From positions 1-40,394 of IMG/VR virus record IMGVR_UViG_3300042908_000401: a stretch of DNA of 40,394 bases, one strand, 5' to 3'. The notes beneath the pieces are model-generated. The model saw only the letters and a list, made by a program, of their open reading frames with translations, made no database searches and was not told the DNA's origin. Below, piece by piece: positions 1-40,394 of this stretch. A program made the translations under genes and the position numbers. Within the stretch, counting starts at the first letter, position 1. Each line of letters begins with the position of its first letter. This DNA is from a virus.

Positions 1-127
1 CATTACCGCCGCCGCCGACAGTAACGGTATATGAAGTTCCCAATACTAAACTTAACGCAGTTTCGGCAGATGCGCCGCCGCCGCTAGTTCCCGCAGATGT
101 ACGATAACCGCCAGCGCCGCCGCCACC
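1..127. repeat. 127-bp terminal direct repeat, left copy
   Basis: Bases 1-127 are repeated exactly at 40268-40394. A terminal overlap of this length is what a de Bruijn assembler with k=127 leaves on a circular contig, so it is most simply an assembly overlap on a circular or circularly permuted genome. A true short terminal repeat is possible but less likely, because the ends fall inside an open reading frame that stays in frame across the join. Confidence 0.95.
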
Positions 128-1900
128 AGCGTAACCGCCACCACCACCGCCACCGCCAGCAATTACTAAAAAGTCAGCTGTTACGGTTCCACCAGATTTA
201 AACGTAACAGTTTCGCTAGTCGTGCTTGTCGCTGTTACAGAATAAATATTGTAGCCGGTTGATGTGCTTAACGATGCAGTTACGCCGCTTGAGAATGAAG
301 CGCCGATTGTGTCGGGTAATTTAAGAATGACGATACCGGAGCCGCCTGTGCCGCCTGTTCTTTGTGTGTATGGGGCAGGCCCTGACGCACCCGCACCACC
401 ACCGCCGCCACCTTGATTGGCAGAGCCAGGAGAACCGTTAGCGCCTGTGCTCGAAGAAGCACCGCCCGCACCGCCGCCGGAACCTGCTGTGCCGCCCGAA
501 TTACTACCGCCGCTGCCGCGACCGCCGCCACCGCCGCCGCCGCTAGAATAAGTGATAGACGAACCAGATATTGAGTTGGCAGTTCCGGTGCCGCCATTCT
601 GACCTGTTTCGGAATTGAATGTGCCTGGAGAAGACGTTGCGCCACCGCCACCACCGCCACCTTGAAGGCCAGTATTTGAAAATGTATTTGCGCCGCCGTT
701 TGTTCCTTGGGCAGGAGTTGTGGCAGGTGACGCATTACCAGCGCCATAGCTCAAACCAGAGCTACCGCCACCAGAACCGCCATCGCCGCCGCCTTGACCG
801 GGATAAAATCCACCGCCACCACCACCGCCATTTGAGACGTCAGTGTTAAATGTTGAGTTAGCTCCAACGGTGCCTCTGGTTCTGCCAGCGCCGCCAGCTC
901 CGCCAGCTCCGACCGTTACAGTATAATTTGTTGAAAGAGCTAGCGACTTAGACGTAAAATTTCTGTAACCACCCGCGCCACCGCCACCGCCAGCAACCGT
1001 TTCTTCTGTTCCACCCCCACCGCCGCCACCAGCGACAACTAAATAATCCGCAATGATACCAGAAGCAAACGAAACTGTTTCGCTTGTTGTGGACGTAGCT
1101 GTGACTGAATAGACGTTATAGCCAGACGTTGCTGTGCTTACTGATGATGTCACGCCGCCAGAAAAGGTTGCAACATATGTGTTGGGGACTTGTATTATAA
1201 CAATGCCGGATCCGCCTGCGCCGCCATTAGACGCATAGCCACCGCCACCGCCACCGCCGCGATTAGTGGTGCCATTGCCGCCTGTGCCACTGGTGCTTAC
1301 GCCTGTCCCACCGACGCCAGAACCACCAGAGGCTCCTGCGCCACCGCCACCGCCGCCGCCGCCAGAATAAGCTAAACTTGTTATGGTAGACGTAGATCCC
1401 ACGCCGCCGGCACCCCCTGTGCCGCCCGAACCATTAGACCCAGCAGCCCCAGAGCCACCGCCGCCGCCGCCAGCAGTGCCACCCGTTACACCATTACCGC
1501 CATTATTCCCTTGACCAGAAGTCCCAGTGCCACCAGAACGCCCTGTATATGGGCTACTACTATCAGTTCCACCACCACCGCCAGAACCACCATTAAGACC
1601 AGCTGCATTTGTATTGCTGAACGCACCACCACCGCCACCGCCAGTCGATGTGGTGCTTGAAAAGACTGAATTTACCCCCGCGCCGCCTTGAGTACTGCCA
1701 GTTCCGCTAGCTCCGCCTCCACCGACAGTAACTGTGTAATTAGTAGATGGAGATAAAGTTTGCGTTAATAATTGTTTATAACCGCCAGCGCCGCCGCCAC
1801 CCATACCGCCACCACCACCGCCACCGGCGACAACAAGGTAATTAGCTGTAAGTGCTGCGCTGCTAGATGAAGCTAGCAGCATATTTAAAATTCCAGCCAT
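1..1900 (-). CDS. Giant glycine-rich tail/fibre-like protein, N-terminal part (continues at 40394-39597)
   Basis: The ATG at 1900-1898 overlaps the tail-fibre stop (TAATG). The frame is open to base 1 and, after removing the 127-bp overlap, continues in frame to a TAG at 39597, giving 857 codons (856 aa). I read most of the frame on this strand and found no stop. The protein has about three tandem modules of 280-293 aa. Each starts near a YLVVAGGGG-type hydrophobic strand, continues with GGYR and a YTVTVGGGG segment, then long Gly/Ser/Asn-rich stretches, and ends with a VTATSTTSE-type strand. Module ends lie near 1080, 205 and 39620. This resembles the glycine-rich domains found in phage tail-tip and adhesin proteins. 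Its place after the fibre gene suggests a host-binding or fibre-tip role, which is inference. No enzyme motif is seen. Confidence 0.85.
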   Translation of the reverse strand, partial: MAGILNMLLASSSSAALTANYLVVAGGGGGGGMGGGGAGGYKQLLTQTLSPSTNYTVTVGGGGASGTGSTQGGAGVNSVFSSTTSTGGGGGGAFSNTNAAGLNGGSGGGGGTDSSSPYTGRSGGTGTSGQGNNGGNGVTGGTAGGGGGGSGAAGSNGSGGTGGAGGVGSTSTITSLAYSGGGGGGGGAGASGGSGVGGTGVSTSGTGGNGTTNRGGGGGGGYASNGGAGGSGIVIIQVPNTYVATFSGGVTSSVSTATSGYNVYSVTATSTTSETVSFASGIIADYLVVAGGGGGGGTEETVAGGGGGAGGYRNFTSKSLALSTNYTVTVGAGGAGGAGRTRGTVGANSTFNTDVSNGGGGGGGFYPGQGGGDGGSGGGSSGLSYGAGNASPATTPAQGTNGGANTFSNTGLQGGGGGGGATSSPGTFNSETGQNGGTGTANSISGSSITYSSGGGGGGGRGSGGSNSGGTAGSGGGAGGASSSTGANGSPGSANQGGGGGGAGASGPAPYTQRTGGTGGSGIVILKLPDTIGASFSSGVTASLSTSTGYNIYSVTATSTTSETVTFKSGGTVTADFLVIAGGGGGGGGYAGGGGAGGYRTSAGTSGGGASAETALSLVLGTSYTVTVGGGGN

Positions 1901-3588
1901 TAGGTTAAACCTGCACCGCTAATAATCCAGCTAGTCGATGTAACTTTTACAGCCGTAGCAACTCCGTTTTGTGCAAGTGTTCTATTGCCGGTCGATGTGC
2001 CGCCAGCAAGTGTCATCGTATCTGTCGTGATAGCGATAGTAAGATTGCCAGCGTAAATATTCGCAATCGTCAAAACAGTTCCAACTGGATAAGCAACAGA
2101 GCTATTTGCAGGAATTGTATAAGTTAATGACGCGCCGTTCATAACGGCTAATTGGCCGCTATCAGCTAATGTTTGCGTATTATAGCTTGATGTTTTAGCG
2201 GCACCGCCAACTTGCGGAATATTTAAATAACCAATACTTGCAGACGCACTGGGAAACGTCATCGTCGTGCTGTCAGTGCCAGCAAATGTCAAAGAGTTGT
2301 TAAAAGTAGCTGACTTACCATCTACGCCAGCGAGTGTAAGTGAATTGCTTACAGTAAGTGTTTTGCCAGAGGCAGGCGCATAGGTGCTGTAGGTTATAAA
2401 ACCACCTGAAGCATTGACAGCATTACCCAAAGCAGTTGTAACGCCTGTTCCAGGCGTAACAGTAGCAAGCCCACCAAGACCAAGATTCGTTCTAGCTGTA
2501 GTTGTATTCGTAAGATCAGAAAGGTTATTAGTGGCGATTAAGGCTGATCCGCCACCTGTATTATAAGCGGTAGTCCATGCGCTACCGCTCCATGCTTTCA
2601 TCGCACTTGTAGTGCTATTCCAATATAAATCGCCTGTGGTTCTTGATGAGCCGTCAGGGCGAGTTGTTGGATCACTCGAATATGATCCATAATACTGATT
2701 GTGAAATGTCGTATAGCTAGTGGCCGCATTTGTCGCGCTAGTCGAGGCTGATGAGGCGCTTGTAGCGGCGTTAGTCGCTGAAGTAGCAGCGTTTGTTGCG
2801 CTGGTCGAAGCGTTTGAAGCGCTAGTAGAAGCGGCTGATGCGGAACTAGATGCTGCTGAAGCTGACGTTGCTGCCGCTGTAGCGCTTGAGGCGGCTGCTG
2901 TAGCTGATGACGAAGCTGATGCAGCATCAACGATCAATGACCATTTAGCAGCATCCGTATTGGTGCTTATTGGCTGTGATCCAGATGATGTGTGACCAGT
3001 GACGCAAATATAAATATTATTGTTCGATGTGTCCTTGATTAGATCGCGGACTTTATAAACAACGCCAGATGACCAGTTTCCGCGATATGTGCCAAGTTCT
3101 TGAGTAACAGACAATTCGCCAGTCGCATCAAAACCCAACACTTTGTTAGCGCGGTCTGTTGCCGTTACCGTAAACTCAGTCGAAGTCATCGTATTTGTAG
3201 ATGACAATTTGATAGAACGACCAACGGCTTCGTTAATCTGCTGGTTTTCCATCGTTAACTGATCCAGCGCCTTTTCGTGCGAAGCGGCGGGGAAGGGATC
3301 GTTTTCAACGTAATGGGTAAGCTGAGTTAATGGGATGCTGCGAAGGATAGATAGTTTCTGTGCAGAGGTGGGAGCGACAGTAGTTGTTGCAGTTCCGCCA
3401 CTTGTTACGCCTGCGCCAGTCAGAGTGTAATCAGTGCCAAGGACTAAGGTTGTCGCATCGCCCGTGGCAATGGTTGTCCGAATCACCGTGACATGCGTGT
3501 TGTCCAAAAAATAAAACGGGATCGTGAACGAAGTCGTTGACCCGTTTCCATTATAGTCAGCGCGCGATGTGGTCGATTGAACTGTCAT
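1900..3588 (-). CDS. Tail fibre protein with T7 gp17-like N-terminus
   Basis: This 562-aa virion protein should form the tail fibre. The first 140 residues (TSRADYNGNG, TSFTIPFYFLDNTHV, GTDYTL, LSILRSIPLTQ, EKALDQLTMENQQI) match the virion-attachment domain of T7-type fibres. Residues 215-300 are an Ala/Ser/Thr-rich run with repeating SATNAATSA-type units, likely a coiled-coil or collagen-like shaft. The C-terminal half is Ser/Thr/Gly-rich and strand-like, as in receptor-binding regions. GGGG lies five bases before the ATG, giving a clear ribosome binding site. The gene is separated from the upstream 1307-aa gene by about 50 bp that carry the GTTGCGATAATGCTA motif, suggesting its own promoter. 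Its stop overlaps the start of the glycine-rich gene. Confidence 0.9.
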   Translation of the reverse strand: MTVQSTTSRADYNGNGSTTSFTIPFYFLDNTHVTVIRTTIATGDATTLVLGTDYTLTGAGVTSGGTATTTVAPTSAQKLSILRSIPLTQLTHYVENDPFPAASHEKALDQLTMENQQINEAVGRSIKLSSTNTMTSTEFTVTATDRANKVLGFDATGELSVTQELGTYRGNWSSGVVYKVRDLIKDTSNNNIYICVTGHTSSGSQPISTNTDAAKWSLIVDAASASSSATAAASSATAAATSASAASSSASAASTSASNASTSATNAATSATNAATSASSASTSATNAATSYTTFHNQYYGSYSSDPTTRPDGSSRTTGDLYWNSTTSAMKAWSGSAWTTAYNTGGGSALIATNNLSDLTNTTTARTNLGLGGLATVTPGTGVTTALGNAVNASGGFITYSTYAPASGKTLTVSNSLTLAGVDGKSATFNNSLTFAGTDSTTMTFPSASASIGYLNIPQVGGAAKTSSYNTQTLADSGQLAVMNGASLTYTIPANSSVAYPVGTVLTIANIYAGNLTIAITTDTMTLAGGTSTGNRTLAQNGVATAVKVTSTSWIISGAGLT

Positions 3589-3600
3589 AGTATCCCCAAC

Positions 3601-3620
3601 ACGATAGCATTATCGCAACA
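3601..3620 (-). promoter_or_regulatory. GTTGCG-TAATGCTA motif upstream of tail fibre gene
   Basis: Read on the minus strand this is GTTGCGATAATGCTATCGT, ending 12 bases before the fibre ATG. Closely similar copies occur before the holin (37811-37826, minus), before the DNA polymerase gene (30036-30052, plus) and in the 25.85-kb lipoprotein gene. The position fits a promoter or activator site for the fibre and lysis part of the late operon. I see no convincing sigma-70 -35/-10 pair with correct spacing, so the type of site is uncertain. Confidence 0.45.
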
Positions 3621-3638
3621 TTTGGACGAAAAATATAG

Positions 3639-6600
3639 TCATTTCGGTTGCATCCGCTTATTCAATTCACTTTGAACGACGGATGCCTTTTCTTGTCTCT
3701 GAGCGGGTGTAACAACTGTCGCCGCTGCTGCCTTTCGGGCTAAGTCCATAATCCTTGTGTAATACTCTTTTTGAATCATATCCGGCATAGTGTTCCACTG
3801 AGGCGAATTAACTATTGGCTCCAACTGCTTGTAAGCCATTTCGCCTGCAATCTTGCCAAATTGATCCTTTTGCTCTGCCGTCAAATCAATACGGCCAAGT
3901 TTCTTGTCGCCTTTGGACGGTATTTGAATGCTGTCAGGAGCCTTGGCAAAGCCAAGTCCAAGCCTAGAAGCCTCATTGCGCACTTTGTCCGTTGACTGTG
4001 TTGTTACGGTTATGGGTAACAAGCCAAGCGGGCGTTCTTTAGTGGCTATCTCTTCGCCAAAGGCATCGCGCTTTGGCGTAAGCGTCTCAGACATGCCAGG
4101 GGTGCGAGCTTTAATCGCATCAATAATGCCGTTTACTTCCCGCTGATACGGGTCGGTCATTTGATTGACCTGACTAACTAATGTCGGAACCGCAGCGCTG
4201 GCTACAAAATTCTGAATAAATTTCATGCCGCGGCTAGTAGGGTCATTAATTGCGTTCAATACTTGGGTCATGCCCGCCAAAAACGTTTGGTTAGTAATAG
4301 CGTTAGCAAAAGCAACAGCGCCCATTTTGGCTAGAACGTCGCGTTCCTGTGTGGACGATTGTTCCCAAATGTTTTGCATATCGGCATACATACCCATCAA
4401 TGTGCCGACAGGCGCAAGACGCTGATAGCTATAGTATTTATCGTTGTATTTGATACTATATGGTTGCCAGCCGGTAGCCATTTGTGTGGCGCGCTTACGC
4501 GGATCAGGATCGCCGCCGCCTGTAATAAAGCCGTTTGCTGCGCCAGCCCAAACTAAAGCACCAATTCCAGCGCCGACAACAAACTCTGCCGCAGCTTTAT
4601 CGCGCGATATGCCGCCTTCAGATATAGCTTTACGCCATTCGGGAACAGTCATAGAAACCGGCGTATAGCGCAGCATTTCTTCCATGACGTTAAGCGGGGT
4701 CTTAACAAACGGAAGCGCCCATTCAGCTTTTAACGCTCTAACAGCGTTTTGAACTGCGCGCCCTTTAGGACCAAGTTCCTTGTTAAACGTAAAACGATCT
4801 GAAGCGACATCAATCTGCGCTTTCATTTCTGCCGTTGGATTTGTCGCTAATTGAACGACACGTTCCTTAAATTCTCTGGTTGATGGGTTGAGATTTTCTT
4901 TTACCGCTTGACGTGTGGCCAAAGCATAAGCCTCGCCACGCTCAACCATGGCTCTGGTCAGCGCGTCACCGGCAGACAATCCGCGGAATGGTAGGCGAAT
5001 TATTTCACCTAATCTTCCTTGATTGGCGTTTTTAACCGCTTCAACTTTTTCGCCAGGGCGAGCGCCAGTTTTAAGAATTGTTCCGGCCATACGAAGACCG
5101 TCCATGGCACCCATGATATTGCCCGTGGCACGAGCAAGAGGTTCAGCCGCAACAACACGATCTTGCCCGCCGCGCATCTTTCCAGGGATGACGGCTATTG
5201 CGTCAACCATGGGAATAAGTGGCATATAAACAACGTTACCTAATATGTTTGCGATTTGAGAGATTGGACCTGAGACTAACGATGCTCGATAGGCTTCTAC
5301 TGTCTTTTCCCAAGTCGTCGCATCTTTCCCTTCGCGGGCAAATTTAGCGGCTTGTTCAATATTGTCTAAGCCAAGGATCATTTCTGCCAAGGCTTTAGGA
5401 TCATTCCCGTAACGATCCATCAAGTCTTTAACAGCTTCGGTCTTTTTGAGCGCATCACCCGTGTTCTTCAAAATGTTTAATGCGCGACCGACTTCAGCGC
5501 GAGCGCCCAAAAACTGTGCTTGAATGGCGGCTAATCTGTCGAATGAAGCCAGAAAGTCGGCAGTTTGTTCAAGCGTAGGGTTTTCTAGTTTAGAATATTC
5601 TTCTGCGCGTAACCGATTATCTTCAGCCGCTTTCTCTACCATAACTTTGCGAGCAAGCAGTTCTGCTGCGCCTGCTGGCGTTCCGGGTTGACGAACAGGA
5701 GCGGGATCTGCGCCAAGATATTCTTTCAGTTTTACCGCGGCTTCTAGCTCAGTCTCTTCCCAAGAAACTTTACCACGGCGTTGCGCATTAATTTCTTCTT
5801 CATAGACTTGCGAGGTTTTGGCTATCACGTCCTTGATTTCGTCTGTCGTATTAAGACGATCAAAGTTCATATTTATGCCACGGGAGGGTTCGCCTGGAAC
5901 CTTGTCGTAGGGCGTAAACGGATTATTCACGTTCATCAGTTCAGCTTTTTGACTGAATGAAACGGTTTCTTTAGTATTAGCGTCCAACGCCATTTTTTGA
6001 TAAGCGCGCGGAATCTCTGGCGGAACGTTTGGTGCAGCTTCAACAGAACCAGTGGCTTTTGCGGCTTCTGGCGCAAGTTCTACAGAGCCATTGACTTCCG
6101 GCTTTTCGACGCCTTTTTCGACTGAGCGAATAAGATCGTGCATTGCCGTGTAATCTTTTTCTCCAAAGCCAAAAGCCTTGGCGACAGATTGAACGAATGT
6201 GGTGAACATGGTCGGGGATTGGCCGACACCCCGTATGCCGCGCAAAACGTTAATTGTTTCGGGCGAACTCATGCCATAAGCGACAAATTCAGCCGGGTTT
6301 TGCAACGCCTTTTTAACTCGCTGCAAATCCTCCCGTGAAACGCCATCAATGCCGCTCGCAATGCTTTCGCGGACATGAGACATGATCCCGGTTATTTCGC
6401 TAGTAAATTGTGGGTTACTCTTCAACTCAGTTTGAGTTGCTTCATGGATGACTTCGTGAAAAGCGGATTCTAATTTAACGCCTTCACGAAATTGCAGACT
6501 ATTGGTCTTAGGATTGGCTTGCGCCATACGCTTGTCAGAGTAGCCTCTAAAAGCCCATTCGCTATCTGGCAAAACCTCAATCTTATAGCCTTTAAGGTTA

Positions 6601-7562
6601 GGCTCTAGCTTTTCAAGAATCTTGGTAGCGAAATGATCTTCGCCAAGCGTTTCTTTCAAACGTCCAACTAATTCGCCGCTGTTGGTTATCCCATCAGCTT
6701 TTAAAGGCGTGGCGGCAGTTGTTTTCCATTGATCAATAGCAGGCGTAATACGGGGAGGAACACCCAAATCATCCATAATCTGAGGATCAAGGCGCGCGTC
6801 CAAAGTTACCTGTGCCGGATCAACGCCCGTTTTCGCAAAAACATTAGAAACGCGGCGACTTACTGCATTAACAGCTTTCAAGCCGCCAACCATGATCGCC
6901 GCATTAGCGAAGTCGTCCCATTCTGGCAATCGACCTTCAAGTGCAGCAGGGGCAACGGTTAAAGTTGCAGCTTCCGCGCCCCCCGTAACGGCTGCGGTTC
7001 CTTTCCAGCCCAAACCAGCAGCTTCAGCGCCTTTTAAAGCATAGCCGCCAACGCCAGCAGTTAAGCCGCCAACAACGGCGTCTTCTGCAACTTTAGGAAT
7101 AATGATCGCAGCGCGAGTAAGAAAGTCGGCTGTGTTTTTAATAGAGCCATTTTGATAGGCGCTGATTAAAGATTCACGAATAGCTGTTGGAACGGCAAAC
7201 GCTCCTGCGCCTGCGCCAACGACGTTGCCGATAATAGGGACTTCTGAACCAGCTATGCCGCCAGCGATACCGCCAGCCACCATGGCCGGAAAATCGCCAG
7301 CTAATTGGCCGACGCCTGCGGCAAGTTTGTTATACCAAGCCTCATGTTCGGGCTTTAGTTGAACATCAGGGAGTTTTCCGCGTCCGGCCAAGCCCAAGAC
7401 TGAATTTTCATAACCGGCTTCAAATGCTTCAACAGGGCCGCTTGCTGTTTTCGGGCCGGTAGGCGCAACAGGTGTGGCAGGCGCAGCAAAAATGCTTGCG
7501 TCCAACGCTCTGTCAGTAGCAGGCTGAGTATTAAAAATGTCGGCGTCAAGAACTTCCGTCAT
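3639..7562 (-). CDS. Large internal virion (ejection) protein with HExxH metallopeptidase-like motif
   Basis: At 1307 aa this is the largest single unbroken gene and sits where T7-like phages encode the gp16-type internal core protein ejected with DNA. The start at 7562 overlaps the previous gene by four bases. Residues about 80-200 are rich in Gly/Ala/Val with several hydrophobic stretches, possibly membrane-inserting. At residues 369-373 there is HEVIH in the context SAFHEVIHEATQ, followed by NPAEFVAYG (E425), the spacing expected of a gluzincin-type zinc peptidase. Around residues 1000-1060 there is another hydrophobic Gly/Ala-rich segment. The C-terminal 250 residues are helical and charged. 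The ejection role rests on synteny and size, and the protease is inferred from the motif only. Confidence 0.75.
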   Translation of the reverse strand: MTEVLDADIFNTQPATDRALDASIFAAPATPVAPTGPKTASGPVEAFEAGYENSVLGLAGRGKLPDVQLKPEHEAWYNKLAAGVGQLAGDFPAMVAGGIAGGIAGSEVPIIGNVVGAGAGAFAVPTAIRESLISAYQNGSIKNTADFLTRAAIIIPKVAEDAVVGGLTAGVGGYALKGAEAAGLGWKGTAAVTGGAEAATLTVAPAALEGRLPEWDDFANAAIMVGGLKAVNAVSRRVSNVFAKTGVDPAQVTLDARLDPQIMDDLGVPPRITPAIDQWKTTAATPLKADGITNSGELVGRLKETLGEDHFATKILEKLEPNLKGYKIEVLPDSEWAFRGYSDKRMAQANPKTNSLQFREGVKLESAFHEVIHEATQTELKSNPQFTSEITGIMSHVRESIASGIDGVSREDLQRVKKALQNPAEFVAYGMSSPETINVLRGIRGVGQSPTMFTTFVQSVAKAFGFGEKDYTAMHDLIRSVEKGVEKPEVNGSVELAPEAAKATGSVEAAPNVPPEIPRAYQKMALDANTKETVSFSQKAELMNVNNPFTPYDKVPGEPSRGINMNFDRLNTTDEIKDVIAKTSQVYEEEINAQRRGKVSWEETELEAAVKLKEYLGADPAPVRQPGTPAGAAELLARKVMVEKAAEDNRLRAEEYSKLENPTLEQTADFLASFDRLAAIQAQFLGARAEVGRALNILKNTGDALKKTEAVKDLMDRYGNDPKALAEMILGLDNIEQAAKFAREGKDATTWEKTVEAYRASLVSGPISQIANILGNVVYMPLIPMVDAIAVIPGKMRGGQDRVVAAEPLARATGNIMGAMDGLRMAGTILKTGARPGEKVEAVKNANQGRLGEIIRLPFRGLSAGDALTRAMVERGEAYALATRQAVKENLNPSTREFKERVVQLATNPTAEMKAQIDVASDRFTFNKELGPKGRAVQNAVRALKAEWALPFVKTPLNVMEEMLRYTPVSMTVPEWRKAISEGGISRDKAAAEFVVGAGIGALVWAGAANGFITGGGDPDPRKRATQMATGWQPYSIKYNDKYYSYQRLAPVGTLMGMYADMQNIWEQSSTQERDVLAKMGAVAFANAITNQTFLAGMTQVLNAINDPTSRGMKFIQNFVASAAVPTLVSQVNQMTDPYQREVNGIIDAIKARTPGMSETLTPKRDAFGEEIATKERPLGLLPITVTTQSTDKVRNEASRLGLGFAKAPDSIQIPSKGDKKLGRIDLTAEQKDQFGKIAGEMAYKQLEPIVNSPQWNTMPDMIQKEYYTRIMDLARKAAAATVVTPAQRQEKASVVQSELNKRMQPK

Positions 7563-9790
7563 TTGTCACTCGTTGGGTCAATATCTTGCCAGCTAGTTGG
7601 AGAGTTAAGCGGACCGCCCAAATAGATGCGGCTTTTGCCGTCGCTAAATGGGTATGAATTGCCAATCTTCTTCCCGCCTTCAGCCGCTCGGCTTTCGTTC
7701 TGAGCCACTTGCTGAACTTTCATTGTGGCAGCGTTTTGTGAGGTCTGCTGCATATTCGGCATGAATTGGCGCAACTTGTCAGGTGACATCAGGAAGTCAG
7801 GCGATTTTGGATTCAGCAATTCATATGGATCACGTTTGTCTTGGCGCGCTTTGGAAATTTCACGCTCTGCATATTGGCGAAACTGATAAGCAGCCGAAGC
7901 AGAGGAAGCGGGGTCAATCTGACCTTGTATGCTGCGGCTAAACATCATGTTCACGGTTTCTAGGGCAGAATTGTAATCCTTGCGAAAACCGTTTGTGCTA
8001 CCAGATTTCAATTCAGTTATTTCGTTTTGAAGCTGACGAAACTCCGGATATGAGATTTCACGATTGTTGAACGCCTTAATAATGTCTTCAGTGCCATAAA
8101 TCTTGTTTGGATCATTTTCGGGCGCATAAATGCGGTCAATAAATGCATTAAAAGCCGCAGGATGAGATTTGATTTCCCGGCTTTGCTCTTTTTCATAAGC
8201 AGATTTGAATTGAATTAGACTATGACGCTTTTCCCAACTTAGGTCAGGTATTTCCATGATCTGAGATTCAGATATAACCCCGCCGTTTTTGTCGTTGGGG
8301 TTAACAATTCGCTCCATTACGCCATTTGCGCGAGCGTCTTGCATTTCGGATTTTTCACGGTTTTGTTGAACGCGAGCGCGATCCTGTTCAGCCCTAAAAG
8401 CTGTTTCATAATGGTCGGCTTCCTGTAAAACAGAAAACAATTTATCTGGCGGAAGTCGATCCAAAACTTCAATACCAGTCTTAACCTTTTTCCAAGCCTC
8501 ATCGCCGCCTGCTGTGCCGGGGCCAGTATTAGCAAAACTTTCTGGCGTCTGCGTTCCGCCCAAACCTGATATTTGGCGAACAGCCGCAAGATTTGCTGCA
8601 TACTGCTTGGTGTTTGGCCCCCATCCTTTGCCGCTCTCGCCGCCGTAATACATCATGTCCACTTTGGCCATGTCGCCGCCCGCAGCGGCTTTATATTTAG
8701 CCAGCAAACGCGCAGCGCCAAAGATCGAGTCAGTTGGATCGTTTCTGTTGATCCCTAATTCGGCAGCTTTTTCCTCTGTGAATTGCATAATGCCGCCAGC
8801 GCCTTGGCTACTCTCTGCTGACGGGTTCAATCCAGACTCAGCAACAGAGCGCATTTTTAATTCGCGCCAGTCCAAGCCGTAACGATTAGCCGCGGCCTTA
8901 AAACGATCATCATAAATTGAAGGAGCATCAATCTTGTTTGAGATGTAAGTCATCTGAGATTGATTGTATGGCTTTACTGTTTCTGCGCCCAAATTTGGCG
9001 GAAGGCCAGGGGTAGGGGGATTTACAGTCTGATTGCGCAGACTATTTCGTAGGTTTTCCGGCAGACTTTCGGTAGCTACCCCAGGATGACGGCGCACAAA
9101 GCCTCTGGCGGCGAAGACTGTCATATCTTCAGCCGCTTGCGCCTTCAGCTTGTCTCTAACGCTTTGATCAACGCGAGAAAAGATCGACCCTTTATCGTCA
9201 ATCGCCTGATTAATTTTCTCAAGAGATTCATCAAGTCGTGTGTTGTCTTGTGAAACAATCGTGCCGTAACTGTTTTTAAGTGTATCATACTGATTAGTAG
9301 CAAACTTGCCGTCTAGGCTAGATTGAATGCCAACCGCTTCAGCCATAAACTGAGAGCGCATATTTGACGCTTCAGAGGCAAAGAGCTTTTGACCAGCTTG
9401 TGTTTTAACGTTGCTACTAAGATTTTTAAATTCTTCAGCAAATGAATCGCCAACGCGCTGCACAAAGGTTTGATCCCCTGGCTGCGTCTCATTAGCCATC
9501 TGCTTAACGCGCTCATACCCGCGGGCGCGCGCTTCGGCCATGGTTGTATGAACTGATGTAATGTCGTCTTGTTCTTCAGTTTTATAAATCGCGTTTGCGA
9601 CTGAAGCCATGTTTAGCCCGAACTGCGTCATGGCGCGGCCACGGGTCTGTTGAGCGTCGGCTTGTTCAAACTCTGATCTGGCAACGTCTTTCATTGCCGC
9701 GCCAATACCTGCGCCAAAATCGCCAGCATCAGCGCGAGAGGTTAGCTGTCCGCTAGGCCCTACTTGTGGAGAATATTCACGAATGGGCAT
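7559..9790 (-). CDS. Internal virion protein with lytic transglycosylase domain
   Basis: This 743-aa protein carries an SLT-type domain at about residues 295-405. It contains RYGLDWRELKMRSVAESGLNP with the catalytic Glu near residue 318, then GAGGIMQF (the conserved GxMQ motif), SIFGAARLLAKY and a Tyr-rich YYGGESGKGWGPNT segment. Such domains cleave the glycan backbone of peptidoglycan so that the phage can pass DNA through the cell wall. The flanking regions are charged, helical and Gln-rich, as in T7 gp15/gp16-like ejection proteins. The start overlaps the stop of the upstream 254-aa gene by one base (TAATG), and its end overlaps the 1307-aa gene. Both are consistent with coupled translation of a set of internal core proteins. 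Confidence 0.85.
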   Translation of the reverse strand: MPIREYSPQVGPSGQLTSRADAGDFGAGIGAAMKDVARSEFEQADAQQTRGRAMTQFGLNMASVANAIYKTEEQDDITSVHTTMAEARARGYERVKQMANETQPGDQTFVQRVGDSFAEEFKNLSSNVKTQAGQKLFASEASNMRSQFMAEAVGIQSSLDGKFATNQYDTLKNSYGTIVSQDNTRLDESLEKINQAIDDKGSIFSRVDQSVRDKLKAQAAEDMTVFAARGFVRRHPGVATESLPENLRNSLRNQTVNPPTPGLPPNLGAETVKPYNQSQMTYISNKIDAPSIYDDRFKAAANRYGLDWRELKMRSVAESGLNPSAESSQGAGGIMQFTEEKAAELGINRNDPTDSIFGAARLLAKYKAAAGGDMAKVDMMYYGGESGKGWGPNTKQYAANLAAVRQISGLGGTQTPESFANTGPGTAGGDEAWKKVKTGIEVLDRLPPDKLFSVLQEADHYETAFRAEQDRARVQQNREKSEMQDARANGVMERIVNPNDKNGGVISESQIMEIPDLSWEKRHSLIQFKSAYEKEQSREIKSHPAAFNAFIDRIYAPENDPNKIYGTEDIIKAFNNREISYPEFRQLQNEITELKSGSTNGFRKDYNSALETVNMMFSRSIQGQIDPASSASAAYQFRQYAEREISKARQDKRDPYELLNPKSPDFLMSPDKLRQFMPNMQQTSQNAATMKVQQVAQNESRAAEGGKKIGNSYPFSDGKSRIYLGGPLNSPTSWQDIDPTSDK

Positions 9791-10554
9791 TACGACACCA
9801 AATTGTTATAAGCGGATTGATAGATCGGAATAGAATTAGCTATCGTTGTCGCAGTCGTTCCAACTTGTTCAAGCGTTCTTGAGTCTGCGTTCATCAGCGC
9901 CGCAGTCTGACGATTATTCGCAGCAGAAATGCCGAACAGAGACGACGTTCTAGCGTTTTGAGCGCTCATATTGTCTAGCGCTGCCTGATCTTTAAAGTTT
10001 TGAATCTTAAGATCAGTGCTAAATTTGATCATGTTACGATCACGCGCAATATTGGCAGCGCTCTCAGCAAGGACATCGACCGCAGAGCCGCTATTTGACG
10101 CAATGCCCGAAGCCGCATATCCCGCGCGCGCTGCGCCCAAGGTTTTATAAGCAAGTTTGGCTTGATCTTCTGCGGCGATTTCACCTTGGAAACGCGCAAT
10201 CTCAGCATTTCGCAACGCAATCGTCGCATTATATTCTGAAGCCTTGGCAATAGCTTCGTTTTGCTGAATGATACCGGCTTTTTCCCAAGATGCGGCGCTA
10301 TTAATCGTATTTTTGGACGCTTGAGTTTGAAAAATGCCGCCCATTTGAGAAGCAAGCGATGCAGCAGTTGCTCCCATCTGAAGAATTGAACTTGTAGAAC
10401 CTACTGCGCCAGCAACACTTCCCATGGTGGCAAGAGAGGAAAACATTCCTCCGCTAAACGCGCCGCCAGCAGCCGCCGCGCCACCCGCGGCAGCGCCACC
10501 TCCAAACATTCCGCCGATTCCGGCGATAAGGGCGCTAATCGAAATCGGGTCCAT
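9790..10554 (-). CDS. Internal virion protein (T7 gp14-like position)
   Basis: This 254-aa protein begins with a Gly/Ala-rich hydrophobic region (residues 8-75, IAGIGGMFGGGAAAGG and following) and continues with a long Ala/Gln/Asn-rich helix. The C-terminal half contains the sequence GAARAGYAASGIASNSGSA, which is typical of small internal virion proteins in T7-like phages. It lies directly after tail tubular protein B and before the transglycosylase protein, the normal place for the smallest ejection protein, which inserts into the outer membrane. It overlaps TtB's stop by one base. Assignment is by composition, that motif and gene order, since no enzymatic motif is present. Confidence 0.7.
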   Translation of the reverse strand: MDPISISALIAGIGGMFGGGAAAGGAAAAGGAFSGGMFSSLATMGSVAGAVGSTSSILQMGATAASLASQMGGIFQTQASKNTINSAASWEKAGIIQQNEAIAKASEYNATIALRNAEIARFQGEIAAEDQAKLAYKTLGAARAGYAASGIASNSGSAVDVLAESAANIARDRNMIKFSTDLKIQNFKDQAALDNMSAQNARTSSLFGISAANNRQTAALMNADSRTLEQVGTTATTIANSIPIYQSAYNNLVS

Positions 10555-12611
10555 TAGCCGCCATCCTGCGTATCAAGTTGAGCAACCACCATCAAAATAT
10601 TACTTGGCAAAGGATCGGTTTGAGCAAAATAAACCTGTCCTTCCAAATCATATGTGCCGTCCCAAGCCCAACGTCTGTCACCTGTATAAAGCGCGACAGG
10701 ATTGTTCATAAGATCAGCGCTTGAACGGAATGGTTCTGGATAGCCGTCTCTGTCGCCAGCCTTGACGGTCATGCCAACAGTCTGGAACATTCTAAAAACG
10801 GCGCGATGAATGCGTTTTAGTTTGCCTTGTGCAGATCCGTCGCCGCCGCCTGCCTCAATACGCATCGTCTGCGCTTCGCTTGTGTATTTTAAGCCCACAT
10901 TTGCATGAGTAACGGATCTATCTAGCGTGATCACGCCGGAACTATTAACGACGCAATCAGGATGAACCGCGCCATCCGCTAGAACGCTAACTGTCTGTCC
11001 TTTAAGCCATGTAAGGCCGGAAACCGTTGAAGTGGCGGTTCCATCGTATGTTGCGCCGCAATCAACATAAAAAGCATCTACTTGTTGATCGCCGTTTTCC
11101 CAATATTTCTGCATAAGTTCAACAGAGCGAAATACTGAGCCATTGATGTAACGTTTGACAGAAATCCAAAGATCGTCCCGCGTAACATCTTGAGAGGGAA
11201 TAACGGCTACGCTTTCAACAACAGCCGTTAATTTTTGCGCGGCGTCGGAATAGCCGCCCAAATCATGTTGCGCCCAACCAGAAATTTCCTGGTCCTTATC
11301 ATAAGACATACTAACAAGAGTGCCGTCATTTCGCACCATCCATAGAACGGGTTGAGGGGCAAGCTGTGCCGCAAGCTGATATATGCCGCTTGCAGTCAAA
11401 TGTTCGGACAACATAGAAATGTCAGGCGCTTGGAAAGTATTGACCACGAATTGATAAGACATTTCGCGGAGCTTTCTACCCGTTCTTTGTAAGAACAAAG
11501 TAGATTTACCCATACGAATAGGCTTAACAGTATTGCTTCCGTAGCTGGTTACTTGCTTGGCGTTGATGTTTGTAGGCGTCAAAGCAACCTGAATGGTGTT
11601 AGCCGCGACAACCCATTCGTTTGATGCTGTCCCGACTAATAGTCCCCATTCGTCGGACACCATCCAGTTAATCGTGTTCATCTTGGCAGACGCTAAGTTA
11701 AACGAAAGCGCGTTACTATCTGCGACTGTTCCCGTGGCATCCGTTGGTGCAAAATTAGTGTAATCGCCAGAAACAGAAGCGTCCACGCGGTTAGGATATT
11801 GCGCGGGACCGCCTAACCATAAGCGATCTTGATGAAAGCAAATTGCCGCAGGATAGCCATTTGCTGAGTTCCAAACACCTAAACGCCAGAGATTTGAAGC
11901 TGTCGTTCCGCCAACCGTTGTTGACCAGTTTACCGTAATCGACGTTGTGCTTGCGCGAGCAGTTATGGTTCCCCAAGCCCAATTCGTTCCAACTTTTAAT
12001 CTAATGACACGCCCGACATCAGTAGTCTGAAAACCTGTGTCATTGTTTATGCCAGTAACAGCCGACGCCGTAACTGTAGCGCTACCAGTTGTAGCGCTTG
12101 AGGTTAAGGTTGTTGCAGCCGTATTTAATAGTAGATATGGACCGTCTTGAAACGTAATTGTAGCAAGCGACCAGCTTGTTGCGCCCAAACGACTTAAAGT
12201 CCTGGGGGCGTAACTTGGGTGAGCAATATATAAAACGTCGGCAGACTGAACAAACGACAGTCCATCTAAATCGGCTGTAGTATAAGGAGTTGACACTTCA
12301 TACGGCGAGCCGCCACTTAAAAGCTGACCGCCATTTGTATAAAAACGAACATATTGGTTGCCAAATTCAAGGACATAGGCTTGCGTAATCGAAAATTCGA
12401 AAGCCTGTAATCTTACTTTTGCGGAACTGGATTTAACTTGCGCAACATATTTAGTGCCTGGACGGCGCGTAAGTCCGCCCTGCGCGGTAGGAATATAATT
12501 CTTACATAACGCCAGAGAGTTTTTATATTTCTGAAGGTCCGCTCGACCGTAGGTTAGAGGGGACCATTCTCCTGCGTTAAAGTTATTTTGTGTCCATGAG
12601 GCGCGAGGCAT
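10554..12611 (-). CDS. Tail tubular protein B (nozzle)
   Basis: This 685-aa protein has the features of the T7 gp12 family. The N-terminus is WTQNNFNAGEWSPLTYGRADLQKYKNSLALCKNYIPTAQGGLTRRPGT, the classic start of these proteins (target positions 4-52, here described by its key words FNAGE, CKNY and RPGT). Inside are RLQAFEFS, the PSYAPRTLSRL segment and a LWLGGPAQYPNRVDASVSGDYTNF stretch typical of beta-propeller blades in the nozzle. It forms the distal part of the short tail and the DNA exit channel. It starts right after TtA (stop at 12612), consistent with coordinated expression of the two tail tube parts. Confidence 0.9.
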   Translation of the reverse strand: MPRASWTQNNFNAGEWSPLTYGRADLQKYKNSLALCKNYIPTAQGGLTRRPGTKYVAQVKSSSAKVRLQAFEFSITQAYVLEFGNQYVRFYTNGGQLLSGGSPYEVSTPYTTADLDGLSFVQSADVLYIAHPSYAPRTLSRLGATSWSLATITFQDGPYLLLNTAATTLTSSATTGSATVTASAVTGINNDTGFQTTDVGRVIRLKVGTNWAWGTITARASTTSITVNWSTTVGGTTASNLWRLGVWNSANGYPAAICFHQDRLWLGGPAQYPNRVDASVSGDYTNFAPTDATGTVADSNALSFNLASAKMNTINWMVSDEWGLLVGTASNEWVVAANTIQVALTPTNINAKQVTSYGSNTVKPIRMGKSTLFLQRTGRKLREMSYQFVVNTFQAPDISMLSEHLTASGIYQLAAQLAPQPVLWMVRNDGTLVSMSYDKDQEISGWAQHDLGGYSDAAQKLTAVVESVAVIPSQDVTRDDLWISVKRYINGSVFRSVELMQKYWENGDQQVDAFYVDCGATYDGTATSTVSGLTWLKGQTVSVLADGAVHPDCVVNSSGVITLDRSVTHANVGLKYTSEAQTMRIEAGGGDGSAQGKLKRIHRAVFRMFQTVGMTVKAGDRDGYPEPFRSSADLMNNPVALYTGDRRWAWDGTYDLEGQVYFAQTDPLPSNILMVVAQLDTQDGG

Positions 12612-13175
12612 TTACAACCTCGCAAGCCACCAATCATCATCAGGCGCAACCTCTGGTCCCGCCTCGAAGGCGTTAACCCGTTTCGCCTGCGTGATTGCGT
12701 CGTTATATTCATCCTCTAATTGTTTTTTCTTTGTATTCGACTGTGTTAAGCGCTCGACAATATCTATAGCCAGCGCAGCAGCAACCACGTTATAAAAAGA
12801 AGGGTCAAACTGGGTAACATCTTCAACGTCCTGTATATATCGCAAGTTTAAAACGTCACTATCGTTCGTCAGAATCTTGCGACCTTCAATCACCCAATCT
12901 AAATTGGCTGTATTTGGTCGCAAAACCCGAACACAGTTTGTTGGAAGGGTAAATTGATAATCATAGTCAAACGCGGGGGCGGTCGAATCTGGCGCTAAAA
13001 CGGCGCGCGTGATAGCAAAGTTCCAGCGATATTTCCGTAACTCATCACGTCTGTTGCTATCATAAGCAATAGAACACGCTCGCGCTTCGGGGCTGTTATC
13101 GTCAATCCGAAGGATTGGCGCAGCGCCGACACGCTGAAGCGCGCTATTACATATATCGACCTGTGTTTGCGGCAT
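12612..13175 (-). CDS. Tail tubular protein A (gatekeeper/adaptor)
   Basis: This 187-aa protein is in the T7 gp11 family. The N-terminus has QVDICNSALQRVGAAPI and SPEARACSIAYDSNRRDELR, followed by YRWNFAITRAVLAP, which are the conserved features of this family. These proteins form the dodecameric adaptor ring between portal and nozzle. The length is close to T7 gp11 (196 aa). It follows the 105-aa protein with a one-base overlap (TAATG) and is directly followed by TtB. Assignment is by family motifs and position, and is secure. Confidence 0.9.
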   Translation of the reverse strand: MPQTQVDICNSALQRVGAAPILRIDDNSPEARACSIAYDSNRRDELRKYRWNFAITRAVLAPDSTAPAFDYDYQFTLPTNCVRVLRPNTANLDWVIEGRKILTNDSDVLNLRYIQDVEDVTQFDPSFYNVVAAALAIDIVERLTQSNTKKKQLEDEYNDAITQAKRVNAFEAGPEVAPDDDWWLARL

Positions 13176-13492
13176 TAACCAAGACCCACCAGATAAGCAT
13201 AAATCGCGCTAGGCGTTCCGCCTGTGCAGGCGCAACGAACATTACCGGCAGGCAAACTAATACCTGATTGGTTTGCGGGTAGTGTTGTAAATTTAACAAC
13301 AGAGCCGGTAAAAACTTGAACGTCTGTCCAAGATCCGTTTGGCGTCTGTATTTGTAAGCTGACAGTTGAAGAACCTACCGTTCCTTCAACCATAAAGTGA
13401 TACTCGCCGCCCTTAATTCCAACAGCGCTGCCCGTAGCATTAGCGTTAGAAAGAAGAGTGTAAAGAGTGTCATCTGCGCGCCTGATTGGCAT
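13175..13492 (-). CDS. Small head/structural protein, uncharacterised
   Basis: This 105-aa protein is Gly/Ser/Thr-rich with beta-strand character. It contains GGEYHFMVEGTVGSSTVSLQIQ and GTPSAIYAYLVGLG, a pattern often found in small accessory virion proteins of podoviruses located between capsid and tail genes. It lies in an unbroken run of structural genes and overlaps the TtA start by one base. I do not recognise a named family. A role as a head decoration or minor capsid protein is inferred from composition and location only. Confidence 0.65.
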   Translation of the reverse strand: MPIRRADDTLYTLLSNANATGSAVGIKGGEYHFMVEGTVGSSTVSLQIQTPNGSWTDVQVFTGSVVKFTTLPANQSGISLPAGNVRCACTGGTPSAIYAYLVGLG

Positions 13493-13504
13493 TATGACCC
13501 CCTC

Positions 13505-13693
13505 TTACCAAGCCTTATTGGATCGAATTACGAAGTTCTCTAGCTTTTCAATCGCAAGCAAAAGTTCTTCAACGCTTGGGATTTTGGTCACGTCAGCAAT
13601 TACGATTTCAACGTCTTTGCTTGTCGTGGAGGAACCACTAGCAGCGGCGTATTCGTTGTCGCCGTTGTTGATTCCGAAATAATAAGCCGCCAT
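13505..13693 (-). CDS. Small structural-region protein, uncharacterised
   Basis: This 62-aa protein starts MAAYYFGINNGDNEYAAAS and ends with a helical segment containing VEELLLAIEKLENFVIR. The ATG has a strong AAAGGAG ribosome binding site 8 bases upstream, which supports a real gene. It resembles small proteins commonly found next to capsid genes in podoviruses. No function can be assigned. The upstream hairpin at 13720-13741 can compete for pairing with the CAGCCCC that immediately precedes its start codon. Confidence 0.65.
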   Translation of the reverse strand: MAAYYFGINNGDNEYAAASGSSTTSKDVEIVIADVTKIPSVEELLLAIEKLENFVIRSNKAW

Positions 13694-13719
13694 GGGGCTG
13701 TCTCCTTTAAGTGGGAGTA

Positions 13720-13741
13720 GGGGCTGAAGTTAATCAGCCCC
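13720..13741 (-). terminator. GC-rich hairpin between decoration and 62-aa genes
   Basis: Perfect 8-bp stem GGGGCTGA / TCAGCCCC with a six-base loop, just after the stop of the 149-aa gene. It has no U-tract on the minus strand, so it may be an attenuator, mRNA-stabilising hairpin or processing site rather than a full terminator. This fits the need for high levels of capsid and decoration mRNA compared with downstream genes. The arm GGGGCTG is also complementary to CAGCCCC directly before the next start codon. Confidence 0.55.
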
Positions 13742-13749
13742 TAAACGGA

Positions 13750-14199
13750 TCAATTTGGACCGCTGAAATACAGATCAACAATCAAGGTGCCGCTCGAAGG
13801 AGCCGTAGCAGCAGCCAAGGTTAAGATGATCGTTTCAGTTGCAGAAAGTTCAGATGCAGCGCCAACCACAGCCGCTTTACCGAAGATTGTCGGTGTGTCG
13901 GTTGAGGTGAAAGCAGCAGCAGCCTTATACTTTGCCGTGGTGCCAGTGATACCAATCGCTAACGTTGTCGAACCAGATGACGTGTCAGCAGTCAAAACAC
14001 CGTAAGCAAACGTGAAGCCCGCTGGAATGTTAGCGAGAACAATCGTGTCGCTTGTGGTCTGACCGGCATACGTTACCGTAGCGCGAAAACGTTTTAGACG
14101 ACCTGAGTAAACCGTTGCAGCAGGCTTGTAGCCAGCCGCAGCAGCCGTTGTTAAGCCAGTCGTAGTGCCAGCTAGTTCGTTAGAAAGATACTGAGCCAT
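13750..14199 (-). CDS. Capsid decoration / head-fibre-like protein
   Basis: This 149-aa, Ala/Thr/Ser-rich, beta-rich protein lies directly after the major capsid gene. The pattern of the N-terminus, MAQYLSNELAGTT, then GRLKRFRATVTYAGQTTSDTIVLANIPAGFTFAYG, together with SLS-type strands and an LIVDLYFSG C-terminus, is like capsid-decoration or head-stabilising proteins encoded beside capsid genes. No catalytic motif is present. The gene is 14 bases from the capsid stop, so it is cotranscribed. The function is inferred from position, size and composition. Confidence 0.7.
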   Translation of the reverse strand: MAQYLSNELAGTTTGLTTAAAAGYKPAATVYSGRLKRFRATVTYAGQTTSDTIVLANIPAGFTFAYGVLTADTSSGSTTLAIGITGTTAKYKAAAAFTSTDTPTIFGKAAVVGAASELSATETIILTLAAATAPSSGTLIVDLYFSGPN

Positions 14200-14213
14200 G
14201 GTTTCGCTATCCC

Positions 14214-15170
14214 TTATTTGCAGTTAATCAGGCCGCAGCGTTTTTCTTCGAGGCGCGCGCCACCGAACGTGCCGGTAACGTAAACCTGCCAAGAATTACG
14301 CTTGTCAGCGCGGCGATCAACGCTCGCCTGGATGTCGTTCCAAAGACCAAGAGCCATGCCGCTCTTCGCCCAAAACGGAACCATCCAACGCGATCCCGCA
14401 ACATACGAACCATCAGCGTCCGAAGACGTAATTGCCGTATTAATTGACGAGTTCCAGTTGGCAGCGCCAGGGATGCGTTCGCTGTGGATGAAGTTGAAGC
14501 CCATGAAGCTGGAAATTTTACCATCAACCAACACAGGACGTGTGTTGTAATCGAGGTTGATAGCTTGTGCTTCATTTAGCAAATCGTCATGCTGCTTCGC
14601 GGAAATGACCATATAAAGTTCGTCATTGTCCACATCGACTTCAGCCTGCAACAGGATTTTCTTAGCGGCGCGGAGTTTAGCGACGTTAAGGCCCGTAGCT
14701 GATGAAGCGCCAGTCGTGGCGGCAACAGACTGTGAGTTGCTGTTATAAGCATACAACGAAGAAGTGGAAACGGTGCCGTTTTCACCCGTGTTGTTTGCGT
14801 TGAAGAAACCCGAAAGGATTTCGTCGTCGATAGCGCGACCCATGGCCATAACACCCGCCTGAGTGTAAGGACCCGATGGATCAATCAGCATGCGCAGACG
14901 ATCCTGATTGTCGATCAAATCAGCCCAATCGTAATCGTTAGGATAGATCCAACGCTTATCTTGGGGGGTTGAAATGAGTGGAGTGTCGCTGTGACGGCTC
15001 TGGTTACGAACAGGTGTAACAGAACCGAATTGCTCCGCCATCGAAGCCGCTTTGCCCTGGAACGAGTAGTTCTGAACAGCGTTACGAAGACGCGAACCCT
15101 GCTGCTGAAGCAGCATCATTATGTTTGTAGAATACTGCTGAACAAAAGCAGTATTGACTTGAACTGACAT
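14214..15170 (-). CDS. Major capsid protein
   Basis: This 318-aa protein matches the phage capsid family seen in many podoviruses of Gram-negative hosts. Recognisable parts are MSVQVNTAFVQQYSTNIMMLLQQ at the N-terminus, then SRLRNAVQ, SDTPLIST, DKRWIYPNDYDWADLIDNQDRLRMLIDP, GRAIDDEILSGFFN, a long mid-helix and the C-terminal MVPFWAKSGMALGLWNDIQASVDRRADKRNSWQ. It assembles the HK97-fold icosahedral shell around scaffold and portal. The gene follows the scaffold and a small 70-aa gene, and it has a strong AGGAG ribosome binding site inside a long inverted repeat (15177-15244), which may regulate its translation. Confidence 0.93.
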   Translation of the reverse strand: MSVQVNTAFVQQYSTNIMMLLQQQGSRLRNAVQNYSFQGKAASMAEQFGSVTPVRNQSRHSDTPLISTPQDKRWIYPNDYDWADLIDNQDRLRMLIDPSGPYTQAGVMAMGRAIDDEILSGFFNANNTGENGTVSTSSLYAYNSNSQSVAATTGASSATGLNVAKLRAAKKILLQAEVDVDNDELYMVISAKQHDDLLNEAQAINLDYNTRPVLVDGKISSFMGFNFIHSERIPGAANWNSSINTAITSSDADGSYVAGSRWMVPFWAKSGMALGLWNDIQASVDRRADKRNSWQVYVTGTFGGARLEEKRCGLINCK

Positions 15171-15176
15171 GACTCT

Positions 15177-15244
15177 CTCCTATGAGACAGTTTCGAAGAA
15201 CGCCGCAGTAAGCCGCGACACGCCTCGGCTTGTCCTCATAGGAG
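15177..15244 (-). promoter_or_regulatory. Long inverted repeat covering the capsid gene ribosome binding site
   Basis: CTCCTATGAG (15177-15186) and CTCATAGGAG (15235-15244) form a perfect 10-bp stem. A nested 6-bp stem AAGCCG/CGGCTT lies between 15210 and 15231. On the minus-strand mRNA the stem contains AGGAG, the ribosome binding site, starting just seven bases before the capsid ATG. The fold would hide the site and so could control capsid translation. It may also act as an mRNA-stability element. Inference from sequence only. Confidence 0.6.
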
Positions 15245-15272
15245 GGGCCTTGTTACCACCTTTCACGGGGCT

Positions 15273-15485
15273 TTAGCTTAGAATGTCCAACCCTTTCGAA
15301 GTTGGTCTTCCTCGCTTTGGCTTGTCCGTTACTTCCTCTTGAACAGGTTCAAAAGGCGGAGGTGATATGAAAGCATACAACACTGTTGCGACTTTCACAA
15401 CGCCTTCCGCAGAATGATCTCCTGTCGCCTTGTTACATTGTGAGGCGAGTTCGAGACATCGAACTTTTGCTTCGACTTCATTCAT
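15273..15485 (-). CDS. Small protein between scaffold and capsid, uncharacterised
   Basis: This 70-aa protein starts MNEVEAKVRCLELASQ, has a hydrophobic helix around VKVATVLYAFI and a basic C-terminus with PKRGRPTSKG. The RGRP sequence resembles an AT-hook DNA-binding core, which would be unusual in this place. It starts 6 bases after the scaffold stop and ends about 28 bases before the capsid leader hairpin. It could be a minor head protein. No family is recognised. Confidence 0.6.
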   Translation of the reverse strand: MNEVEAKVRCLELASQCNKATGDHSAEGVVKVATVLYAFISPPPFEPVQEEVTDKPKRGRPTSKGLDILS

Positions 15486-15491
15486 AGGTTG

Positions 15492-16373
15492 TTACTCTGG
15501 ATAAGCGAACTGATGAAGGCGCTGCATCTTGTTACGGGCATCCGTATTCCCGCCAAGGTAGGCTTTCATAAAATCGCTATCGCCCATCAATGATTGAATT
15601 TCAGATTTGGCTTGCGCAGGGGTCATTGCATTGCCAAAGCCTGATGGAGCGTCACCCGTAACAAATCCATCCTCTTCATATCCAGCGCCTATTCTGGAAA
15701 GCATATTCATTGTTGCTTTATGTCCAATGGCGCCAGCAATTTTATCAATCGTCTCGCTGTCCATTCCCAAAGCGCGCGCGGCTACTTGCGCCGCGGCAAC
15801 GTTCTGAGTGTATGCAGCGCCCCATTCCTGCTGTAACATCGCTTGATCTTGCGCAAATACTTGAGCCTGCTGCGCAGCTTCAGCTTGTCGCCCTTGCGAC
15901 ATTGATTCGTTTAGCCACTGGCCAAATTTCTGCCCTTGCTCTTTAGACAAGCCAAGTTCATGGAATTTGGAGGATAGGGCGCTATCAAATGTCTGATCGC
16001 CTGTTTCAGATTTAAACCCATATCCATTCGGATCGCTTGGTCTGCCAAGACGATCATAAAGCGCGTTCCAACTTGCCGTGTCTTCAGCCGACTTCGGCAA
16101 CACAACAGCATTATTGGCTTTATCTGCGCCCAATAGTTTTTCAAGATTGCGGTAGCTATCCAGCGCCTTAATCGGGCTATCCCACCCTTTATTCTGCGCA
16201 AAGCCAACGCTTAATTCATCTGCGCCTTGCAACCACTCATAACCGGAAGAAACTTGGCCAGGGGTTCCGTTGTTTTGTTCAGTAAATGCGCCGTTTCCAG
16301 TCACGGGGCTAACGGATGGAGAGGCGTCAGTTATAACGCCTTGTCCGCCGATTGCGGGGGCTGCTTCACTCAT
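15492..16373 (-). CDS. Scaffolding protein
   Basis: This 293-aa acidic, Gln/Ala-rich protein has the features of a podovirus capsid scaffold. It has a low-complexity N-terminus, a segment YEWLQGADELSVGFAQNKGWDSPIKALDSYRNLEKLLGAD (key words GWDSP and SYRNLEKL), which is characteristic of this family, then LYDRLGRPSDPNGY, and a helical C-terminal region with a short basic tail. Scaffolds guide capsid assembly and leave before or during DNA packaging. It lies between portal/Bbp19 and capsid genes, and its start overlaps the Bbp19-like stop by four bases (ATGA). Confidence 0.88.
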   Translation of the reverse strand: MSEAAPAIGGQGVITDASPSVSPVTGNGAFTEQNNGTPGQVSSGYEWLQGADELSVGFAQNKGWDSPIKALDSYRNLEKLLGADKANNAVVLPKSAEDTASWNALYDRLGRPSDPNGYGFKSETGDQTFDSALSSKFHELGLSKEQGQKFGQWLNESMSQGRQAEAAQQAQVFAQDQAMLQQEWGAAYTQNVAAAQVAARALGMDSETIDKIAGAIGHKATMNMLSRIGAGYEEDGFVTGDAPSGFGNAMTPAQAKSEIQSLMGDSDFMKAYLGGNTDARNKMQRLHQFAYPE

Positions 16374-16630
16374 TTAACATTTCCTTTTGGTTGCGAGGCG
16401 TATATCCGCCACAGGTCATCATCTGACAATCGCAGATGCTCAATCAGTCTCAACCAAACCTCGCGCCGCCCTTCCAACACAGCATGAACGCGCGGATCAG
16501 GATGAAACGTTGATTCATAAGCGCGACAAAACTTAGCTAAATCGCGCATGACATCTTCGCCCGCAGGCGTATTAAACGTGCGGACATACGCCGTCCGACG
16601 TTCAGATAAATACTGTTTTGCGTCAGTCAT
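16370..16630 (-). CDS. Bbp19-like protein
   Basis: This 86-aa protein contains YVRTFNTPAGEDVMRDLAKFCRAYESTF, HPDPRVHAVLEGRREVWLRLIEHL and a C-terminal helix, which match the Bbp19 family named after Bordetella phage BPP-1. Members of this family sit between portal and scaffold genes in many temperate podoviruses, but no biochemical role is established. The start overlaps the portal stop by one base and the end overlaps the scaffold start by four bases, consistent with coupled translation. The family call is from recognisable motifs. Confidence 0.8.
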   Translation of the reverse strand: MTDAKQYLSERRTAYVRTFNTPAGEDVMRDLAKFCRAYESTFHPDPRVHAVLEGRREVWLRLIEHLRLSDDDLWRIYASQPKGNVK

Positions 16631-18333
16631 TAAGTCGGTTGTCCAGCGTTAGGGCTTGTGCCTTCTGGATTAGTCGCCTTCATCATTTGCGCCATTCCCG
16701 GCATGCTTTGCAGGAGTTGTTGTTGCTCCTGCGCCGCTTTACGACCTTGACGCATTTGTTCAACTTCTTTCGGATCGCGGATATAACGGAACGGCGCACC
16801 ATTCACTTGCATCAACTCAGGAACAATCGCATCCGTATTGAACCAATCCATAACGGTTGGATCTTGCGTCTGTGTCGCAATCTCAGCCGCCCATTGAATT
16901 GTCCGCATCGTGCCAGCCGCTTCATCAGCTCGCATGGCGCGATTTAATGGCGCATCATATTCAACCTGATACTCCGCTCCCGCTTCAACCAACGCTTGCG
17001 GGGGAGGGGGTATAAGTTCTTGCCAAGCCAGCAAATCAAATTCACGCTCAATCTGCGGACCAATACTTTCGGCCTGGAAGCGCCCCATCGTCGGGGAAAG
17101 CAACGCGCCTTTCTCTCTTGCGCGCTCCAACACTTCAGTCGCCGTCATCTGCGGCGTCTCAACTAATATCTGGAACAGAGTGACAAGGAAGGCGTCGTTA
17201 ATCGCCATGCGTTCGTCGTCCATCATGTCCTTGCCAACGGCGACATTGCCTGTTGGAAGAACATGAACCAACGCGCGGCCATCGGCATTCACCCCGCCAT
17301 AATTCACAGCCCCAGGTTTTAGACTAAAGCCATCAATCACGCCGTCATCATGCGCCAGCAACACAGGGTCAACCGCCCTATGTCCCTGCTTGATCATCGT
17401 CTTCTTTTCTTCATTCAAGACATTGATCGCAGGAAGAACGTTCATCGCCGGAGAACGCCCAAACAATTCGCCAGGAGCCGTAATGTAACGCGCAGTCGAA
17501 TAGGGCATGCACCTATAACCGCCCTCGCTCAACAGATTGCAGCTATCGCGCAACACATAGAAACTCGCGTATCTGTAATCTTTGCTATTTACGGGTGGCG
17601 TAAGTTTCGTCTTATCGCGTGGCATAACAGCGTGAATAATCTGAACTTCCGTTTCCGGCTTGTCTTTCAACTGATTTAGGTATGTCTCAGGAAAGTTCTC
17701 AAGACCAAAGCGCTGCGCAATCTGGCGCAACGTCATCTTAAAACGCCGAAACACCTTATCGACTTGCCCTTGGAAGTTTGTCGCAAAAAACAATTCGCCA
17801 AGATGCACATTCCTATACCGCAATCCTCTTACTTTAGGATTCGTCGGGTCTTTAAAATCATCTGTGAAGAGACATGATGTCCCGAATGCGCCAAGGCTTA
17901 CATAGCCGTCATGCTGATTAGCCTGATAGCCGGAATGCGGGCTATAGCGATAATAAAACAACGCATCATTTACGCTATCAAACCACTCTTGCACATCGCG
18001 TCGTTGCATTAATTGCATGTCAGGATGACGCAAACGATGCCACTTATTGTTGGCAGGCGTTAACATGCTCTCCATCGCCGCAGCGAATTTCCACAACGCC
18101 GCATTCGCTGTTGTGTCATACTGATATTGATTACGCTTCACGCCAGGGGTCATGTTCCCCTGTCTATAAAAACTGGTTGAATAGTAGGGCAAAACTTTCT
18201 GCGCCACTTCTTCCCAATGCTGTTCCCAAATGCCCCGCTTATATTCAAGCGGGACAAACTCTTGAAGTATCTTATTCGCTATTTCTTGGTTGCGCTGACC
18301 CTTCGGGACGCGAACCTGAGAGTCGTCAACCAT
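16630..18333 (-). CDS. Portal (head-to-tail connector) protein
   Basis: This 567-aa protein is in the T7-type head-to-tail connector family. Motifs seen are LEYKRGIWEQHWEEVAQKVLPY near the start, ESMLTPANNKWHRLR, EVQEWFDSV-type and YRYSPHSGYQANQHDGYVSLGAFGTSCLF, GRSPAMNVLPAINVLNEEKKTMI and the basic VDPVLLAHDDGV segment. It builds the dodecameric portal through which DNA is packaged and ejected. The C-terminus is Gln/Met-rich. It lies after a pair of small related proteins and before the Bbp19-like gene. Confidence 0.93.
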   Translation of the reverse strand: MVDDSQVRVPKGQRNQEIANKILQEFVPLEYKRGIWEQHWEEVAQKVLPYYSTSFYRQGNMTPGVKRNQYQYDTTANAALWKFAAAMESMLTPANNKWHRLRHPDMQLMQRRDVQEWFDSVNDALFYYRYSPHSGYQANQHDGYVSLGAFGTSCLFTDDFKDPTNPKVRGLRYRNVHLGELFFATNFQGQVDKVFRRFKMTLRQIAQRFGLENFPETYLNQLKDKPETEVQIIHAVMPRDKTKLTPPVNSKDYRYASFYVLRDSCNLLSEGGYRCMPYSTARYITAPGELFGRSPAMNVLPAINVLNEEKKTMIKQGHRAVDPVLLAHDDGVIDGFSLKPGAVNYGGVNADGRALVHVLPTGNVAVGKDMMDDERMAINDAFLVTLFQILVETPQMTATEVLERAREKGALLSPTMGRFQAESIGPQIEREFDLLAWQELIPPPPQALVEAGAEYQVEYDAPLNRAMRADEAAGTMRTIQWAAEIATQTQDPTVMDWFNTDAIVPELMQVNGAPFRYIRDPKEVEQMRQGRKAAQEQQQLLQSMPGMAQMMKATNPEGTSPNAGQPT

Positions 18334-18334
18334 A

Positions 18335-18784
18335 TCAGCGTCCTAAAAATTTCTTGACACGACCTTGCATCTGCTGTGGCATCATTCCGCCAAGATTTGG
18401 ACTGCCTGAAGCGTCTGATCCACCAAGAACCAAAGCCGAAGTTTTCTCTTTCGACTTATCGACACCTTGCGCGCCAGTCAGAATATTGGACGAAAAGCCT
18501 TTTGCTGCCGCAGATGCTTGTTTAATCATTGCATCGTTTGACGCATTAATGGCGTTTGTTTTTGTGGTTTCAATCAGTTTCTTTTGCTCTGCCGCAGCTT
18601 GCGCTTGTGCGGCGGCAGTTGCAGATGCTTGATTAGCGTCCTGAGTACTGGCGACAGAACTTGCAATAGCTTGTTGTGCAGTTGGACTTTGTGATACTGC
18701 CGTTCCAACAGCAGAAACTCCTTTTTGAATTTCTTTCGCTGCTGCTACCGTAGCTTTATAAAAATCTTTCCAAAAATCCGCCAT
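18335..18784 (-). CDS. Small virion-type protein with SSNILTG...KTSALVLGG motif (T7 gp7.3-like position)
   Basis: This 149-aa Ala/Gln-rich helical protein has the C-terminal block FSSNILTGAQGVDKSKEKTS followed by ALVLGG. The neighbour at 18796-19152 has a similar block, STSNVLYGSNYNKKDEKTS then SVLLGG. Similar RSSTILT...KLLG endings occur on small virion or tail-assembly proteins encoded near the portal in many podoviruses. It has a good AAAGGA ribosome binding site. The stop is one base before the portal start. Function is not known; a tail or head assembly factor is the best guess. Confidence 0.65.
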   Translation of the reverse strand: MADFWKDFYKATVAAAKEIQKGVSAVGTAVSQSPTAQQAIASSVASTQDANQASATAAAQAQAAAEQKKLIETTKTNAINASNDAMIKQASAAAKGFSSNILTGAQGVDKSKEKTSALVLGGSDASGSPNLGGMMPQQMQGRVKKFLGR

Positions 18785-18795
18785 GATGCGTTCCT

Positions 18796-19152
18796 TTAGC
18801 CGCCCAACAATACAGATGAAGTCTTTTCATCTTTCTTGTTGTAGTTTGATCCGTAAAGCACATTCGATGTCGATCCCTTCGACGCCAAGCGCGCTGCATT
18901 TCTGAGCGATTCATCTGCCGCAGCGAGATTATCTGCCTGCAACTGGTTCTGCGTTGCTTGTTGTTGTTGAACTGCTTGCTGCTGCATAGCCGCCGCGCTT
19001 TGAGTAGCGGCGTCATTATTAATCTGTGTCGCCACCTGATTAGCCGCGGCCATGCCCTGCGCCTGATATGCGGCGGACTGAGCGGCAGGAGTTGCGCGCC
19101 CAACTAACGGATTAACAATCGTTCGAAATATCTTGCCTAGATTAAAACCCAT
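18796..19152 (-). CDS. Small virion-type protein, paralogue of 18335-18784
   Basis: This 118-aa protein begins MGFNLGKIFRTIVNPLVG, then has a long Gln/Ala-rich coiled-coil-like segment (residues 25-85) and ends with STSNVLYGSNYNKKDEKTS and SVLLGG. The ending is shared with the next gene, so the two genes may come from duplication of a tail or head assembly factor. It lies between terminase and portal, and its ribosome binding site AAGG sits about 11 bases before the ATG. No enzymatic motif is seen. Confidence 0.6.
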   Translation of the reverse strand: MGFNLGKIFRTIVNPLVGRATPAAQSAAYQAQGMAAANQVATQINNDAATQSAAAMQQQAVQQQQATQNQLQADNLAAADESLRNAARLASKGSTSNVLYGSNYNKKDEKTSSVLLGG

Positions 19153-19218
19153 GACGCCAGCCCTTGAACCTAAGTCAAATAGGCTGTCAATATAACACCA
19201 CGTTACGAAATATGAAAC

Positions 19219-20769
19219 TTAAGAAAACAAACTGTAATCCACGTCTCGCGCCATCCTATTTCTGGCATTGTTACGAGAGCTTGGCGCGTCTATCCTCGCC
19301 ACAGGTTGCGCAAAAGTCAGCGCCAAGGCTTCGGCCAAATCGGGACTGGCCAATCCTCTCTGCTTCATATGATCCTTCCCCTCCAACTGTATCTTATTAG
19401 ACACAGGATGATAGGAATATTCGGGAGAAATTAGATCACTGAATAACTCTGTATCATTAGGGATCGTTCCTGTCATAAGCCATTCACGCAATCGACCCCA
19501 TATCTCAACTCTCTTATTATAATATGTATCTGAATCTGTCGGGCTGCTACCCATCTGCACTTCAACAACCCTATATCCCCACGCCTTCAAATTATCGACC
19601 ACACCCCCGCCAACACCATTCCCGTCCACAAAAATAGCAGAAGGCTTATGCTTGCCCGCTAAGTCCGCAACAATCCCCGCCAACTGAACCGTATCTATCC
19701 CTTTATACTTATGCCAAGGAATGATCGTCGCGTCCCTTCCTTTCCTAAACGCAATTACACTCCGATCCTCACCAAATCGCGCAACATCAACCCCCATCAA
19801 CAAAGGTGCGCCAGGATCAGGAATAACCTCACGGGTCTGCGCATTCAGCGCCGCATCTTTCCCAATAAACTGATTACTACCCTGATTAGGAAAATCCCCC
19901 TTTACCTCCACCCTGGCTTCGTCAGAGTCCTCCCCATACTGCGCAATAATCTTATCGAACGTCCCTCTGTCCGTTCCCTCCACAGTCCGCGAGTCAATAT
20001 TGCGCGTCCGCCAAAAATTCCTGTCTTTATGAAAACATTCAAAGAAAGCGCCCGAATTACGCCGGGGATTGGAAAATACAAACCAATATCTGTCCGGTAT
20101 TGGCTCCGTAAAAAACCCCTCCGATACTGTCCATATCGGTTTTGGAATACCCGACGCCTCATCAAAGATCAGCATAACCCCATGATGGTTATGAATACCC
20201 GCAAACGCATCTGGGTTCTCTTCACTCCACAACTGTCCGCTTGCATACCAATAACCCAAATCAATCTTCAAATCCCTTTTAACCGCTTCACCAAACCATT
20301 CCGCGGGTTTCAACGACATCGCCGTTGGCTCCCACCAATGCGCGTTAATCGCCAGCGCCGTCCATTTACCCAACTCAGCCATCGTTCTTGATCTAAGTTG
20401 TTGCTCCGTATTCGCCGTGATTATTGTCGTGCTACCAATCCGCGTCGTCATAAACCAAAGCGTCAGCATACTAACAAGGGCGCTTTTGCCAATGCCACGA
20501 CCACTGGCGTCGGCAGAGCGCCACATTTCCATCAGCTTGCGATTGGCGGTGCGCAACTCATTATTCTTTATATGCCGCGCCATTTCTTGCATCGTCTCAC
20601 GCTGCCAACCGCGTGGACCTTTCATATGTTCCAAAGGCGTATTGGGTTTGCCCCATGGAAACGCAAACAGAACGAAAGCCAGCGGGTCGTTGTATATTTG
20701 GGGGTCCCATAGTTCTACCATTAGCTGTTGTTCTTGGGCGGCGGTGTATAGCGCTTGTTGTTTAGCCAT
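19219..20769 (-). CDS. terL: Terminase large subunit
   Basis: This 516-aa protein is the ATPase-nuclease that packages DNA. The N-terminal ATPase has Walker A SGRGIGKSAL (residues 89-98), Walker B VMLIFDEASG (D203/E204), and the coupling motif VFSNP (231-235). The C-terminal RNase H-like nuclease has LLMGVDVARFGEDRSVIAF (D328) and IFVDGNGVGGGV (D382), with a further acidic residue expected near the C-terminus. The gene follows TerS after a 160-bp gap. Length and motif order are typical. The packaging type (cos or headful) cannot be set from sequence alone. Confidence 0.93.
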   Translation of the reverse strand: MAKQQALYTAAQEQQLMVELWDPQIYNDPLAFVLFAFPWGKPNTPLEHMKGPRGWQRETMQEMARHIKNNELRTANRKLMEMWRSADASGRGIGKSALVSMLTLWFMTTRIGSTTIITANTEQQLRSRTMAELGKWTALAINAHWWEPTAMSLKPAEWFGEAVKRDLKIDLGYWYASGQLWSEENPDAFAGIHNHHGVMLIFDEASGIPKPIWTVSEGFFTEPIPDRYWFVFSNPRRNSGAFFECFHKDRNFWRTRNIDSRTVEGTDRGTFDKIIAQYGEDSDEARVEVKGDFPNQGSNQFIGKDAALNAQTREVIPDPGAPLLMGVDVARFGEDRSVIAFRKGRDATIIPWHKYKGIDTVQLAGIVADLAGKHKPSAIFVDGNGVGGGVVDNLKAWGYRVVEVQMGSSPTDSDTYYNKRVEIWGRLREWLMTGTIPNDTELFSDLISPEYSYHPVSNKIQLEGKDHMKQRGLASPDLAEALALTFAQPVARIDAPSSRNNARNRMARDVDYSLFS

Positions 20770-20929
20770 GAGGGCACGGGTCCTTGATGTTGCTGTAAAT
20801 TAAATTTTAAAAAAATTTTTAAAAAATAAATCGCTGCTTCGTAGGGACCCCGTATAAAATTTCCGCCAGCAAATCCGGCCCCCACCCCCACCCCCAGGGC
20901 GCCACGCGATTTGAAAGGGGTAGGGGGTA
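20770..20929. other. Gene-free terS-terL spacer with G/C-run tracts
   Basis: No gene is seen. The spacer holds an A/T-rich stretch (about 20800-20830), three C5 runs at 20879-20895 and two G runs at 20917-20927. On the minus strand the C5 runs are G5-T-G5-T-G5, which can form quadruplex or triplex DNA. The location beside the terminase genes makes it a candidate packaging (cos or pac) region. This is speculation. Confidence 0.3.
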
Positions 20930-21436
20930 TTATGAGAAAATATCTGGCTGCTTCTCATTATCTACTGATTGCTTATCAGTTGATCGGCTATCAATAGCGC
21001 TTGTAATATCAATCATGTGTGAATCTATTACGTTTGACTGGTCGCTTATTGGTCGCAATCTTGCGCGCGCTTCAGCTAAAGTTGCGCCAATGTCTATTGT
21101 TTGCGTAACGTTTAAGTCTATTCGCTCGCCGTATTTCGACGCATACAATTTTGATGCAGTCCATTTGCGTATATCTATTTGATTTCTCGCTTTTGAAGGA
21201 TCAACATCAGAATCAGCGATTTCGATTGCATCATCAGCTATCAAATCCGCCTTTAATTCTAGTGCGCGAGCATAAGCGACGGCCGCCGCTTTATCACCTT
21301 GAAGGGCATAATTAAAATTCTGTGGGGTCATACCAAATTTTTTAACAGCGTTACGTAATGTAAGACCGTCTAAAATAGCGTCAATTACGCCATATATTTT
21401 TTCGCTGTCTTTTGATGCTGGAACTTTGTTTATCAT
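20930..21436 (-). CDS. terS: Terminase small subunit
   Basis: This protein starts MINKVPASKDSEKIYGVIDAI at the ATG at 21436 (168 aa; an in-frame TTG at 21460 is less likely). Residues 15-50 include an HTH-like segment LTLRNAVKKFGMTPQNFNYAL, and residues 60-110 contain the sequence ADLIADDAIEIADSDVDPSKARNQIDIRKWTASKLYASKYGERI (key words ADDAIEIAD, RNQIDIRKW, KYGER), typical of Sf6-type phage small terminase proteins that bind the packaging site. The C-terminal tail is low complexity and polar. It lies just upstream of terL in the same orientation. Confidence 0.82.
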   Translation of the reverse strand: MINKVPASKDSEKIYGVIDAILDGLTLRNAVKKFGMTPQNFNYALQGDKAAAVAYARALELKADLIADDAIEIADSDVDPSKARNQIDIRKWTASKLYASKYGERIDLNVTQTIDIGATLAEARARLRPISDQSNVIDSHMIDITSAIDSRSTDKQSVDNEKQPDIFS

Positions 21437-21460
21437 GTTGCACAAATAACACAGTAACAA

Positions 21461-21556
21461 AAAAGACGAAAGAATTTTATATTAGTTGTTGCGTAAAACG
21501 TAACATGTGATAGTTTTAGATCATAGCAAATCACGCAAACACACAAGGGGCTAATT
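21461..21556. promoter_or_regulatory. Divergent promoter region: late operon (minus) and accessory genes (plus)
   Basis: This gap lies between terS (minus) and the 35-aa ORF (plus). On the minus strand a TAATATAAAAT box near 21480 is a good -10 candidate for the late operon. On the plus strand GTTGCGTAAAACGTAACATGT (split here: GTTGCGTAAAACG and TAACATGT) at about 21486-21506 resembles the element before the Cro-like gene at 24159-24179. The GTAACA half-site is shared with the lysogeny region, so the phage repressor may act here also. Confidence 0.45.
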
Positions 21557-21664
21557 ATGAATAACGATATAACAAACGAAAGAGTGGAAAAAATAGGGGT
21601 CATTCTAGGAATTGCATTCTTAGCAATCGCCGCTTGCGCCGCTCCTATACTTTTATTTGCTTAA
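21557..21664 (+). CDS. 35-aa single-pass membrane peptide, uncharacterised
   Basis: ATG at 21557 follows an AAGGGG ribosome binding site. The peptide begins MNNDITNERVEKIGVI and then has a hydrophobic helix LGIAFLAIAACAAPILLFA ending at the C-terminus. It is too short to class. It could be a small holin-like, regulatory or exclusion peptide. Its position before the DUF7249-like gene and the preserved ribosome binding site support expression. Confidence 0.5.
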   Translation: MNNDITNERVEKIGVILGIAFLAIAACAAPILLFA

Positions 21665-21666
21665 AC

Positions 21667-21703
21667 TGGTGTGAAAAACGTAACAACCCTAAATTATGGA
21701 GCC
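21667..21703 (+). repeat. Repeated leader/regulatory element, copy 1
   Basis: The 25-base element TGGTGTGAAAAACGTAACAA plus CCCTA occupies 21667-21691 and occurs again at exactly 800 bp distance (22467-22491). Both copies lie 17-18 bases before a start codon and are followed by TGGAGCC as the ribosome binding site. It shares GTAACA with operator-like sites of the repressor region. It is likely a promoter or operator for the two accessory transcription units. Confidence 0.55.
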
Positions 21704-21708
21704 ATAAA

Positions 21709-21996
21709 ATGACAAACACAGATTACAACGGCTGGACTAACTATGCCACTTGGCGAGTTAATCTAGAAATATTTGACGGATTTGACCCGCATGACTGGTG
21801 GCAGGGTTCTTTTAAGGATGCGTATGATTTAGGACGCGCGCTTAAACATCACGTTGAAGACGTATTAGAGCACGAAACAGGAAACGCGGAAGGCTTGGCG
21901 TTTTCATACGCAATGGCGTTTTTGTCTGATGTTAATTGGACAGAGATTGCACAACACATAATCAAAGATAATTTAGATTTAGGAGAGGGCAAATGA
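21709..21996 (+). CDS. DUF7249-like protein, uncharacterised
   Basis: The ATG at 21709, 7 bases after GGAG, gives a 95-aa protein MTNTDYNGWTNYATWRVNLEIFDGFD (first 20: key words YNGWTNYATWRVNLEIFD). This start motif is common to small proteins of plasmids and phages grouped as DUF7249, for which no function is established. The rest is acidic and helical. The start at 21634 in the same frame is rejected because the ribosome binding site and family start support 21709. The stop overlaps the next gene by four bases (ATGA). Confidence 0.65.
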   Translation: MTNTDYNGWTNYATWRVNLEIFDGFDPHDWWQGSFKDAYDLGRALKHHVEDVLEHETGNAEGLAFSYAMAFLSDVNWTEIAQHIIKDNLDLGEGK

Positions 21997-22454
21997 AATC
22001 ACTTGAAAAATGGACTCGCCCAGATTCCTACATGGGCGCAGAATGGCCAGAATATTTTGTGTTTTTGGGCCAGCATAGAGACAGCGACAGTTTGTCCCGG
22101 TCGAATTTTATTTGCGGGTTAGAAAAAATCGGCGGGGAAAGTGACACAGTGCATATAGTCCATGAAAGTCATTGGGCCGTGGGGTGGGTTGAATGGATTG
22201 CAATCCACGAAAGCGACAGTCAGGCGCTCGAAAAGGCTAATGAGATTATGCGCCGGTTAGACGGCTATCCAGTCGTAAACGAAGACCATTGGTCGGAATT
22301 AGAATGGAACGAAGCATGCGAATATTGGGAAAGATTATCAGTCCGCGATAGGGCCGAATATTGCCAACGGGCTGGCTTATCAATATTCGCCGCGCGTCGC
22401 GATTACATGCCAAGTGACGACAGCGGAATGTTGATGGAATTATTGCGCGGGTAA
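21993..22454 (+). CDS. Accessory phage protein, uncharacterised
   Basis: This 153-aa protein begins MKSLEKWTRPDSYMGAEWPE and contains the segments YFVFLGQHRDSDSLSRSNF, WVEWIAIHESD and LDGYPVVNEDHWSELEWNEACEYWERLS. Proteins with the WVEWI and YPVVNEDHWSELE pattern are widespread in phages and plasmids but have no assigned function. It is coupled by ATGA overlap to the DUF7249-like gene. It may be an anti-host or anti-defence factor expressed early, but there is no direct evidence. Confidence 0.6.
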   Translation: MKSLEKWTRPDSYMGAEWPEYFVFLGQHRDSDSLSRSNFICGLEKIGGESDTVHIVHESHWAVGWVEWIAIHESDSQALEKANEIMRRLDGYPVVNEDHWSELEWNEACEYWERLSVRDRAEYCQRAGLSIFAARRDYMPSDDSGMLMELLRG

Positions 22455-22466
22455 TTTTGCCCGCAA

Positions 22467-22502
22467 TGGTGTGAAAAACGTAACAACCCTACATTTGGAG
22501 CC
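22467..22502 (+). repeat. Repeated leader/regulatory element, copy 2
   Basis: This is the second exact copy (22467-22491) of the 25-base element also found at 21667-21691, followed by TTGGAGCC and the ATG at 22509. The conservation over a non-coding stretch suggests selection, for example for a promoter with a repressor half-site GTAACA. Confidence 0.55.
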
Positions 22503-22508
22503 AAGCCA

Positions 22509-22850
22509 ATGTCCTATTATTTTGATCAAGTTTGGTCTTTCAAGACCGCTCGCTTTTCTTTAGACCTTTCTTTTGGTCCCGAAATTGACCCGCCTGACTG
22601 GGATTTTGAATCGGAAGACGAAAGGGCTGAACTATTCGAAAAAATCAATGATGGGCGCTTGCTCTATTTTTGCGCCCGTTGGCGGGTAAAACTAGACGGC
22701 GCAACAATCGCGGAAAACTATCTAGGTCAATGCTGCTATGAAAGCGCCGCAGATTTTATGAAAGACGGCTATCATAGAGACATGCTGGCAGAGACAATAC
22801 GCGAAGCGCGTCAGTCTCTAGCCAAGCGCCCGCGACTAAGAGCCGCCTGA
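22509..22850 (+). CDS. Accessory protein, uncharacterised
   Basis: This 113-aa protein starts MSYYFDQVWSFKTARFSLDLSF and is acidic in the first half (DPPDWDFESEDERAELFEKI) and basic at the C-terminus. The family resembles small phage proteins of unknown role encoded near regulators. It follows the second copy of the repeated leader and is followed by a strong rho-independent terminator at 22864-22890. Confidence 0.55.
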   Translation: MSYYFDQVWSFKTARFSLDLSFGPEIDPPDWDFESEDERAELFEKINDGRLLYFCARWRVKLDGATIAENYLGQCCYESAADFMKDGYHRDMLAETIREARQSLAKRPRLRAA

Positions 22851-22863
22851 TAATCAGCAATTA

Positions 22864-22890
22864 AAAAGCGCGGATTTAGCCCGCGCTTTT
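22864..22890 (+). terminator. Rho-independent terminator
   Basis: Perfect 10-bp stem AAAAGCGCGG / CCGCGCTTTT with a seven-base loop, followed by ATTTTG. It lies 13 bases after the stop of the 113-aa gene and closes the accessory transcription unit before the AT-rich candidate origin. The flanking A and T runs mean it may work on both strands. Confidence 0.8.
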
Positions 22891-22968
22891 ATTTTGCCCG
22901 ATAAAAATTCACGCAACTTTACGCCCATCAAAGCGAAAGGGCTATTAGTAAACGCTAGTAAACTAAAA

Positions 22969-23255
22969 GGTGGAATGGTGGAATGAAGGTGGAATATTTT
23001 TTATCTATATATATCAATATATTATATATATATATTCTACTATTCTATATATTCCAGTATAAAATAAACATCATATATAAAAATAAAACGTCATACACTG
23101 TAACAACTATTAGTTGTTACGATTTGTGCTTTAAAAATTTCCTATAGCTAACTGGCCTCGAAAACAGTGGAATAGGTGGAATGTCGGAATATTTAGCCAA
23201 TATCAATAAGTTAAAAACATTCCACTTCAGCAATTATTCCACCTTGAAGTGGAAT
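22969..23255. other. Candidate replication origin: [A/G]GTGGAAT iterons around AT-rich core
   Basis: No gene is seen from 22851 to 23308. Eight copies of [A/G]GTGGAAT occur: direct at 22969-22976, 22977-22984, 22988-22995, 23166-23173, 23175-23182 and 23248-23255, and inverted at 23219-23226 and 23236-23243. Between the two clusters lies an extreme AT-rich block (about 22996-23095) of alternating TA. This iteron plus unwinding-element design is typical of replication origins. The phage has its own primase-helicase and DNA polymerase. The alternative is a binding array for a transcription or partition factor. Confidence 0.6.
23100..23120. promoter_or_regulatory. Perfect 10-bp palindrome (operator candidate)
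   Basis: The arms GTAACAACTA and TAGTTGTTAC are perfect inverted repeats around one T. The GTAACA half-site is shared with the divergent regulatory region (24022-24034) and with the leaders at 21.67 and 22.47 kb. It is a plausible binding site for the CI-like repressor or an origin-binding protein. No nearby gene starts here, so a role in origin control is possible. Confidence 0.45.
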
Positions 23256-23308
23256 AACAACTTTACGCTCATTAAATAATGAATCTAAATTATTTTAAAT
23301 TATTTCAT

Positions 23309-23944
23309 TTAATTAGCCGGTTTCATCCAAATAATAGGTGACGCGCTTTTTAATTCGCTAATTTCTTCTTTGTTACATGTAAAATCAAGCAACTTATATT
23401 GCTTGGCTCTGCCAGTCGCTTGAACGTGACGCAACAATTTACGCCCATCATCAGTTTCAACGATGCAAAGACTGCCAACAGTCTTGTCGTGAACATAGCC
23501 TTGGGGGGCGTAATACAACAGCCAGCCATTTAAAGGCCCCATGTCCAACAGGCGCAGGGCAATCGTGTCGTCACCCGCTCTAGCTGGTCTAGTCACGCGG
23601 CGTTCAGTGGCGGATGCGGTTCCGCCTCTCTTCACAACGCCACTCTCATCGACATAGCCAACGACAGCCACATAAGGCGAGCGCTTAACGTCGCTCTTCT
23701 CATATCTAGATATGGGAGAAGTGGCGGCGGCTCTCTTTAAAATATCCTCGACAGGAACGCGCAAAATCTTGGCCAACCTACCGGCTTCTTCAGCCCGTAT
23801 GTTACGTTGCCCATTAATGATGCGTGAAACATCAGGACCATTCATATCCATAAGAGCGGCAAGGCTTCTATAAGTTAGATCACGTTCCTCTAATTTATTT
23901 TGAAACCATCTTTTGTTGCGCTCTGTTTCGTCCAGCCCGACCAT
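23309..23944 (-). CDS. CI-like lysogeny repressor (HTH plus S24-like C-terminus)
   Basis: This 211-aa protein has an XRE-type HTH at residues 20-70 (LTYRSLAALMDMNGPDVSRIINGQRNIRAEEAGRLAKIL; key words SLAALM, PDVSRI and EEAGRLAKIL) and a C-terminal region with a SH3-like S24-type fold signature. The usual S24 Ser/Lys catalytic pair is not obvious, so the repressor may not cleave itself. It faces the Cro-like gene across a 282-bp gap with palindromic TGTTACAGTAACA. This is the arrangement of a phage switch. It has a good GAAAGAG ribosome binding site, five bases before ATG. A C10 tract lies about 29 bases upstream of the start. Confidence 0.85.
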   Translation of the reverse strand: MVGLDETERNKRWFQNKLEERDLTYRSLAALMDMNGPDVSRIINGQRNIRAEEAGRLAKILRVPVEDILKRAAATSPISRYEKSDVKRSPYVAVVGYVDESGVVKRGGTASATERRVTRPARAGDDTIALRLLDMGPLNGWLLYYAPQGYVHDKTVGSLCIVETDDGRKLLRHVQATGRAKQYKLLDFTCNKEEISELKSASPIIWMKPAN

Positions 23945-24226
23945 GTTTACTCTTTCTTAACGAATTTATGGTGGGGGGGGGGCTGCTCGAAGAGAAAAGC
24001 CCTAACCCCTGCATTCGACTCTGTTACAGTAACACACCTTGATAGAGAAAACACAACAAAAATTAACGCGCGTTAAAAAGAATTAACCTTTTAGTATCCA
24101 TTTTGGCCAAATCGCGCATTTTTCCACATCAAGTGTAGGTATTTCTACTTGCGCTTTGTTGCAAAAACTGTAACATGTTTCGCATATTAACTATGATTCC
24201 TCATTTAGATTGAAGGTTCCGCAACG
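23945..24226. promoter_or_regulatory. Divergent lysogeny-switch control region
   Basis: This gap lies between the repressor and Cro-like genes. It contains a G10 run at 23973-23982 (C10 on the repressor strand), the palindrome TGTTACAGTAACA at 24022-24034 as operator candidate, and a plus-strand TTGCAA (24160) with an 18-base spacer and CATATT as a possible -35/-10 pair for the early operon. TGTAACATG lies inside that spacer, so repressor binding could block it. The ribosome binding site before 24227 is AAGG. Confidence 0.5.
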
Positions 24227-24634
24227 ATGCCGCGCGCAAGAAATCATGGGCAATTTGGATGCCCGACCTATGATCAAGCCAGAAAAATTGTTTCGCGCTT
24301 TGGCGGGGAAAGAAATTTAGCATTACTTATCGGATGTAACAGAATTAGCGTTTACCGCTGGTCCTATGCTCGCCCTTATGGGAGCGATGGACTGATCCCA
24401 ACAGCCCAAATTGACCGCATTAAAGACATTGCCCGGAGTGAGGGGATTGTCCTGACCGCGCAAGATTGGGAACCAAAACGAATCACTTATGACGACGCCC
24501 AACTCGCCGCGGTTAAGCAGGCTGCGGAGAAGGCCAAAGAACAGGCGGCGCAACGGGCGCTTGAGCGCGCAACTTTACGCCAAGACATAAACATAGCTGA
24601 AGAGACAGCCCTCGCACTTGCGGCAATCCTTTAA
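24227..24634 (+). CDS. Cro-like/HTH early regulator
   Basis: This 135-aa protein has a predicted HTH at residues 20-60 (IVSRFGGERNLALLIGCNRISVYRWSYARPYGSDGLIPTAQIDRIKDIA; key parts GGERNLALLIG, RISVYRW and IPTAQID). The GIVLTAQDWEP region is typical of regulators of this type in alphaproteobacterial prophages. The C-terminal half is a coiled-coil Ala/Glu/Arg-rich segment. It is the first gene of the plus-strand early operon and faces the repressor gene. Its stop overlaps the RuvC-like gene start. It may play Cro or CII roles, which is inference. Confidence 0.7.
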   Translation: MPRARNHGQFGCPTYDQARKIVSRFGGERNLALLIGCNRISVYRWSYARPYGSDGLIPTAQIDRIKDIARSEGIVLTAQDWEPKRITYDDAQLAAVKQAAEKAKEQAAQRALERATLRQDINIAEETALALAAIL

Positions 24635-25182
24635 TGGTTGCGTTGACGGCTTCAACCCCTTTGCGCGTTTTGGGCGTCGATCCTGGCCTTATGGGCGGAT
24701 GGGCGGTTGTTGACGCCAACGGCAATCTGTTTTCCGCAGGGTCGTTTCCGACGCATATAGTAAAAAAGAATGGAAAGAAGTCTTTACAGATTGATGGGCC
24801 AAACTTAGCGGCCATCCTAGACTTAACATCTAGCACTCACGCATTTGTTGAGAATGTCAGTAGCCGCCCCCGCCAGCAAGGGCAGTTTCAGTTTGGGGTG
24901 AATACGGGGATCATTCACGGCATTTTACATGCGTTGAACGTATCCTTGCACAAAGTATCGCCCGCCAGTTGGAAAGCCGTTTACGGGATTAAGCGGGCAG
25001 ACGATCAATCGAAAGCCGAAACAAAGACGCATGCTCGAAAGATCGCCGCGTCATTGTATCCGCAACACGCAAAACTATTCAGCCGCGTAAAAGATGATGG
25101 CGTTGCAGAGGCTACGCTCATTGCTCTCTACGGTTTGAACATGATTACAACGCCAACCGCAGGGGGAAGGGATGGGAACTAA
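24634..25182 (+). CDS. RuvC-like Holliday junction resolvase
   Basis: This 182-aa protein shows the RNase H-like RuvC fold: VLGVDPGLMGGWAVVD (D16) at the N-terminus, then FVENVSSRPRQG with the conserved Glu near residue 72, and DDGVAEATLIALYGL with Asp near residues 153-154. These are the metal-binding acids of RuvC-type junction-resolving nucleases. It likely trims branched DNA in replication or before packaging, or in recombination. It starts at TAATG overlapping the Cro-like stop and overlaps the next gene by 11 bases. Confidence 0.85.
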   Translation: MVALTASTPLRVLGVDPGLMGGWAVVDANGNLFSAGSFPTHIVKKNGKKSLQIDGPNLAAILDLTSSTHAFVENVSSRPRQQGQFQFGVNTGIIHGILHALNVSLHKVSPASWKAVYGIKRADDQSKAETKTHARKIAASLYPQHAKLFSRVKDDGVAEATLIALYGLNMITTPTAGGRDGN

Positions 25183-25510
25183 AGACACAACGCCGCCGCC
25201 AAAGCCGCAAATCGCATCAATTAAACAGCACACAGTTCGGGATATAACCACGATCTTGATGGAGCGCGCCAACGATTACGGAGGGTTTGAAGACGTGGCC
25301 TGTATATCTCAAAGCCTTAAATCAACGTTCCGCGTTTACGGTAAAATCAGGTGGCATCATATGCAGGATGATCAGAAAGAAGCGCTTGAAATGATTGCTT
25401 CTAAACTTGCCCGCATATTGAATGGCAACACAAACCATGAAGATTCTTGGCGAGACATAGCCGGATATGCAACACTTGTTGCGGATAGGTTGAAGGGCGT
25501 GAAGCGTTAA
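25172..25510 (+). CDS. DUF6378-like protein, uncharacterised
   Basis: This 112-aa protein contains ILMERANDYGGFEDVACISQSLK (key words LMERANDYGGF), then IRWHHMQDDQKEALEMIASKLARILNGNTNHEDSWRDIAGYATL, a pattern typical of the DUF6378 family found next to replication and recombination genes in phages. The conserved N-terminal acidic/Tyr-Gly segment and the EALEMIASKLARI helix give a nucleotide-pyrophosphohydrolase-like look, but no role is established. It overlaps the RuvC-like gene by 11 bases, so it is coupled to it. Confidence 0.75.
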   Translation: MGTKDTTPPPKPQIASIKQHTVRDITTILMERANDYGGFEDVACISQSLKSTFRVYGKIRWHHMQDDQKEALEMIASKLARILNGNTNHEDSWRDIAGYATLVADRLKGVKR

Positions 25511-25544
25511 GCCGCAAAGACATTTAAATTATGGAGCCAAACCC

Positions 25545-25802
25545 ATGAAAAACTTTACGTTTATCGTTGCATCAATTTTTATATTTTTGACTGCAACATC
25601 GACTATCGCCATGGCCGAAAGCCTGGAAAAAACGATGGATGATTATCAGCATCGCGTCGATCAATATTCAGCGTTTGGGCGGTCGATAAGCCCCCCGCCA
25701 TCAACGTATATTCCTGAGAGCCACGCGCCCGTAGCGCAGCCGTATCACTATCAGAATTTAGACGGCAAATCGGGCGATACATTTCTAACCCCGTATAACT
25801 GA
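25545..25802 (+). CDS. Small exported protein, uncharacterised
   Basis: This 85-aa protein has a Sec-type signal peptide (MKNFTFIVASIFIFLTATST then IAMAE, with a likely cleavage AMA-E) and a mature part of about 60 residues rich in Pro, Ser, Tyr and His, low in complexity. The ribosome binding site GGAGCC lies in a stretch AAATTATGGAGCC also found at 21690-21703 before the DUF7249-like gene. It lies in the replication operon beside a lipoprotein gene. A role in the cell envelope, such as superinfection exclusion in lysogens, is possible but not shown. Confidence 0.6.
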   Translation: MKNFTFIVASIFIFLTATSTIAMAESLEKTMDDYQHRVDQYSAFGRSISPPPSTYIPESHAPVAQPYHYQNLDGKSGDTFLTPYN

Positions 25803-25819
25803 ACATAAGGAGGTTAAAT

Positions 25820-25933
25820 ATGCCACGCCTGATTTGCGCCTTGTGCGTTGCGTTAATGCTAACGAGTTGCAGTACTGACCTTAAATATCTTGAATGCTTG
25901 GCCCGCGATAGGACGGCGAAGCCATGCCAATAG
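25820..25933 (+). CDS. 37-aa lipoprotein
   Basis: A strong AAGGAGG ribosome binding site lies six bases before the ATG at 25820. The peptide starts MPRLICALCVALMLTSC and has a lipobox LTSC at residues 14-17, then about 20 residues with two further Cys. It is thus a small lipoprotein. Its stop overlaps the next gene's start by ten bases. Bases 25847-25863 are an exact copy of the 17-bp GTTGCGTTAATGCTAAC motif found at 30036-30052, here inside the signal-peptide coding region. Confidence 0.6.
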   Translation: MPRLICALCVALMLTSCSTDLKYLECLARDRTAKPCQ

Positions 25934-26127
25934 CCGAAGCCAGCCAAAACAAACCAAAGACAAATCGGAAAATCGTGATTGGCGGTTTGTATGGATACGA
26001 AATTGAAGTGACGACGATTTGGATACCAGCAAATGCGCCGTCACGAAGCAGAGATTTAGGCGGGGGCGTTCGTCATATCCCGTTGTCACTTCCAAGATTG
26101 AAATGTTTGGAGAAGAACGATGATTAA
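25924..26127 (+). CDS. Small protein, uncharacterised
   Basis: This 67-aa basic protein (MPIAEASQNKPKTNRKIVIGG and following) has a central beta-like segment YGYEIEVTTIWIPA. It overlaps the lipoprotein gene stop by ten bases and its end overlaps the next gene by eight bases, consistent with an operon of small early genes. No family is recognised. Confidence 0.5.
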   Translation: MPIAEASQNKPKTNRKIVIGGLYGYEIEVTTIWIPANAPSRSRDLGGGVRHIPLSLPRLKCLEKNDD

Positions 26128-26338
26128 TTGGACTGAGGAAGCAATCGAAGCGGCGTTTCGGGCGCATATGGACCACTACCTTGAATCAAATGTTAGGCCC
26201 GGACCAATGGTTGAGCCTGATCCATTGGCGGCAATCAAGGACGCATTAGACGCCGCTGTGTTGGCTCAAGGGTTAGCCGTTCACGAAGAGGTAAAGCCAA
26301 AGACTAAATCTAAGATCATATTGTCAGAGGGATTTTAA
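26120..26338 (+). CDS. Small acidic protein, uncharacterised
   Basis: This 72-aa protein starts MINWTEEAIEAAFRAHMDHYL and is mainly helical, with a Lys-rich tail (KPKTKSKIILSEGF). The ATG overlaps the stop of the previous gene (ATG at 26120, stop at 26127). The next gene begins directly after its stop (TAAATG). Genes like it, with EEAIEAAFRAHM-type starts, are common in phages, but no role is known. Confidence 0.55.
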   Translation: MINWTEEAIEAAFRAHMDHYLESNVRPGPMVEPDPLAAIKDALDAAVLAQGLAVHEEVKPKTKSKIILSEGF

Positions 26339-26512
26339 ATGATCCCCATAGCGCCAGTTGTTTTGTTTGTCATTCATATCGGCGGGGCAACATTTGTCCC
26401 GTTCTATGACTATCAAGCCTGTGAGAAGGCGAGGACAGACTTAAAAAAACTCGACAAATCGTTAGTTACAAAATGCGTTCTGACCAAAATCGAAAAGCCG
26501 ATTAATGAGTGA
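26339..26512 (+). CDS. 57-aa membrane-anchored or exported peptide
   Basis: The ATG directly follows the TAA of the previous gene. The peptide begins MIPIAPVVLFVIHIGGATF, a hydrophobic segment that could be a signal anchor, then has YDYQACEKARTDLKKL and a second Cys near residue 46 (KCVL). The stop overlaps the helicase start by eight bases. Small proteins of this type with two Cys often lie in the periplasm. No known family is seen. Confidence 0.5.
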   Translation: MIPIAPVVLFVIHIGGATFVPFYDYQACEKARTDLKKLDKSLVTKCVLTKIEKPINE

Positions 26513-27881
26513 TTTGTTTCCATATCAAGAGACAGGGGCGGTATGGCTGACGACAAAACGTCACGCCTTGCTGGCGGATGAAATGGGCCTTGGTAAAAGC
26601 GCTCAAGTAATCCGCGCACTTGATTTGGTTAATGCGCAGAATGTTTTGGTTGTAGGGCCTGCGGTTTTGCGCCGGAACTGGATTGCGCAACTGGAACTGT
26701 TTTCGAAACGGGCTTGGAACGTCACCAATATAGAGACGGGGACAATAGACCCCAAGCCTGGGTTCAATGTCATTTCTTACGATTTGCTGACGAACGAGAG
26801 CCTGCGCAAGAAACTAAATTCTATGTCTTGGGACGTTTTGTGCCTTGACGAAGCTCATTATCTGAAAGAGCGGACAGCCAAAAGGACCAAGTTTGTTTAC
26901 GGGGCAGGGAAGTCGCGCCCTGGGTTAATGGAAAAAGCGGGCTTTGTGTGGAGACTGACTGGCACTCCAATAATGAATTACGCGGATGAATTGTGGACCC
27001 ATCTTAAGAGCATGGGCGTCGTCCAGGAATCTTATTGGGATTTTACATTTCGTTACTGCAAGGGATTTGACTCGACCTATGGCTACAAAATTACAGGCCA
27101 TAAGAATACAGAGGAATTAAAAACAATGCTTCGGCCAGTAATGTTAAGACGAAAAAAGGAAGACGTTTTACAGCAGTTGCCCCCGATATATTTTCAAAAC
27201 GTTGTTGTTGACCGTTCGCCTGTGGATTTGGACCCTTGGTTTATTGAAAACATTATGAACGTTAACGGCCAACAGAATTTTTTAGATAACATCAAGAGCA
27301 TGGATAGCACTTTAAAGACTGCGCTTGCTTCAGTGTTGGATCACTCTCACCCGAAATTTGATGACAGTCTGAACGTCTTGGACGGGTTCAAAGCCGCCAC
27401 CTCGACCATGCGGCGTTACATTGGCCACGCTAAATTGCCCAAAGCCCTGGATATTATCGAAGAGGAACTGGCGTCGGGCAAACTAAAGAAAGTCGTCATC
27501 TTCGCCATTCATCAGCAGATCATCGAATTAACGCGACAGAGGTTGCGCAAATATAAGCCGGTAACGTTGTATGGAAAAACGCCGGGAATAAAGCGGCATA
27601 TGAATATTGAACAATTTCAAAACGACGCCAAGACCAGAGTTTTTATCGGTCAAATTGTTTCGGCAGGGGCAGGGGTCACTCTCACAGCGGCCAATGAAGT
27701 TGTGTTTTTAGAATCAGATTGGGTTCCGGCAAATAACGCGCAGGCGTCTATGCGATGCCATCGAATTGGCCAAGAAAAACCAGTGCGCGTTCGCTTCTTC
27801 ACATGTGCAAATTCTGTGGATGAACAGATTGCAAATGTGTTGATAACTAAGACACGCGAAATCACAAAAATTGTTGACTAG
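26505..27881 (+). CDS. SNF2-family DNA helicase/translocase
   Basis: This 458-aa protein has all the superfamily 2 helicase motifs: Walker A ADEMGLGKSAQ (residues 24-34), motif II LDEAHYLK (about 112-119), motif III LTGTP, motif V SAGAGVTLTAANEV and motif VI QASMRCHRIGQ (about residues 412-423), with the Q-like PYQETGAVWL at residues 6-15. It is similar to short SMARCAL1/HARP-type SNF2 proteins found in phage replication modules. It probably remodels forks or removes proteins from DNA. It shares a replication operon with PolA, DUF2800 and DUF2815. Confidence 0.9.
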   Translation: MSDLFPYQETGAVWLTTKRHALLADEMGLGKSAQVIRALDLVNAQNVLVVGPAVLRRNWIAQLELFSKRAWNVTNIETGTIDPKPGFNVISYDLLTNESLRKKLNSMSWDVLCLDEAHYLKERTAKRTKFVYGAGKSRPGLMEKAGFVWRLTGTPIMNYADELWTHLKSMGVVQESYWDFTFRYCKGFDSTYGYKITGHKNTEELKTMLRPVMLRRKKEDVLQQLPPIYFQNVVVDRSPVDLDPWFIENIMNVNGQQNFLDNIKSMDSTLKTALASVLDHSHPKFDDSLNVLDGFKAATSTMRRYIGHAKLPKALDIIEEELASGKLKKVVIFAIHQQIIELTRQRLRKYKPVTLYGKTPGIKRHMNIEQFQNDAKTRVFIGQIVSAGAGVTLTAANEVVFLESDWVPANNAQASMRCHRIGQEKPVRVRFFTCANSVDEQIANVLITKTREITKIVD

Positions 27882-27884
27882 TGC

Positions 27885-27938
27885 GTTGCGTTAATCACAA
27901 CATAGTATAAGATCACAACAAATAACGGAGATTCAAAA
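27885..27938 (+). promoter_or_regulatory. Intergenic with partial GTTGCGTTAAT motif
   Basis: GTTGCGTTAAT (27885-27895) matches the first 11 bases of the 17-bp motif of 30036-30052 and is followed by TATAAG at 27907-27912 and CACAAC repeats. GGAGA lies upstream of the GTG start of the AT-hook gene. An internal promoter for the replication genes is possible. Confidence 0.35.
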
Positions 27939-28367
27939 GTGCAGATTACTTTCGACCCAACTAACCCGCGCGAAGTTGAACAGGTTTTGCGTTACTTAAT
28001 TGTGGGTGAATCCGAAGCCGCGGGCGTTACTAGCCTCTCCCCCGGCGACGGTGATGTGGAGGAAGCAGCGTCCGTTGGCTCCGACGTTGTTTCCTCCGCT
28101 GAAACTAAGAAGCGCGGACGCAAACCAAAGGCTGAAACTACGGGGCCAGAAGCGGTAAAATTAGAGCCGCTGCATGATCCAAAAGACGAAGACGTTTTGG
28201 ACATGAGCGTTTCAACATTGGAAGACGCTCGTAACGCTTTGCGACGGTTTACTGAAGCCAAAGGCATGACCGCAGCGATTGATCTTTTGAAATCGTTTGA
28301 CGTGTCTCGCGTGAGCGAATTGCCACCAATGGATTACGATAAATTTATTAAAAGCTGCGCAGCATGA
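27939..28367 (+). CDS. AT-hook-containing protein, uncharacterised
   Basis: This 142-aa protein has a GTG start with a GGAGA ribosome binding site nine bases upstream. It has a basic motif KKRGRKPKAE around residues 49-58, which is close to an AT-hook (minor-groove binding), and two helical segments before and after it. The acidic/helical C-terminal part (LEDARNALRRFTEAKGMTAAIDLLKSF) resembles proteins encoded before DUF2800 in replication modules. It may bind DNA at AT-rich sites such as the candidate origin. This is inference. The stop overlaps DUF2800's start (ATGA). Confidence 0.6.
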   Translation: MQITFDPTNPREVEQVLRYLIVGESEAAGVTSLSPGDGDVEEAASVGSDVVSSAETKKRGRKPKAETTGPEAVKLEPLHDPKDEDVLDMSVSTLEDARNALRRFTEAKGMTAAIDLLKSFDVSRVSELPPMDYDKFIKSCAA

Positions 28368-29464
28368 GCGAACACGCCAAACTTTCTCCGTCAAGCGGCG
28401 ACAGGTGGAAACATTGCCCTGGCTCTGTTCCGCTAAGTCGTGATTTGCCTGATCCTTCGCCATCGCCTTTCGCTGAAGAAGGGACCTTGATGCACGTGGT
28501 AGCAGCAGGGATTTTGTCGGGCGATACAGAAATAATCAAAGTAGGCGACGACGTTTTTGAAGCGATTGTTTTTTACGTTGATTATGTGCGCAGTCGCGTT
28601 GAAGAATCTAGCGTCTTGCATATAGAGACGCGGGTTAAATTAAACGATGATGTTTGGGGAACGACGGACGCCGCTGTTTGGAACCCGCGCACTGAGACGC
28701 TTGAGATTATAGATTTAAAAGGCGGCGCGGGTGTTGCTGTAGATGTCAAGGAAACAATACAACTTCCTATCTACGGCGTAGCAGCGCTTAAGACGTTTGG
28801 CTATCAGGCCAAGCGGGTCGTTTGCACTATCGTTCAACCTCGCTGCCCGCATTCTGACGGTCCCATACGAAGCATAACTTTCGATGTCGGGGAACTCTTA
28901 GAATTTAACGCGGACCTTGAAGACGCAATCGCTTTGGTGCGTGAAGCTGAACGCGCAAACGATTTAGAGCCGTATCTGCATCCGAAAGAAAAGGCATGCC
29001 GTTGGTGCAAGGCTGCTGCGTTTTGTCCCGCTCTTAAAGCAAAGGCTACGGCTATGGCTAAGAAAGTATTCACTCCGCAGCTACCATACAATCTCATTTC
29101 TTTGGCTGAGACGCTTGAGGAACTGCCGCTAATTGAAGCGTGGATAAAGAACGTTAGAGAATTTGCCTATCAAGAGGCAGAGCGTGGCGTAGAGATCCCC
29201 GGTCATAAACTGGTTGAGAAGCGCGCTTTGAGAAAATGGCGCAATGAAGGACTTGTCGAAGATGTGTTCGGCGGTCACGCAATAGACCTTTACGAAAAGA
29301 AACTGATTTCCCCGGCAGCGTTGGAAAAACTATTGCCGAAGGAAGAACGCGGCAAGCTGGATGAACTCACGGTTAAAGAGAGTTCCGGCCACGCGCTTGT
29401 GCATGAAAGTGACAAGCGACCAGCAATTAAAGTCGATGCAGCAACAGCATTTGCGAACTTGTGA
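28364..29464 (+). CDS. DUF2800 protein, Cas4/RecB-like nuclease
   Basis: This 366-aa protein starts MSEHAKLSPSSGDRWKHCPGS and has the features of DUF2800. It has an N-terminal Cys (WKHCPG), a PD-(D/E)XK-type core around EGTLMHVVA, GTTDAAVW, LEIIDLKGGAGV (D...DLK), QLPIYG and a C-terminal Cys cluster KACRWCKAAAFCPAL, which fits an iron-sulfur cluster as in Cas4 and AddB. It is a putative 5'-3' or recombination exonuclease. The stop lies 14 bases before the next gene's ATG, with AGGAG between. The nuclease activity is inferred from motif. Confidence 0.88.
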   Translation: MSEHAKLSPSSGDRWKHCPGSVPLSRDLPDPSPSPFAEEGTLMHVVAAGILSGDTEIIKVGDDVFEAIVFYVDYVRSRVEESSVLHIETRVKLNDDVWGTTDAAVWNPRTETLEIIDLKGGAGVAVDVKETIQLPIYGVAALKTFGYQAKRVVCTIVQPRCPHSDGPIRSITFDVGELLEFNADLEDAIALVREAERANDLEPYLHPKEKACRWCKAAAFCPALKAKATAMAKKVFTPQLPYNLISLAETLEELPLIEAWIKNVREFAYQEAERGVEIPGHKLVEKRALRKWRNEGLVEDVFGGHAIDLYEKKLISPAALEKLLPKEERGKLDELTVKESSGHALVHESDKRPAIKVDAATAFANL

Positions 29465-29478
29465 CAGGAGACACAGAT

Positions 29479-30033
29479 ATGAGTGAGAAGTTGATAACCC
29501 CCGAATTTAAAGCTGCATATTGTGGCATATTTCGCGCTACAGCGCCGCGCGAAAATCCAGAAGGCAAAAAGAAATACAGCATGCGCGCTGTGTTTCCGCC
29601 AAACAGCGACATTTCAGCAATGAAGGCGGCAGTTAAAACCGCTATCGCTGATAAGTGGGGCAACGCGCAGCCTAAGAATCTACGCCTACCTTTCCGTAAG
29701 AATGCGGATTTGGACAATCCTATCCCTGGCGTGGCGGACGACGCAATCATTTGCACTTTTAGCGCTAATGAAGATCGTCGCCCTGGCGTTGTCGATAAGA
29801 ACCTACAAGAGATTATAGACGAAACCGAAGTCTATTCGGGCGCATGGTTTAGAGCGCAAATTCGTCCATACGCATATGATGTGAGTTCAAACCGCGGCGT
29901 TGCGTTTGGCTTAGAGAATGTAATGAAAGTTCGGGATGATTCACCGTTAGGCTCTGGTCGTATCCCGGCTAACAAAGCATTTGAAGGGTTTGTGAAACCA
30001 TCGGACAGCGACGACGACGATATTTTGTCTTGA
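29479..30033 (+). CDS. DUF2815 protein, putative ssDNA-binding protein
   Basis: This protein is 184 aa when read from the ATG at 29479, which has AGGAG eight bases upstream; an in-frame GTG at 29461 is less likely. It has the DUF2815 features: ITPEFKAAYCGIFRATAPREN, YSMRAVFPP, GAWFRAQIRPYAYD, NRGVAFGLENVMKVRDD. These proteins always sit in replication modules beside DUF2800 and family A polymerase and are thought to bind ssDNA. The acidic end SDSDDDDILS resembles the acidic tail of SSB proteins. A hairpin terminator follows the stop. Confidence 0.87.
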   Translation: MSEKLITPEFKAAYCGIFRATAPRENPEGKKKYSMRAVFPPNSDISAMKAAVKTAIADKWGNAQPKNLRLPFRKNADLDNPIPGVADDAIICTFSANEDRRPGVVDKNLQEIIDETEVYSGAWFRAQIRPYAYDVSSNRGVAFGLENVMKVRDDSPLGSGRIPANKAFEGFVKPSDSDDDDILS

Positions 30034-30035
30034 GT

Positions 30036-30052
30036 GTTGCGTTAATGCTAAC
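30036..30052 (+). promoter_or_regulatory. 17-bp motif GTTGCGTTAATGCTAAC before polymerase gene
   Basis: This is an exact match to 25847-25863 and, with one base different in the first part, to the fibre and holin upstream copies. It sits directly after the DUF2815 stop and upstream of a hairpin that overlaps the polymerase leader. It may be an activator or repressor site. GTT and AAC at the ends form an imperfect dyad. Confidence 0.45.
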
Positions 30053-30053
30053 A

Positions 30054-30075
30054 CGGGCGGCAATTAAGCCGCCCG
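30054..30075 (+). terminator. Hairpin between DUF2815 and polymerase genes
   Basis: Perfect 8-bp stem CGGGCGGC / GCCGCCCG with loop AATTAA, followed by CTTTC. It could be a partial terminator or attenuator, reducing polymerase level compared with ssDNA-binding protein, which is needed in large amounts. The T-run is weak. Confidence 0.6.
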
Positions 30076-30091
30076 CTTTCTGCGAGCCATT

Positions 30092-32056
30092 ATGTCTATC
30101 CTATACGGTGACTTTGAAACATTTGGGAGCGTTGATCTGCGCGTCTGCGGCGCGGACAGCTACTCAAGGCACCATGACACGGGTGTTCATTGTTTCGGAT
30201 TTGCATTCGACAATGAGCCGACATATTTAATTAATTTTCATACTGACGAAATTCCTCTCGATCATCGTATCCTGCGACATGTAGCCAACGGCGGTGAGTT
30301 CGTAGCTCATAACGCTCCGTTTGAGCTTGATTTTTGGAACAATGTTTGTGTTCCGCGCATGGGTTGGCCCGAACTAAGGCCGGAACAATGTCGTTGCACA
30401 ATGGCGCAGTCTTACGCCATGGCCATCCCTGGTTCATTAGATGGCTCTGCGCGCGCGCTTGGAGTCAAACATCAGAAAGACCTTAAAGGCAGTCGCATGA
30501 TGTTAAAACTTGCGAGGCCAAAAGACGACGGTTCTTTTTGGAAATATCAAGACGACCCCGCCAAGTTTGAAATTCTTTTTAATTACTGCCGTCAAGACGT
30601 TGAAGTAGAGCGCGATCTTGACCGCCGCCAGATGCGTTTGTCCGCCAGAGAGCGAGACATGTGGCTTATTGATTACAGAATTAACAGGCGGGGGATACAA
30701 ATTGATCTGGATTCAGTCGAAAAAGCGATCCGCTTGGTGGAAAAAGAACATCAGCGACTTAACGGTAGCATGCTCCGACTTACAAACGGAGTCGTCGCAA
30801 AAACAACAGAAGTGCAACTGCTTGTCCAATGGATCAGACAACAGGGAGTTGCTATTGATGGGCTTTCTAAACGAAACGTCCTCGATGCCCTCGAAGGGGA
30901 TTTGCCGCCCGCTGTGCAGCAAGCTCTGGCTTTGCGAAAAGAAGGTAGCAAAACATCGACAGCGAAGCTAACAGCCATGCGCGAACGCGCTGGTTCTGAT
31001 GGCCGCGTCCGCGGGACAATGCAATTCCATGGTGCATCGACTGGCAGATGGAGTGGCAGGGGCATTCAGCCACAGAATCTAAGTCGCCCCCGTATCGGAA
31101 TAAAACAAGAAGACATTGACGATATGTTCGCCCACTTGGAGGACATAAATTATATCGACCTAATGCACGGGCCTGTAATGGACGCGATGTCAGACTGCGT
31201 TCGCGGCATGATTACAGCAGCGCCAGGAAATGAATTAATAGCAATGGATTTCTCCGCCGTTGAAGCCCGCGTATTGGCTTGGCTTGCTGGCGAAGAGAAA
31301 GTTTTAGATATTTTTAGAACTCATGGAAAAATATATGAGCATGCAGCGGCAGGGATATTCGGCAAATCGATTGAAAAAATTACGAAGGATGAGCGGCAGA
31401 TCGGTAAAGTCGCCGTTCTCGCGCTTGGCTATCAAGGCGGCGTTGGCGCGTTTCAATCAATGGCTAATATCTACGGCGTCCAAGTAGAAGACACACGCGC
31501 TGATAATATTAAAAAGGCTTGGCGCAATTCTCATAAAAACATTGTCACCTTTTGGCATGATCTTGAACATGCCGCGATAAATGCTGTTCTTTATGAAGGT
31601 AAGGTATTTACCGCGGGGGCGCAGGGTAGAGAGGTTCGTTTTAAAAAAGACGGGTCAATATTAATTTGCCAACTGCCAAGCAAGCGGAAGATTTGTTACC
31701 CGTTTGCCACTGTTAGAGAGACAGAAACACAGTGGGGCGATCTACGCCCAACGCTTTTCTATTACACATCATTCGGAACGAATTGGACAAAGATTTCTGG
31801 CTATGGCGGCTTGCTTTGCGAGAACGTCACCCAAGGCGCAGCCGCTTGTCTTTTACGCGGCGCACTCATTCGTCTTGAGGAAGCTGGCTACCCTGTCGTC
31901 TTTCACGCGCATGACGAAGCGGTTGTTGAAATTCCAGAAACAGCGCCAGCAAGCGCAATCAAAGAAGTCGAAGAACTTATGGCCGTAGTTCCTGATTGGG
32001 CGGAGGGATTGCCTCTTGCTGCTGAAGGATGGCGCGGGAAAAGATACAGAAAATGA
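30092..32056 (+). CDS. DNA polymerase, family A, with 3'-5' exonuclease domain
   Basis: This 654-aa protein replicates the phage genome. The N-terminal exonuclease has DFETF (D7, E9), EFVAHNAPFELDFW and YCRQDVEVERDL (about residues 164-175). The polymerase domain has motif A MDFSAVEARVLAW (about residue 384), motif B in ERQIGKVAVLALGYQGG (about residue 433) and motif C HAHDEAVVE (about residue 605). Length and order match phage polymerases found in DUF2800/DUF2815 modules rather than T7 gp5. No thioredoxin-binding insertion is obvious. The ATG at 30092 has only a weak ribosome binding site, so expression may be low. The stop overlaps the primase-helicase start by four bases (ATGA). Confidence 0.94.
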   Translation: MSILYGDFETFGSVDLRVCGADSYSRHHDTGVHCFGFAFDNEPTYLINFHTDEIPLDHRILRHVANGGEFVAHNAPFELDFWNNVCVPRMGWPELRPEQCRCTMAQSYAMAIPGSLDGSARALGVKHQKDLKGSRMMLKLARPKDDGSFWKYQDDPAKFEILFNYCRQDVEVERDLDRRQMRLSARERDMWLIDYRINRRGIQIDLDSVEKAIRLVEKEHQRLNGSMLRLTNGVVAKTTEVQLLVQWIRQQGVAIDGLSKRNVLDALEGDLPPAVQQALALRKEGSKTSTAKLTAMRERAGSDGRVRGTMQFHGASTGRWSGRGIQPQNLSRPRIGIKQEDIDDMFAHLEDINYIDLMHGPVMDAMSDCVRGMITAAPGNELIAMDFSAVEARVLAWLAGEEKVLDIFRTHGKIYEHAAAGIFGKSIEKITKDERQIGKVAVLALGYQGGVGAFQSMANIYGVQVEDTRADNIKKAWRNSHKNIVTFWHDLEHAAINAVLYEGKVFTAGAQGREVRFKKDGSILICQLPSKRKICYPFATVRETETQWGDLRPTLFYYTSFGTNWTKISGYGGLLCENVTQGAAACLLRGALIRLEEAGYPVVFHAHDEAVVEIPETAPASAIKEVEELMAVVPDWAEGLPLAAEGWRGKRYRK

Positions 32057-34197
32057 GCAAAGTTAAAACCGCTCTCGCACTGGCGACTGAAGGCTTTTAT
32101 GTTTTTCCGTTAGAAGTTAACGGAAAGAAGCCTCTTATTATGGACTTTCCGCGTCAATCATCGCGCGATCCATTGGTCATTCAAGATTGGTGGCGCGGGC
32201 GCAATTACAATATCGGAATCTATACTGGAAAGTTCAGAGATAATGAGGCGCTTGTAGTCGTTGATGTTGACGACAAAGCCGGAAAAAATGGTAGCCAAAC
32301 GCTTGCCGTTCTTGACATGGAAGGCAAAGAGTTTCCTGCCACAATGGAACAAACCACGCCAAGTGGCGGACGGCATTTAATTTATCAATCGACTTACGCC
32401 TGTAAACAAGGCGTCGAAGTCCTTGGCAACGGTTTAGATATTCGTAGCCATGGCGGCTACATTGTTGGCCCTGACAGTGAGATAGACGGTAAGCCGTATT
32501 CCTTAGTCGCCAACGTCAATAATATAAAACCCGCACCAAATTGGTTGCTTAACCGATTAGGCAAGAGCGTTGATGTAACTCCCCAAGCAAAGATCGTCCT
32601 TAAAGGGATTGACCCTGAGAAAGCCGAACAGCGCGCGATTAAATATCTCTCGACGCTAGAACCTACAGAACAAGGTAGCAGAAATGATACGGGCTACCGC
32701 GTTGCCGTTAAGCTGAAAGACCTTGGGTGTTCAGTCGATCAAACGTTTGGTTTGATGCTTGAGCATTGGGTTGTTGAACCGGCGCTTCCGCTGGAAGAGT
32801 TAGAGGCCGTTGTTCACTCCGCATTCAAATATGGAAAGGAGCCTCAAGGCGCAGCCGCGCCAGAGGCCATATTTCCTGCTGTTGAGGATGACGGAGTAGA
32901 GCATCCCGTTCATCAATTAAATAGCGATTTCTGTTTTATCAAAACTGGCGCTTTTATTTTGCAAGAAACAACGGATCATAAGCATCGTTACACAACGCAT
33001 CATCTAAGCCCGTTCGAATTTAACAAATGGTTTGCCAATAAGAAAATCACCATAGGCAAGAAAACCCGTTCCGTTTCAGAAGAATGGATGGAATGGGAAG
33101 ACAGGAGACAGTTTGATGGGGTTGTATTCGCGCCGCGGCAGGACATGGGGTCGCGCTGGTTCAATCTCTGGCGGGGGTTCACCGTCGAACCCGCCGAAAC
33201 CAGCGAACACCCATCAGTCAAACTTTTTCTTGAACACGCTCTTGTTAATGTTTGCGCGAACGATCCGAAATTATTTGGATGGCTCATGGCTTATTTCGCC
33301 CATGCGATACAAAGGCCGTGGGAAAAACCGCTTGTCGCCCTTGTCTTCAAGGGCAACAAAGGGACAGGCAAGAACGCATTGTTGGAGCGTTTCGGCGCGC
33401 TGTTGGGTCCGCATTTTTTAGTGGCCGATGATTCAAGGTATTTGCTTTCATCATTCAACAGTCATCTTGAGAGTTGTCTTTTCTTTGTTTTGGACGAAGC
33501 CTGTTGGGCTGGCGACAAACATGCGGAAGGCAAACTTAAAGGTTTGATCACAGGATCACAGCATAACATCGAACGCAAAGGTGCGGAGCCATATCGCGTT
33601 GATAATTTAACGCGCGTTGCAATCATTGGAAACGAGGATTGGCTAGTTCCGGCTTCTCAAGATGAACGTCGCTTTGCGGTTTTTAATGTTGGTAACGGCA
33701 GATTACAGGACCGCGAGTTCTTTAAATCAATGCGGGTTGGGATGGAGCAGGGCGGCTATAGCAATTTGCTCCGTTATTTTATGGATTACGATCTAAGTAA
33801 ATTTGATGTCAACGACGCGCCAAAGACTGAGGGTTTGTTTGAGCAAAAAGTTGAATCTTTAGAACCCGTCTCAGATTGGTGGTTCGAATGTCTCATGTCC
33901 AACAGTTTAATTGGCGGAGACTTTGAAGGCGATATGCCAAGAGAAATCCCATCAAACAGATTAATGAACGCTTTTATGCGCCGCATGAAAGTTAGAAACG
34001 TTCACAGCCGCATTAAAAACGAAAGCGGTTTCTTTAGAGCATTTAAACGCATTTGTCCCGGCTATGAGAAGGTGCGCGTTGCGAAAGGAAAGCATGAACC
34101 AACAGATTCTACTTACAAAGTTGAACTGCCGACTATTGAACAAATGAGACAGGATTTTAGCAAACACATGGGGCATGAAATAAAATGGGAACAGTAA
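32053..34197 (+). CDS. PrimPol-helicase (bifunctional primase/VapE-like protein)
   Basis: The ATG at 32053 overlaps the polymerase stop (ATGA) and gives 714 aa. An in-frame start at 32029 is less likely. The N-terminal part has features of the archaeo-eukaryotic PrimPol fold: YVFPLEVNGKKPL (residues 12-25 region), GIYTG, VVVDVDDKAG (metal-binding DVD) and TTPSGGRHLIY. The C-terminal part has an SF3/VapE-like ATPase: Walker A GNKGTGKNALL (about residues 432-442), Walker B FFVLDEACWAG (about 477-487), and a later TGSQHNIERKGAEPYRVDNLTRVAIIGNE (sensor-type) region. It should prime and unwind DNA at the origin. It ends inside the small HTH gene. Confidence 0.9.
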   Translation: MSKVKTALALATEGFYVFPLEVNGKKPLIMDFPRQSSRDPLVIQDWWRGRNYNIGIYTGKFRDNEALVVVDVDDKAGKNGSQTLAVLDMEGKEFPATMEQTTPSGGRHLIYQSTYACKQGVEVLGNGLDIRSHGGYIVGPDSEIDGKPYSLVANVNNIKPAPNWLLNRLGKSVDVTPQAKIVLKGIDPEKAEQRAIKYLSTLEPTEQGSRNDTGYRVAVKLKDLGCSVDQTFGLMLEHWVVEPALPLEELEAVVHSAFKYGKEPQGAAAPEAIFPAVEDDGVEHPVHQLNSDFCFIKTGAFILQETTDHKHRYTTHHLSPFEFNKWFANKKITIGKKTRSVSEEWMEWEDRRQFDGVVFAPRQDMGSRWFNLWRGFTVEPAETSEHPSVKLFLEHALVNVCANDPKLFGWLMAYFAHAIQRPWEKPLVALVFKGNKGTGKNALLERFGALLGPHFLVADDSRYLLSSFNSHLESCLFFVLDEACWAGDKHAEGKLKGLITGSQHNIERKGAEPYRVDNLTRVAIIGNEDWLVPASQDERRFAVFNVGNGRLQDREFFKSMRVGMEQGGYSNLLRYFMDYDLSKFDVNDAPKTEGLFEQKVESLEPVSDWWFECLMSNSLIGGDFEGDMPREIPSNRLMNAFMRRMKVRNVHSRIKNESGFFRAFKRICPGYEKVRVAKGKHEPTDSTYKVELPTIEQMRQDFSKHMGHEIKWEQ

Positions 34198-34403
34198 GTT
34201 TAACACCACATGAAACAGCAGAACGCTTAAAGGTAACTACTGGAACCTTGGCGAATTGGCGCGTTCGAGGTAACGGGCCGCGATATATGAAATACGGAAA
34301 CAAGATTTATTATCCTGTTTCTGAGATTGATGACTTTGAACGTCGCATGTTGCGCGGATCGACGGCTGAAAAACCAAGGGGTAAAGCCCATGACCAAGCC
34401 TGA
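34185..34403 (+). CDS. Small HTH protein (MerR/AlpA-like; excisionase candidate)
   Basis: This 72-aa protein has a helix-turn-helix of the AlpA/excisionase type: SLTPHETAERLKVTTGTLANWRVRGNGPRYMKYGNKIYYPVSEIDDF (key parts ETAERLKVTTGTLANWR, GPRYMKYGN and YPVSEID). Such small proteins act as excisionases or transcription factors. It starts within the primase-helicase gene and lies 1.2 kb before attP, which fits an Xis role, but other activator roles are equally possible. Confidence 0.65.
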   Translation: MGTVSLTPHETAERLKVTTGTLANWRVRGNGPRYMKYGNKIYYPVSEIDDFERRMLRGSTAEKPRGKAHDQA

Positions 34404-34587
34404 GATTATTGCGCCTTTCCGCAGATACGGTTCATTTGAAAAATTGACGCCAAGTGAGAAGAAAACTCTTACTTTGGTTGAAAAAGGCATGACGCGGCAG
34501 CAAATGGCCGACGATTTAAAAATTGGAATCAAAACCCTGCACAATCGCTTATACGCAATAAAACAAAAGTTGGAGGCGAAGGGATGA
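34390..34587 (+). CDS. Small LuxR-type HTH protein
   Basis: Read from the ATG at 34390 (AAGGGG ribosome binding site eight bases upstream) this is 65 aa. The sequence LTPSEKKTLTLVEKGMTRQQMADDLKIGIKTLHNRLYAIKQKLEAKG is a GerE/LuxR-type HTH (key words LTPSEKKTL, MTRQQMADDL and TLHNRLYAIKQKL) and fills the C-terminal 45 residues. It overlaps the AlpA-like gene by 14 bases. It is a likely DNA-binding regulator, possibly of late or integration genes. The in-frame start at 34327 lacks a site. Confidence 0.6.
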   Translation: MTKPEIIAPFRRYGSFEKLTPSEKKTLTLVEKGMTRQQMADDLKIGIKTLHNRLYAIKQKLEAKG

Positions 34588-34718
34588 AAGAAGAGGAATA
34601 TATCTACACTGTCGCCATGGCGATTTACCGTTCTTCGCCTCAGTTCTCTAACATTACATTTGAGGACGCGCTTACTATGGCCCGCGCTGTTGTGAAAATC
34701 ATAGAGGCATACAAATGA
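34584..34718 (+). CDS. 44-aa protein, uncharacterised
   Basis: The ATG at 34584 overlaps the LuxR-type gene stop by four bases (ATGA). GGAGG lies upstream of the ATG. The peptide starts MKEEEYIYTVAMAIYRSS and is helical (FEDALTMARAVVKIIEAYK). Its stop overlaps the methyltransferase start by four bases. This coupled position supports expression. Function is not known. Confidence 0.55.
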   Translation: MKEEEYIYTVAMAIYRSSPQFSNITFEDALTMARAVVKIIEAYK

Positions 34719-35368
34719 CACAACAAAATACGTCGCATGCGGTTATGGCGCAGCGCAACCCAAACTTGACTAAGGTTGATGACTTTCCAACGCCGCCTTG
34801 GGCGACCAGGGCGCTTGTCCAACATGTTTTACAAAAGACGATTGGACTTACAGACCTCCACAAAATGAGCGTTTGGGAACCGGCGTGTAATAGAGGCCAT
34901 ATGGCCAAGCCTCTGGCTGAGTATTTTGGGACAGTTTATGCGACTGATGTTGTCGATTACGGGTGGGAAGGCCAGCAGCAGGAATGGGATTACGTTTCGA
35001 CCATTATGCCGAATTGCATTGGCAACAGGGATGTTGATTGCGTAATCACCAACCCGCCATTTTCGAGAGCCGAAAAGTTCATCAAGAGGTCGATGTTTGT
35101 CCCCGGATCGCGCGTCGTGGCGATGCTTTGTCGGACGGCCATTCTTGAGAGCCACAAGCGCTATAAAAAAATCTTCAGCATTCATCCGCCCGCCTATGTC
35201 GCTCAGTTCGTGGAGCGAGTGCCAATGCTTCAAGGGCGCCTCGATCCCAAGGCGACAACCGCGACGGCTTACTGCTGGCTGGTATGGATTGTGGGGGTCA
35301 AAGATACTCGACTCATCTGGATACCGCCATGCCGGTCAACGCTCGAAAGGGGCGGCGATTACTCTTAA
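34715..35368 (+). CDS. Orphan DNA adenine (N6) methyltransferase
   Basis: This 217-aa protein has the SAM-binding motif I WEPACNRGHM (residues 54-63), an acidic motif II (ATDVVD, D78) and the catalytic motif IV NPPF (residues 113-116), which points to N6-adenine methylation. The N-terminus DDFPTPPWATRAL (22-34) is common in phage Dam-type proteins. No restriction enzyme gene lies nearby, so this is an orphan enzyme, probably protecting phage DNA or altering gene regulation. It lies next to attP. The target sequence cannot be predicted. Confidence 0.85.
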   Translation: MTQQNTSHAVMAQRNPNLTKVDDFPTPPWATRALVQHVLQKTIGLTDLHKMSVWEPACNRGHMAKPLAEYFGTVYATDVVDYGWEGQQQEWDYVSTIMPNCIGNRDVDCVITNPPFSRAEKFIKRSMFVPGSRVVAMLCRTAILESHKRYKKIFSIHPPAYVAQFVERVPMLQGRLDPKATTATAYCWLVWIVGVKDTRLIWIPPCRSTLERGGDYS

Positions 35369-35369
35369 A

Positions 35370-35395
35370 ATTTGCGACCAGTGTGCGACCAGCGA
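35370..35395 (+). repeat. attP arm-type repeat, left copy
   Basis: This 26-base repeat is identical to 35612-35637. It contains two tandem GCGACCAG-like boxes (GCGACCAGTGTGCGACCAGC). The two copies flank the tRNA-derived core and are most simply integrase arm-binding sites. It begins right after the methyltransferase stop. Confidence 0.7.
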
Positions 35396-35451
35396 CCTTT
35401 TTTGACCCTTGTGGAAAAATATTTTTTTGTATCTAAGTCTTTGATTTTGTT

Positions 35452-35498
35452 TGGTGCCGACTGAGGGATTCGAACCCCCGACCTACTGATTACAAATC
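35452..35498 (-). other. attP: attP core: 3' 47 bp of tRNA-Thr(TGT) gene
   Basis: On the minus strand this reads from the anticodon stem-loop (GATTTGTAATC, anticodon TGT, loop TTTGTAA) through a T-arm (GGGGG TTCGAAT CCCTC) to AGTCGGC and ACCA. Only positions 30-76 of a tRNA are present, so this is not a working gene. This is the usual identity segment of tRNA-targeted integration and would rebuild the host tRNA-Thr gene after insertion. An inverted repeat AGGTTA/TAACCT (35508-35524) lies next to it, possibly for IHF or Xis. Confidence 0.85.
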
Positions 35499-35611
35499 TG
35501 ACTTGACAGGTTAATTGCTAACCTCATAGGATCACGCAACATCACTGAAACAGTCATTTATCGCATTTCTGTGTAACGCGCAATCATCCCAAATATCGCT
35601 GTTTCACGAAG

Positions 35612-35637
35612 ATTTGCGACCAGTGTGCGACCAGCGA
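35612..35637 (+). repeat. attP arm-type repeat, right copy
   Basis: This is an identical copy of 35370-35395, ending 11 bases before the integrase ATG at 35649. The same GCGACCAG boxes are seen. Binding here could also auto-regulate the integrase promoter. Confidence 0.7.
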
Positions 35638-35648
35638 GGTTTGGGAAA

Positions 35649-36752
35649 ATGATATTAAATGAGAGAGCCATCAAGGCCGCTAACCCAGGCGATGTGTTAC
35701 GCGATCCGTCCGTAAAAGGTTTACATCTACGCGCCTTTGCAGAGCGGAGCACATTCTATCTCTATTATCGAACCAAGAGTGGAACGGAGCGCCGCCCCAA
35801 ACTAGGCGACTACGGAACGATCACACTTACTCAAGCCCGCGACATGGCTAAGAAGTGGTTGGCCGAAGTGGCGGAGGGCAAAGACCCCGCTGCTGCGCTT
35901 AAGGTCAAGATTGAAGCTCCGACTATGGCTGACCTATGGGTTCAGTATTGGGACAACCACGGCAAGAAAAAGAAGTCCGCAAAAGAAGACGCCGACATTT
36001 ACCGCCGCCATATCCAGCCTCGATTTGGCAAAAAGAAACTGGCTGACATCAGCTATTCGGACGTGTCGGCCATGGTTGTGGCTATGGAGAAAACGCCCGT
36101 ATCCGCCAATCGGACGCTTTCGCTGCTTTCTAAGATGTTTAATTTTGCGCATCGCCCGCTTGAATGGACGGATAAAAATCCTGTCAAAGGTGTTGCCAGA
36201 TATAAAGAAGAGGGTAGGCGGCGATACATGGAGGGCGAGGAAGCCCACAAGATCGCTGAAATCCTTCATAAAGAATCTGCAAATCACCCCGCCAGCGTGG
36301 CGTTTATCTATCTCCTGATCCTAACCGGCGCGCGTTCGGGGGAGATTGCAGGGGCTAAATGGTCTTGGGTCAAAGGCGACGTAATTGAACTGCCGGATTC
36401 AAAGACAGGCAAAAAGACAGTCCACCTTCCGCCGCAGGCTCTTGAAGTAATGGATAGGCTTCCAAAAACCTCTGGCACAATCACAGGAATAAAAAGCCCC
36501 AAGCGGCTATGGGACAAAGTTCGCGCTGAAGTTGGCTGTCACGATCTGCGCATCCACGATTTGCGCCATTCGTTTGCGTCCGCTGCCTTGGCTGCTGGTC
36601 TGTCGTTAACAGAAATTGGCGAGTTGCTTGGCCATAAATCCGCACAGACCACAAAGCGTTACGCTCATTTAGTTAAAGATGCTGGCGTTGCCGCAGCGAC
36701 CAAAGCCGCAGACAGGATTGCCAGTCAGATGCGCGTTAACATTTTTGCATAA
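35649..36752 (+). CDS. int: Tyrosine integrase
   Basis: This 367-aa protein from the ATG at 35649 integrates the phage at a tRNA-Thr gene. The N-terminus NERAIKAANPGDVLRDPSVKGLHLRA matches the DUF4102 arm-binding domain of P4-type integrases. The catalytic domain has LTGARSGEIAGAKW (first Arg near residue 228), HDLRHSFAS (HxxR, near residues 304-310) and LLGHKSAQTTKRYAHL (Tyr near residue 338). The ATG at 35649 fits better than the GTG at 35625, which lies in the arm repeat. It converges on the last late genes. Confidence 0.93.
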   Translation: MILNERAIKAANPGDVLRDPSVKGLHLRAFAERSTFYLYYRTKSGTERRPKLGDYGTITLTQARDMAKKWLAEVAEGKDPAAALKVKIEAPTMADLWVQYWDNHGKKKKSAKEDADIYRRHIQPRFGKKKLADISYSDVSAMVVAMEKTPVSANRTLSLLSKMFNFAHRPLEWTDKNPVKGVARYKEEGRRRYMEGEEAHKIAEILHKESANHPASVAFIYLLILTGARSGEIAGAKWSWVKGDVIELPDSKTGKKTVHLPPQALEVMDRLPKTSGTITGIKSPKRLWDKVRAEVGCHDLRIHDLRHSFASAALAAGLSLTEIGELLGHKSAQTTKRYAHLVKDAGVAAATKAADRIASQMRVNIFA

Positions 36753-36756
36753 AGAA

Positions 36757-36780
36757 CCCGCCAATCTTTCGATTGACGGG
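36757..36780. terminator. Bidirectional hairpin between integrase and late operon end
   Basis: CCCGCCAATC (36757-36766) and GATTGACGGG (36771-36780) form a 10-bp stem with one mismatch and loop TTTC, just after the integrase stop. On the minus strand it is followed by TTCTTTATG, a T-rich tail. It likely ends both the integrase and the late transcript. Confidence 0.65.
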
Positions 36781-36804
36781 TCAAGTTCGCCAGGGAGGAT
36801 GGCG

Positions 36805-37164
36805 TTACGCTTTGACGGTAGCCTTGCGAGTTTCAAACTCTTTTGCAGGGCGCTCGACAAAATCTGCTGAAATTTCTTTAGCCAAAGCCAATTCAAGTTC
36901 GGCTAGTTTTGGAACCGTTGGCTGTTCTTTAGCGACTAGCGGCATGGCTTCATATGCCGGATCGCCCTTGGCGCGGGGTAACTGGCCAAGCGTATGGAAT
37001 AATATATCCGCAGTCTGCGCGTCTGCATCAAGCCAAATGTCGGCGTCTCGACCAAGAGCCACGCGGGCTTCCCGAACAGCGTTGATTGCTACAGACCGCA
37101 ATCTGTTTTCAACGACTTTAAATTCTTCACCTGATGACTGAATAGCACTTAATGCGTCTATCAT
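36805..37164 (-). CDS. Last late gene, uncharacterised
   Basis: This 119-aa helical protein starts MIDALSAIQSSGEEFKVVEN, with a middle segment AVREARVALGRDADIWLDADAQTADILFHTLGQ and an Ala/Glu-rich end. No family is recognised. It follows the spanins with a gap of 13 bases and precedes the terminator. It could be a virion or lysis accessory protein. No motif points to enzyme activity. Confidence 0.55.
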   Translation of the reverse strand: MIDALSAIQSSGEEFKVVENRLRSVAINAVREARVALGRDADIWLDADAQTADILFHTLGQLPRAKGDPAYEAMPLVAKEQPTVPKLAELELALAKEISADFVERPAKEFETRKATVKA

Positions 37165-37177
37165 ACTCTCTCCTGGG

Positions 37178-37393
37178 CTACTCGCTGACGCGGCAGGCTT
37201 CTCTCAGCTTGCGGTAGTCAACGATCATTTGGGCGATTTGCTGTTTGCTAACGCCCTTCAATTCTTTCGCCGCCTGTTGTTGTTGCTCTAATGTGTAATC
37301 GACCAGGGGAGGGCAACTTCCACTGGCTGACTGAGTTGATTGACAAGCCGCTAAACTAAAAACGGCCAGCGTTAAGATCGCTAATTGTTTCAT
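37178..37393 (-). CDS. Outer-membrane spanin (Rz1-like lipoprotein)
   Basis: This 71-aa protein has a lipoprotein signal (MKQLAILTLAVFSLAACQS) with the lipobox LAAC and a short periplasmic part, with Pro and Cys close after the signal (SGSCPPLVDYTLEQQQQ). It overlaps the upstream TM/coiled-coil gene by 38 bases in another frame, the usual Rz/Rz1 arrangement, although here Rz1 is downstream and only partly overlaps. Spanins fuse inner and outer membranes at the end of lysis. Confidence 0.75.
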   Translation of the reverse strand: MKQLAILTLAVFSLAACQSTQSASGSCPPLVDYTLEQQQQAAKELKGVSKQQIAQMIVDYRKLREACRVSE

Positions 37394-37598
37394 CTACACT
37401 CTTGGGTTTTGCCAAGATGGCCGCTTGAATCTTAAGACGCTGGTTCTCTTCTTCGGCTCTGCGAAGTCGTTCTTCCAGTCGCCCCATTTCCTCAAGGTTC
37501 AGCAACACATAGCGCACTATAAAATACGCTATCGCTGAACCGAAGATGCCAAGCAGAAGGGTAAGCATGTCACTGATCGACGTTGCCGCCGGTAACAT
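37356..37598 (-). CDS. Inner-membrane spanin-like protein (Rz-like)
   Basis: This 80-aa protein has one TM segment (LTLLLGIFGSAIAYFIVRYVLL) and then a charged coiled-coil (LEEMGRLEERLRRAEEENQRL), as in i-spanins. The ATG at 37598 has AAAGGA five bases upstream and overlaps the holin-like end. An alternative ATG at 37568 has no clear ribosome binding site. It works with the lipoprotein gene that overlaps its end. Short for an Rz protein, so a holin or other membrane role is also possible. Confidence 0.65.
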   Translation of the reverse strand: MLPAATSISDMLTLLLGIFGSAIAYFIVRYVLLNLEEMGRLEERLRRAEEENQRLKIQAAILAKPKSVDETISDLNAGRF

Positions 37599-37752
37599 TC
37601 ACGTCCTTTGCGGCGATTAAGCCAAATGCAATAAGGACTGCGGTTATGTCTTCGCCGCTTATGGATTTGGTCGTCCAAAACTTATAAGCAACGCCAAGCA
37701 GGGCAAGAACGCCCGCAGCGGTCGTCTTCCAGTTGATTGCGAGCATATTCAT
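37570..37752 (-). CDS. Holin-like membrane protein
   Basis: The ATG at 37752 (with GGAGGG seven bases upstream) gives a 60-aa protein, MNMLAINWKTTAAGVLALLG and on. It has one or two hydrophobic helices (AAGVLALLGVAYKFW, and ITAVLIAFGLIAA) and the ending KDVNVTGGN, typical of small holins or holin-like proteins beside endolysin genes. It would open the inner membrane for endolysin release. An upstream start at 37839 lacks a site and overlaps the endolysin. Confidence 0.75.
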   Translation of the reverse strand: MNMLAINWKTTAAGVLALLGVAYKFWTTKSISGEDITAVLIAFGLIAAKDVNVTGGNVDQ

Positions 37753-37831
37753 TTTATGGCCCTCCATCGAAACATCTTGTATAGCTGCAAAGTTACAGCA
37801 ACGCAACGTATTAGCATTATCGCAACAAAGT
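37753..37831 (-). promoter_or_regulatory. Region between endolysin and holin with GTTGCG repeats
   Basis: On the minus strand this contains GTTGCGATAATGCTAATACG (37826-37807), with further GTTGCG sequences at both sides (in reverse, CGCAAC at 37801-37806 and 37834-37839). It likely holds a promoter or activator site that lets holin and spanin genes be expressed separately from the endolysin. Confidence 0.45.
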
Positions 37832-38239
37832 TCACGCAACAGCAGGCGTTTTACCCGCGCGGAGTTGTGCGAGGGTCAAACCACCCGTCCATTGTAGGTG
37901 AGCCGTCTCAAACTTAAGCCCTTCAAGTCCGAGACTTTCGCCAATTTCCCTTGCTCGTTTAAAAGCGCGCGCATCGTTCCACATGGCTTTGCCGTTAACG
38001 ATTGGAACGAAATCGAATGCCAGTCTGTAATTATGAAATGACTGTCCGCCCTTGGCGTATGTAACAATTCGCCCTGGCTTGGTGCGCCCTTGAGCATAAA
38101 TCGCATTCTGAGATTCGTTGTCGCGATAGGTGGACGTGATCAAAATGTCGATGCCTGCCTTTTTACAGGCGGCAATAAACGCTTTGGCTTTAGCTGCCAC
38201 AGTAGGGTGTAGGTCTTCAATTTTCCGACTGTTTATCAT
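37832..38239 (-). CDS. Endolysin, L-Ala-D-Glu peptidase-type (M15)
   Basis: Read from the ATG at 38239 this 135-aa protein is a M15-family peptidase. The motifs are TSTYRDNESQNAIYAQGRT (residues 35-53), SFHNYRLAFDF (H69, D76) and HLQW (H114), the zinc ligands. It cuts peptide cross-links or stem peptides in peptidoglycan. It has no signal peptide, so it needs a holin. Its start is set by overlap with the 41-aa gene: ATG follows at the TGA (CAATGATAA). Confidence 0.9.
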   Translation of the reverse strand: MINSRKIEDLHPTVAAKAKAFIAACKKAGIDILITSTYRDNESQNAIYAQGRTKPGRIVTYAKGGQSFHNYRLAFDFVPIVNGKAMWNDARAFKRAREIGESLGLEGLKFETAHLQWTGGLTLAQLRAGKTPAVA

Positions 38240-38361
38240 TGAAAAGATTCCAACATCTTGTAGGCGATAATGCCGCATCTATAAGCGAAAATAATAACAA
38301 CCAACGCCGTGGCGAACATCGCTAACTTCATTAAAGCTGCGATGTCGTCAGGATGCATCAT
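38236..38361 (-). CDS. 41-aa membrane peptide next to endolysin
   Basis: The ATG at 38361 overlaps the previous gene's stop (ATGA) and the TGA at 38236-38238 overlaps the endolysin start. The peptide is MMHPDDIAALMKLAMFATAL then VVIIFAYRCGIIAYKMLESFQ, one TM helix. The tight coupling on both sides supports translation. It could be a second holin, pinholin or antiholin. Small and easily missed in automatic calls. Confidence 0.6.
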   Translation of the reverse strand: MMHPDDIAALMKLAMFATALVVIIFAYRCGIIAYKMLESFQ

Positions 38362-38600
38362 GGCTTATCGACCTTGCCATCTAGTCTGTCGAAGATTTTA
38401 CCGAGCATGTCCTCTATGCGTTTAAGATCGTCCCGATAATCGTCTTTGGACAAATATTTAATAGGCATAGAACGAACGTCTGTATCGAGGCGCTCAATCG
38501 CCTTGCTGATGTTACTTAGCGTATAACCGCCAAGAAAAGCCGCCAGTGTAAGGGCTATATTGAATGCTATTTGATAATCCATGGCGGCGCTCATCGTCAT
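38358..38600 (-). CDS. Small membrane protein with C-terminal coiled coil
   Basis: This 80-aa protein has an N-terminal TM helix (YQIAFNIALTLAAFLGGYTL) and an acidic/basic helical C-terminus (DDYRDDLKRIEDMLGKIFDRLDGKVDKP). The ATG at 38600 overlaps the oxygenase stop by four bases. It resembles small proteins beside endolysins in phage lysis cassettes, sometimes called holin or spanin-like. The exact role is uncertain. Confidence 0.6.
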   Translation of the reverse strand: MTMSAAMDYQIAFNIALTLAAFLGGYTLSNISKAIERLDTDVRSMPIKYLSKDDYRDDLKRIEDMLGKIFDRLDGKVDKP

Positions 38601-39202
38601 TTTCCTAGATATAAAGCGGTTAGTTCGTCTTCATCGCCAATGTGTCCGACAGGAAACATATTAAATGCTAGACTAATTCTTGTATCTTCGCCGCCTAATG
38701 GTTGAACCATATGCGTTAGGTGAGACGGGAAGAAAACTAAATCGCCTGTGCCGACAGGAAACCACCAACTCTCTGAGTTATAGCTATTCCATTCAACCGG
38801 TGGGAATTTGATTGGCTGATAAGCATCCTTATAAAAGAATATTTTATCGGTTTCTTTATTAGCATTTACATAAAAGCAGCCAGATATATACGAATTAGGA
38901 TGGGCGTGTTTATGATGATATTGACCCGGCGCTGTCCAGTTAAGCCAAGACTGCGTTACTTTTAAACGAACATCATTTTTAGGGTTTACAGTTCCCATAA
39001 AATATTCTTGAGCGCATTTTTCAATAAATGTCGTAAGATTAGCTATTTTCTTTTGTTTTAAAATATATTTATCGACGCTGCTTGTGTTCCCATCGTTCGG
39101 ACGCTGTTCTTGCTCAGAGAAGAACTTAATCTGCGCGTCCGAAAGCCCTTCTTCAAATTTGAAGAACCCAACAGCCGTAGGAAACAGGTTTTCAATTATC
39201 AT
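38597..39202 (-). CDS. 2OG-Fe(II) oxygenase-like protein
   Basis: Read from the ATG at 39202 (ATGA overlap with the previous gene; an earlier in-frame start has no support) this 201-aa protein starts MIIENLFPTAVGFFKF. It has the HxH region QYHHKHAHPNSYISGCFYVN (H99/H101), a later FFPSHLTHMVQPL (H161/H164) and R175 in TRISLAFN, which match the iron and 2-oxoglutarate ligands of the oxygenase family common in cyanophages and other marine phages. Such enzymes may hydroxylate proteins or nucleotides. Its place after the glycine-rich fibre gene is unusual and suggests modification of a virion protein, which is not proven. Confidence 0.8.
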   Translation of the reverse strand: MIIENLFPTAVGFFKFEEGLSDAQIKFFSEQEQRPNDGNTSSVDKYILKQKKIANLTTFIEKCAQEYFMGTVNPKNDVRLKVTQSWLNWTAPGQYHHKHAHPNSYISGCFYVNANKETDKIFFYKDAYQPIKFPPVEWNSYNSESWWFPVGTGDLVFFPSHLTHMVQPLGGEDTRISLAFNMFPVGHIGDEDELTALYLGK

Positions 39203-39588
39203 TGTATAATTTCTACCCAAGATTGAGTATCTTCATCCCAAACATAACGATTGCCGTCAGTTGGGTAAGGAACAGGGGCGTTCCATAAGCAGCTAAATTC
39301 ATCCAATATCCAAGATGGGTAAGGCTTTGGCGGGATAAATGCGTCTCTAGCTGCGTCGTATGTGTATCCTAAACCAGCATAGTTTTTGCGATAGGCTTTC
39401 GATTGGTCTGGGTCTGGTTCATTCGTGTTTGGCGTATAATAAACGCCGCCGCGCGTATTGTATGATGTCTGCTTATAGACATCGCCAGTGCGTTGAAACA
39501 ACTCGTCTTCTTTGCCATCGTCGGATTGGCTACCGACAGTGACAAAAATCACGATATTGTTTTCATCTAATTTTGCAAAATGTGCCAT
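39199..39588 (-). CDS. Cyanophage-type small protein, uncharacterised
   Basis: This 129-aa protein starts MAHFAKLDENNIVIFVTVGS and contains SYNTRGGVYYTPN, YAGLGYTYDAARDAFIPPKPYPSW and YVWDEDTQSWVE, which are typical of a small protein family in cyanophages and marine myo/podoviruses, encoded near tail fibres. No function is established. AGAGGA before the ATG supports the start. The end overlaps the oxygenase start. It might attach to fibres or have a chaperone role. Confidence 0.75.
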   Translation of the reverse strand: MAHFAKLDENNIVIFVTVGSQSDDGKEDELFQRTGDVYKQTSYNTRGGVYYTPNTNEPDPDQSKAYRKNYAGLGYTYDAARDAFIPPKPYPSWILDEFSCLWNAPVPYPTDGNRYVWDEDTQSWVEIIQ

Positions 39589-39596
39589 AGCATCCT

Positions 39597-40394
39597 CTAT
39601 ACGAAAACTACTTTTTCACTTGTGGTTGATGTGGCTGTTACTTTGTAAATTCTATAGCCAGATACAGATGTGTCAGGCGTGATAGATGAACCAGTTGCGC
39701 CATTTGCAGTGACGCCACTTGTAAATTGCGCTGTTACTGTGTTGGGGATTTTAATTACAACGTAGCCAGAGCTACCGGCACCACCAGCGCCACTTACGCC
39801 GCCGCCGCCACCACCACCACCATAATTAGCTGTGGCGCTTGATCCTGCTCCACTAGTGGCACCATTGCCACCGCCGTCCGAACCAGTTCCAGCTGACCCG
39901 CCACCAGGGCCATAAACACCACCACCACCGCCACCACCGCGTGAAACGCTTGAGCCTGTAATGCTTGATGAGACGCCAGAACCACCATTACCTGATTTAG
40001 CAGGGCTTAATGTTCCGTTCGCGCCGATACTACCCGCACCGCCGCCGCCACCAGAAACGCCAACACCAGGAGAACTAGGACAAGAACCACCAGCATATCC
40101 CTGATTTGCCGTCCCCGGACCGCCGGAGTTTGCTCCATAACCTGCGCCACCGCCTGAACCACCGGACAACCCATTAGCAGAACTACCGCCACCGCCGCCA
40201 CCCGTGGATGTTACAGTGGAAAAGACCGAACTAGACCCTGATGATCCAGAAACACCGTCAGCGCCGCCATTACCGCCGCCGCCGACAGTAACGGTATATG
40301 AAGTTCCCAATACTAAACTTAACGCAGTTTCGGCAGATGCGCCGCCGCCGCTAGTTCCCGCAGATGTACGATAACCGCCAGCGCCGCCGCCACC
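39597..40394 (-). CDS. Giant glycine-rich protein, C-terminal part (continues from base 1)
   Basis: This is the continuation of the gene beginning at 1900. The frame enters from 40394 without a stop and ends at TAG 39597-39599. It holds the third glycine-rich module (LGTSYTVTVGGGG, GYGANSGGPG, SGYVVIKIPNTV) and the final YRIYKVTATSTTSEKVVFV. An internal TTG at 40310 might look like a start, but the open frame across the join makes that unlikely. Confidence 0.85.
   Translation of the reverse strand, partial: GGGGAGGYRTSAGTSGGGASAETALSLVLGTSYTVTVGGGGNGGADGVSGSSGSSSVFSTVTSTGGGGGGSSANGLSGGSGGGAGYGANSGGPGTANQGYAGGSCPSSPGVGVSGGGGGAGSIGANGTLSPAKSGNGGSGVSSSITGSSVSRGGGGGGGVYGPGGGSAGTGSDGGGNGATSGAGSSATANYGGGGGGGGVSGAGGAGSSGYVVIKIPNTVTAQFTSGVTANGATGSSITPDTSVSGYRIYKVTATSTTSEKVVFV
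40268..40394. repeat. 127-bp terminal direct repeat, right copy
   Basis: Identical to 1-127. See left copy. Removing one copy gives a 40,267-bp circular genome with an intact glycine-rich reading frame. Confidence 0.95.

Follow-up and report, generated by a model that had tools for sequence, protein, structure and literature searches.

Introduction

SaPI/PICI elements replicate from origins at which an SF3-type helicase initiator is paired with iterons, and the iteron words differ among elements (PMC6092414, PMC7581432). Primase-helicase fusions are known from several other systems. The P4 alpha protein carries a C-terminal winged helix that reads the origin repeats (PMC4234260; 1ka8), the NrS-1 PrimPol-helicase joins an AEP primase to an SF3 helicase (PMC8718748, PMC7102993), and pRN1 ORF904 and the BIP-1-type phages combine an AEP primase, an SF3 helicase, and a winged helix (PMC4234260).

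Here, we analysed a DNA stretch of 40,394 bases (hereafter the window), which is a temperate phage. One of its intergenic spacers holds an array of short repeats beside a repressor gene. This array is probably a theta-type origin that is read, in the style of SaPI/PICI elements, by the PrimPol-SF3 protein of the phage, as judged from sequence comparison. We assign a probability of about 0.82 to the main reading, in which the array would be a replication origin composed of two six-iteron half-origins recognised by the winged helix of this protein.

Genome Organization and Replication Genes

The two ends of the window share an exact 127-bp overlap (1-127 and 40268-40394), which is probably the assembly k-mer overlap of a circular genome; thus, the genome map is circular and complete. 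Leftward genes up to 20769 are structural and terminase genes, and because terminase and tail proteins are encoded, the virion gene set is not the incomplete one of a satellite. Rightward replication genes span 24227-34197 and encode a RuvC-like resolvase, an SNF2-type helicase, a DUF2800 exonuclease, an Enc34-type SSB, PolA, and a PrimPol-DUF5906 protein, a full replication set that counts in favour of an origin. The first-pass annotation had set the locus apart from T7-type origins, which depend on a phage RNA polymerase, and no RNA polymerase match was found among the window proteins scanned (a subset of the ORFs).

The repressor gene (HTH_3, phrog_4; 23309..23944, minus strand) abuts the array with its 3′ end in the window and in the relatives G001, G005, G007, and G028. 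A Cro-like protein is encoded at 24227-24634 and the integrase at 35625-36752. Several other features were observed. Of the early proteins compared with G001, a 65-aa LuxR-type HTH protein (34390-34584) has diverged most (67% identity) and carries many changes in its recognition helix. The region 20930-22850 is mosaic, with TerS 70% and TerL 97% identical to G001, and the genes at 21634-22850 are largely replaced in relatives. A 2OG-Fe(II) oxygenase-type auxiliary gene lies at 38597-39220, close to the lysis genes.

The Iteron Array and Its AT-Rich Core

RGTGGAAT occurs eight times in the 40,394 bases, always inside 22969-23255 (six copies on the plus and two on the minus strand), compared with 2.2 copies on average and never more than 6 in 100 shuffles. 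These eight copies, two of them inverted and the first two directly tandem (22969-22984), had been noticed in the first-pass annotation, and all of this was borne out. The count was nevertheless an understatement, since four degenerate copies (23034, 23042, and 23051, all on the minus strand, and 23183 on the plus strand, GTCGGAAT) bring the total to twelve sites.

The sites run in the order +++ (A), --- (B), +++ (C), and - - + (D/E). Group A, which comprises the outer left sites, lies on the plus strand at 22969..22995 (starts 22969, 22977, and 22988; GGTGGAAT). Triplet B occupies 23034..23058 on the minus strand, within the AT core, with 8/9-bp spacing (starts 23034, 23042, and 23051; AGTAGAAT, TATAGAAT, and ACTGGAAT), while triplet C occupies 23166..23190 on the plus strand with 9/8-bp spacing (starts 23166, 23175, and 23183; AGTGGAAT, GGTGGAAT, and GTCGGAAT). 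The D/E iterons are found at 23219..23255, with sites at 23219 (minus), 23236 (minus), and 23248 (plus). Triplets B and C are inverted relative to each other and advance by 8 or 9 bp, at a B-to-C distance of 117 bp. The spacings from C3 to D (36 bp) and from D to the last site (29 bp) recur in several of the helicase-downstream arrays described below. Six sites per side and a near-mirror arrangement are seen directly in the array. A common TRGAAY core, recognised only after inspection of relatives, is enriched 11.7-fold in the array relative to the rest of the genome.

The twelve sites lie around the 60 bp of highest AT content in the genome. The AT-rich block reported at first is real: the 60 bp starting at 22993 are 92% AT, more than any other such stretch of the window, and the AT-rich core at 22993..23092 is a probable DNA-unwinding element. 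Between the two putative half-origins lies an interrupted palindrome (23100..23120), whose 10-bp arms (23100-23109 and 23111-23120) are exact, as originally described, and enclose a 1-nt loop; it is absent from G001, the nearest diverged relative. The surrounding stretch, 22851-23308, was correctly called gene-free, as it contains no ORF of ≥60 aa. The spacer sits between convergent genes, behind an intrinsic-terminator-like hairpin (22857..22897, plus strand), an inverted repeat that ends the rightward gene 22509-22850 and coincides with a module boundary. A search of Rfam for known RNA elements gave sub-threshold matches alone, at this hairpin.

GC skew had been suggested as a check of the origin. 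Its minimum lies 2.5 kb from the array in the window, within 1-2.5 kb of it in 5 of 7 genomes, and at distances of 6 and 16 kb in the remaining two. The skew is compatible with an origin, but its minimum is off the array and tracks gene orientation, and it was dropped as proof because of this confounding.

Conservation of the Array in Related Phages

A near-identical phage, L005, has the array in common with the window. Homology between the two stops at 22863, in the terminator hairpin region; the array, the repressor, and the sequence into the replication genes form one module of 98% identity, whereas the terS side is 84% identical. G001 is more informative about constraint. Its PrimPol is 90% identical and synonymous divergence is near 1 in many early genes. 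The positions of triplets B and C are held, with the same 8/9-bp spacing in B, while the words shift from GTGGAAT towards CTAGAAT; 63 bp of the AT core ending at 23054 are invariant in an aligned spacer that is 67% identical overall. Because the triplet positions and this 63-bp core are kept as the words change, selection appears to act on array position, AT core, and sites, with the word apparently drifting as a set.

A PrimPol profile search yielded about 30 clearly related phage contigs, most of which were obtained whole or nearly whole. Relatives with an array in the same spacer, which lies directly at the repressor 3′ end or one gene beyond, have PrimPols 47-90% identical to that of the window, and their words are different yet related (CTAGAAT, TAGAAT, ACTAGAAC, and TAGAAC). 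In G001, G005, G007, G012, and G028, the top TRGAAY cluster contains 6-15 sites versus 2-5 for the next best and coincides with the AT-richest 60 bp of the genome; its distance to the repressor is about 500 bp in G012 and 3-53 bp in the other four. G007 closely matches the window layout, with inverted triplets 118 bp apart and 9/9 spacing in triplet B (the B-to-C distance is 109 bp in G001), and a similar arrangement, with the words TAGAACA/TGGAACA, occurs at L106, a locus from a bacterial genome bin. Other words are used in G019, G003, and G031, and many PrimPol relatives, such as G008, G013, and G022, showed no clear array by these scans; by these methods, the array rule is not universal among PrimPol relatives. 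The expectation that GTGGAAT arrays would recur in the same spacer of relatives therefore stood for the layout and the AT core and failed for the literal word, which drifts to CTAGAAT, TAGAAT, or TAGAAC.

No DNA match was found among named phages. The best protein relative is MW202898, which has an AT-rich block just 3′ of its PrimPol and no clear TRGAAY array. In another relative, a long noncoding tandem run of TTGTTTA heptamers was observed (L082; record G023, 40440-40600).

Arrays Downstream of DUF5906 Helicase Genes

A first scan of genome contigs for related loci found none, and a second scan with a deeper alignment gave 78, mostly DUF5906 helicases of about 30-49% identity. In 32 of 55 testable loci, the first 600 bp 3′ of the DUF5906 SF3 helicase match contain an iteron array, compared with 0/53, 0/47, 0/48, and 1/55 control segments. 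The words include GGTTGGAC, GGTGGGAC, CCTAGAC, and GTAGGAC. Tandem arrays in L015, L016, and L024 were set aside, as they resemble repetitive coding sequence.

Many of these arrays have a mirror-image 6+6 geometry, in which the left half consists of an outer pair, one inverted site, and a triplet at 9-bp steps, followed by a gap of 63-103 bp, and the right half of a triplet, then a single inverted site some 36 bp further, and finally a pair. Compared with this template, 8 of the 12 window sites fit when orientation is considered and 10 of 12 when it is not, the outer left sites being oriented opposite to the template. No random placement in 20,000 equalled the fit, and when the gaps and orientations of the window itself were shuffled, p was 0.0004 (oriented) and 0.0002 (unoriented). 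In L004 (1986-2290), twelve GTTGGACG iterons in both orientations lie directly 3′ of a PrimPol-related helicase gene. The L132 locus (Microvirga solisilvae) belongs to a prophage that has terminase and portal genes, and a prophage of Methylobacterium (L121) likewise carries the downstream array; in L132, as well as in L117 and L125, the array lies beside a DUF5906 helicase in which a Prim-Pol domain was not found.

It is this position of the distant arrays, directly downstream of the DUF5906 SF3 gene, that ties the array of the window to its PrimPol-SF3 protein. What the window protein has in common with the DUF5906 helicases is the SF3 helicase together with its C-terminal domain and, since this part is shared with array-linked helicases, it is likely to be what reads the iterons. 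The initial proposal of a replication origin is thus supported by the iteron and AT-core layout kept in relatives and by the placement of distant arrays at the helicase gene.

The Proposed Initiator

The proposed initiator (32053..34197, plus strand) consists of an AEP PrimPol domain, a DUF5906 SF3 helicase, and a predicted C-terminal winged helix, and its gene lies 8.8 kb from the array. Its start was set at 32053 because of a stop upstream of this position in G001. The AlphaFold2 model is good (mean pLDDT 86). The closest structural match of its helicase part is the NrS-1 C-terminal region (Z 27), while the SaPI5 primase-helicase matches by fold, not sequence, over model residues 270-687 (Z 19.1). 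The C-terminal 129 residues (about 586-714) are predicted to form a winged helix. Matches to this domain in isolation are weak (Z ≤6), although many are themselves winged helices, including 1ka8 (Z 4.8) and Orc/Cdc6 domains; a Foldseek search with it returned no match at E ≤ 0.001.

Between the window and G001, 7 of 225 residues are substituted in the helicase (380-604) and 23 of 110 in the C-terminal part (605-714). This excess (p 6e-5 against the rest) parallels the changed word. Such divergence would look like the pattern expected of coevolution with the word, which two phages cannot prove.

Alternative Explanations

Three proteins, the PrimPol-helicase, an AT-hook protein, and the Cro-like protein, were put forward as binders in the first-pass annotation; on sequence evidence, the PrimPol-helicase appears to be the best candidate, and nothing specific favours either of the others. 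It nonetheless may be that the origin is real and its iterons are read by another protein, such as the Cro-like protein (24227-24634), the LuxR-type protein (34390-34584), or some other factor, which recruits PrimPol. We consider this unlikely. In its favour, the Cro-like gene is present in most relatives, and the LuxR-like protein is strongly diverged in G001, as noted above (67% identity), yet the distant arrays directly follow the 3′ end of the helicase gene itself. The LuxR-like protein was rejected as a general binder, as its gene has no tblastn homolog in the other array-bearing relatives.

NrS-1 PrimPol initiates efficiently at GTGG (PMC8718748), and both it and pRN1 ORF904 recognise GTG-type sites. 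The window word, which contains GTGG, could accordingly be a single-strand priming signal for the PrimPol domain rather than a duplex iteron. This explanation has rather poor prospects: GTGG is gone from most sites in relatives with CTAGAAT or TAGAAC, arrays accompany DUF5906 helicases without a detected Prim-Pol domain (L117, L125, and L132), and the fixed orientation and spacing fit assembly on duplex DNA. A dual use of the words, as iterons and as priming signals, is possible.

Small terminases can bind repeat arrays, and terS and the array are 1.2-2.0 kb apart in six genomes; a packaging (pac) site is therefore conceivable, although improbable. Usual pac or cos sites differ in being in or beside terS. 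Furthermore, the array of L005 belongs to the 98% identical replication-side module and not to the 84% identical terS side, distant arrays are placed at the helicase gene, and the AT core suggests melting. Both the packaging and the priming explanations are weaker than that of an origin.

An operator or partition site is very improbable. The array does adjoin the repressor gene, but at its 3′ end, between convergent genes, and the likely promoter side (23945-24226) contains no copy of the word; with respect to partition, no ParA/ParB-type match was found among the proteins scanned, and the phage has an integrase.

Finally, an attP with the palindrome as crossover core and the GTGGAAT words as arm-type sites is scarcely credible and was rejected. 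Integrase arm sites can occur as triplets, and the palindrome (GTAACAA-CTATTAG-TTGTTAC) is shaped like the core of a tyrosine-recombinase site. However, the palindrome is lost in G001, and arrays of this type adjoin helicase genes in other phages. An attP is located at the integrase and has sequence in common with a host attB, which is often a tRNA; the array does not lie there, and that place is taken by a separate attP directly upstream of int, kept in G001. Within this candidate attP region (35367..35642), two arm-type repeats (GCGACCAG; GCGACCAGTGTGCGACCAGCGA) enclose the 3′ part of a tRNA-Thr-like sequence (~35448-35500). A similar region was observed in L002, and G034 has another tRNA-like sequence beside int.

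A Model for the Proposed Origin

With regard to mechanism, we infer binding by PrimPol, double-hexamer loading, and bidirectional replication. The twelve iterons would form two half-origins of six that flank a central stretch, and the AT-rich unwinding element would lie to the left of this stretch. Recognition of the iterons would fall to the C-terminal winged helix of the PrimPol-SF3 protein, and each half-origin would load one helicase hexamer, the two hexamers facing opposite ways. The AT core would then melt and the PrimPol domain prime, after which the phage PolA and SSB would extend two diverging forks.

A broader proposal, for and against which we see even odds, is that PrimPol-SF3 phages and DUF5906-helicase prophages share a widespread origin class. 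In this class, a 6+6 lattice would position opposed SF3 hexamers, the geometry would be held while word and winged helix co-diverge, and the origin would have moved to the repressor gene in the present lineage. Such a class would offer dozens of natural word/initiator pairs on a fixed lattice. Comparing these pairs and making simple swaps between them could decode initiator specificity and helicase loading, and the layout would supply a rule for finding origins in such phages.

Comparison with Known Origins

Among primase-helicase systems, P4 alpha has a Toprim/DnaG-like primase, unlike the Prim-Pol (AEP) domain of the window protein, and the similarity to 1ka8 is weak (Z 4.8). The NrS-1 genome has been described with two copies of an 8-nt recognition sequence and no iteron array, and the proposed origin of the pRN1/BIP-1 type is a large stem-loop 3′ of the gene (PMC4234260). 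A SaPI/PICI-like label is preferred because known SaPI/PICI origins pair an SF3 initiator with iterons, whereas pRN1-type systems were proposed to use stem-loops (PMC4234260).

The proposed initiator of the window is an SF3 helicase related to SaPI Rep by fold rather than by sequence (DUF5906). In contrast to SaPI/PICI elements, the window is a complete tailed phage that encodes its own PolA, and its helicase is fused to an AEP PrimPol. An origin directly 3′ of the initiator gene, as in these elements, is found in the DUF5906 relatives, whereas the putative origin of the window lies 8.8 kb from the gene and beside the repressor. On these comparisons, the array is a putative origin of the SaPI/PICI-like kind that occurs in a full phage lineage and is displaced from its initiator gene.
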